From Asterochloris sp. CNOR1 (lineage: Eukaryota > Chlorophyta > Trebouxiophyceae > Trebouxiales > Trebouxiaceae): DNA of 64,000 bases. Numbering within the stretch: the first letter of the stretch is position 1; the number at the start of each line of letters is the position of its first letter. Shown in pieces: positions 1 through 64,000 of the stretch. Under the pieces are notes generated by a model that searched no databases, was not told where the DNA came from, and was given only the letters and a program-made list of their open reading frames with translations. The DNA is taken from the NCBI GenBank assembly GCA_963969365.1, contig OZ017752.1:2542001-2606000 (forward strand), read 5' to 3'. The translations under genes were made by a program, and so were the position numbers.

Positions 1-2764
1 TGTTAGAGAATGCGTCATGCACAATGACCAACTTGTCCCAGCAGGGAAACTGGAAACATGTTGTCAAGGAACTTAATTGGAGCTGCAACATGAGCTGCAA
101 CTCATGCAGCATTACGGCAGCAGGTGCAATTGGCAGGTGCAGTCACATCAGCTCAGGGCTCAGCCACCTAGGCTCATGCACCACACCCTCGCTGAGGGGC
201 TCATGGTATCAGACAACATCAAGATTGCTCTGTCCAAAGAGTTTTGGTGACCCGTCGCACAAACATGCTGGGTTGCTCAAGGCCTGGCACCAATTATTGG
301 TCACCTGCACTACTCTTGGTCGGAGTTGTTCGCATCCAAGTGGCTGAAGATCAAGCAGACCAGATCCATACAACTGAACATGAGGCATGGGGTTTTTTTA
401 ACTGCAAAGACCAGTCAAATGAAGCGGCTGCATCGAGACGGGTTAAGCCTTCCCGTCCATGCAGCTGATCGACAAGCAAGTTGAAGAGCTCACTCAGTGG
501 TCTTGTCTGCACATTGTATCTCGTTTTGCCCAACAGCATGGAGCACACTGATCGCTTTTACGACCAGGTGCTGGAGTGCAGTGGTACACGGCAGGCTTGG
601 CTAGAGAGCCTCCAGCAAGGTCACCCTGCCACAGATCACAGTCATCAGGGAGTCGTGCCTCAGCCTGAGCATCAGCTGTTTCTGCAGCTTCTCACCATGC
701 ATCAAGGCACTATACAGCCGCACCCGCAGCACAGCGGGGTGGCACAGCCGTCAGCCTGTGCGGCCTGCCAGGGGCAGGTGCTGCAGCTTCCTGTCGCTCA
801 GATGGCACGACACAACCTAACCCAGAGCAGGGCCGAACCCCATTCAGTGCCTGCTGACCGCCATCCCACAAACCTCGCCACCGCGAGCGCCATATCACCA
901 CAGCCTGCCCTCTTGGAGGGTGCCCCTGCTGCCTGTGATGGTGCCCTGGAACAGTCTGCCCCATTGCAGTCTGCTCCTGCCACCTGTGACAGCGCACGTG
1001 CACAGTCTGGCCACTCGGAGGCCGCTCCTGCCGCTGCATGGGCAGGTGCGCCGGCACCTGCTGCCTGGGAGGGCGCACACAGCTGCAGGTGGCACCCCAC
1101 AGATGCAGCGCAGACTCCACCTGAGACTGCCCAATCACCTGGGCCGCCGGCATGGCACCATCAGCAGTCTCCACAACAGACTGGGCAAGCGCTTGGCCAA
1201 GTCAGCCCTCAGCCACAGCAGCAGGTGGGGACACAGGTGACGACCCATGTGCGCCTGCACAGCTGCTATGAGAGAGGCAGTCGTGGGCTGCAGGTGATCT
1301 CTGCTATCTGAGGGCAAGGCTGTAGACTCAGTCACAACATGGGGGCCACCTGCCTGCGTGCACTGCAAAAAGTGGTTTGCCATGGCATGCAATTGCAGCA
1401 TGCAGCAGCTTCTCATTTGCTGTTGATCGCTGATTGCTGTCTTATGCTTGCAGGCCACAGGCTCACAGACTGGCCTCAGTGAGCATGGAAGCTGTCTGCT
1501 AGAGTCTGCTGACCAAGGAAGCACTCAGCTGAGAAGGTGAGCCAGGCATCACAGAGCTGCCATCATCCCACCTGCATCTGCATTGACGCAGCACCACCTG
1601 CAGAACCCTGGCACCTGCCCCAGGCGATTGGTATGTCACACAGTTGCAGGCCACCTAGCATGATGACTCAGGCAATGCAACCTGTGCCGACAGCATGCCC
1701 CAGCAAGCTGAAGTGGTGATAGGGGCCTTGGGCTGCCTGACACTGTTGCGGTGGATGTATGGCAGCGCTATTCATTCAGTATTCCCTGCCGATGCATCTT
1801 GCGACCTGCAGGAACATACAGAACACACAGCTGTTGTTGCTCAGCCAACTGCCAGTTGTTACAAGAGTCACTAGGATGCGCGCAAGCAGTCTGTGCACCT
1901 GTCAGTGGTGTTTACCTGGCTGCCCTCTCCGTAGGCAAAACAGTCTTAGCAGATTCTTACGTTGGTCTTGAGGCTGGAGTCATGAGGATGCTTGGCCCCA
2001 CTGTGTGCCTGCTTGCACGGCACTGCAAACATTGGCCTTGAGGCACGCTGCCAACATCTGCAGAAGTCAAGAAGATGCCTGGGCCCGCCACAAGCAGGAG
2101 AAGGAAATCAAGCACCTGGAGCGTTTGCAGGCACTGCGGGATGCATCAATAGTGCACCAGCAAGGGAGGAATCATGGGGCTGCAGGTCAGCAACACGATG
2201 CTGCCATCAGACATGCCCAGTTGCCCATCCAGAGAGTGGGACGGCTAGGCTGATGAATGTGCAGCTTGCGTCATTGTCGAAAGCCTGGCTGTGCTGAGGC
2301 CGCCTGCCACATTGGCTATTGTCTGCCAGGCAGTGCTTGTGGTCCTCCACTCTGCTGCATGCCCTTGGTTGGCTGTGCTGCCCAAGTGACTCAAGCTGCA
2401 CGTTCATGGTGTGCAGCACTTGAACCTGCGACTGTGCAGGCACCAGCTCGCCTAGGCTGCTGTCAGGGAAAGGGAGGTCCCCAAAACGCAAAGCAGATAG
2501 CCAGGACCAGCAACAGCCAGCAGGCCATATCAGCAGCAGCCAAACACCACGACAGAACCTGCTGCTTCAGAGGCTGCCCCCAAGTCTTGACAGTCCACGA
2601 AAATGATTTGGCGACAAGATGTGAAGCCAGCCTGCGTTGTACACAATCTCTACACAGCAGCATTGCTCTGCTTTACTGCCAAATCAGCCATGAAATGAAT
2701 TGATGCAATGTGTTCCCATGCACACTGAACAGGTGCACAGTCCTGACTTGTCAGGTCTCGAGTG
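1..2764. other. No confident gene; weak exon-like stretches
   Basis: I see no recognisable domain here. Two stretches look mildly coding on the plus strand. Positions 550-1311 stay open and encode a Gln/Pro/Ala-rich segment with loose internal repeats. Positions about 2063-2179 encode a charged, helix-prone stretch (EDAWARHKQEKEIKHLERLQ) preceded by an acceptor-like TCTGCAG and followed by GTCAGC. They cannot be joined in phase with anything I recognise. They may be exons of a gene that begins left of the window, or chance open frames in GC-rich DNA. Confidence 0.25.
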
Positions 2765-4147
2765 TCATACAAATCTATTCCACCAGCTGTCCTGCACCTT
2801 CTTCTCCGTGTCTGTCTTGCTATCTTGAGATGCTTCAGCAGGTTGCTTTGAGGCCTTCTCGTGCTGTGTCTGTCCTTGCTTGCTGCCTGCCGTTTTCACT
2901 GCTCCAGGTTGGGTCCTAGCATCGCCTGGTCTTTCCCTGGCCCTCCCCTTCACAATCCAGCCAAAGGGGACTTTGCCCTTCTTTGGTTCCTCCAGAGGCT
3001 TTGCCGCAGCCTTGTTCATGCCCTTCAGCTGGTGCAGTGTCTTTTTCATGTGCTGCTTTGATTTCAGGCCAAGGGGCTGCAAACAAACAGTGTGTGTCAA
3101 TCTGAGCTTGCAGAGCACAAGTGCAGACCAGACAAGCATACCTCTGCTTTCTCCCAGAGCTCAGATGGCCTGAGTGGACGCTCACTGGCCCTCAAGATGT
3201 CCAGCACAATCCCCTGAGCCCCTGCAGTCAGGCCCTCATTGCCTGAGAACCAGCTGCACCAGCTTCCAAAGGGTTATGAAGATTGCAAAAGCAGACCTTG
3301 GGTTGACAGCTCAGAAGATGAAGCTACTTCAGCAAAGCCCCTGCATTGCCCTTGCCAAAGCCTTGACGCTGTGGCCATCCACTGGGATCGTGACATGCCT
3401 GGCAATGTGCTGATCTGTGCCGCTGCTGGCCCCACAGCCGGTGAAAATCCTCTGCAGTCAATTACACATACCGTTTCCAGGGTGCAGATGTCAAATTTCA
3501 TTCAGCAGGCAAGGCAGGACAGCCTTCAAGCGGGAAACCAGGCATACTGGCATTCTGCAATTGCGCCTGCCCAGAGCTTCTCTGCATGCAGGGACCCCCA
3601 CCATTCACCCACGTGCTTGCCAAGCTTGCATACACACCTCAGACTGCACTCAAGAGGCCATCAGGATGCTGAAGAACCCCTCAGCACGGACATGCCTGAT
3701 GTTGTGGTCCCAGCCAGCATGCCTTGTGCTGCAGGACAGTGGCTACATGTACACCCTGCTCCCAGCCAGCATGCCTTGTGCTGCAGGACAGTGGCTACAT
3801 GTACACCCTGCTGCCTTGTGCTTGGAGATGCTCAGATCAGAACACTTCTTTCGCAAAGGCTACCCTGTCAACATAAACAGCAACCCTGTCAGGAGCTGCC
3901 AGCCTGCTAGGGGGCATGGCAGGTCTGGCTGCCAGTAATGAGCCCAGCAAGCGACGAGGTTCTTACCTAGAATGACATGCTCGTGCTGCTCAGCAAGCCA
4001 CTGCATGTTGCCTGGGCTCTCACCAGGCCCTCTGGTAATGCAGGCTGTGCCTGGCTCCTGCTGCGGTGCCATTGTTCGACCAGCTCTGCCTGGGCTGAGG
4101 TGATCCTTGATACAGGCCACGCCAGCTAGCCTTCCAGCCAACATCAT
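2765..4147 (-). CDS. Unrecognised 197-residue protein, possible winged-helix segment
   Basis: A three-exon model closes in phase: 4147-3967, 3242-3142 and 3076-2765, with donors GTAAGA and GTATGC and a 197-residue product. The middle exon and the start of exon 3 encode a segment (about residues 61-115) with the helix-turn-helix flavour of a winged helix: GIVLDILRASERPLRPSELW, then a Lys-rich helix with KKTLHQLK. After VPFGWIVK the C-terminus turns into a charged, Ala/Gln/Lys-rich, probably disordered tail ending SWWNRFV. The first exon is basic and could be an organelle-targeting leader, but this is inference. I do not recognise the family. Intron 1 (about 720 bases) carries a 52-base tandem duplication. 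The gene lies downstream of the patatin gene on the same strand, with about 920 unassigned bases between them. Confidence 0.5.
3709..3812. repeat. 52-base tandem duplication inside an intron
   Basis: Two head-to-tail copies of a 52-base unit (3709-3760 and 3761-3812) beginning CCCAGCCAGCATGCC appear identical by eye. They lie in intron 1 of the 197-residue gene and do not touch a splice site. Confidence 0.8.
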
Positions 4148-5068
4148 GCTGCACAGCTGGTCTGCGCCACACCAGGCCGTCTCAGATGTGTGGACCTGGT
4201 CTGCGCTGCAAGTTTGCAGGACAGAAAGCCTGAGCTACCTGAGCAGCATGGCCTCCCAAGGTGGTGGGGCTAGCAAACGTTGTTCTGGTCATTGATGGCA
4301 TTCAGTTTCAGGCCATTCTCAGTACCTGGCAGCACGCTCCAACTTCCTGCAAGCACTGTCACTGAACAAAGCCCCTGGCAGTGTGAAGCGGGCGCTCATA
4401 GTTCAAGACGCTCTGAAACGGCATGAGGCAGACACAGTTGCCCTGTTCCTGAAGTGCACCTACAGCACTTAAAAAACTTGCTTCTCCTCAGGGGCCCCTT
4501 CCAGACTAGTTGACTCCATTCCAGCCCTGGAGGGTGCACATACGGATCACTTGGATCCACCCACATTGCTGGGTCAGTGTCAGACTTACCTGGGCTCAGG
4601 CCCAGAGAGCATTCTTGAGCAGCTCATTCATTGGTCCTTTGTGGCAGACAGATGTGGCTGGCAGTTCTCTAGGACCATTGCATGGCAAGCATGGCGGCCT
4701 GGCTTGCTCCCCAGTATGAATCAACTTTCAAGCGACAGTAGCAGCTGCAGTGCACAGCACATTGAACAGCTAGGGCAAGATGGAAAAGAAATACCCTGGC
4801 AGCTGACACTGCAAGCAGGACTTACACAGCCCTCAAGGCATGGACAAGGTGGCACAGCACCTTGACAACACAGGAGTGAACAACTTTTATTCCTGAGCCA
4901 GGCAATAGCTGTTCAATCCAGCAGCTGGGAAGAGCAATGAAATTCTCTCTGAAACCGCCAGCAAGGGAGGTCACGGTGCTCGCTGAGGCCTTCAACTCAT
5001 GGCAGCCGCCGCAGAATACGACATGGCTGGCTTGCCATTATGTGCCAACAAATGAAAAGGGGCTAGCA
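4148..5068. other. Intergenic, nothing recognised
   Basis: About 920 bases between the start codon of the 197-residue gene and the stop codon of the patatin-like gene, both on the minus strand. Short open frames exist on both strands, but none shows a domain or a chain of phased exons. It should hold the 3' end of the patatin transcript and the promoter of the downstream gene. Confidence 0.5.
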
Positions 5069-8000
5069 TCACTTGATGAGGAACCGAAATAATCGGTAGA
5101 TGAAGGAGTGATCCCTCAGCTGCTTATGGAGCTTCTGATCATTGTTGACTTCTTTGGGGACGCAGGGAGCCACTGGCAGGGCTTTCAGCAGCGCCCACTT
5201 CCCGCAGGCTGCGCTATCCCCAAAGCGATTTGCTGCTGTCTCCCTGTTGGCTGCACTGGAGACCAGGCCTAGGCACCACTGGGCACTGCTCAGTGCCACA
5301 GCGCACAGTAGCTCCAGAAACACCAGGGCCCACACTAGGCATTTGAATAGATACCTGAACAGGCTTGGCAGCCCTGCAATACAATTACAACCCTGGTAAA
5401 GGGGAGGCTCAGTGCACAGGATCTGGCACCGCAATCAGGTTTGGGGCAGAGGTTACAGCCCAGCAAAACAGCAGGCGTTATTGTGTCACAACAACAGGCC
5501 CATTCCCCAGCGCTCCAGACTTCACAATGCCAACCATGTCTTCAATGGATGACCGCACAGCCAGAGCTTTGCTCACCCTGAATGGTGTCCTTGAAGCTTT
5601 CCTGGCAGGAGCCCACATCAATATCACTCTCCTCCAGTATCTGCAGCTCACACGGCGCTTCAATGTGTAGGAAATGCTGAGTGATAATCGCAGCAGGCAC
5701 AGCACACCAGGGTCCCCCTGGCTGCATGAAGAAAGCATTCTGAAAAGCCAAGCTGACTTCACCATGGGCAGCACATACAGGCCATCAAGGAAGAGCTCAC
5801 AGCCTCGGCCAGTGCATAGGCATTGGCAGCATGCAGTTCAGAGCGCGGTAAGCACTTGCGAGCATTGCACACAGAGTTCGACACCGACGGGGCCACAGCA
5901 CTGCTCCTCACCTGCTTCCACAGCGGCCGCTCCTCTGCGCCATCAGTTGAGGCCATGGCGCCATTCTCATCCATCATGCCCAAATTGAGGTGCCCGTTAG
6001 TCTGCAGCCTGAAAAGCACAGGAATGTACACAATCTGTTGATTATGGGACTGGCAGCTGCAACGCCTTGAGAGCAACCAGTCTTCCACTGCCTGTCTTGT
6101 CCTGGAAGCAAGTCAGCTCAGTCTGCAAGAGTAGGACGGCCATCCTCCCATTCACAGCTTCTGTGCATCAAGTGTAAGGCCAGGTCCACGGCTAAGCAGT
6201 CTGCCATGCTGGCAGCAGGGTAGCCCCCTGCCGACAAGAGACTCACCATGTCACTGCATCCCTGTAGCCCAGCTGGTACACTTCCCGCAGCTTCTCGGGC
6301 GCTGGTGGGTACGCCGCCCACCTGCAGGCGACCACACAGGTGCAAGCCATGCAAGGCACAGAGAGCGATGGCTGCATTCCCATAAAGCGGCCATAACACC
6401 ACTACTGGAAGGCAAGCTGCTGGGCCAGTGGGGCAAGCCCCTACCACACTGCGCCAGATTGCGCAGGCTTGCCCACCCTGCCAGGAAAGGTGCTCCTGGA
6501 GCAGGTCAGAGCGATGCTGTGGCAGGGGTATTGCGCCCTGGCTGCAGTGGCCTGCTCTCACCAGGGGGGGATCCAACGGCTGGGGGTGATGTCTGCACGG
6601 CTCATGGTGAAGGGGCATACGCTGATGCCCTGCTCGTTGTGCATGGTCAGGAACCTACGGCCCGCAAGCACGCCCTGCAGCAATGCAGCAAATCAGCTTG
6701 CAAATTTAGCCTCAGTGTGGCAGCAGCTTCAGGATGGTAGATGTGCAGCAGGGCTGCAGCAGTGGCTGCCTGGAGACATTCACTTGCAATAGTGCTGAGC
6801 ACCCCATGAGCTGCAGACCTCTGCTGAGCCTCGGCCATGGTGGTGACCTGAGAGGCTAGCAAGGCGCTCTGCTGTTGACAGCGCGAGCGGCGAGATATGC
6901 TGTGCAGGCCCGCAGAGCCCATTTTGCTGTCAGAAGAGGGGACTGCCTGAACTCCAGAGCCTGACCTTGATGAGGTCGAAGTCGCTGAAGCACCCGTCCA
7001 TGCACCACGCCTTGTGCTCCTGGGACCAGATGGGCGGGATGGGCAGGGCACAGCTTGATGTCAGGATGTCATTCTTCACCTGAAAGGCACACCCAAGGGT
7101 GTCAAGGCCTGACTGCTGGCGAGGCATGCAAGAAAGGCAGGCAGGCAGGCAGAGATATGCTGTGCTGCATGCTGGCAACCGCGAAGAACTGACGGCAGGT
7201 GCAATGCAGGCCTGCAGTGACTGGCAGTGGTGCTGCGCTGAGAAACAGTGCCATGTGCTCGGCATGTTTGACATGCTGCTGTGCCCATGATACCCTCCCG
7301 TTGCTGTCAATGCATTGAGGCCATTCCTGGGCAATCTAGGACCAGGTGATGTTGGTGGGCAGCCAGCACACCTTCTCATTGCTGTCAAAGGCTGTGACTC
7401 GGACATTTCGGAACCAGGGCAGTTTGGTCAGCGAAATCTCCATGTGCCCCGTAAGCTTGGGCCCTGCAGGGCAACCGATAGCACTGAGCACGCTGTTGTG
7501 TGTGGCCCCCAGCCAAGCGCTGAGCACGCTGTTGCATGGGGGCGTCGTCTCAGACTGATTGGCATGCTCTTTGTGAGGGCCTCAGCTCAGCACTGGGCAC
7601 GCTCGTGTGTTTGGGCCTCATGTCTAAATGATGATGGCGCTCTTGTGTGCGGGCTTCATGTCAGCTCTGAGCACAATAATGTGTGGGAACCTGCTCAGCC
7701 CTGGAATTGGCAGCATCACCAAAACAGTATGGTTGCTGAGGTCCCCGAGCTTCCGTGGTACGAGCTAAGCTAATTTTCAGAGCAATCGTTGCGAAAACAA
7801 ATCGCCACTTGATTTGGGCCTTACAAGGATTGCAGATACAGGCAGGAGCCAGCTGAGGGCACTGAGCACAACACCCAAATCGTCCCTGTCTTTTGCCTGC
7901 TGGTTGAGGGATTGACTGAGCAGCCTCACCTGCTCCTGGAGGCATAAAGTTATCCAGAGCCCCCTTCACATAGGTCCTTATCTTGAACATCCCGAACCAG

Positions 8001-9073
8001 GATGACCTTGCCTGAAGTTTGCGGAGGATATTGACGTGGAACATGAGTGGGAAGTGCGGGGCCGACAAGTGAGCAATCTGCTGAGGCAGGAAGCTCTGCC
8101 TGTGAGCACCATGAGGAGAGGGCAGCAAAGGCGGGTACTTACCTGCTCGGCACACTGACAAATGAACTCGACCGTGCCATCGATGTCTGCAGACATGCAG
8201 AAGTATGACTGACACCTGTCAGCTGAGCTGCTTTGAGGCTAGCGCCTGGCCTGTGCACTCCCTACGCAGCCTCCAACACCCTGTGTTGGTGTGGTAGCGA
8301 TCGCTACCTAGGAGTCCTGACAGCAAGCACAGACAGGCTACAGCCATGCAGCACGCTATCCGCGTAGTTGATTGGCAGCAGGGTGTTGGTGTGATAGCAG
8401 CAGCTAGAAAGGATTTCTGGCAGCAGACACAGCCAGGCTGACAGCCACGCAGCAAGCTATCTGCGCAGTTGATCGGCAGGTGAGTTGGCCCACCTGCATC
8501 CAGGAACAGGTAGGCGCCGGCACAGGCCCCGCCGCTGCTGCCCACCACATGCACCCCCGGCTTTGTCCTGTTTGGCGTTCGCCGCTCCTCTGGTGATCTG
8601 CAGAGGAAAGCACCCTGTTGGCAGTGACAAGCCGTGTAGCTCACCAGGCTGCTGTGCAGAGGTGTACACAGTCGAATCAGCACACCAAGCACGATGCTGT
8701 GCACACTGGGCAGCTCACTTGTCCATCTCTAGCTCCTTGAGGCACTTGATGACCCCTGCAGCAAAGACAACCAAGACACACACGTCCAGGGGCACCTTGT
8801 GTGATTGCTAAGAAACGATACCATTGCAACAGTGGTACTTGCCAAAGTGATACACAAACATCCTGCAGGTGTGATGAGACACAAGTGAGCTCAGCAGCAC
8901 CCAAGGAGAGCCATGCTGACAGAAATCAGCCTTGCTTTGCCCCTGATTTGTACAGGCAGGAGCACTGCCAGGAGCTTGCAACCACACACAGGCAATGCTC
9001 ACCATCCGCTGCTGCTGAAAGTCCACAACTGCTTCCCGCGGCGCGCTGCTAAGGTTTCTGGCTTGATCCTCAT
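5069..9073 (-). CDS. Patatin-like phospholipase / acyl hydrolase
   Basis: A 13-exon model closes in phase and gives 469 residues: 9073-9003, 8862-8843, 8755-8719, 8597-8494, 8186-8143, 8011-7930, 7463-7372, 7079-6966, 6674-6562, 6321-6247, 6101-5912, 5739-5577, 5373-5069. Patatin domains hydrolyse acyl esters of membrane or storage lipids with a Ser-Asp dyad. The N-terminus has the patatin entry motif TFSSSGWMFVYHFGVIKCL. The nucleophile elbow GSSGG places the serine near residue 64. The second catalytic motif reads CMDGCFSDF (Asp about 178), so the usual DGG/DGA is DGC. Downstream lies SRADITPSRWIPPWWAAYPP, which I recall from algal and plant members. The last exon holds a hydrophobic segment (YLFKCLVWALVFLELLCAVA) that could anchor the enzyme in a membrane, and ends FIYRLFRFLIK. 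Exon 2 is only 20 bases and intron 2 uses a GC donor. The substrate cannot be read from sequence. Confidence 0.85.
7478..7692. repeat. Degenerate tandem repeats in patatin intron 6
   Basis: Four to five imperfect copies of a unit resembling GCACTGAGCACGCTGTTGTG, spaced roughly 35-75 bases, lie between exons 6 and 7 of the patatin-like gene. The copies have drifted and show no coding potential. Confidence 0.5.
8287..8492. repeat. Diverged ~105-base tandem duplication in patatin intron 4
   Basis: Two roughly 105-base units, each starting TGGTGTG(G/A)TAGC and ending near GTTGAT(T/C)GGCAG, lie head to tail between exons 4 and 5. The second copy runs up to the splice donor of exon 4 on the minus strand. 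Divergence is clear but the order of shared words is kept. Confidence 0.5.
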
Positions 9074-9553
9074 GTCAACTAGTGGAGATAGTACTCTAGA
9101 GTTGCACTAGCTGGCAACTTGAATGCTAACTGTTTGGGTCAAGGTGGAGATGAACATGCATTGGGCTAGCAGGACTCTCGCGACACTGATGGGTCGTGTT
9201 GGGGCTCAGCTATGACCCCAGAGGCTGCTCACAGGAGCAGGTTTATATGTGACACAGCCTCCATTGTCGATGTGCCTGTTGCACTCCCCTTCTTGTGCGT
9301 CCTCCTGTGCAGTGGCGGACTTTGAAAAAGATGGTGTACCCTGGGCAGGATTGTGTTGCATGTCAACGATGATATTTCATCCGGGAGACTGTAGTACTTG
9401 TCTGACATCCAGATTCAGCTGACAGGTGGGACCTCTCGGCTAGCCCACTGCTCACTGGCTGCATGCACCTGCAAAGGAGCATGGCGGGGTGATGGGTGCA
9501 CTTGGGTGGCAGGCGGTATCAGGCATGAGTGCGGCCCTGCGGCTGCAGGCACG
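9074..9553. other. Intergenic, nothing recognised
   Basis: About 480 bases between the stop codon of the NNF1-like gene and the start codon of the patatin-like gene, both on the minus strand. No phased exons or known motif were seen. It probably carries the patatin promoter. Confidence 0.5.
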
Positions 9554-10983
9554 TCAAGCCGCTGAGCGCACCTCATCAAGCTGCTGCACAATGGGATCAA
9601 AGCTGCTGGCCGCCTGCTGCAGCTCTGCACACTTCGATTGCAGAGCCTGCTGTGCCTGTGCCTGCTGCTTCTGTGCCTGCAGAGCACATGGGGCTGCTGA
9701 ACATGGACAACCTCAGACATGCATCAGGTCGTGAAGCCCAGGCTCTTACTGATGCAGTGCTGTATGAGGCTGTCAGTCTGCATGCATGCAGTACTTCAGA
9801 CCTGGCTCAATAGGGCCTTCAGCTCTTGCACTTCTTGCTGCTTGGCCTGCACTCTGCAAGCCCGAGCTGCATTGCTGGGTGGCACCCTGGCAACCCTGCA
9901 GGCGCAGCAGTGACCTCGCTGCTGATGCGGGGCATTTTGCTGATGCGGCGCTGTCCTGCACATAACTGAGACTGCCATGAGGCTACTGTTGGCTGCAATG
10001 GCACTGGGGAGCTGAGGGTCAGGCATGTGGCGTTAGCAGCCTCCAGCTTGGCTGCAAGATAGACTACGTGTATGCTCATGAAGCACCCTGCCTCTGCTGC
10101 TGCCGCTAAGTTAGCCTGTCAGGATCGGCTGCAATGTGTGCAGGACACCACCTGCCTCCTGCTTCAGGGGCTGTAAGTTGGCTGAGCCACATTGCACTGC
10201 AAGTGTGGGATGTTCGAGCAAGCACGGCAGATGAGCATTGTGTGGTACTGTGACTGCCATCTGCTGCGCCGCCCCAGGCAAATCAAATTGATGTCCAAAG
10301 TGTGCACATGGGTCTGTGGACTACCTGCCCTCCACTGCAGCCTCTGTGTGCAGTCCCTGCTCCCGGCATGTCTGCTCTAGGGTGCTCAGGCTCTGCAGCA
10401 GCTGCACCTCCTCACAGATATCCTCGAACTCTGCCTGCAGCCGCCATTGCCAACTCTGCTCCGCGGACAAGGGACGTGACAAAACCTCAAAAGACAGGGC
10501 TTCAGCAGTGCTGAGTGTTGTGTGTCAAGCATTTGTCGCAACAAGATCTGCACAGCAGCATTTCTGGCCCCAGAAGCTGCCTGCCATGACGATGAGGCCC
10601 CTGACAGGATCGTGCTGCTTACCTCCGAGTTGGCTCTTACAAGGTGCAGCACCTGTGGCAATGTAGAACTGAGTCAGGGCACAGAAACTTCAATGCTGGC
10701 CTGTGTGGCACATAGACATCCCATGCATGCCTGCCACTGACCTGACCGTACAGCTCATGTATCCCCACAATGTAGCGGTGCGAAAGAGAGGGAAAGTCTG
10801 CAGCTATCTCCTGCATGCCGTCAACCTGCACATCAAGTGCTGCAAGAGCAGGCAGGTGCTGTGCATTTCAGCTTCGGGCCATACCTCCACAGGGGGACAC
10901 TGCAGAGCTGCCTTGAGTGCGCGGTGAAATGCCTCACGCAGTGCAATGCCCCGCCTGGGCAAAGCTTCTTGCTGAAGAGACAT
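9554..10983 (-). CDS. Coiled-coil protein resembling kinetochore NNF1/PMF1
   Basis: Clear exons on the minus strand are 10983-10885, 10825-10742, 10652-10623 (30 bases), 10434-10325, 9846-9802 and 9676-9554, ending in TGA. Between 10325 and 9846 one or two further exons (near 10175-10150 and 10060-9990) are likely, but phases could not be settled. The order of motifs fits NNF1/PMF1 of the MIS12 kinetochore complex as I know it: an N-terminal helix (LREAFHRALKAAL), then IAADFPSLSHRYIVGIHELY, then AEFEDICEEVQLLQSLSTLE, then a Gln-rich coiled coil to the C-terminus (EVQELKALLSQ; AQKQQAQAQQALQSK; QQLDEVRSAA). The assignment rests on pattern memory, so it is moderate. It could be another small coiled-coil complex subunit. 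It is divergent from RPT2 across 316 bases. Confidence 0.5.
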
Positions 10984-11299
10984 GCTGTGGAGGCCTTGTT
11001 GGGGGTGTGTGCCCTCAAACACAGGAGGTATGGCAGTGCTGGACTGATTTTGACTGAGGGTGTACTGGTCTGATGCGATCAGGTGGACGACGGCTATGTG
11101 TGTGGTACGTTGATCACAAAGCTGGAACGGCCGGCTGACCTCGGGCCCACTTAGTGCTCTGAACCCACTCTCCCCACGCTGAGGTTCAAGCTGAAGTCCC
11201 CCCTTCTTATCAGATCTGCAGGCCTCACATCCATCTAGGCCACGGCGTGACACCAGCCTGATTGCCAGCTACACATTTTAGCACGCACCCGCTGCGAGC
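10984..11299. promoter_or_regulatory. Shared upstream region, NNF1-like gene and RPT2
   Basis: The start codons of the minus-strand NNF1-like gene and plus-strand RPT2 are separated by 316 bases, so both promoters must lie here or overlap the first exons. No TATA box or other named element stands out. Confidence 0.45.
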
Positions 11300-15222
<3,923 letters not shown>

Positions 15223-15264
15223 TCTGGGCGCTGCAGGGCTGACAGACATAAAGTGGATTTGCAG

Positions 15265-15269
15265 TGTAA
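15265..15269 (+). terminator. TGTAA polyadenylation signal of RPT2
   Basis: TGTAA, the usual green-algal polyadenylation signal, occurs 43 bases after the RPT2 stop codon, a typical distance. Confidence 0.6.
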
Positions 15270-15402
15270 TTTCATGTTCAGACGACAACTTCCTCTCCCC
15301 GATGTCACAAAGCTGGTTTGCTGCCCCTTAAGATTGAATAGCAGATTCAGTGCCCGTCAGGCCTGTGCTGTTATACAACATTGTCACCAACATAGCCTGG
15401 AC

Positions 15403-15873
15403 TCAAGCGTGCGCCCTTTGTCCCCTGCACCATTGAGGATGTTGCTCAGAAAGGCTGAGACAGCACGTGACTCTGTGGGCTTTCCAGCATGCATATAGGG
15501 TGTCTTTCTGCAGAGATGTGTAGGCACATTACTCACCTGTGAGCTGGAGGGGTGCTGTACACTGGGCCTCTCTCCCTCAGGCTGACCATGTCGCAGGCTA
15601 GTCTCCTTCCACTGCTGGTATTCATGCTCTTGCACAGCCCACTCATACTTGGACTGGTCCAGACCAAACAGGCTGGCGAGCTGCCCATCAATACAGTCCC
15701 ACACTGCAGGTGGCACAAGTTGCTTCAAACAGCAGGCATGCCAATGCTGGCTCCCCAATCTGACACGGCTTACCACTACAAAGGCGCTGCCATACTGAGT
15801 GCCAGAAGCTGCCTCCCTCCTCTTCAGTGTCAAGCTCCTCAGACTGCCTGGCCCTGTAGGGTTCCTCACCCAT
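15403..15873 (-). CDS. Small acidic protein of unknown function (123 aa)
   Basis: Three exons close in phase: 15873-15774, 15703-15537 and 15507-15403, with donors GTAAGC and GTGAGT. The N-terminal exon begins MGEEPYRARQSEELDTEEEG and is acidic. Exon 2 encodes a helical segment with CIDGQLASLFGLDQSKYEWA followed by EHEYQQWKET, the most conserved-looking part. The last exon is Cys/His-rich and low in confidence. I do not recognise the family. The helical segment resembles short uncharacterised plant proteins only in a general way. The gene is convergent with RPT2, with 180 bases between stop codons. Confidence 0.5.
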
Positions 15874-16389
15874 ATAAGTATCCGGATGAGGCCTGCTTGC
15901 TTGAGCGATGGCTCTTGCAGCTCTGCAGCCAAGGTGACTGCACCTGCCGAGAACAACTTTCGAAACTTTTGTTCGCACTGCTCAGCAGAGTGGTGAGGGT
16001 GACAAAGAGCGCTTTGCAGCGATCTGCAGCTGGTCAATGGCTGGACAACCTAAGGTTGTCTAGGTTGGCAAAAATCCTGTCTCACAGCGCTGTGTCCCTT
16101 CTGATCTTGCATGGCGCAAGCTCAGAGACTACAAGGAGAGTTCTTGAGGCACACATGGGTCTGATCTGGATCCAGAGCACATGGCGCTTGGGTGCCAAGC
16201 ATGTCCATTGCTGGAGCAGATGCAGACCTATGGTGAGCATACACCAGCGGCACCATCACCTTGTAATATTGCCAAAACTTGCCTGTGTAGGCAAGTCATG
16301 AACCATCTGCACCGGAGCAGGCCGTGCGTGGCAGAGCAGCTTATCACACTCTGGGGCCCTGATCCACATGCATGCCCCTTGCACATGTA

Positions 16390-16865
16390 GGACATGCTGA
16401 GGCGCCAAGCACTGTACTCTGCAGGCTTGATCGTGAAGCAGGTGATGGTCCCTTTCTGTGCAGGCTTTGCAGAGACGCTCCCAGGGGGCCTGGACATGCT
16501 GCACAGGGCAGTGGAGGAGTATGCCGAGGAGCACAGCCTCAGGCTGCACACCATCAAGCCAGGGCACCAGGACTGGCAACGCCATGTGGAAGCCCTGCTG
16601 GAGTTGATCATGGGAGGTGCAGATGATGATGAGGTTGGAGGGGACGACCAGTCGGAGGCAGATGGTGACCGCCTGCATCAATGCTGCATCCCTTTTAGAC
16701 TGCACACGTGGTGTGCAGCGTCTTGTAGTGGCTGTGGGCGAATGCTTGACCGCATCAGGACGGCAGGCAGCCGACCTGACATATTGGAAAGCTGCTTGCC
16801 ACCTGACAGGAGCTCTGCTAGGCACCGTCTTGTATGAGATGCTTGAGGGATCAGAGACACCTTGA
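16390..16865 (+). CDS. Unknown helical protein, 3' exons, possible frameshift
   Basis: Two adjoining stretches in different frames both look coding. Positions about 16394-16640 encode a helical segment (GGLDMLHRAVEEYAEEHSLR, then HVEALLELIMGGADDDE). From about 16650 to a TGA at 16863-16865 the next frame encodes MVTACINAASLLDCTRGVQR and ends GTVLYEMLEGSETP. No intron of usable size fits between them, so the gene either has a +1 shift near 16640 or one of the frames is spurious. Upstream exons may lie at 16050-16220 but could not be phased. No family was recognised. Confidence 0.35.
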
Positions 16866-17594
16866 CTGCCACCCAACCTTCAGTAAGTGTGATGCTTGCT
16901 GCTGAAGACAGTTGGGCTGGACAGCATCCCCTACCCCATAGGGGCATGTCAGCAACGGATTGTTGACAGGATGTGCCACAGCCCTTAGGAGGGGAGGCCC
17001 TTTCTGGTGGCTAGCAGCCCCTGGTGCTGCAGTTTACCAGGAAGCCAGCATGCTTGACTGATGCAGTACCCCCAGGGTGGCAGGCAGGCACAGGTGCTGC
17101 CCATGTTGGGAGCTGGCAGCATGCCAGCTGCAAAGCAACATTCCTTTCTACTGGAAACGGCTTCGTTTACACCATATTACATGCAGACTCAACGTGCACA
17201 GTGAGGCTGATGGCTGACAGATTGCCAGCCTCAGTGTAGGATTTCTTCCTGAAGGGCGGACTGCCAGCAAGCCCGCCACCAGTCGGCGAATGTGCCTGCA
17301 CTCTGGTGGCAGTGCTGCAGGCTGGATGTCTGAGGGCGCTGCTGGCCCTCCCACAAGGTTCATCTTGAATTCAAAATGTCAAGCATCAAAGAGACTGGCC
17401 AGGCTGTGAGCTGCCTGCGTGCCTGCTGCAGGGGGTGTCCCTGTGCGCGGGGTTGTCCCAGTCTGCGGGGCTGTCCCAGTCCGTCAGGCTGCGCGCTCTG
17501 GAAGTGCCGCCTGGCATGATGTATGCCCTGCTCTTCTGATTGTCTGACTTCAGGTGCTCACACTGTGATGTGTGCTGCAGGGCAGGAGGCATTC
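16866..17594. other. Intergenic or RecQ 5' leader, nothing recognised
   Basis: About 730 bases before the chosen RecQ start codon. A TGCTGCAG acceptor at 17573-17580, just upstream of that ATG, suggests that a non-coding or short coding first exon of RecQ may lie here. No other feature was seen. Confidence 0.4.
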
Positions 17595-25068
<7,474 letters not shown>

Positions 25069-25196
25069 TCTTGTTCTGGCACACTGCCCTCCTTGACATT
25101 TGATGATAAGAGCTCTCGTGATGGTGTTACACCATAGGAATTGAGTAAGGCAAGGCTGCAGGCGGGATGTATCTTCACAGTGGCTTGGGTGGCCTT

Positions 25197-25201
25197 TGTA
25201 A
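25197..25201 (+). terminator. TGTAA polyadenylation signal, RecQ gene
   Basis: TGTAA occurs about 130 bases after the RecQ stop codon, in the 196-base gap before the convergent BET gene's stop codon. Confidence 0.4.
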
Positions 25202-25264
25202 GCAGGTCAGAAGGGGGAGCAGGGTTGTGTACATGACGTGGGCAGGGGCATTTGTACAGAGAAC

Positions 25265-28200
25265 TCAAGCATCAGGGTCATCTGGGTCGTCAGACCCAGC
25301 CTCAAACTCTGAATCATCATCCGCACCAACGTAGCTAGCTGCACCAAGCTTATTTTCAATGCGCTTGCAATAGTTGCTGAGCTTCCAGAGGGTTGGGTTG
25401 CTCAGCTTCTCAAAGTCCAATTCAAACTCAGCATTGTCATCCTGCACGGCAGATGGCAAGGACGCATATTAAGGACGCATGGCAGCTTATACAGGCTGAG
25501 CATCTTGCATAGCAAACAGTTGCCTGGAACCACATTTCACAGCACCTATGTTCAAGCCTGAAGATGCCCATTGCCCTGCAACCGCACTGCAAAGTGCATC
25601 TGTAGCACAGCCGTTCTCTCAGGACAGCATGAGTGCTCACCTCCTCTGTCGTGTCATCACTATCAGCCTTAATGATTTTGATGGCCCCCATGAGATCGTT
25701 CTCTGCCAGGTCCTGGTTGGAAAGGATGGCTGCCATCTCCTCCATGCGGGCTCGGTTCATGGGCCTGTTGTTGCTGCGGGGCTCACGCTGGCCGCTGTAG
25801 CTGGGGGCACCATCATCTGACTGCAGCACATGGGAGGGGTTGCGGCCTGAGCCTGGGGCCAGCTCACTTTGAAAACGAGGAAGACATGTGCTGCAGCTGG
25901 ACCCAGCACTCTCCCAACAGCAGATACTTGATCCAGAATAGCATCTTGTGCAAGAGAGATGTTGGGAGACAGTACAGCTTGCTGGGGGTCAGGTAGGAGC
26001 TGGCAGCTTTGAGATGATTGCAGGGCGCTGGGCAGACACAGAAGGTGCCGTGACAGCAGGCAATGGCAATAGTCCTAAAGGGAGGGTTGGCCGCAGAAGT
26101 TGGCCCCAGCCCTGTGACGCCCACCAGACCAACCTAAGCTGATTTGATGACCTGGTAAGCAGGACGATGCAGGCAGCCAACCAGCCCACATGACTTGGGC
26201 TACGATGCCCGTCAAACAGTGCTGCACCACTGATCAGCTCACAAGGCAACCCCCACATGATGCAGACACCCCATGAGAAAGTCGCTGGCACACCTCTGTC
26301 GCAGCCCAGCATGATGCTGGCAGCCTTGAGACAGCAGCGAGCATTGCTCACCCTGCGGCGGCCGCCAGACAGAGCTGCACCGCTGGCGCGCTTCGAGGGC
26401 GGCCCCAGTGCTGGCTCATACTTGGCAGCAGCAATGCCAGCATTGTTGCGCCTGGCCCGCGCCTCACTGCTGCTCAAGCCGGAGGCTGCCCACCGCTGCT
26501 CCCACTCCCTCTCCCCCAGCTTGCCCAGCTTGCCAACAGGGCTGTCCTTGGCATTGTAGGTGAAGCAGTTCTTCCACACCAGGCGCATGTCCTGCAGGGT
26601 GGGGATGGAAGTCTGAGGCAAAGCTCGAGTTTGCTGCAGAATGAAGAGAGTTTGCTGCAGGATGAAGAGAGGCGACTTCATGTTGTGGGTGGGGCGTATA
26701 TCCACACAGCGCATGGTCTGCAAGTATGGTACTGAGTGCTGTCAGATCGACCGCGGGTGTAGCAATGGGGCTGCAGGTGCAGCAGTGACATGCAGCATCT
26801 AGCATACACCAGGCAATTCTATATGAGATAGTGGTCGGCCGGGCTGCAAAGGTGACAGTGGAGCTCTCGCTGCTGCAGGTGACACCATTACCATTGCCAT
26901 GAGCACCTTCTGTAATACTCCAAGACTCAGGGAGTGTGGGACAGCAACACTGAACACAGATGACATGTTGGTCTTGTGATTCAGAGGGAGCTGTGGGCAG
27001 ACAGGCTTGTCTGCAAGGTACTGGTCTGCCACAATGCTGGCATGAGCAGTGTACCACAAAGACAGGACAACCAGCCCATAGGATTGCCCCCAGCCAGGTT
27101 CAGTTCTGTGCAAATGGGCAGCACAATGCGAGTGTGCACCAAGCTGCCTGGCACATGTCTGCAGCAGGGTTGGCAGCACAGCAGAAACCCAATTGCTGGG
27201 CCAGCCTCTTCCTCTTATGTGGTAAGACGACAGCCATAAGATGCCAGCAATCCCCTCGAGACCTGGCCGCCGCACCTCTCAAAGATTCACATCGGCTGCT
27301 GCCCAACAGCCCCATGATGGTTGGCAAAAGCCGCACTCCGTGCCTAGCCTCAGCTCATCACGTCGGCGGTGCAGCAGAAGGGTGGTGGACCCACATCTCC
27401 ACTGCCCCAGCTGGATGCAGCTGAAACACCCCGCAAACAAGCCAGCAGCTCACTTGACAAGCTGCAGGGGCCTGTCAGGGTGGGTGATGGTGCCACCTGG
27501 ATCTGGTGATGGGCTGGTCAACAGCGTATGCCTGCCAGGTGTCCAGTGACTCCCCTGCCCATCACGCCCAAGTGCACATGCGGGTGCCCTGCCTCACCTC
27601 ACAGAATTGCAAGGGTCCGTCGTACTTCCCAGTCTGCAGGTTGTGGGTAATGGTTCCCAGGTCCATGGGCCGCTTGATGATGGTGTAGTAGTCTGGCACC
27701 AATCGCTGGTCCACTGGGCGGTCAAAGATGAAGCGCGAATCGGCAGGGATGACGCCCAGCACGGCGCGCAGGATGTCCAAGCACTTGTCCTTCCAGTTGT
27801 CACCGGCTGAGTAGCCTGACACTGCAGGAGACTCCTGGCGCCCATAGCTCTGCCTGGGGCCATGCTGCATCTCTGCGGCAAGCGGCAGCTCACTGAGCTG
27901 CAGGCATGGCCTGGCCTCCGCTCTAGCTGCCTGTCATTTGATTGTGTCCTCAGGCAGCCTGCTGCCCAGGCAGGGCATCTCAACATGCCGTTGGCACCGA
28001 CTGCTCCAACCATTTTGTCAGGACCTCAAGCAGCTTGCTGCAGGCCCTGCCTGCCCAACAGGGTAAGCCCCTCAGTGGTGCCAGCTGCCACAAGCAGCGC
28101 CTTTGTCCCAGCCCCACATATCCGGTGAGTGTTGCCTGTTTTGAGGCCCAGACCGGCCTCGCAAGCCACATCGAACCCATCACCCAGACTGTCACGGAGC

Positions 28201-28775
28201 GAAGGCAGGCTCGTGAACTTGTGGCCACACAACCGAGCTGCACGCAGGTCTTGCCTGAGCCATTGGCTCCAGCCGTGCGCTGCCGCTTGGCGGGGGGGTG
28301 CCCATGCTCGCCAGCCTGGGGTAGACAGGACAAAACTTGAAAGGGAACTGACGACGTGTCTTTCAAAGCACCGAGCACGGTGGTGTACGCATTCGATGGG
28401 CAAGGCAACTTCACAGGCTGCCCAGATGGGCATCTTACAGCAGCTCGACGGAGCACGGGGCGAGAGAAGGCAGCTATGCAGGATGTTTGTCAGGGTGGTA
28501 GGCCTCAGCGGCTGGCAGGCAAGAGGCAGCACAGCAGGCTGTACCTCTGCGTCTGCCTGCCTCTTCAGGCTTGACAAGCTCCGCAGGGGAGGCGCAGAGG
28601 GCACGTTGGTGTGCAGGGCCAGGAGCAGCTTCTGCAGACGCAGGCTGTCCAGCTCCCGCAGCCGCCCATTGGTGAAGGCCTGCTGCAGGGACAGCAGGAC
28701 GGCCTTGCCCTCCTCGGTACTGCACAACACGGCTCCATTGTCTAGCCTCAGGCTAAGCTTCCTTGCATTGACCAT
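25265..28775 (-). CDS. BET/GTE bromodomain and extraterminal protein
   Basis: Six exons close in phase to 387 residues: 28775-28545, 28315-28255, 27872-27598, 26591-26352, 25820-25641, 25441-25265. BET proteins bind acetylated histones and recruit transcription factors in the nucleus. The bromodomain (about 120-215) has the ZA-loop motif VPDYYTIIKRPMDLGTI and the acetyl-lysine-binding Asn in CFTYNA (about 202). A basic PPAKRQR stretch precedes it. The extraterminal (NET) domain spans exons 5 and 6 (about 285-350), with MEEMAAILSNQDLAENDL and FELDFEKLSNPTLWKLSNYC, and an acidic tail follows. Intron 2 uses a GC donor (TCAG/GCAAGA). The ATG at 28775 is the first in frame. The frame stays open a little further upstream and an acceptor-like TTAACAG sits there, so a 5' exon may exist, now separated by the palindromic element that starts 135 bases upstream. 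Confidence 0.88.
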
Positions 28776-28863
28776 GATGCCCACTTTGCTGTTAAGTCCA
28801 GGGGGAAACTGAGCAAAATGTGGGTGGGTGCCCAAAAGTGGAACTCGTCTGTCCTTTGAAACC

Positions 28864-28884
28864 CTAGACAGGGACCCTGTCTAG
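28864..28884. repeat. Perfect 10-bp hairpin just outside the palindromic element
   Basis: CTAGACAGGG and its exact reverse complement are separated by one base. The hairpin lies 26 bases outside the left end of the large palindrome and upstream of the BET start codon. There is no matching hairpin at the right end. Its role is unknown. Confidence 0.7.
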
Positions 28885-28910
28885 CAAAGACCCTCAGCAG
28901 CTACCGCTAA

Positions 28911-31900
28911 GTAGGAGTCAACCTGGCTTCCCGTATATTCGCGCATTCTTTCCCAGGGCAAACGGGGTTAAACCTACGAATCTCGCTGAAGCCGGGCACC
29001 TCCCCCGTTTGGTGTCCCGTGAGACTTCCTCAAATATCATGAAAATTCGTTGGAAGTGACCTGCTGACTCCTCTCTCATTGCTTTCTGCAGGTCCCTTCA
29101 GGGCCCCAGTTTTATTTACTTCTAAGGGCTATAGAAGGCTCAAGTAAATGTCTTTCATGCAATGTGTACAGGGACTAAGCAATGCAATATGTGCCAGCAA
29201 GTATCTGTCATGCAAAGGAAGCTACTCAGCCTTCCACTCTGCAATGAGCTCATGGTAGACCTCCCTCTTGTACTCTTCCTGCAGCAGAGATGGGTGTGTC
29301 AGCAGCAGGTATTTGGATGTGTGTGGGAGTCAGCCAACAGCCGCCAACTCATCCAGCAGTCATTGCAACGAGAGGCTCTCCCAGTCTCAGTTTTACCAGC
29401 CACTCTCTCATTGGCCAAGCTCATCTTGGCAGCACACTGCCTGCAGAATTGGGCTGGGCCTCCCTCATGGCAACAGTTGAAGCCTTTGACCCAGGGTACC
29501 CAGTGTGGGAGCCAGGGCCCTCCTGATCAATCCACTTCTTGCTGCACTTGCAACACTGCAGCCAATAGTGATGCATGATTGGGTTGCAGCAGGCTGCAAA
29601 CAGGAACACACCTCAAGCTTCTACATCTCCCAAAACGGCCCCTTCCTGTCAGGAGTGAGCATCAGGCTCCTCCACATTCTTCACTCCTGCCCCACCTCTG
29701 TCACCCCCAGATCTTTCAGCATTGGCATCAGCCTCAGCTATGGCAGTGGCAGCCCTGCTCCTCTGTAGGACTCGGCAGATGCCTCAGTGAAGCTTGCAGA
29801 AAAGAGCCATGGACCAGAGCCACAGACCTCACACACCCTTTTGGGCTTCACGTGCTCGGATTCACTGCCAGTGTCTCTGCCTCTCCTGCCCCTCCTTGCC
29901 TGTGGGTGCAACCGCTGTTCCTTCCGGCTGAAGCAGCACACAACCACGCCACAGCTGGTGAGCTGGGGCGGAGTTCTGGCATCCGCAGGGTAAACGGCCG
30001 GAAAATACTATAAGAGTAAGCTCAGGAAACCCTTGGAGGTCCTGGGACTCGGGTGCGCTACCACAACCACTATGGTCGCGACAGCGTGCAATTCATACAA
30101 GGAGGACCCTTCGACCCTCTGCAGGAGAAGGTGCAGCACCTGACCTGGGGCTGTAAGCATGTGCCTGTACATGTGCCTGTACAGCAAGCATTGATGCTTG
30201 TGGAAAGGCTCGCATGTCACTGCACACTGTGCTTTTGCTGCAAATGCCTGGGAGCCTACAGTCCTGGCAGCTTGCAGAAGTGTCCTGTACTGCAGGTGAC
30301 GGTGGTCCTGCAGGAGCTGACCAGCAGCCAGGCCAGCAGCAACACACAGGCTTTCTCGTGCAGGAGCAGGCCGTCAGGTCTCCTGCCTGTCCCTACCGGA
30401 GTGAGTGGAGGTCTGCACCATGGGGCCCTGCTTTGTCACAGCCACTTCAAAAGCTGAGGGCCTCAGCAACTCCTTGGGGCAGTTCTGTGAGGCATCAGAA
30501 ATGCATCTTGGTTCAGCAGTCCACTGACTGGACAATCTCAACAATGCGTGCACATCCTGCAGAGTATGGACACTTGTAGATGCTCCACAGCTCGCTCAGT
30601 CTGTCATCACTGATCATTCTGACTGCACTGATCAGTCTGACAGCACTGGCCGATGTGATGGCACTGGTATGCTGCAGCACAAGGTGGCATCCCCGCAGGC
30701 CCTGAATGCCTGGTGGCCCTGCGTGTTCAGTCTCCTGTTTCACGCTTCATGACATGTGCGTCCTTCGCAATGTGAAGTGAATGACAGTGTGTGCAAGCGC
30801 CACATGATTGCGCCTGACTGGCGCCGGCCATGGGGCTGTCTGTGTCCTAAGCTGCTTGGGCAGACGAAACACTGGTTCATCTGGTGGGGACAGTGGGTGT
30901 CGTGCTCGTGCTGCAGGCCAGTCATGGTCGCAATCCAGGAGTTGATTGCCAGCACTGGGTTGCCACCTCACAGCAGGCAGCGGCTCTGGAGGGTGATGCA
31001 GCAGTACGGCTACGCTGACGGTGATGCAGTGGTGGTAGGGGTGCGAAGGCTGACGCCGGAGAGGCTTGAGGCAGCGGCGAGCGCGGCAGAGTTGGAGTCT
31101 CCACTGACCATGATGGAAGTAGACGCTCTGCTAGATGCAGCAGGTAAGCGTGTGATGATTGAGAGGAAGATGTCTTGAACTTCCATGCTGCGCAAAGCGC
31201 AGTCCCATCAAGGGCGAGCGGTGGTACCCTGAGGTTGCTGTTGGCAAAGGCTGACCTGATAGCTGAAGTGAGTCTGTCTGGGCAGCGGTCTACGCTTTGT
31301 CAACCATATCTGGCTCTGGAAGGCAGTGCTCTGCAGGTGGACATCGGCCTCCGCCCCAGTACACCATGACATCAGCGACCCGGCTGAGGTGGTGCTGCTT
31401 GTTTGCAGGGGTAGCCCCAGACCAGGTGCCCGGGGGGAGGCCCGCTCAGTCTCCAGGTGGGAATGACTCAGCCGCCTCTCTGTGGTATCCATCACAGCCC
31501 TTTCAGATCAGAGCCAGCAACATGCAGCCGGCTAGCAACTTTCAATTGACTTGTCCAGTCCCCGACTTGCACCAACCAGTGCTGGTCAGCCTGTGAAGCG
31601 CAGTGGTCGCATGTCAAGGCCTCTTGCATGACCGCACCAGTCCTGCACTGCTTGGGGATGCGACTGGACTGCACAGCTCGACCCTGCATCACCCAAAAGG
31701 CAGCGCTGCATCTGTGAATCCAGTAGAGAGGATGGGTCGGTGCTCTCCACAGCGCTGCAATAGTTGATGTTGCCAGCATGACGCCGTTGCTGCTGTTGAG
31801 GTGCAAGGCTTTCAGGGTGGAGCCATGCCCTGGTCGCAGGGAGAATGCAAGCTGGTCTGTGGGCCCACAGGCAGCCTGCAGCGGCAGCCTTGCTGCTGGC

Positions 31901-32468
31901 CTGCAACTCACCGCTTTCACGTCTTGCCCTGCAGGAGGAACCAATGGTGCTGGTGGCGCAGGAGTCGCCATCCCTGCAGGTGTGCACACAGGGCTTTGCC
32001 TGCTGGGTTGCTGGGTTGCTGCTCCAGTTCTGCTTGATGTGTTTTGCGTGGGTGGTGTCATCCATCCCCAGACATTACTGCATTGCCCTGCACTCCCAGG
32101 CATACGATTGCACTGGCCAGCCAACTCCCTCCCACTCTGCAACCTGCTCAGCAGCCTGGAGCATGCGTAAGCTGTTATGCATGTGCAGGGGTGTCAACAT
32201 CAGCTGCCTCCGCAAGCTCAGAAAGTGGCATCGAAGAGGCCCTGCGGGTGGTCGCTAATCACATGGGAGAGCAGAGCCGTCTGCAGGCCCGGCTGGCGGC
32301 TCTGGTGGAAGCTGAGCTCAGCCGCAACGCTACCATCAACGAAACACTCATCCAGATCAAGCAGCAGATGGGCGGCCGTCTGACCAGGTCGGACCCTCAC
32401 TCTAGCACAGAGGTCATGGCCCCGACTTCCTCGCGTGGCAGTGATGCCCACATGGATGACAACAGTCC
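28911..32468 (+). repeat. Left arm of the palindrome (uninterrupted)
   Basis: This 3558-base arm is the intact copy and shows the LINE target before insertion: TCGGGTGC at 30049-30056, where the right arm has TCAGGTGC duplicated on both sides of the LINE. It carries exons of an inward-reading gene on the plus strand and of an outward-reading gene on the minus strand. An 8-base tandem repeat at about 32001-32020 (GGGTTGCT twice) is single in the right arm. Confidence 0.85.
29222..29940 (-). CDS. Element-borne gene with a cysteine-rich motif, outward-reading, left arm
   Basis: Three exon-like stretches read towards the left end. The first, about 29940-29790, holds KPKRVCEVCGSG. The second, about 29600-29500 after a TTTGCAG acceptor, holds a CCKCSKKWIDQEG motif. 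The last, 29278-29222, follows CTGCAG and encodes EEYKREVYHELIAEWKAE and a stop. Two CxxC pairs plus nearby His suggest zinc binding. Codons differ from the right-arm copy (HH here where the right arm has YH), which suggests former selection on protein. The family was not recognised and upstream exons are unclear. It could be a DNA-binding part of a transposon protein, but that is inference. Confidence 0.4.
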
Positions 32469-32595
32469 AGAATTGTATTTGAGCACCCATGCTTCAAGCC
32501 TTGCACTTGAGATGTTGGCATCTGCAGATGATGTACTACCCTGGATGCAGGCGGAGGTCTCATCGTGGAAGATGGCGGATGCCTACCATTGTTGA
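30917..32595 (+). CDS. Element-borne coiled-coil gene, inward-reading, left arm
   Basis: Exon-like stretches run towards the spacer. One at about 30917-31143 ends at GTAAGC and encodes IQELIASTGLPPHSRQRLWR followed by a charged helix (LTPERLEAAASAAELES). Smaller exons are possible at 31410-31460 and 31934-31980. A long stretch from 32188 encodes ALRVVANHMGEQSRLQARLA, then ELSRNATINETLIQIKQQMG, clearly coiled coil. In this arm the frame runs past the palindrome into the spacer and stops at 32595. No catalytic motif was seen and I do not recognise the family. Confidence 0.4.
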
Positions 32596-32971
32596 AGCCC
32601 AATGACTTCCAAATATCAACCTCTGCTTGATGATGGATGGGGACAGTGGCCTCAGGCCAATATGTGGCAAGGATCTGAAGTTGATGACCTTTGCTGGTGC
32701 AGCCATGCCAGAGAGAGCTGAAGTACATCAGTATACTTAGAGCTTGGTGTCTCGCTTCTGCAGTGTCCAAACTGCTGCGTCTTCCCCTGAAGGTGTTAAT
32801 TCCTAAGGGATATGGGGTTACTAGGTCATCAGATGACTGATCTGCATCTTGCTGGCTGGTGTTGCTCTGCAAGGGCTGCATCTTCGTGACCTTAGGTGCC
32901 CTGGCCACTGATGGTCTAACTGAGTAAACTTGCTGCCAGTGCTGGTACACTCTGCATGCTAGTTGGCCATA
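32469..32971. other. Unique spacer (loop) between palindrome arms
   Basis: These 503 bases are present once. The minus strand stays open across nearly all of them (to about 32414) without a recognised domain. The sp acer supplies different C-termini to the inward-reading genes: the left-arm frame stops at 32595, the right-arm frame at 32959. Confidence 0.6.
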
Positions 32972-34520
32972 GGACTGTTGTCATCCAAGTGGGCATCACT
33001 GCCACGCGAGGAAGTCGGGGCATTGACCTCTGTGCTAGAGTGAGGGTCCGACCTGGTCAGATGGCCGCCCATCTGCTGCTTGATCTGGATGAGTGTTTCG
33101 TTGATGGTAGCGTTGCGGCTGAGCTCAGCTTCCACCAGAGCCGCCAGCCGGGCCTGCAGACGGCTCTGCTCTCCCATGTGATTAGCGACCACCCGCAGGG
33201 CCTCTTCGATGCCACTTTCTGAGCTTGCGGAGGCAGCTGATGTTGACACCCCTGCACATGCATAACAGCTTACGCATGCTCCAAGCTGCTGAGCAGGTTG
33301 CAGAGTGGGAGGGAGTTGGCTGGCCAGTGCAATCGTATGCCTGGGAGTGCAGGGCAATGCAGTAATATCTGGGGATGGATGACACCACCCACGCAAAACA
33401 CATCAAGCAGAACTGGAGCAGCAACCCAGCAGGCAAAGCCCTGTGTGCACACCTGCAGGGATGGCGACTCCTGCGCCACCAGCACCATTGGTTCCTCCTG
33501 CAGGGCAAGACGTGAAAGCGGTGAGTTGCAGGCCAGCAGCAAGGCTGCCGCTGCAGGCTGCCTGTGGGCCCACAGACCAGCTTGCATTCTCCCTGCGACC
33601 AGGGCATGGCTCCACCCTGAAAGCCTTGCACCTCAACAGCAGCAACGGCGTCATGCTGGCAACATCAACTATTGCAGCGCTGTGGAGAGCACCGACCCAT
33701 CCTCAACACTCTACTGGATTCACAGATGCAGCGCTGCCTTTTGGGTGATGCAGGGTCGAGCTGTGCAGTCCAGTCGCATCCCCAAGCAGTGCAGGACTGG
33801 TGCGGTCATGCAAGAGGCCTTGTCATGCGACCACTGCGCTTCACAGGCTGACCAGCACTGGTTGGTGCAAGTCGGGGACTGGACAAGTCAATTGAAAGTT
33901 GCTAGCCGGCTGCATGTTGCTGGCTCTGATCTGAAAGGGCTGTGATGGATACCACAGAGAGGCGGCTGAGTCATTCCCACCTGGAGACTGAGCGGGCCTC
34001 CCCCCGGGCACCTGGTCTGGGGCTACCCCTGCAAACAAGCAGCACCACCTCAGCCGGGTCGCTGATGTCATGGTGTACTGGGGCGGAGGCCGATGTCCAC
34101 CTGCAGAGCACTGCCTTCCAGAGCCAGATATGGTTGACAAAGCGTAGACCGCTGCCCAGACAGACTCACTTCAGCTATCAGGTCAGCCTTTGCCAACAGC
34201 AACCTCAGGGTACCACCGCTCGCCCTTGATGGGACTGCGCTTTGCGCAGCATGGAAGTTCAAGACATCTTCCTCTCAATCACCACACGCTTACCTGCTGC
34301 ATCTAGCAGAGCGTCTACTTCCATCATGGTCAGTGGAGGCTCCAACTCTGCCGCGCTCGCCGCTGCCTCAAGCCTCTCTCCGGCGTCAGCCTTCGCACCC
34401 CTACCACCACTGCATCACCGTCAGCGTAGCCGTACTGCTGCATCACCCTCCAGAGCCGCTGCCTGCTGTGAGGTGGCAACCCAGTGCTGGCAATCAACTC
34501 CTGGATTGCGACCATGACTG
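32959..34520 (-). pseudogene. Right-arm copy of the inward coiled-coil gene, frameshifted
   Basis: This is the mirror copy of the left-arm inward gene. The coiled-coil exon (about 33252-32959) is intact and ends MAN-stop in the spacer-proximal sequence. The upstream exon carries an extra AG within 34371-34382 (GGAGAGAGG where the left arm has GGAGAGG). This shifts the frame after LTPER and leads to an early stop. The right-arm copy is therefore probably non-coding or depends on different splicing. Confidence 0.4.
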
Positions 34521-35382
34521 GCCTGCAGCACGAGCACGACACCCACTGTCCCCACCAGATGAACCAGTGTTTCGTCTGCCCAAGCAGCTTAGGACACAGA
34601 CAGCCCCATGGCCGGCGCCAGTCAGGCGCAATCATGTGGCGCTTGCACACACTGTCATTCACTTCACATTGCGAAGGACGCACATGTCATGAAGCGTGAA
34701 ACAGGAGACTGAACACGCAGGGCCACCAGGCATTCAGGGCCTGCGGGGATGCCACCTTGTGCTGCAGCATACCAGTGCCATCACATCGGCCAGTGCTGTC
34801 AGACTGATCAGTGCAGTCAGAATGATCAGTGATGACAGACTGAGCGAGCTGTGGAGCATCTACAAGTGTCCATACTCTGCAGGATGTGCACGCATTGTTG
34901 AGATTGTCCAGTCAGTGGACTGCTGAACCAAGATGCATTTCTGATGCCTCACAGAACTGCCCCAAGGAGTTTCTGAGGCCCTCAGCTTTTAGAGTGGCAG
35001 TGACAAAGCAGGGCCCCATGGTGCAGACCTCCACTCACTCCGGTAGGGACAGGCAGGAGACCTGACGGCCTGCTCCTGCACGAGAAAGCCTGTGTGTTGC
35101 TGCTGGCCTGGCTGCTGGTCAGCTCCTGCAGGACCACCGTCACCTGCAGTACAGGACACGCTGCAAGCTGCCAGGACTGTAGGCTCCCAGGCATTTGCAG
35201 CAGAAGCACAGTGTGCAGTGACATGCGAGCCTTTCCACAAGCATCAATGCTTGCTGTACAGGCACATGTACAGGCACATGCTTACAGCCCCAGGTCAGGT
35301 GCTGCACCTTCTCCTGCAGAGGGTCGAAAGGTCCTCCTTGTAGGAATTGCACGCTGTCGCGACCAATAGTGGTTGTGGTAGC

Positions 35383-35390
35383 GCACCTGA
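35383..35390. repeat. LINE target-site duplication, copy 1
   Basis: GCACCTGA on the plus strand (TCAGGTGC in LINE orientation) lies immediately past the LINE 3' tail. The same 8 bases occur at 40751-40758 beyond the 5' end. The uninterrupted left arm has TCGGGTGC once at the matching place. The first two or three bases could partly belong to the LINE's TCA-rich tail. Confidence 0.75.
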
Positions 35391-35953
35391 TGATGATTTG
35401 ATGATTTAAATTTAAAGTCCGTAGCCTCAATGCACGGGCATAGGACTATGATCATTTCATCCTACCAATGAACTTTGCTGAAGGTGTAGGGGTACAAAAA
35501 GAAGCAGTACAGGCATATCAAGCAGGTCACTGTACTTGGCTGGTAAAGAGGGAGCCGGCGCTCATAGCAGGCCTTGGCACTGTGCTGGGCTTCATCACCA
35601 CGTTGGACTGCTAGCTGAGGTTGCTGCCCGAAATGCAAACACCCTGGATCCTGTATGGCGCAGGGGGGGGCTCAGCCCCCCTGACTGGCTTGCCACGCCC
35701 TCTCAGCTCGTAGACTTCGCAGTCATGAGAGAGTTATGCTTGGGTATGACTGTGACCAGCAGTCTTCCCCTCGCAGGGCACCAGGCGGCTCCAAGGCGGC
35801 ACACCCCAAGCAACAACTCAGCATGGGGACCTTAGGGGAAGACAATCATGTGATGAGTCTAGCGCATTGCTATGGAATTGGGGCTCTAATCAGCAGCTGG
35901 TGAGCTGGGGACACATCACGGCACATAGAGGGGTCACCCAGGGTGTCTGTTCC

Positions 35954-38900
35954 TCATTTAGGCCCAGATGTGCCCCCAGTGATGCCCAGCATATTTGCGT
36001 GCTGGAGCAGTGCTGCCCTGATGTATGTGGCCACTCGGCTTGGTGGTTGTTCAAACAGCGTTGCCAACGACTGCTGCTGCTCCGCAAACAGGTGGCTGTG
36101 AGCAGACCAGAGGTCTGCAAGTCCTGGGCAGTGTAGCAGGATATGGCTTTCATCCTCAATCTCATTCGGTGACCCACAGATTCGGCATGTCCGGTCCTCT
36201 CGCTTGAGCTGGGGCAATAGGTATCGCCCAGTCTGTACGCGCAGCTGGTGGCTGCTGCACCTGATGCTGGCATAGGCTCTGCGTAGCCTGAAGCCTCTGA
36301 TCCTGGTCAGGTATGTCTGCATGGCATAGGCCGTGTTGGGACCCCGCATCTGCATGTAGGTGGCCACGGTGGCGGCCTGGCAGTCCCTGAAGCGCTGCTC
36401 ATGCTGTTCCTTGCCAGGGGCTGTCTCTGCGCTGCCATGTGCCTGTAGTGCACAGAAGGGGGCCAAGGAGAGGTCGCGGTACAGCGGCAGGTAGCAGACG
36501 CCGTCATACATAGCCCATAGCAGGGGCTCCTTCTGAAGCTTCGGCTTGAGGTCCCAAATGCGTTGTCTGAACCTGTCCACTTGCCGCTGCCAATGCACTG
36601 CCGGGGGATATCTGCCAAACTCAGCAAGTGCAATCAGACTGTGTGTGTGGCAGTGGATGCCAAGCAATCTGCGCAAAAATTGTGCATGCAGAGACTCAAG
36701 CTGCGCTGTGGCTTGTGTGCCTGCTCTGTGGTCCCAGAACCAGACCTCACAGCCATAGCTCAATATGGGCAGCACCAAGGCATCAAACAACTTGCAGATG
36801 CGGCGCGGGCACGTCAAACTGATTTGTGCACAGCGCCTGAGCATGTTGTTCATGGTTTCACGCGCAGCTTCCAGGTGCTCGCCAAGGGATTTGGCAAAGC
36901 CCTCCTTGGTGGCTTCAAACCACAGGCCCAGGTACCTAAATGAATCCGAGCGCGTCAGGGGGTGCCCACTGTATGTGAAGGTGCTGCATTCTTGGCGCTG
37001 TGTCTCAAACACCACCACTTCCGTCTTGACCAAACTGACTCTGAGCCGCCTGTTTTCACAGAATATCTGTAAAGCATTCAGCAATCGTTGCAGTCCTTCT
37101 TCACTTGTGCTCATGAGCACCAAATCGTCTGCGAAGAGCAGCAGCGGCACATCATGAAACATGAGCGTGGGTGCATGGTTTCCTTTAACTTTGCGCATGA
37201 CCTTGTCCAGCACATCGATCAGCAGTCCAAAGAGGAGTGGGCTGAGGGGGCTGCCTTGCTGCACTCCTTGCAGGCACCTGAATGCCTCAGATATGCCCCC
37301 TCCAGCCCTGACCGCTGCCGAGTCTTGGGCGTACATGCTTTGCAGGCAGCTCATGAAGTGTCCACACACCCCCAGGTTTTGTAGGACAGCCCACAGCACC
37401 CCGCGATCCACTGTGTCAAAGGCCTTCTCAAAATCAACAAAGCAGCAGAAAAGCTTGCTGTTGTGCCGCCTATATTTTCTTACCAGAATGTTCAGTGTGC
37501 TCAGCTGTCCAGCAGTGCTGTGGCCCCTGCGGAAGCCAGCCTGCGGTGGTGCTCTGAGATTGAGCGCTTCCGCCCACCGGGTCATGCGCTGCTCCATCAC
37601 TGTGGCAAATAGCTTGGCCAGCACAGGAACGACCGTGATTGGCCGGTAGCTGTTCATGTTGAGAGGATCCCTCCGTTTTCCCTTGTATACTGCAGTGACT
37701 AGGCCAGTGCTGAGCGACGTGGGATAGGTCCCCTTGAGCATGCTGGTGAACAGCTTGGCTAGGCAGTGTTGCATGTGGAATGGCCCATGCTTCAGCAGCT
37801 CTGCACTCATGCCATCGATGCCAGCTGCTTTGCCAGCACTCAGTTTGCGCAGACCAGCCCGCACATCAGAAATGGTGCAGTCAGCATTCAGGAAAGCATC
37901 TGTGCCAATATGTACTCCTGTGATGGTGTCTTCAGGGAGCAGCTTTGGGACGGCAGCAGATGCGGGATGGCTGCCCAGCACCTTCTGCATGTGCGCAGCC
38001 TGGATGGCACTGGACAGCGGGCACCCAGGGCGCCTGCGCCACCCTGCTATGCGATGAAGATCCGGCAATGAGAGGTGATCCATGCGGCGCATCTCGTTGG
38101 TCAGAAACTGTCGATATTTGCGGCGTCGGACAGCCCGGTGCCTGCATCTTAAACTGTTAGCAGCAGCGTGGTGGGCAGTCAGCACAGGAGCCCTTGCTGC
38201 TGCTTTCCATTCACGCCATGAGGCCCAGCATTCTGCATCAAACCACACCGGAAACTGGCGGGGTTTCTGGCCCCTTCCCTTCTTCAGGGCAAAAGTCTGC
38301 ACAGCAGCGTCAGCCAAGCATCGTGTCATAGTCAGGACCCCAGCCTCTGGGTCTGCACAGGCCGCATCTAGCTGCTGCTGGTCTGCAGCACACAGAAAAT
38401 GCTGCCAGTACTGCTCCTCCCTTTCGGCCTCAAACTTCACAGCAGGCACTTGCAGACACCCTGCCTTTGAGTGGGCTGGCTGGTCAGCCTGGCCATTGTA
38501 GGCTGGGGGCTCCTGTGCAGCAGGCAGCCTGAACCGTGCCATCACAGGGTGGTGGTCTGAGCAGCTCATGTATGGTGTGCTTACTTTCTGCAGGACTTCA
38601 AGCCGCTCTGCCCAGGGGTAGAGGGCTGACGAGGCCATGTGGTAGTCCAGCGTGGTGCGCACCACACGCTTGCGGCCGCGCATGAAGGTGGTCCTGCCAG
38701 TTGGGTCGCCATGGACTCTGCCATTGAGAATGAGCAGGGAATTGTCCTTGCAGAACTGCAGTTGCTGGCGACCTCTCCTGTCTACTGCATGGGGGCACTC
38801 ATTTCTTCTTTCTGGCACGTGCTCTGGCAGTTCATCTAGAGCCTGTACAGCATCAGGGATTTCAGGGCCCTCCAGCATCACATGGTCTGGCAAGGTCCCC

Positions 38901-39361
38901 GTGTGGGCATTGGTGTCCCCACACACCCAGAACTGAACACCTCTGGGCAACTCTTGAGAGAGTAATCTCATGTCTGCAGATAAATCCTTGAAAGTGGACA
39001 GATCTTTGTGCTTGTGGCCTGGGGGCATGTAGCATGTGGCAAAGGCAACGTGCTGAGGGTGATCACCCCCCAGGCGAACATGCAGCCACAGGTAAGTGCC
39101 ATCTGGAGCACATTTCCAAACAGAACAGCGGTCAGCCCACTCGCGCTTTATGTAGACAGCAATACCCCCATGCGGTACCTTGCCACTTTGTAGGTGGCTG
39201 GGGCGCACAAGGTCATGGTAAACATATCCTTGCATGTCAGGCAGGTGTTCGCCATCGGCGTGCCAGGTCTCTGTCAGGCAAATGAATGTGCAGTTCAGTG
39301 CCACCAAGTTCTGTAGTGCATCAGGCATTGACAGGTGTGCTCTGCTGAGCCCCCCGCGCAT
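35954..39361 (-). CDS. LINE ORF2: AP endonuclease and reverse transcriptase
   Basis: 1135 residues from the first ATG. It nicks target DNA and copies the element RNA at the nick. Endonuclease motifs: LTETWHA (about 29-35), GDTNAHTG (about 148-155), TTLDYHMAS (about 236-244) and SDHHPV (about 268-273). Reverse transcriptase (about 500-790): GIDGMSAELL, YRPITVVPVLAKLF, FVDFEKAFDTVD (about 641-652), GVQQGSPLSPLLF and the catalytic FADDLVLMS (about 743-751). A C-terminal CxxC...HxxxxC cluster lies at about 1059-1078. The frame stays open for 15 codons upstream of this ATG, back to the ORF1 stop, and those codons read AAELSAVLWN, containing the endonuclease's conserved N-terminal Asn. The true N-terminus is therefore probably upstream (see findings). 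Confidence 0.95.
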   Translation of the reverse strand: MRGGLSRAHLSMPDALQNLVALNCTFICLTETWHADGEHLPDMQGYVYHDLVRPSHLQSGKVPHGGIAVYIKREWADRCSVWKCAPDGTYLWLHVRLGGDHPQHVAFATCYMPPGHKHKDLSTFKDLSADMRLLSQELPRGVQFWVCGDTNAHTGTLPDHVMLEGPEIPDAVQALDELPEHVPERRNECPHAVDRRGRQQLQFCKDNSLLILNGRVHGDPTGRTTFMRGRKRVVRTTLDYHMASSALYPWAERLEVLQKVSTPYMSCSDHHPVMARFRLPAAQEPPAYNGQADQPAHSKAGCLQVPAVKFEAEREEQYWQHFLCAADQQQLDAACADPEAGVLTMTRCLADAAVQTFALKKGRGQKPRQFPVWFDAECWASWREWKAAARAPVLTAHHAAANSLRCRHRAVRRRKYRQFLTNEMRRMDHLSLPDLHRIAGWRRRPGCPLSSAIQAAHMQKVLGSHPASAAVPKLLPEDTITGVHIGTDAFLNADCTISDVRAGLRKLSAGKAAGIDGMSAELLKHGPFHMQHCLAKLFTSMLKGTYPTSLSTGLVTAVYKGKRRDPLNMNSYRPITVVPVLAKLFATVMEQRMTRWAEALNLRAPPQAGFRRGHSTAGQLSTLNILVRKYRRHNSKLFCCFVDFEKAFDTVDRGVLWAVLQNLGVCGHFMSCLQSMYAQDSAAVRAGGGISEAFRCLQGVQQGSPLSPLLFGLLIDVLDKVMRKVKGNHAPTLMFHDVPLLLFADDLVLMSTSEEGLQRLLNALQIFCENRRLRVSLVKTEVVVFETQRQECSTFTYSGHPLTRSDSFRYLGLWFEATKEGFAKSLGEHLEAARETMNNMLRRCAQISLTCPRRICKLFDALVLPILSYGCEVWFWDHRAGTQATAQLESLHAQFLRRLLGIHCHTHSLIALAEFGRYPPAVHWQRQVDRFRQRIWDLKPKLQKEPLLWAMYDGVCYLPLYRDLSLAPFCALQAHGSAETAPGKEQHEQRFRDCQAATVATYMQMRGPNTAYAMQTYLTRIRGFRLRRAYASIRCSSHQLRVQTGRYLLPQLKREDRTCRICGSPNEIEDESHILLHCPGLADLWSAHSHLFAEQQQSLATLFEQPPSRVATYIRAALLQHANMLGITGGTSGPK

Positions 39362-39406
39362 GTTCCATAATACCGCGGAGAGCTCGGCAGCATGGGTCCC
39401 TTCTCC

Positions 39407-40678
39407 CTAGCAGCTCCTATCCAGGAGCCACCGGCCGCTGTCGGTGCGGATCCAAATGCGGTCCAGTCGGAAGCAGCAGGTGATGTTCTGCTTGCGCAAG
39501 TCGCGAAAGCGGCCCATGGCCAGGCGCTTCCTCATCTGCTGCTCAGGGGTCAAATCTGGCTGCAGATAAACCTTGTTAAATGCTGGATGGTGCTTGAGCT
39601 GACTTGCAGCACGTAGTACACTGGCACATTGATCTTTGCGGGCAACCCGTATGCGCACAGGGGGAGTCTTCCCTGTCGCATTTCTCAGCTTGATGCGCTC
39701 TACCTTCAGCACCTCAACACCCTCAAGGTGCAGGCCATCCTTCAGCATGTCAGCAACCTGGTTCTGAAGCATGCCCACATCCTCAGTGCTGAAGTCCTGT
39801 GCATCAGGCCCCTCGCAAGTCATTCCATGTGCCACCACCACATCCTCATTAGCAGGTACACTCTTATCTGCAGGCTCCGCCGCTCTGTCTGCATCACGCT
39901 CCTGAATCACCCGTTCCAGCTGGGTCTGCTGCTCCTCAGTCCTCATTTGCGTCTGCCGCAGCCCTGCCTCTACTGCCTGCATTGCAGCCTGGCTTGGCCC
40001 ACTGGTGGCTGCCGTGGTCTGTGCCTGCTCAAGCTGTTGCACCCGCTGTAAGGTGGCTGCCAGTTGCGTCTGGGTATCTGTCAGCTTTTGTTCTACTGCA
40101 CTGAGCTTCTGCTCCAGCTGCTGGTCCCGGCCGCGAAGCATGTGCTGGACCATTGCCCTTATGTCTGCTTCTGATAAGACCTTTGCAGGCCTCATGTCTG
40201 CAGCGGCGTCGCTGCCTTCTGCAGCCTGTGGTGCAGGCGTCAGCAGCACTGCGGGCCCCAACTCCCCCACCTCAAGGGCGGCAGGGGTGTTGTTACCAGC
40301 ATCAGCAGCTGAGGCTGCTGAGGCTGGTGCCAAAAGCCCAGTCTCAGCAGGTCCAGACACCAGCGCATCAGGCTCTGCAGTCGGTGCCAAAGGACCAACT
40401 ACAGGCAATGGCGTCACGGCCATGCTGCCACCTGTCTTGCCACCTGCCCTGCCTCCTCTTGCATCAGGCAGGCGTGCCTGCTTGGCGAGTCTGCTGCTGT
40501 CTTGGCCTCCATCACATTCAGTCAAATCATCGCTCTTGTCGGCCCAGCGGTTCACTGTTGTATCCTTGCCAGCCCTCCCAGGCTGCACCCTGCTCAAAAG
40601 AGGCGGTGCTGCTGGTCGGCCAGGCTTTGGCGCCTCCCGGCCTGGGCTAGATCTGCGCTGTGCTGAGCTGAGCACCAT
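39407..40678 (-). CDS. LINE ORF1: nucleic-acid-binding coiled-coil protein
   Basis: 423 residues from the first ATG inside the element; an in-frame ATG at 40774 lies in the flanking arm and is discounted. The N-terminal third is Pro/Ala/Gly-rich and basic. A coiled coil spans about 166-265 (LEQKLSAVEQKLTDTQTQLA). It is followed by an RRM-like region (about 278-365) and a C-terminal segment with DLTPEQQMRKRLAMGRFRDL, the order found in L1 ORF1 proteins, which bind element RNA and act as chaperones. It ends DRSC and UAG. That UAG is in the same frame as ORF2. Confidence 0.85.
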   Translation of the reverse strand: MVLSSAQRRSSPGREAPKPGRPAAPPLLSRVQPGRAGKDTTVNRWADKSDDLTECDGGQDSSRLAKQARLPDARGGRAGGKTGGSMAVTPLPVVGPLAPTAEPDALVSGPAETGLLAPASAASAADAGNNTPAALEVGELGPAVLLTPAPQAAEGSDAAADMRPAKVLSEADIRAMVQHMLRGRDQQLEQKLSAVEQKLTDTQTQLAATLQRVQQLEQAQTTAATSGPSQAAMQAVEAGLRQTQMRTEEQQTQLERVIQERDADRAAEPADKSVPANEDVVVAHGMTCEGPDAQDFSTEDVGMLQNQVADMLKDGLHLEGVEVLKVERIKLRNATGKTPPVRIRVARKDQCASVLRAASQLKHHPAFNKVYLQPDLTPEQQMRKRLAMGRFRDLRKQNITCCFRLDRIWIRTDSGRWLLDRSC

Positions 40679-40720
40679 GCGATCAGTGTCAACAGCAGAT
40701 CGCCTGAACTGAGAGTGGTG

Positions 40721-40750
40721 GACCCTCCAAAGCTGGACCCTCCAAAGCTG
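40721..40750. repeat. 15-base tandem repeat at the LINE 5' end
   Basis: Two exact copies of GACCCTCCAAAGCTG (plus strand), 40721-40735 and 40736-40750, end flush against the target duplication. They may be 5' monomers or a copying artefact at integration. Confidence 0.85.
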
Positions 40751-40758
40751 GCACCTGA
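40751..40758. repeat. LINE target-site duplication, copy 2
   Basis: GCACCTGA on the plus strand, identical to 35383-35390, adjoining the LINE 5' end. Confidence 0.75.
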
Positions 40759-40879
40759 GTCCCAGGACCTCCAAGGGTTTCTTGAGCTTACTCTTATAGT
40801 ATTTTCCGGCCGTTTACCCTGCGGATGCCAGAACTCCGCCCCAGCTCACCAGCTGTGGCGTGGTTGTGTGCTGCTTCAG

Positions 40880-41584
40880 CCGGAAGGAACAGCGGTTGCA
40901 CCCACAGGCAAGGAGGGGCAGGAGAGGCAGAGACACTGGCAGTGAATCCGAGCACGTGAAGCCCAAAAGGGTGTGTGAGGTCTGTGGCTCTGGTCCATGG
41001 CTCTTTTCTGCAAGCTTCACTAAGGCATCTGCCGAGTCCTAAAGAGGAGCAGGGTTGCCACTGCCATAGCTGAGGCTGATGCCAATGCTGAAAGATCTGG
41101 GGGTGACAGAGGTGGGGCAGGAGTGAAGAATGTGGAGGAGCCTGATGCTCACTCCTGACAGGAAGGGGCCATATTTGGAGATGTAGAAGCTTAGGTGTGT
41201 TCCTGTTTGCAGCCTGCTGCAACCCAATCATGTATCACTATTGGCTGCAGTGTTGCAAGTGCAGCAAGAAGTGGATTGATCAGGAGGGCCCTGGCTCCCA
41301 CACTGGGTACCCTGGGTCAAAGGCTTCAACTGTTGCCATGAGGGAGGCCCAGCCCAATTCTGCAGGCAGTGTGCTGCCAAGATGAGCTTGGCCAATGAGA
41401 GAGTGGCTGGTAAAACTGAGACTGGGAGAGCCTCCCATTGCAATGACTGCTGGATGAGTTACCGGCTGTTGTCTGACTCCCACACACATCCAAATACCTG
41501 CTGCTGACACACCCATCTCTGCTGCAGGAAGAGTACAAGAGGGAGGTCTACCATGAGCTCATTGCAGAGTGGAAGGCTGAGTAG
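40880..41584 (+). CDS. Element-borne gene with a cysteine-rich motif, outward-reading, right arm
   Basis: This mirrors the left-arm gene. Exon-like stretches are about 40880-41040 (KPKRVCEVCGSG), about 41208-41310 after TTTGCAG (CCKCSKKWIDQEG), and 41528-41584 after CTGCAG, encoding EEYKREVYHELIAEWKAE and TAG. The LINE lies just upstream and antisense, so any transcript from the spacer side would now run through 5.4 kb of LINE sequence. Family and function are unknown. Confidence 0.4.
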
Positions 41585-41896
41585 CCTTCCTTTGCATGAC
41601 AGATACTTGCTGGCACATATTGCATTGCTTAGTCCCTGTACACATTGCATGAAAGACATTTACTTGAGCCTTCTATAGCCCTTAGAAGTAAATAAAACTG
41701 GGGCCCTGAAGGGACCTGCAGAAAGCAATGAGAGAGGAGTCAGCAGGTCACTTCCAACGATTTTTCATGATATTTGAGGAAGTCTCACGGAACACCAAAT
41801 GGGGGAGGTGCCCAGCTTCAGCGAAATTCGCAGGTTTAACCCCGTTTGCCCTGGGAAAGAATGCGCGAATATACGGGAAGCCAGGTTGACTCCTAC

Positions 41897-44800
41897 CTAC
41901 TGCTGGCGCCCTGCTGCTCCCAGGCCCAGCTTTTTGGGCCTCCTGACTGCCCTTACAGGTTCTGTGATGCCCTGCTGCTCACGGCCTAGGCCACTGCCCT
42001 GCCCCGCAAATCCCCACCTGCAGGTGATAAGGCGCAGAGAAGTATCAGAGCTAGCACAGCAGACAAGGCAGATCTGCAATACACGCTTGAGCAGCACCAG
42101 GCAGCAGCACAAGGCAGACGACAGCTTACTTGGCCATCATGCGCGAGCCATAGCCAGTGTTGTGCTGCTCAAAGCTCCCATAGGCTAAGCCTGTGGCCAC
42201 AGGGCCAACCTCGAGAGCAGAGCCCTGTACGCAAGAAGAGGGTTTACTGGAAAACACCTATGATCAACCAAGCAAACAGCAGTAATGTGCGCTTGGATGA
42301 AGAGAGGCCTCCTTATGATCAAAGCAGCACGTCTTGGTGGACTGCATTCGTCTGCAAGATTATCAAACTGCACACACCTGAGCACCCCGCATGGAGCGTC
42401 GAGCGTCCTTCTCCTCCTTTTTCTTGGCCCGTTTCAGCTGCTGCTTGGTCATGAACATTGCTGGTGGTTTTTCAGGGGGGCGCTGCCGCGCCCAGTGTGG
42501 ACCGCCTCGCTGGTTGCCTACAAATTGGAGATGGCAGGACTGTTGCAGGGGACCAAGGACTTAAGAGTGCAACGAGCAGTCTGCTCGGCGCAACATCTGC
42601 GCCCACTCTGCACAGTGTCTAGTGGACAGACCAGTGCCATAACAGTACTGACTGTGTACCTGGCATGCTGCCATCTGAGCTGGGGCCGATGCTGCTGCCA
42701 CCTGCGAAGCCCAGGCCTGCAAAGCCCAGTCCGATGCTCTGGGGCTCAGCATCCTCCAACTCCGCCAACCGCTCAGCAGAGCCGATGGCGTCGCACAACT
42801 GCAGCCTGCAGTCACAGAGATTGGCCGGGACGGTCAACACATTGGAGAGCAAGATGCCTTTGCTCAGCGCCTGCCGCTGCAGAGGCCAAGCAGCAACAGC
42901 ATCTTTTCTCCTCCAGAGGCCCTGTTTTGCACTCCGAGCAATGCACCCCAACTCTCACCGCTCGGATGAGGGCGCCTGCTCTACCTCTAAGGCCTCAGCA
43001 TCCAATAGCTCTGCTGAGTGTGCATCAGGGGCCAACCTGGACTGGTCAATGCCCACTGTCGCACCTGCAGAGTGTGTGCTACACCAGTAAGTATGCAACA
43101 GCCAAGACAAGGCCAGCAAGCCAAAGAGAGCCAGCTCAATCAGCCAGACATTGGAGCAGCAGGTACAGTGGGCAAGCTGGTGCACAAAACTGCGATGGCC
43201 CCAAAAGCCTCGCACCTCCATGTTTCTCGGGTAGTATACAACAGCTGGGGCACCTCAGTGATTTCCAAGGACCTCCTGTCATATGGTATGCAGACAGCAC
43301 ATTGCTGCACACCAGAAGCAGTGGTCTCTGTGCCCCTGATTGCGATGCTGCACACGATAGCACCTTTGACAGGCTTCCCAAGAACAGGCTCTGCCACAAA
43401 GCCCGCCTAGCTGCCTCAAACCTCCCTGGACACTCAAGCGTCCCTGCTTGGTCTCCAACACACCCAAGCGTCCCTACCAGGAGACAGACCAGCAGGGCTC
43501 ACCGTCCCCAAGATCCACTGACACGTACAGCCTCTCAGCAATGACAATGCCAGTCTCGCAGCAAGCCTCCTCAGGGCCCCTGTCCTCGCAAGCTGCGGCT
43601 GCCTGCTGCTCTGCAATGGACTGCAGGGGAGCCTTCACCTCCATGACATCCATCTTCATGACCCCGCTGCTGACAAAGCGCAGAGGCTGTTTGAAGGCGG
43701 GGAGCGCCTCTGCGTGGCGCCCTGCAGTACTATTACAGACAATGGTGCGAGAAGCAAACGGTGTCCTGCAATCGCACAAAGGTCAGGGGCGAGATGGTGC
43801 AGGGTAGCATCTTGCCATAAGAGTTGGCACCCTGACTGGCAGACAAGTGCATGATGCTTGAGACAGCTGGGGCCTTGCTCAGGCTGCACAGAATTAGCAG
43901 CTGAAAACAGGGGAGCGGCGGCCCAATGCTTTGCAGGTCATGCAGAGGCTGAGGAGGAGACAGCAGCCTGTGCATCGCTGTTCACACATGCTGTTCTGCG
44001 GGCAGATGAGATTGTTGCAGGTGCACAATTCAGATGTCCTGCCAAGCAAGCATTCAACTTGCAACAGTGCGCCTCTGCAGCCCCACGCTCTGAATGCGCA
44101 GCTGGTGGACAGGACTGCCAGACATTAAGGCCTTGAAGTCCTCTGACACTGCATTGCAGGCTGGCAGCCCACCTGCTTTGGGCTTGGAGGGGTCCCAACT
44201 GCTCCTGCGCCGCGCCTGCTGCGGCTGTCGGGTGTGCTGCACCTTGCCCCGCCCAAAGGCTGCCTCTGCCCGCGTCTGGTCAGCCAACAGCGCCGCCACC
44301 TGCTCCTGGGCCTTTCCGCTTGGCAGCGCTGTGCGCTCGCAGGAGGCTATCTGCAGTGGGACATCAGATGCAGTCTGTCAAGCTATGTCACTGCAGGCAC
44401 CCAATCTGGCGCCAGCAGGCAGCATCTGCTCTGCTGTGCACATGATCTCACGACGCAGCCGCACCCACAATGCAGCAGTCCTGCTGGCGCATGGCACGTT
44501 CAAGTCAGCGGTGCCCTGCCTCTGCACATTGCCCAGAGTAGCTGCATGGCAAGCTACCAATGTGCAAAGTAAGGCTGCTGCAGCCTGAAATTGCCAGGGC
44601 CACCAACGCACCAGTGCAGGCAGGTTGCTTACCACCACAAAGCGCTGCTTGCCAGAGCCCTGCACGCTAGACTTCAGGCCGTACAGGGACGCCAGCTTCA
44701 TGGTGATCTGCTGCCCATACTTGTTGGCTGGAGGGAAACCCTGCATATAAGCACACTATGTCTGCTCATGCGAGACCAGCTTGCACATGAAAGTGTGTGG

Positions 44801-46871
44801 CAGCTGCCAGTCAAAATCACTCCATCCAGCTTTAAACAGACATTGCCTGCGCTGCAGCTTGGCCCCTTGGGAGATCAGGTGCCCTCATGCATAGGAACCA
44901 TGCAGCAGCAAGAGAACAAGCTTCAATAGGGAAGAGCTGCATGCTCTAACCCTGCATCCTTACAGCATCTTGGCCTTCAGGTGAGTTGCATTTTCACAAT
45001 CACAAGGCAACACTCATCCCAGACAGAGCCCACCTTCATGTCCCCCCTGTGTGCCACAAACAGCTCCAGCTCCTCGTTGACCTTGCGCAGGTCCAGGCCA
45101 TGGGCCGCAGCTCTTGCTGCCCGCTTGCCGTCCACTGCAGCCCGCTTAAGCTTACGCTTTTCGCCTGGTAGCAGCTGCCCATGGTTCGCGCCGCGCACTG
45201 CCCCCTTACTGCGGCGGCCCCTGGCACCACTGCCTGCAGCCAGAGAGGGCACAGAATCAGCCTGTAACCTCTCAAGCGCAGACACTGCCTTGGGGGGTGC
45301 TGCAACCTGCAGCTGCAAGGTGCTTGAGGCCTGCAGTGTGCTTGAAGCCTGCCACTTGAACTTTGGTGTCCGACAAAGATGTCCAGTTCTCGCGGCGGGC
45401 TGTTCTGTCTGCTAAAGGCAAGAATAGTGGGGTCAAGCTGATGCAGAAACACCAGGTGTTACTGCAGGACAGCTGTCCAGGGCTTGCCATCTCAAAGCAC
45501 TGCTGCTGTGTAGCCCTTGAAGCTCTGGGAGCAACATCACTCTATGCAGAAGAAAGCTGGTTTTCCAAACATGACTGCTCCTACCTTTGGGGCTTGAGGG
45601 AATGTCCCTTGCTTGCACAGGGAACTTCTGCTGTAATGACAGTCCTGCCCCAAATTCGTCAATTATTTCTCCAATGCTGGCATCTGACTCATAACCTGAG
45701 CTGGTGCTGTGCTCAGAGTCTGCATCGGAGCTGCTGGATGCCGCACACATGGCGTCTGCAGCATCAGCAGCAACTTGGCAGCCTGCAGGGGCCAGGTCCT
45801 TGAGGCTGCAGAGTTCAGCAACAGATGCAAGCAATCTCTCAGATGGCTTCTGCAGCATCAACAGCAAATTGGCAGCCTGCAGGAGCCAGCCAGCAAGCAG
45901 GGGCCTTGACGAGGCAGTGATCTTTGACAGCTGAAAGCATGTTGTGACCTGTGCCTCTGTAGCTGAGCGCTGAATGCAGCTTGGTAGTGTGCAGGTGCCA
46001 GAACAGCAGGACGCTCTAGGGACTGCAGAATTCAGCAGCGGCCAGGACAGCATCCAGGTGTCACCTTGCACTTCTGCGCTGCAGTCCTCCGCCAGCTTGG
46101 CCCTACCAAAGCGCTTCATGGCCCTGCGCAGAGCCAGCACCTCCTGCAGCACAGGAGCATTGTGTCTCAGCAAGTGAACCACGCACAGTCCTCAGCTGCA
46201 AATGCAGAGAGAGCTTGTGCATGTGATGCACCCTCCATGGCTGCATTGTCTGAGAAGCAGCAAGTCAGTGGGCAGGGCAGGTCAGGCATTATGGTTCCCA
46301 GCAAATCACCTGGTCGTCTGTGTCGTCCCCGCTGTGGTGAGCCGCCAAGTTTTGCAAGTAGTCCCCCAGCATGTCCTCATCTGAGGCCTCGCTCTCCTGC
46401 TTGGGATCCTGCAGCTTGACCCTGGAGTTCCCCGGACATTCGCTGCCCAGACTTTGCCTCCGACGCTGCAGGTACATCAGTCATGCTGTGCTTCAACAGG
46501 CAGCTTCTCAACTCCAGCTCAGCTACATGCAGCCACAGTGGCAGGCGCTTGCCTGGCCATTCCTGCCTGCTGGCTGCATCCCCTGAACATAGCCTTGTGA
46601 CGTTAGAATGTGGATGTTGCCAATGTGCAGGCCATCCTCATCCTGCACACAGCACTTGCCGAGGTGCTCATGTGCTTCCATGCATGCAGGCGTCATAGAG
46701 CTGGCTGGCTACCTCCAAGTCCAAGTCACGGCTTGCCCTTCTTTTGCCAGCGGTCTTCGAAGGAGCAGTAGATCTCTTCCCGACTTTGAACCTCCTTTTG
46801 CCCATGTTGGGCAGAGACCACTTGGCAGGCTTCCTCAGATTCCTTGAGGTCAACTTGAGGTCTAGCTCCAT
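41897..46871 (-). CDS. R3H and G-patch domain protein (plant D111/G-patch type)
   Basis: Such proteins bind nucleic acid through R3H and stimulate DEAH-box helicases through the G-patch. The order of parts matches plant D111/G-patch proteins as I know them. A basic first exon (46871-46713) contains MGKRRFKVGKR. An acidic stretch near 46420-46310 contains ASDEDMLGDYLQNLAAHHSG. A Ser/Asp-rich stretch near 45730-45660 contains SDASIGEIIDEFGAG. The R3H domain is split between exons near 45340-45034 (LRKVNEELELFVAHRGD) and 44760-44640 (ASLYGLKSSVQGSGKQRFVV). Then come PLRFVSSGVMKMDV near 43700-43640 and the G-patch in two exons, 42184-42130 (FEQHNTGYGSRMMAK) and 42017-41897 (GSGLGREQQGITEPVRAVRR). 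Spliced, the G-patch core reads AKWGF where AKMGF is usual. Several middle junctions are not fixed. The stop codon touches the right end of the palindromic element. Confidence 0.78.
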
Positions 46872-47086
46872 GATTTACCGCCATTCTAGCATGGCCATCA
46901 GGCAGACAAGATTCGGCATGCCCGGACATGATCAGCGTTGGCCCTTCCAAGGAGGGCTTGACATGCTCAAGGTTGCACTTTACCATGGAAGCCTTCAGAG
47001 CACAGCAGCAGAAGATGCAGGGGCATTGGGCTGCCCACATATAGATGCTTTGGAAGCAGTACTCATACAGGGCATGAGACTGGGGC
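46872..47086. promoter_or_regulatory. Shared upstream region, R3H/G-patch and CCCH genes
   Basis: There are 215 bases between the divergent start codons at 46871 (-) and 47087 (+). Two RNA-binding proteins may therefore share a bidirectional promoter. No named element was seen. If the minus-strand gene starts at the second ATG (46805) the region is 66 bases longer. Confidence 0.4.
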
Positions 47087-48419
47087 ATGCAGCCGAGCTC
47101 GGCGTCAGGCCCCGCAGATCCCAGGCTGCAGGACAGCTCAGGGCCGCAGGCCCCTGCCAGTGCAGCTCCCTTGAATCCCCTCTACAAGGTGAGCCACAGT
47201 GTTGACCAGGTCTTGTGATCTCACTGTGAACCAGCATGGCCCATCTGCTGCAGACTGAGACATGCAAGAGCTGGCAAGCCTTCAGGAGATGCCGCTTTGG
47301 GAACAGATGCCAGTTTGCTCATGGGGATGAAGAGGTGTGCCTTGAAGCACCTTGTGCCTGGAGCACCTGCTGGCTTCCCGCCTGATCTCCTGGCTGCCGT
47401 GCAGATCCGCCCACTGATTCGCCACCCAAAGTACAAGACTGAGGCAAGTATTGAACCCTGCTGGGCACTGTACGATTGGCCTGTCCACATCCTGCAGAAT
47501 GATCATGCAGCACTGTTGCTGCCCTGCAGCTCTGCAGGTCTGTCGCATTTGGCCAGGCTTGCCAGTATGGAGACAGGTGCGCTTGCTGTTGGGGGCTCAA
47601 GCAGATGCGTATGCACCATGCCCTGACCCATCCAATTGCCTCCACTTTTCCCGCAGGTGCAAGTTTATCCATCCACATGACCTTCCAGCCATGGCATGCG
47701 CCAGCCCTGCTGGTGCCGTTAACACTGCAGCACCCTCAACGCAGCTGCCAGGCCTGGCAAGCCCTGATGGCTCTGCAGCTGCTGTGACTGCTGGCCCTGA
47801 CAGGTCAGTTCTGTGCTTTGTGCGTGACAGCTCTGGGCACTAGCTGAGTGGCTGAGCATGGAGGCAGCTCTCCACACAGAGAAGCCCGCAACGGCATGAG
47901 CCACTCACTGATTGTGCACAGCTCTCTGCCTGCAGGCTCACTCTGGAGCGTCTGGCTGTCCAGAGGCTGCAAGAGACTGCGCCAGTCAGCGCACTGCAAT
48001 CCCAGCCAACCAGTAGACAGTATAAGCAGAGTGTGACAGTGCTGCCACAGGCTGTGCATGCAACCCAGCTGCCGGTGCAATACGGCTCGTTCCCTCAGAT
48101 CTCTCAGACGCCCCCATGGTATGAGCACCTGTCACCAGCGCACTCAATCAGTAGCCCAGGCGCTGCTGAGCTGCTGTCAGGTGAAGCCGAGCCATGGCGA
48201 CGGTCCCTTCCCAGCAGGCACCCAGAGCAAGCATCAGCCAGCACAGCCTTGCAGGGCATGCCCGTGCCTGTTCAGCAACTCCCATCAACATCTCAGTCAA
48301 GGCTATATGCATTCAACGCCAAGAGTTGCACTGGTCTCCTCCACCCACAGGCCACAATTGCCATCCAGAGCAGTCTGCATGTACCCTTTATGTGGCCAGA
48401 CTTCGAGGCCGCCAAGTGA
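47087..48419 (+). CDS. Tristetraprolin-type tandem CCCH zinc-finger RNA-binding protein
   Basis: Six exons close in phase to 299 residues: 47087-47188, 47254-47334, 47405-47443, 47530-47576, 47657-47803, 47936-48419. Finger 1 (Cys38, Cys47, Cys53, His57) follows LYKTETC. Finger 2 (Cys76, Cys85, Cys91, His95) follows KYKTELC. Both are CX8CX5CX3H and are separated by exactly 18 residues, the layout of the tristetraprolin/ZFP36 family, which binds AU-rich elements in mRNA 3' regions and promotes decay. Each finger has its (K/Y)YKTE-type lead-in. The N-terminus is short and Ala/Pro/Ser-rich; the C-terminal 200 residues are Gln/Ser/Pro-rich and look disordered, as usual for these proteins. An in-frame TGA lies just before the chosen ATG. 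Intron 3 uses a GC donor (GAG/GCAAGT). The RNA target is inferred from the family. Confidence 0.85.
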
Positions 48420-48820
48420 GCGCCGCCTGCCAGTGTTCAGAACCTTGACATTCACGCCGTGACCACCCCTTGATGGTGCCAGCGTTATTCACGTGTGTTC
48501 TGCACTGCCAATGTTGTGCCCTCGCGACCCGATCAACATGCTGCAGAGCCATCCATAGCACTGCTAGTCTATGTGAGATGGGTAGCCGCTAAACTATTGG
48601 CAGTGCTTTTGCATTCAGGAGGCCATTGAACATACTTGACAATGTTGATGATTGCTCAGAGTGCTCTCAAATCAACAAGAATAACAGCTGCAGCACAGGC
48701 AAATAGAAATCACAGAACTCTGAACATGGGGTTGGGGGCTGCAGGGCGAGCCTGACTACAAAATTGGGTGCACCTGGTGAGGGTACTAGATGCTGCTGGA
48801 AGCTCGCCTGGCCTCTCACT
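48420..48820. other. Convergent intergenic region, nothing recognised
   Basis: About 400 bases between the stop codons of the CCCH gene (+) and the plastid membrane protein gene (-). It should hold both 3' ends. No gene or repeat was recognised. Confidence 0.5.
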
Positions 48821-49523
48821 CTACCTGCCCATGCCGGGGCCAGATGGATGCAGGTCCACATAGCCGCTGGCAATGGCAACTCCTGCAGGCCACACGGCAG
48901 CTTGAAGGCAAGTCTGCATCCCAGCGCAGCCTGGGCAAGCATGCCAGGCAGAGGGTCTGTCAGCAACATACCAAGAATGAGGAAAGGGAAGAGGATACCC
49001 AGGATGCCCATCAATGCCAGAGGGTCCTGCAGCCAAGGGACCAGAGTTCAAATTTGAACTGCAGGTCAAGGTTTCAAGACAGCTGACCCAGATAAAAGTG
49101 TCAAGCTGCAGCTGACCTTTGCTGGGGCCAGCCCTCCCTTCTTCTCACTCTTGGTCTGGAAGAACCTGCAGTGTCATGGGTGTGAGGCAGAGGTGCATGC
49201 CTGAATGTGCTGCACAGCACAGATGCAGGGCAGCCTACTCGTCTGGCTCCTCCTCTGCTGTCAGGAATTTCTTGTCATCCTTTTCTCCTGCACAGAGGGA
49301 CTGAAGCCACCTCAAGCAAGCCTGCTGATGCTTGTGACTTAGCAGAAGCATTCTGCTGCCATTGACATGCACCTTTGTCTCCTAGCCTGGCATACACAGT
49401 CAATGCGTGCCGGGAGTTCTGTTGCCTTCTGCTAAGCCTCCGCACTCTTGCCACGGGACGTCTCTTGACTCGGCTTTGTAGAATTGTGTGGCTCAAGGTG
49501 TTGCATGACACTGCTGAGTGCAT
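48821..49523 (-). CDS. Small plastid-targeted single-pass membrane protein (121 aa)
   Basis: Five exons close in phase: 49523-49373, 49287-49239, 49165-49117, 49026-48972 and 48882-48821. Exon 1 has the look of a chloroplast transit peptide: Ser/Thr/Arg/Val-rich with no acidic residue until its end (SRVKRRPVARVRRLSRRQQ, then SRHALTVYARLGDKG). A charged stretch follows (KFLTAEEEPDE, KSEKKGGLAPAKDP). A single membrane helix, LALMGILGILFPFLILGVAI (about 83-102), precedes a short tail SGYVDLHPSGPGMGR. The size and layout suggest a thylakoid membrane protein, possibly photosystem-associated, but I do not recognise the family. It is divergent from the uL30 gene across 136 bases. Confidence 0.65.
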
Positions 49524-49659
49524 GAGTTCACAATCCGCAATACCTAGATTGTCACGGGTGGCGAATAGTGTCTGCAGATCGATGGTGCCAGACCTAGGCC
49601 TAGGTCGAATCGCAAGTGACATTTGTTGTCATTTTGACGGGTTAGGCAGCCCGTCAGGC
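49524..49659. promoter_or_regulatory. Compact shared upstream region, plastid protein and uL30
   Basis: Only 136 bases separate the start codons of the minus-strand plastid protein and the plus-strand ribosomal protein. Two near-palindromic words are visible (GACCTAGGCCTAGGTC near 49590-49605), but their role is unknown. Confidence 0.45.
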
Positions 49660-50008
49660 ATGAGCCAGCCCATCCACTCCATCTTCGTGACCCTCAGACG
49701 CAGTTTTGCTGGCACCAGGGAGAGCCATGTGAGGATAGTGCAGTCCCTTGGGCTCCGCAAGCGCCAGCAAACTGTGAGACTGCCCAATAATGCCACTGCA
49801 AGAGGTGCCATCGACAAGGTGAGGTCTTGCTGCATGCTGTGTTTACTGCCAATGCCTGTGGCTGGCTGCTCAAGAGGTCTGCACTCTACAGATCAAGCAC
49901 CTGATCTCTGTGGAGACTGATGGTGAGAGGACCGCAAGACTTGCCAGGGAAGCAGCTGCCAAGGCACCAAGGGAGCCAATCAGGGTGCATCACAACATGA
50001 CATCTTGA
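49660..50008 (+). CDS. Organellar (mitochondrial-type) ribosomal protein uL30
   Basis: Two exons, 49660-49818 and 49892-50008, close in phase to 91 residues. The first exon carries the bacterial/mitochondrial L30 signature: IFVTLRRSFAGTRESHVRIV, then LGLRKRQQTVRLPNNATARG. The second gives IKHLISVETDGER, the usual end of the L30 fold, plus a short basic tail. uL30 is a large-subunit protein. Bacterial forms have about 60 residues, so this one has a modest C-terminal extension. There is no long presequence. Targeting to mitochondria is inferred from the sequence type; plastid ribosomes usually lack uL30. Confidence 0.85.
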
Positions 50009-50938
50009 GGCACAGCTTATGGTGTGGGCGCGCATGCGGCCTCCTGTGTTGGTGATGGAGCTGCAGCCAGAGGGCAGGCATGTGAACGGACACAGGAGCT
50101 GTTTCAGTGGAGCACGGGGGAGAGCCCATGAATCATTGGAGCTGGCATCGTCTGGTGGATCATGAATGACTTCAGACACTGTGAAGATTCCATGACAAAG
50201 GCGACGCTCTGACACACCAACTGGAGACACTGTGGACCTGCTTGTTACGTTCAAATGAACCTCGCTGGTGTTCAGACAGGGTGCTGTTGGTGTCAGAATG
50301 GGTCTGCTTCACAATGAGCCACTTCCCAGCAGCAGTGCATATGGGCCTGCAAGATTTCATCACCAAGGCAGGAGAGTTGCTGCCACAGGCTGTTCAGCGT
50401 CAAGTCGCCAACTCATGGGCTTGCCCTGCTTACACAGTCAGGTTGGGGATGTGGTGTATTCGTGCTGATGCTGCCGTGCTTACTGAAGCTCCAACAACCA
50501 TCTTGCAGCGGCTGCTGAGCAGGTTTGTGCGCTCCAGATTAAGGCATGCTGCCTCAGCCACTACAACTCTGCCAGCAAGCCTTGTAAGCACCTGACTTTC
50601 TGAGGAAAGTCATCCATGCGAGCTTCCTGGAGAAGTCCATGACATTGCTGGACAGCCTCTTCTGAATCTCCAAATGCTCCTCATCTGTTATGACTGCCAT
50701 GCCAGATAGTCACAGCCTCTGTCATGATTGAGGCGTGGGCATGGTCCGGAATGTCAAACATGGCTGGGTGAAGGAGGGTGAGGGCTACCTGCCGTGTACT
50801 GGGCAGCTGAGACGTTGCTTCTAGTCGGTGATCCTGTTAACAGCTATTGACAAAAGCCATCTGCATGGTGATGTCATACTGGATCGCAAGGTCATTGTGG
50901 TCTAACCGCCTTTCTGTGCAAGCTCACTCTGTCGGGCA
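50009..50938. other. Intergenic, nothing recognised
   Basis: About 930 bases between uL30 and UFL1. Some open frames exist on the plus strand (for example 50242-50595), but none shows a domain or a phased exon chain. It should hold the UFL1 promoter and leader. Confidence 0.45.
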
Positions 50939-53900
50939 ATGGATGTTTCATCATCAGAGGACGTGCAGCAAGCTCTTGACCCGGCCCAGCAGGAAAAGTC
51001 TAAGGTGCATTGTGGATCTGATTGCGCACCCTGCGTGCAGCTCCCATTGATACAGCCAAAGCTCGAGTGCTGTCATGTGCAGGCATGCCTGTCAGAGCGC
51101 AATGTTCTTGAGCTCGTCAGCAAGCTACAGGCTTTGGGCCTGCTGAGCGAGCATCTGCTGCGCAGCATCAATGGGCAGGAGTTCATAACAGCAGATCACC
51201 TGCGGCAGGAGGTGGCAGGGGCTGTGGACTCTGCCGGTGGGCGCATCACAATTGTAAGCATCCCAGAATCTCTAAGCACAGACAGCTGTTCTGTCATGGC
51301 TTGACCTGCTAGCTTCGCCGTGCGGATCAAGGGGCTAGCCGTGCCAGAGCTGGTGCACATGACTCGTGGGAGCCAGCCCGCTGATCGAGTAACGAAGCCC
51401 TCCTAACCGCCCTGCAACCACCTCCCCTGCCCAGTGCCACTGTCAGAAGCCACGGCTCAGCATCTGCCATGCCGTCTGCAGGCAGACCTGCCGGCAGTGC
51501 TGGCTGTGGATCTTGTGCACTGCGAGCGGGCGGCGATGCAGGCTGTGGCGGGCAGCGGTGGGCAGCTGCAGCTGCTGCAGGGGGAGCTGCTGACACAGGG
51601 CTACTTTGACTCCCTGTCAGAGGAGCTGGACGATCTGCTGCAGGTCTGCGGCATCTCTGCTGCTGCCCCAGGGGGGGATGTCATGGGGCTGTGCTGCTGC
51701 TGTGTCTCTCGTTTGGCTGCTACAAGGGCTTGAGACAGCCGTGGGCGGGGCCCTGCAGGCTTCAGCTCCAACCTGCAGCCTGACAGGGTGGGCGTTGACA
51801 ATAAACTCAAGTCATGGCCTGCTCTAGCGTGGCAAGCAGACATGCAGGAGCCCACCTCTGCAAAGCCTGGCAGCGTCGGGTCAGCGCTGGCCATATGGAA
51901 GGCATCTGTGAAGTCTGCAGGGCCCTGACCCACTCTGCAGCAGCGGGCAGTGCTGTCACCACACTCTGGCAGGCTTCCTGAAAGGCATGATGACTCATTG
52001 GTGGGACGTCTGCGCTGCTGCTGCACTGAAAATGCTGATTGCTGCCTGTGCCTGTGGACTTCTTTCACCCTCCACAGTTGAGGAGGTCTGCCCAGATGAG
52101 CATTGCTGCAGACCATACAAGGCACCCATGGTGCGCCCACCGACTAGGGTCCTGTAGGGTGTCCCAAGATGGCCTGTGCTGCTGCGGCGTGCGCTGCTGC
52201 GGCTCATGCAGGCAGGGCTGCTAGACGCGGAGTGCTCTTCACGACATCACACCGACAGTGGTTTTCATCCATGATAGCCCCTGCAGCCACCCTGAGTGGC
52301 CTGCCATGCCCTGCTGCGCCTCATGCAGTGCCCCTGCACGGCACAGCAACTGCCAAAGATGGACCCTGACTGGGCTGTGAGACTGCTGTTCCTCTGCACA
52401 CTGCGGTTCCCTTCCTGCTGTGCAGGTGGCAGGGTCCATCACAGCAGGTGACCTAGCTCACCGCTTCAAGCTGGCCACTGACCTTGTCCTCTCCATGGTC
52501 TCCAAGCACCTGGGCACTCGCATTCATGGGCGCTTAGACGGGCAGCTGCTGCATACCGACGCCCACATTGCTCGCATCAAGGCCAGGGTGGGTGCCCCCC
52601 GTGCTGCTTTTGCTGCATCTCCTCCCCCCACCATCCCGTCACATTGCTTGCATCAAGGCTGAACTGGGGTGCTCTGTGTGTGTCTGTGTTTACGTCGGCT
52701 GCATCTCCACTACATGCAAGCCCACTTGGATTACTCCAGGGCAAGCTTGCCTCCCTTCATGGTGGGACAGGCCCTGTCTGTCATCTGATGAAGGTTATGC
52801 CCTGCAGCCTTTGGGTAACATCGCCTGCTCTCCTTTGGGCATGGCGAGCCGCAGTGCTGCATGGCCACAGCTCTCTACCTCACGTGCTTGATATGCTATG
52901 CGCTGGGTGCTTGATGTTCTATGCGCTGGCTGCAGGTGAGGGGCGCCCTCCGTGCAGCCACTGTCCCCATCAGCATTCCCCAGCTGCTGAAGGACCTCTC
53001 TCTGCTGGGCCTCAGCTCAGCCAGCAGCATCTTGAATGCAGTCATCACAGAGCTCGTTCAGGTGAGATGCTGCCCAAAAGCCTACATGTCGGGCAGCAGG
53101 GACCTGTGGGCTGCTGTGTTGTGCTGGAGGGTATGCTGACAGCACACGTGATGCTTGGGGTGTGGGTTACGTGTCAGGCACAGCTCTCCAGGCAGGGTGC
53201 TGACAGCAAACAGCTCTGCCTTGGGGTGGCTGCCTTTGCAGCTGCATTCCCTGCTTTGCTGCGCCTACACACCTTGATCTTGATTCTGACAAGTTGGGTC
53301 GTCGCTGCAGGAAGGTCAGGTCCCCACTACTGGGAACCCTGAAGGTTACCCTGGGCACATACTAATGAGCTTCAGGGGCGGCTGTGCGGCGGGGCACAAT
53401 CTGAGCCCCTGTACCTCTCAGTGACCGCCAGCAGAGCTGCCAGCGACATACCCTATCTGACCTTGACTGCAGGCTGGTGAGCTCCAGGGACAGCTGCGCG
53501 GCGGAGGCATGACCTGGACCCCTGCAATCTTCAGCCGCTCACAGCACGATGCCGTGCGCGCTTTCTACCAGCAGAATGGATACATAGGGTGGGTCTGTCT
53601 CCATCCAAGACTACTGCCTCCAGTCAACCTCTGCAGGATGGCTGCCGGCTTTCAGCAGCTGCGCTGTTGCAGCTGCGGGCATCCTTTCAGTTTGTTTCAA
53701 AGCTTTTGCTCCACCCGGATTCTTTGAATGCCCGCAAAGACGAGAATGCCTGTGTCAACGGCGGGCAGCATTGCAAGCCTGATGGTCAACAGCAGCAACA
53801 GGCAAGGCAACGCCTGGGAGGGATCCACTGCTCCAAGCAGTGTGCACAGGCTTGCCTTGCTGCCTTTGTTTGTTCTACACAGGCTCTAAGCACGCTGACG

Positions 53901-56900
53901 TCGCCAGAGCCTCAATGTGTGCCAGCTTTTGCCACAATGCGTGAGCTGCAGGTACGACTCAGTGACCAAGCATGGCATCGCCAACCCTCGGCAGCACTTG
54001 CAGAGCACCTTCCCTGGTGGCATCGCCCTGGAGACAGTCTTTGTCAACCCCAGCCTGCTGCAGCAGCTGGACGCTGCGCTGGAGGATGCCATAGCCTCAG
54101 CCTCCTGGTGCGATCTTCAGGCGCTGCTGCCCCCCGTGCTGACGGCGGCCGATGTGGGAGCGTTGCTGGGCCACAGCTCCCCGCTGCAGGCTGCAGGTGG
54201 GCATGGAGACTTTGAGGCAAGTCCTCTGGGCCCCTGCCTGCACAGAGATGCAGGTGCGCCAGCAGTGTAGCCGCTTGCTACTGTCCACCTGCCCGGCCAA
54301 CTGCTGCTTGAAGCCGCCTCTCCGTCTGTGCCCTTTAAGCGGGTGCACCATGCTGATGTGGCTCCCTGTCTGCAGAGAGGAGCCCGGAATCCTGCAGGGC
54401 CATGACGGTGCTAGCCAGCCCCCATTTTCCCAGCTTTTGATTCACCTGCCATGCTGTGACGTCTCTGTTGTTCTGTGTGCAGAGAGGAGCAAGGACCCCA
54501 GCAGGGCAGCGACGGTGCTGGCCAGCACCTGCGTGGTCAGCCGGGGCTTTGTGGACGCCCTGCAGGTACAGGCCTCCGAGGAGGCACGGCGCCTCGCAGA
54601 GGCAGCTCTCCAGCAGCGTGCGGCAGCCAAGCAGGCTCCTGCCGCTTCCGGCGCTCAACAGGGTGGGTGAGGCTGTCAAGGTGCCACTGCCTCTGCCCCA
54701 CAGGGCAGTGTATATGTGCAACATGCCTACGTGTCAAGCCTGTGGCATGTATCCAGCAATGCTGGCACAAGCTTTCAGAGCATCTTGGCCGCTGCACCCT
54801 TGACTCGTGTTGCTGAGCCAGCCAGTGTTTTGAGATAAGGGCCCTCGGGCTCTACTGTCCTTGCTGTGGCCGCATCTGTTCCTGTTCGTCAGTATTTGCA
54901 CTGTCTCATACGGGCATAGAAAAAGCATTGTACTGACAACAACTCATCTGCTGCAGGCAAGGAGGCCGCCAAGGCAGCAGCCAAGGCGGATGCTGGCGCA
55001 AACAGTGACCCTGATGACTGGGAAAGCGGCAGGAAAGGAGGTTAGTGTGCAGGCCAAACCCTGTTGCTGCAGGCTCCTGGTGGGAGCGGGCCCGACTCTG
55101 CAGACCTGTTGCTGCATCTGCACATCGCATGTGATACCCTGGGGGTCATGGCAGCAGGGCCATTTCACTAGCCTTGACTGCAGCGGCATGATGTCTTTCT
55201 TGCCTGCAGGCAAGAAAGGCAAAGCAGGCAAGAAGGGCAAGGCTGCCGCTGCCGGCAGCAAGGGGAAGGGTGCTGAGGCCCCGGCAGGTGCCCCCGGCAG
55301 GGGCGACGGCAGAGGCAAGGGGGCACGCGGGCAGGACGAGACCCTGAGCCACCAACTTGGTGTGGCGGGACTGACTGCCCTTGTGGAGCAGTGGCAACCT
55401 GATGTTGGGGAGGCAGGTGCGCCAAAACTGTTCGTGGGAGATGGGGCATGGCAGTATCATCATACCCTTCTTAGTGTAAAGCTGGGCAGGGCTGTGTCTG
55501 TGCTGTGGCATGCCATGGACCAGCATGGATTTGACTTGAGCTCGCGGTGTCATCAGCATGAGCAGGTTGGCCCGCCAGATCTTGTTTGCGGTTTTCACAA
55601 CAGGCAGAGTCATTCGCACTGGCCCCATGCAGTGGTGCTTGCAGCGTTGAGCTCTCTGGGGCCTGGCAGTGGTGTGACCTGGGCCAAGCAAGCTCTGTGC
55701 GTGTGTGCAAAGGCTTATCATTCACCCATGTGCAACAGTCTGCACTCCTGCAGGGCATGATGGAAGGCTGGCGCGAGCTCTGGCAGGGAGCGTCCGGGCA
55801 GCAGCAGTCGCAGAGTATGAGAGCACCATCACTGCCGTTTTTGTGGCAGGCGCAGAGGTCAGCCATGTTGACAGGCCTCCTGCAAACAAGTCACACTGTT
55901 GTTGTGGCATGCCAGGCTGCATGACCCCTGGGACTGGCTGGGCCTGCAAGTGGCCTTGCTGCCAGCAGTCTTGCCGCCTTGACTGCTATGCAGTTACACA
56001 CCGTCATCTTCTTGGTGCCAGGCACCAGGTGATTGGATGCTGTGCAGCCCAATGTTGCATGTGACAACAGCAAAAGCTCAGGCTCCTCCTGTGGGTACCG
56101 GCCTGGCACCTTTGGTGCCACCATGGTGCCACCATCCTGCAGGGATGCCGCTGCAGGCACCTGAAGGTGGCTAATGGCCTTGTGTCCAGGCTGCTCAGCG
56201 GCCTTCAAAGACACACCGGATCTGCAGGCACGCCAACACTGGCTACAGGTGCCACACACATCACCTCCTGACCAACAGCAGCTCACTGGCCAGCTCACAT
56301 GTCCTGCAGGCACGACGGCGCAGGCGGGAGCAGATGGCTGCTGGCCTGGATGCAGCCTTCCAGCAGTACCAGCTGCTGCGCCACGGCTGCAGCTCCTTTG
56401 CTGCCGACGCAGCTGCCAGCGCCTCCCTGCAGCGCCACCTCGTGCGCACCCGGGGTGCAGACATATCAGACGGCATTCTGCAGTATCTGGTGGGCCCTGA
56501 CAAGAACCCTCCAGAGCCCAGATTGCGTTGTTTGCAACAAGGCAAGAGCTGTTGTACATAGCACCATCAGAGTGGCACACCATAGTCGGCTGTGAGGGAC
56601 ACAGGTCCCTAGCACAGCCCCTGCTGGGGACCTGCTGTCCGCGCCCGCTTGCCTCGGGCTATTTTTGCAGCCAGCCAGAGGGTTACGGCCTGTACTTGCC
56701 CCTTGTAGTGACTGCAGGGAGTGATCTGCTCTGCCAACTAGTCTGTGCAGCTGCTTCGACCTGCACAGTCTGCAGGTAGGCTGCCGCATGGCCCCTGATG
56801 TGGGACGATGCTGGCAGCTTTGCGTGAGGCCTGCCACCTGCCCCTGTTTTGAGCAGATGCTGCAAATATCTACTGCTTCTGTCTCCTGACTGCTTGCAAA

Positions 56901-58081
56901 TGTGCTGCTTAATGCCTTACATTGTGTTGGCGCTGCAGAGGGTGGACCTAGAAGACGTTCCAGACACTGACAGGCAGCCTCTGGATGGCGCCCAGGCATC
57001 GGACTCAGCACCTCTGACGCCAGCACAGCGCTCCAAAATCCTAAAGGCCCTGCCCCCAGATGTGGCAGCAGCAGCCCAGGCTGCCCTTGACAGTCTGGCC
57101 AACGCTGATGCCCAGGTAAGGATTCTGGAACACTCTTGTGTGAGCCGGCAGACCTGCTATTGCAGACCTGTCATGCAAAGCTGACTCAGGCGATTTCAGG
57201 GGCCTGCAAGCTGACTGCACAGCTTCAAGTGGCACTTTGGATGCTTGGCAAATGTGTAAATAACCTGCTTGTGTACTGCTGGGTGAGGTGCTGCAGACAT
57301 AGCGTACTACTGCAGTCTTCAGGGCCCTGTTGACAGCAGATGCACTCTGCCTGCATGGCAGGCCAAAGAGCAGTGCTGTGAGGCGATGCAGGGTGAGCAG
57401 AAAATGCCCTGCAGTGTACATCATGGTAGTGCCTGCAGCGTGTGTTCCTGCCTGTAGGCGACTGAAGCTGCCCTGCTAGCAGCTGCAGAGGCAGCAGGCC
57501 TGCGGCTACGCAGGGTGGACAGAAAGCAGGAGCAGGCGCTGCTGCTGCAGCACCAAACTGTTTTGCAGCAGCGCCTGGAGGCAGAGACTGAGCCGGCTGC
57601 TGTGCTGTCACAGGCAGCCCCCTTGCTGCTGGCCAAGGTTCGCAAGCTGCTATGCCAGGGGCACCCAGCAGTTGTCTGTTGCCCATGTGTGCTGCCTGGC
57701 AGTGATGTGGGTGGTGCCTGTCAGGGTATCGACTTGACGCTGAGCTGCTGAGCGGCTCAGTATCCATTGGCCGCTTGTTGTTCATGCTAGTCTGCAAATA
57801 CCTGGCTCTAGGCTGACTGTCTGCTCCTGACTGTGCAGGTTCAGGACATAGCAGTCAGTGTGCCAGGGAAGGCGCTGGCATCAGTCTTACAAAAACTGAA
57901 GGCCAGTGTTCAGCAGACAGACTTCAAGCTCTTGCAGGAGTTCCATGATGTGGTCGTAGACCTGCTCAAGGCGCATGCTCAGGACGAGGATCCTGCAGAG
58001 CTGACAGGCCTGCAGGCAAAGGCAGACATGATGACCAGCCAAGTCAAGTCACTGGTGCTTGCCTTGCCAGCACGAGCATAG
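50939..58081 (+). CDS. UFL1: UFM1-protein E3 ligase 1 homologue
   Basis: Fifteen exons give about 811 residues (human 794): 50939-51004, 51083-51253, 51482-51643, 52426-52587, 52936-53061, 53473-53588, 53952-54196, 54483-54662, 54957-55040, 55210-55416, 55754-55857, 56310-56522, 56939-57115, 57458-57637, 57839-58081. UFL1 transfers the ubiquitin-like UFM1, mainly at the ER and on ribosomes. The N-terminal helix-rich region aligns well: LSERNVLELVSKLQALGLL, GQEFITADHLRQEV, DLVHCERAAMQAVAGSGGQL, GELLTQGYFDSLSEELDDLL, AVRAFYQQNGYIGYDSV. A Lys/Gly/Ala-rich segment (exons 9-10) replaces the basic linker of animals. The C-terminal half is Ala/Leu-rich helical. All junctions close in phase except the donor after exon 12 (about 56522), where no GT fits; a GC donor two bases on is possible. 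No transit or signal peptide is seen. Confidence 0.93.
53367..53420 (+). pseudogene. Degenerate copy of UFL1 exon 6 in the preceding intron
   Basis: The stretch starting GAGCTTCAGGGGCGGCTGTG resembles the beginning of exon 6 (GAGCTCCAGGGACAGCTGCG at about 53480) for around 50 bases, with many substitutions and a broken frame. It looks like a decayed local duplication. Confidence 0.5.
54367..54417 (+). pseudogene. Degenerate copy of UFL1 exon 8 in the preceding intron
   Basis: Beginning CTGCAGAGAGGAGC and continuing through GACGGTGCTAGCCAG, this closely mirrors the acceptor and first ~45 bases of exon 8 (54477-54526), including the splice acceptor. After that the similarity stops. It is a duplicated acceptor-exon segment about 110 bases upstream of the real one. 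Confidence 0.6.
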
Positions 58082-58351
58082 GCTGTCTTGGTTAAGCATG
58101 TAGCCCTGGCAGGCGCTGCAGCAGTCATTGACGGTAGTCAGCGCATCAGGGGGCAGACAGATCTTGGAACAGCATTGTGTTCATACCATTCAGGGCCGAC
58201 ATTTTTGAGCTTTGATGGCTATATCAGCACACATTTTACAAAGGAGCTCTTCGCTGTTTCAACCGCTCAACTGCATCATAATGTCAGTTCATAGTCAGTT
58301 AGTACAAGCAGGACACGTGGTGAGTGGGTGCACTCCATGGCGCATGGCGGG

Positions 58352-58374
58352 AGGCAGGCAGGCAGGCAGGCAGG
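58352..58374. repeat. (AGGC)n microsatellite
   Basis: Five to six AGGC units lie directly beyond the stop codon of the CASP-type gene, so within its 3' untranslated region. Confidence 0.85.
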
Positions 58375-58375
58375 A

Positions 58376-61300
58376 TTAGCCTGGAGTCTTGGCTGGGCCT
58401 GATGAGCGGAAGGCAGAATAGTAAATCAGAGCGAACACAAATACATGAAGCAGGGTAACATAAACAGTGACAAAGATGCGGGCCAGACGGTTAGCCAGCA
58501 GAACCTTCGATCCTGACAGGATGGCACGGTCATGCAGCGCGACGCGGTTCAGGCTACGCTCTGACTCCTTCTGCTGAAACTGGACAAAGGGATTGAGCTG
58601 CGCCTGGTAGGCCTGCAGTGTGCCACAAGTGCTGTCAGCTAGACTGGGAACCTGTGGAGCTTTTTTATGGCTGATGCCATTGCAGCGGCAGCCCCAGGCC
58701 TGCCACTGAGCATGGAGGACGACTCTGAGCTGCTGGCCAGTGCAGAGTGAGTGATGCCTCTGAGCAGTGCCAGGCACAGGCAAGCTGGTGCTGAACGCCT
58801 GCCTGCCCTGCCTCATCCCAGCAGCTTGCCTTGGAGTAGGCCCCCTCTGTGCCACCTCTGGGGGCTTCAAGGTCCTCCTCATCGTCCCCTGCTCCGAAGC
58901 ATGCCACCCGCCTGCATCACCAGGGGAAGATCACTGAAGGTGCAATTCTGCCTGGTGGCTGTGCCAGGCACAGCATGCCAAGCCTCCTGCTGCATGAACA
59001 CAGGCATGCTGTGTGATATTCTATGTCCAGGCTCACCTCTCACATGGAGGCGTCAATGTACGTCAGGTCGCCCCACATGAACACCTGTTCCCAAGGTGTA
59101 TCTGCACAGCATGCAGACCGTTGCCTTGGTGTGCCCTGCAGCCCCACCTGCGTGCTGCTGTGGGGCCGCTCGTGCTTGAGGAGGCAGCTGCCTCTGCCTG
59201 CTGCCCTGCGAGCCCAATCTGGAAGGGCCCACAGGACATTCGGTGCTGCATTGCTGCCTGCAGCACAGAGTGTGGGCCCAGCCTCTGAAAAGCTACCCAG
59301 GGCTGGGGTTCTTCATGGTGCACACCAGCCAACAGTGTTGGGCAGGCAGATTGTGGTGGGGCAACGCATTTCAGACTGAGGCCGGCTGCTGAGCGGCTTA
59401 CAATCCAGCTGAGATGTCTGGTCTCATTGGCTGTCACCCTGCTGCTACATGTTCAGGAGGCTGCAGCCAGCAGCTGCCTCACTCATGCACATGCTTGCCT
59501 GATGATGGAGTTACAGTTGCATAAACATGCCTCACTATGGCACAGCTCCACACAGCTTCTGTCCCGCTCACCTTCTCCTGCTGAGGCAGGCCGTCGCTGT
59601 CCACCCTCACGATCAAAGGCCCCCCTTGCGCCTGCTTCTTGTAGCGCTGCAGGTACCGAATCTTCTCGTACAGGCTGATGTTGTCAGCCTTCAGTGCTGA
59701 GACCGCTGCTTTACTTGTCTGGAGGCTGGCCTGTGCTGTCCCCAGCTGCTCCTCCAACTCAGACACCCTGCAGGGTATTCAGTGTGCTGTGACCTGTGGG
59801 CTGCAACATGCTGCACCTGGAAGTGATGCGGTGTGCCCATCGCTGGCGCTCATGACCCTCAAGTGCAACATGCTGGGCAGGCACCATCACTGTCATTGCG
59901 TGACCAGTGCTTGGTCACAGGGAGGCGCTTGGGGTGAGCACTGGCAAAACGCTTCAGTTTCTCACTGTCGCACTTGGCAGGGGCAAGCACTAGCTGCATT
60001 TGCACAGGCTGGGCACAGGCAGTGCCAAGGCAGCATCCTACCAGCGACTGCAGAAACGCCCACCTCTGTCTCAAGCGGTTGCGCTGGTTGGTGACGATGC
60101 TGAGCAAGGAATCTGAGTCGGTGGGCGGCACCACGCTGGCCTCACTGCCACTAGGCTGAGGGGCCTCTGATGAGAGGCTAGCGTCTAGCTCTGGACTGGC
60201 CTGCTGTGCAGCGCTCCGGCCACCCGAGTCGGAACTGCAGGCAGCACGTGGCACAGCAACGTGCGGCAGCAATTGTCTCTGGGCTGCCCTGCTGCGCAGC
60301 CCACGGGCCGCCAGGCTGCATTCAGGTGTTTCTGTATCTACGAAACGCCTCACAGCATGCAGCCCGTCTGGTCGGGTGCTGGCCACTGAGGCAGCAGGTG
60401 GCATGGCATCAGCCCCCGCCCGTGGTGCATAGCAGATACTTGGTGCACGTCACAACCGGAGTGCTGGAAGCAATCCCTGTGCCTCCCTGCAATTGCAAAG
60501 CGGCCTCCAAATGTTGGGCACAGTGGGCAGCACATGCACATCAGCGTCGCAGGTGGCATGTCAGGCCTGGATTGCCAAGCAGGGTCAGCACCTGTCGGGA
60601 CTGCAGCACTTGGGGGAGAGGGGCGAAAGGTAGCTGGTGGCACAGGCACACATCACATGGGGCATAGGCATGGACTGTCATGCCAGTGGGGCAGCGTCCT
60701 GACTTGCGTGACGGAGGTGACGTGCCCAACACCCTCATGCCAGATTCATCCTGCACACTGCACGCTGCCTCAGCACTGCCACAGATGCATCCCTCGTCCA
60801 ACAGAGGCCACCCGCCTCCCCTCCTCAACACTGCCCGCCCCTGAACATTCAGCCGTCTGCCGGTGTGCTCGTGCCGACAGACCTGCTGAGGTGCCCACCT
60901 TGCCAGGAGATCCTCCTCCAGCTGCGAGATCAGCTGCTTCTGCTGCGTCCCCTGGCGCATGAGCTGCTGCACCTGCCCCTCCAGCTTCCCGGCGGCTGTT
61001 GTGCTGGACTGCAGATCGTTGCGCAGACGTGTGACCTCTGCAGCCAGCTTCCTGTTGCGCGCCTGCAGAGGCGGTAGGTCATGCTTGCCCCAGGCAGCCG
61101 TTTCACTCAGGCTGTCAGCACGCCAGCAGGGTCTGCAGAGGAGTCCATCAGGGCAGCTCATGAGCAAGGCTGGCGACCTCTGTTGGGGCCAGCGGAGGCC
61201 ATCAGGGGCCCTACAGCAGCAGGATGAAGGGGCAGGCGCAGGCCAGGTGGATGACTCCTGCTGCCAATTTCCTTGCTCAACCCACAGGTGCCAGCAGCGT

Positions 61301-64000
61301 CCACCCCAGGGGGACCCTTGAGAGGCCTGAAAGGGCATGCGACTGCCGCTCTCTGGCATTGCAGCATGCAGAGCACTGGAACACTTTACAATGACGAACC
61401 AAGAGGCCCATATAGCAGGGAACAGTGCTCTGCTTCACAGCTCCAGCACTCTGCACATGCTGCCAGCTTGTTGCAGAGGGCAGTCGTGTAGTTTCCCAGT
61501 GTGCACACTACCAGTCTGTGGCAGGGGACAGTTGTATGATGGAAAGCACCAGCCCCTGGTACACTATGCCAGTCTGTGCAGCCCACCTGCATCATTTTAT
61601 GCAGGTTAGCAGGCGACAGCTTGTCTGGGTCCATTGGTACTGGTCCCTCTGCCTCCCACCCCTCCGCCTCCATCTGGCTGTCCACCATCGACTGCAGCGC
61701 CGCAACACGCTCCTGCAGCCTGCAGGCACGTATAGCTGAGTCACAGGGGTTACTGTAGGCTCATGCACACACACTGCGACTACCGTAAGCTGCTTGAGCA
61801 TCAAGCTTCCCACAGGTGCAGCGGTGTGGCGCTACAAGGCACATGCAAATCAGCACAGCCACCTTGCAGGCAAATTCTTGCGCCCCCAAGCCAGGAAACT
61901 GGCATGCTGTTGCAGCCCAGCCTGATGGGGGAGCTCGTGAAGCTGCCCAATGCATGCTCGTGTGAGGGTTACGGAAGTCTTCTGCTCACACCGCATTTTT
62001 CTTGCACCCAGACAAGAGTACCACATGTGTGAGGGGCAAGACACTGAGCCTCAGGCCATGGGTTGCAGGCGCACCTGGTGACTTCCTCAGCCCGGGGCTG
62101 CTGTGCTAGCAGCTCGGTGGCCTGCTGCAAGTGGACTTGCTGTACGCTGGATTCTGCCACCAGGCCTGCAACACAAGCCCGCAGCTGCTGCTGCTCCTCC
62201 TGCACAGCAGACACCCCCTCTGTCCTGACCTGTGAAGCAGAGGCAGGCCTGGCTGATTTGCTGATGCCCGCAACTTCTGCTGCTGGTCCTGCACAGCGGG
62301 TGGCATGTGCTTCAGTGTGAGCGCCTCCTGTTGCGCTTTGCAGAACTTGAACACTGATGCTCAGCAACAGGGGACCCTCCCTGGCAGTGCTGCTGCTTGG
62401 TCTCATGCATCAGCTGCAGAGACACCACATCACCCTGCACAGGTCAGTACAAACAGCGGCCCCACCTGGTGCTGCCTGCTGGCCTTCCTGCACCTGCTGG
62501 CACAAGGTATTGCTGACTGGACCTGTGCAGCCCACATCTCCTCCTGGCTCAGCAGCTTTTGGCGCAGGGCCTGTTCCACGGAATCCCAAACCTGGTGCAG
62601 TCGCCACCAGCTTATGCCCGCTTGCACAGCTCTGCACAAGGCCAATCCCAACAGTGCTGGTGCCATGCATCCAGCACAGACGTCTGCAGCACAGCATGCT
62701 TCCAGCAATACCATTGATGTGACCACAGGTGCTGACGCCTTACCTGTTGCGCACAGTGCCCACCACACACGCCCTCCACAGCGCCCTCACCTGATGCTGC
62801 TGCTCAGCTTCCCGAAGGCGCAGGCGCAGGGCAGCCTTGGCGTCCTCTGCCTCTTGCCGCGCCCGCTCAATAGCCACGCTGGTGTGCGCTTCATCTGCCT
62901 CCGTGGCCCCATCCACACGGGCCCGAAGCTGGTCTCGCTCAGCCTGCAGGGCCCTGCAGGCAGCCTGGGGTGGCGCCAGGTGTTGAAGCGAATCGGGTGG
63001 GGGGATGCACCGTCAATGCCAAGCGCTGCATGACATCAGCCATTCTGAGGCTGCCTGCAAGGTTTGTGGTGGCTGCTGCCTCGTCATGGTCAAGCTGCCA
63101 ACTCGCTGGTTCAGTCCTTGTTGCATTGAGCTCAGGCGCGCCACGGGAACGGGAGTGCGTTGCAGCCGTGTCAGAGATGCAGGGACCATTGCCCTGAAAG
63201 CCAGATCGGGCCCATCCAAGAGCACCTTATTTGCTGCTGGGCCCGCTCCATGTCAGCTGCTGCCAGCTCTGAGTCCTGCTGCTTGACAGACTGCTGCTCC
63301 TCTCGCTGGCTCAGGGCCTCAAACATCCTGTCCTGGGCGCGGCCATGCTCTGCCTGTAAAGTGATTGCACACACGTCTCAACCGCACGAATGTACAGAGG
63401 CCTACTCACTTCCTCAACCCCTGCATCACATTCACTGGTGCAGAAGCCAGGAGTTGCCCCAGCAGGTCTTGACAGCAGCTGTGACTCGCAAGCTGACGCA
63501 GCATGTGTGGAACCTGACAGATATTGCAAGATGCAGCAGCAAGTACAGGTGGATGCGCTGAACCCCAGCTGCGCAGGTGGCGGGACAGCTGGCAGCCACC
63601 TGCAAGCTGTTGTGCTTGGTCTGCAGCTGCTGGAGCTCGGCGCGCAGCTGCTGCTCCTGGGACTGCAGCTTGGCCAGATCGGACTTGGTCTCCTCAAGCT
63701 GTGCGGCACCCCCTGCCTGCAGGGCAACAGATATCATTGATCTTCAGCACCAAGTGGCCCAGCTCAAGCAAGTGACGTGTTGGATAAGATCCTTGGCCAG
63801 TGACGCAGAGATGCACGTTGCAGCCGCAGCTGCAGGTGACAAGTGATGCCAGCCCAGAGCGCGCGGCTGGATTGTTCAGGTATACTGTGAGATGGCCAAA
63901 GGGGTTGGACTGTTGCGCTCCGCAGCTGGTCTCCTGCGACGGTGCCGTGGATACCAATCTAAAGCCACCTGCGTAGGCTGCATGTACTGGCACCAAGTGG
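58376..64000 (-). CDS. CASP: CASP-type Golgi coiled-coil membrane protein (C-terminal part)
   Basis: The gene runs on the minus strand and enters from beyond the window's right edge, so the N-terminus is missing. Long coiled-coil exons are visible near 63720-63600 (LEETKSDLAKLQSQEQQLRA), 63360-63230, 62955-62791 (AERDQLRARVDGATEADEAH), 62600-62530, 62240-62080, 61690-61590 and 61070-60900 (LAAEVTRLRNDLQSSTTAAG). Then SLLSIVTNQRNRLRQR (near 60110-60065) and DNISLYEKIRYLQRYKKQ (near 59680-59630) match the conserved C-terminal part of CASP/CUX1-type golgins. The final exon, about 58612-58376, encodes YQAQLNPFVQFQQKE and a tail anchor, RIFVTVYVTLLHVFVFALIY, near the C-terminus. CASP is a tail-anchored golgin involved in vesicle tethering. 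Exon junctions were not all fixed. Confidence 0.85.

Follow-up and report, generated by a model that had tools for sequence, protein, structure and literature searches.

Polintons and Polinton-like viruses (PLVs) carry AG...CT termini, and PLVs are common in protist genomes. Very long terminal inverted repeats (TIRs) around a short centre are known from foldback elements such as FB and Galileo, whose target-site duplications (TSDs) measure 9 or 7 bp. A mirrored terminus with a short loop is also the hallmark of the helper-dependent copy-back or snap-back defective interfering (DI) genomes of adenovirus and RNA viruses, and the yeast 'hairpin plasmid' of Kikuchi et al. 1985 is reportedly a palindromic or hairpin deletion derivative of a protein-primed linear plasmid. 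According to one survey, rve-type integrases make a 6-bp TSD (PMC12220804).

The palindromes described here, one of which (copy E1) lies in the window, i.e., the whole 64,000-nucleotide stretch that was analysed, resemble each of these systems in part. They are like Polintons/Mavericks and PLVs in their 6-bp TSD and long TIRs and share a terminal repeat and an exon with a PLV-like locus elsewhere in this genome, but no capsid, integrase or polymerase homologue was found in them and only 0.5 kb lies outside the TIRs. With yeast hairpin plasmids they have in common an architecture in which one linear-replicon end is mirrored around a short centre; those plasmids, however, are cytoplasmic and were seen in the laboratory, while the palindromes are integrated and dispersed in the genome. 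Copy-back DI genomes show the same mirrored terminus and short loop but usually arise anew in passage, whereas here one loop lineage is present at eight places. The very long TIRs and short centre are shared with FB and Galileo, from which the palindromes differ by their 6-bp TSD and by having no transposase domain that we could see. E1 is organized as follows.

28903..28908, no strand: left target-site duplication ACCGCT, 5/6 bases identical to the right flank
28909..32468, plus strand: left arm, from outside to inside, matching the inverted right arm at 98-99% identity
32469..32971, no strand: loop (unique centre), homologous wholly or partly to sequence found at 8 places, the window among them
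32972..35390, minus strand: right arm, inner part, from alignment to the left arm
35391..40750, minus strand: LINE, in the right arm only, with RVT_1 and endonuclease domains
40751..41898, minus strand: right arm, outer part, ending in ...CCTAC followed by CT, from alignment to the left arm and tip comparison
41899..41904, no strand: right target-site duplication ACTGCT, from flank comparison

The two inverted arms (28908-32468 and 32972-41899, with the insert 35391-40750 between the right-arm parts) were recovered as a sequence-only reading of this DNA had claimed; in their outer part 98.0% of 1,150 aligned columns are identical, and in their inner part 98.6% of 2,428. The arm lengths of 3558 and about 3557 (the 8-bp LINE duplication being counted once) and the 503-bp loop also agree with that reading. 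Since it contains RVT_1 (6.3e-33) and endonuclease (2.1e-8) domains, the insert is indeed the LINE that had been proposed between the right-arm parts; it is bounded by an 8-bp duplication (35383-35390 / 40751-40758) and is 99.7% identical to a LINE in copy E11. E1 is older than some other copies, judging from the 0.7-1.8% divergence of its arms, the alteration of one tip and of one TSD base, and the LINE that it has acquired.

Sequence searches of the same 56-Mb genome returned at least 33 matches to the tip, 34 to the inner arm and eight to the loop. Seven more palindromes with both ends are present, along with at least seven truncated copies. The eight complete palindromes (E1-E6, E9 and E14) differ in their flanks and TSDs, and the uninterrupted copies E2 and E3 are each about 7.6 kb long, nearly all TIR with 0.5 kb of unique sequence. 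The suggestion that E1 might belong to a family was borne out by dispersed copies of the same architecture at other sites, which exclude a chance palindrome. Single-arm copies with two ends of their own, which had been set against the idea of a palindromic element, did not occur among the matches listed, nor did a second tip at any of the seven truncated loci.

The flanks of these elements support a 6-bp TSD, which replaces the 2-3 base duplication first suggested for E1. In seven palindromes (E1-E6 and E9) and the two loci E15 and E16, which are PLV-like, 52 of the 54 TSD bases agree, seven of the nine elements scoring 6/6 and two (E1 and E4) 5/6, against a mean of 1.54 and a maximum of 3 of 6 in 72 mismatched flank pairs. 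At lengths of 3-5 and 7-11 bp only E4 comes near (6/7), and a consistent signal is seen at 6 bp only. The palindrome E14, checked separately, has a 6/6 TSD and the ACGTACG ends of E15 and E16. The flanks ACCGCT and ACTGCT of E1 form a 6-bp TSD with one mismatch if the element starts at 28909, two bases further out than first read. These two bases are AA at the left end of E1 and AG at its right end, and AG also at either end of E2-E6 and E9; E14, E15 and E16 begin with AC. The tips of E5 (AGCAGCGG), on both arms, differ from those of the other copies; two further tip sequences are AGGTAGGA and ACGTACGA.

E15 and E16 are apparently PLVs. E15, a 24-kb locus on C10 whose terminal repeats are identical over the first 166 bp, contains putative capsid, ATPase, helicase and integrase genes. 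Its packaging-ATPase-like protein matched a PHROG terminase (7.6e-5), and matches to a helicase-like AAA (0.0029) and to Peptidase_S74 (1.5e-11) were also obtained. The capsid-like protein has a homologue in E16 (32% identity, 4e-43), as does the integrase-like protein (37%, 7.7e-57), which also gave a weak Ty3 match (0.022); both assignments, made by eye together with weak matches, are putative. Against the PDB, the capsid-like protein returned only a fimbrial match (0.0083), which we do not believe, and the E15 ATPase a best value of 0.43, while structure models of the capsid-like protein (pLDDT 30) and of a disordered E15 protein (pLDDT 48) were not used. In Pfam searches of the E16 frames, the only matches were to AAA and HNH, below cut-off, and the integrase-, ATPase- and minor-capsid-like frames matched nothing. 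Because a search of the genome with PF03175 (PolB) was silent, as it was in the control genomes, the PLV polymerase is assigned from motifs read by eye. IMG/VR scans with three E15 proteins, the tip pattern and gene B, by which only close relatives are detectable, gave no relatives.

The palindromes and E15 are related at two points, the tip and a nearby exon. The 155-bp tip of E15 matches both ends of E1, E2, E3, E4, E6 and E9 with 78-84% identity (E 2e-28 to 5e-35) and, in E14, the right end (81%) and part of the left end; the tip type of E5 and E7 is absent among the matches listed for this query. The shared segment and the candidate genes of E1 are located as follows.

28911..29066, plus strand: terminal segment common to E1 and E15, 79% identity to the 155-bp query, E 6.4e-30
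29338..29541, minus strand: cysteine-rich exon of gene A (zinc-finger-like by eye), end-proximal and reading tipward, from tblastn
30924..31143, plus strand: possible first exon of gene B, from ATG to a GT splice donor, read by eye
32188..32595, plus strand: last exon of gene B, running from the arm into the loop, from pN/pS
41265..41468, plus strand: right-arm copy of the cysteine-rich exon of gene A, tblastn 38% identity, E 7.4e-8

In tblastn, the left-arm gene A exon is 38% identical to the E15 frame L026:3825-4175 (E 2.9e-8), and it was found in 12 loci of 10 copies plus both E1 arms with 25-48% identity (E 7e-5 to 6e-11). Its pN/pS is 0.63 in frame versus 1.11 and 0.95 in the shifted frames. 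A stop at the fifth codon of this frame, present in 8/8 aligned arms, is taken to lie upstream of the exon. A comparison of the E15 frames (stop-to-stop, at least 80 aa, tip-region frames left out) with the window and 21 loci gave a relative in the arms for the gene A exon region alone; E14 gave one opposite-strand match at the gene A exon position in the same search. For gene B, the arm part of the last exon has a pN/pS of 0.41 in frame versus 1.19 and 1.48 out of frame, and the candidate first exon a weak 0.76 versus 0.88 and 1.18. The last-exon reading frame matched no Pfam family and no viral contig, and no PLV counterpart was found for gene B or the loop. In agreement with the earlier view that the element is mobile, has long TIRs and lacks a recognised transposase, ten reading frames from the arms and loop, scanned against Pfam, gave no family above cut-off (one match below) and no transposase domain. 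Rfam and tRNA scans of E1 were negative, and the loop, folded as single-stranded DNA, was not special (z -0.83).

Collectively, we consider that E1 is probably an integrated, non-autonomous palindromic relative of PLVs, whose arms are renewed by copy-back replication and which has spread as a satellite. The palindromes are read as non-autonomous and PLV-related because they yielded no homologue of a capsid protein, integrase or polymerase. A PLV integrase would insert the palindromic element, and a PLV polymerase would replicate it as linear DNA. The displaced strand would then fold back on itself as a hairpin of 3.5 kb, with 0.5 kb in the loop. One arm would be copied from the other, by copy-back or panhandle repair, so that both arms would be renewed in each cycle, in the manner of the defective palindromic genomes of protein-primed linear replicons. 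The palindrome would have originated once or a few times from one PLV end and adjacent DNA before its satellite spread. This copy-back origin is an inference, as no full-length PLV with DNA matching the arms beyond the tip was found: the left arm and loop gave no match in E16 DNA, E15 shares the tip and one exon only, and no full-length parent with contiguous arm and loop was recovered. More tentatively, these copies may form a lineage of heritable PLV satellites that has undergone hairpin replication many times over in a recombining, co-replicating pool, with integrated copies outnumbering full-length PLVs, as do the eight palindromes the two full-length PLVs found in this genome.

Both arms of a copy seem to be copied as a pair, from one template, since three observations converge. 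Among 13 aligned arms or pieces of arms, identity is 98.1-99.9% within a copy versus 81.2-98.1% between copies; compared separately, the two arms of E14 (92%) and of the truncated E13 (96%) are more divergent. The best arm tree is rejected by the loop data (pAU 5.8e-5) and the best loop tree by the arm data (pAU 3.9e-9). Finally, E2 mainly resembles E3 in its outer parts and E1 in its inner parts, the main switch falling within one 24-column interval (alignment columns 3835-3859) common to both arms, and smaller E1-like patches (columns 841-879) are mirrored as well. These paired-arm data fit both replication and chromosomal conversion and do not tell the two apart. Long inverted repeats in chromosomes undergo gene conversion, and as the chief alternative it is conceivable, if rather unlikely, that the same PLV-related palindromes have their arms kept alike in this way, with no hairpin replication. 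Near-loop parts of the arms would then seem to be converted more often, and mismatches do crowd the outer third in E1 (21 in the outer 1,148 bp, 18 in the inner 2,420 bp), E2 (8/10) and E3 (3/3). However, no outer bias is seen in E5, with 5 mismatches over its first 1,140 bp and 15 beyond, or in E6, with 1 over the outer 1,481 bp and 4 over the inner 804 bp. Any bias along the arm is unclear in E4 and E9; given this disagreement, no gradient of age or conversion is claimed. Moreover, the E1 LINE has been neither lost nor copied to the other arm, and the 92% identity of the E14 arms implies that conversion, if any, fails to homogenise the arms of every copy.

A conventional DNA transposon of the long-TIR or foldback kind, encoding a transposase that escaped recognition and having captured a PLV-like end, is far less probable. 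TIRs, TSDs and dispersed copies are general features of transposons, and each arm holds two possible small genes. The 6-bp TSD is nevertheless that of E15 and E16, the tip and the nearby exon are both homologous to E15 in the same order and orientation, and the ten scanned reading frames are devoid of a transposase domain; the foldback candidate of the sequence-only reading thus gives way to a link with PLV-like loci. An assembly fold-back or a one-off simple inverted duplication is scarcely credible and was rejected: although chimeric reads can yield perfect palindromes, eight palindromes with different flanks and separate TSDs are present, their arms differ by point changes and indels, and the LINE of E1 is found in one arm only.

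No description of palindromic or non-autonomous Polinton-like elements appeared among the matches listed in the titles and abstract beginnings searched, a set mostly outside the subscription literature. One large PLV survey takes capsid genes as its starting point (PMC10120064), and a second retains only TIR-bounded inserts of 6-80 kb (PMC12220804); as we understand these filters, both would miss capsid-less palindromes whose centre measures 0.5 kb. The palindromes might tax or silence the virus that mobilises them, through competition for proteins or through candidate dsRNA against the shared end-proximal gene. If the satellite interpretation is true, PLVs have inherited defective satellites, and the two arms of each palindrome would record the last replication cycle, like the two LTRs of a retrotransposon, so that genome sequences could be used to infer ages and recombination. 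Replication of PLVs via panhandle or hairpin forms would then become a testable question.

The sequence-only reading had placed in the window a palindrome of inverted arms around a 503-bp loop; this structure was found again at that location, though each of its true ends lies 2 bases beyond the limit first given (28909-41898). Arm identity in this copy, E1, is 98.0% in the outer part and 98.6% in the inner part, and its right arm carries one large insertion:

35391-40750, LINE encoding reverse transcriptase and endonuclease domains, an 8-bp duplication on both sides

The palindrome is one of a family, not a single case, and E1 is a decayed member of it. In the source genome (56.4 Mb, 21 contigs; the window is C7:2542001-2606000), a query from the tip, the outermost arm end, gave at least 33 matches, the inner arm at least 34 and the loop at least 8. 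Fetching the matched places revealed seven further palindromes with both ends and at least seven truncated loci; among the matches listed, no second tip was seen for any of these seven. Loop homologues occur at at least 8 places, complete or nearly so in E1-E5 and partial in E6-E8. Outside the palindrome, the window also holds short direct duplications of 50-97 bp with 79-90% identity (8283-8479, 45746-45889, 54366-54529).

Family members other than E1
C14:543964-551617, E2, both ends
C6:504708-512345, E3, both ends
C10:452658-458474, E4, both ends
C10:623005-631303, E5, both ends
C12:1146916-1156935, E6, both ends
C6:2348770-2397292, E9, both ends; 48 kb owing to later insertions; loop not found
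C17:182204-190756 (L023:205-8757), E14, both ends; divergent; loop not found
C14:145-149k, E7, truncated
C1:3871k, E8, truncated
C6:3175k, E10, truncated
C17:1422-1430k, E11, truncated
C17:111k, E12, truncated
C13:436k, E13, truncated
C5:336k, unnamed copy, truncated

Several copies have been interrupted in one ~55-bp stretch of the 3.56-kb arm (window 30019-30073, arm positions ~1112-1166), where four insertions were found in different copies: the LINE of E1, a LINE in E11 99.7% identical to it, in E6 a 3.5-kb element whose inverted ends measure 57 bp, and in E9 an insert of 39 kb. Outside the window, these insertions lie at the corresponding arm position of the fetched loci L013, L017/L018 and L020. 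Near this cluster, between the two putative arm genes, lies a TATA-like ACTATAAGAG, and the neighbourhood is perhaps an open promoter. The insert in the right arm of E9 (C6:2356780-2395901; end L017, L029-L032, start L018) has 50-55% GC; inverted ends were not found in it and its longest stop-to-stop frame seen was 540 aa. An insert near the left tip of E14 has 724 identical bases in common with a stretch of it.

Two further loci resembling Polinton-like viruses (PLVs) reside in the same genome:

C10:147650-171833, E15, 24 kb, densely coding; terminal repeats identical over the first 166 bp
C6:1550075-1571114 (L033-L035), E16, terminal repeats of 567 bp with 100% identity; target-site duplication (TSD) TTTGTT, 6/6

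These loci have in common a capsid-like (32% identity, 4e-43), an ATPase-like (38%, 3e-56) and an integrase-like protein (37%, 7.7e-57), and in E16 the capsid-like, ATPase-like, integrase-like and helicase/HNH-like frames are open. Searches of Pfam and PHROGs with E15 returned Peptidase_S74 (1.5e-11), a helicase-like AAA domain (0.0029), a terminase-like ATPase (7.6e-5) and weak thymidine-kinase/AAA matches. Pfam assigned no family to the capsid-like frame of E15 or to the integrase-like frame of either locus, the integrase-like profile matched only a Ty3 Gag-Pol chain (0.022), and a structure model of the capsid-like protein failed (pLDDT 30). Since family matches are weak or absent, the terms capsid, integrase and polymerase reflect our own reading of order, size and motif. 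Three aspartates kept in the integrase-like pair (E15 positions 74, 136 and 176), read by eye, may form a D,D,D/E triad. To our knowledge, these features are not combined in any other type of element.

The target sites of the palindromes and these loci were compared under one start rule, two bases ahead of GTAGGA (AG at most ends), AGCAGCGG in E5 and ACGTACG in E15 and E16. The duplication, previously thought to span 2-3 bases, proved to be 6 bp, matching at 52/54 bases in nine elements (6/6 in seven, 5/6 in E1 and E4), while 72 mismatched flank pairs reached at most 3/6 (mean 1.54). As the two-base offset was picked after the flanks had been viewed, the control at other lengths matters: within 3-11, only E4 comes close (6/7 at length 7). 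E14, which was found later, also has a TSD of 6/6. For PLVs, a published account describes terminal inverted repeats hundreds of bases long and 6-bp TSDs made by an rve integrase (PMC12220804).

Palindromes and E15 also share sequence. A 155-bp query from the E15 terminal repeat matches both ends of E1, E2, E3, E4, E6 and E9 (78-84%); the tip of E5 and E7 is of another type, unlike this repeat. E14 has ACGTACG tips, like the full-length PLV-like loci, but arm segments 71-76% identical to the window family, and forms a link between the two tip types. Similarly, an E15 frame near the right end (L026:3825-4175) matches the cysteine-rich exon of the end-proximal gene A (E 7e-5 to 6e-11) in 12 fetched loci, representing 10 copies, and in both window arms. 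In E15 and the palindromes alike, this exon lies inside the tip and reads toward it; E8, E10, E11 and E13, where the corresponding arm part is missing, gave no match. Other E15 frames of at least 80 aa, from a list that left off tip-region frames, matched no palindrome, the sole exception being a match to E14 at this exon position on the opposite strand. A second gene, B, may also be present in the arms, running on into the loop: across six arms (15 pairs), pN/pS of its last exon is 0.41 in frame and 1.19 and 1.48 out of frame, and that of its first exon only 0.76 in frame. No counterpart of gene B was found in E15, no full-length parent holding arm and loop contiguously was found, the window arm and loop gave no DNA match to E16, and IMG/VR returned no relatives for three E15 proteins, the tip pattern and gene B, by an approach that detects close relatives only.

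Among aligned copies, arms are 98.1-99.9% identical within a copy and 81.2-98.1% between copies (72 pairs), the exceptions, outside that alignment, being the arms of E14 (92%) and of truncated E13 (96%). Arms place E2 with E3 (98.1%); loops place E1 with E2 (98.8%) and E3 apart (91.8%). In IQ-TREE tests on five copies, loop data reject the best arm topology (pAU 5.8e-5) and arm data the best loop topology (pAU 3.9e-9). E2 has mosaic arms, mostly E3-like in the outer part and E1-like in the inner part, and their main switch lies at alignment columns 3835-3859 in left and right arm alike; smaller E1-type patches are also mirrored (e.g. columns 841-879), and both arms of E5 bear the other tip type. 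It is improbable that identical events arose independently in both arms. The mirrored changes are explained by a single event in one arm that was then copied to its partner. If arms were identical at insertion, E3 (3/3,557 mismatches) and E2 (10/3,576) are younger than E1 (38 differing sites over ~3,560).

Gene conversion in the chromosome could keep the arms alike, and E1, E2 and E3 do have most of their arm differences in the outer third; however, E5 and E6 lack this concentration and E4 and E9 show no clear bias. We regard this explanation as less likely than copying at replication. Most likely, arm copying occurs during replication of the element as linear DNA with PLV proteins. The displaced strand would fold into a 3.5-kb hairpin, and the second arm would be renewed by fold-back end extension or by repairing the stem of this hairpin. 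Linear replicons with protein priming are known to have defective genomes that behave in this way, as in adenovirus panhandle repair and the yeast hairpin plasmid.
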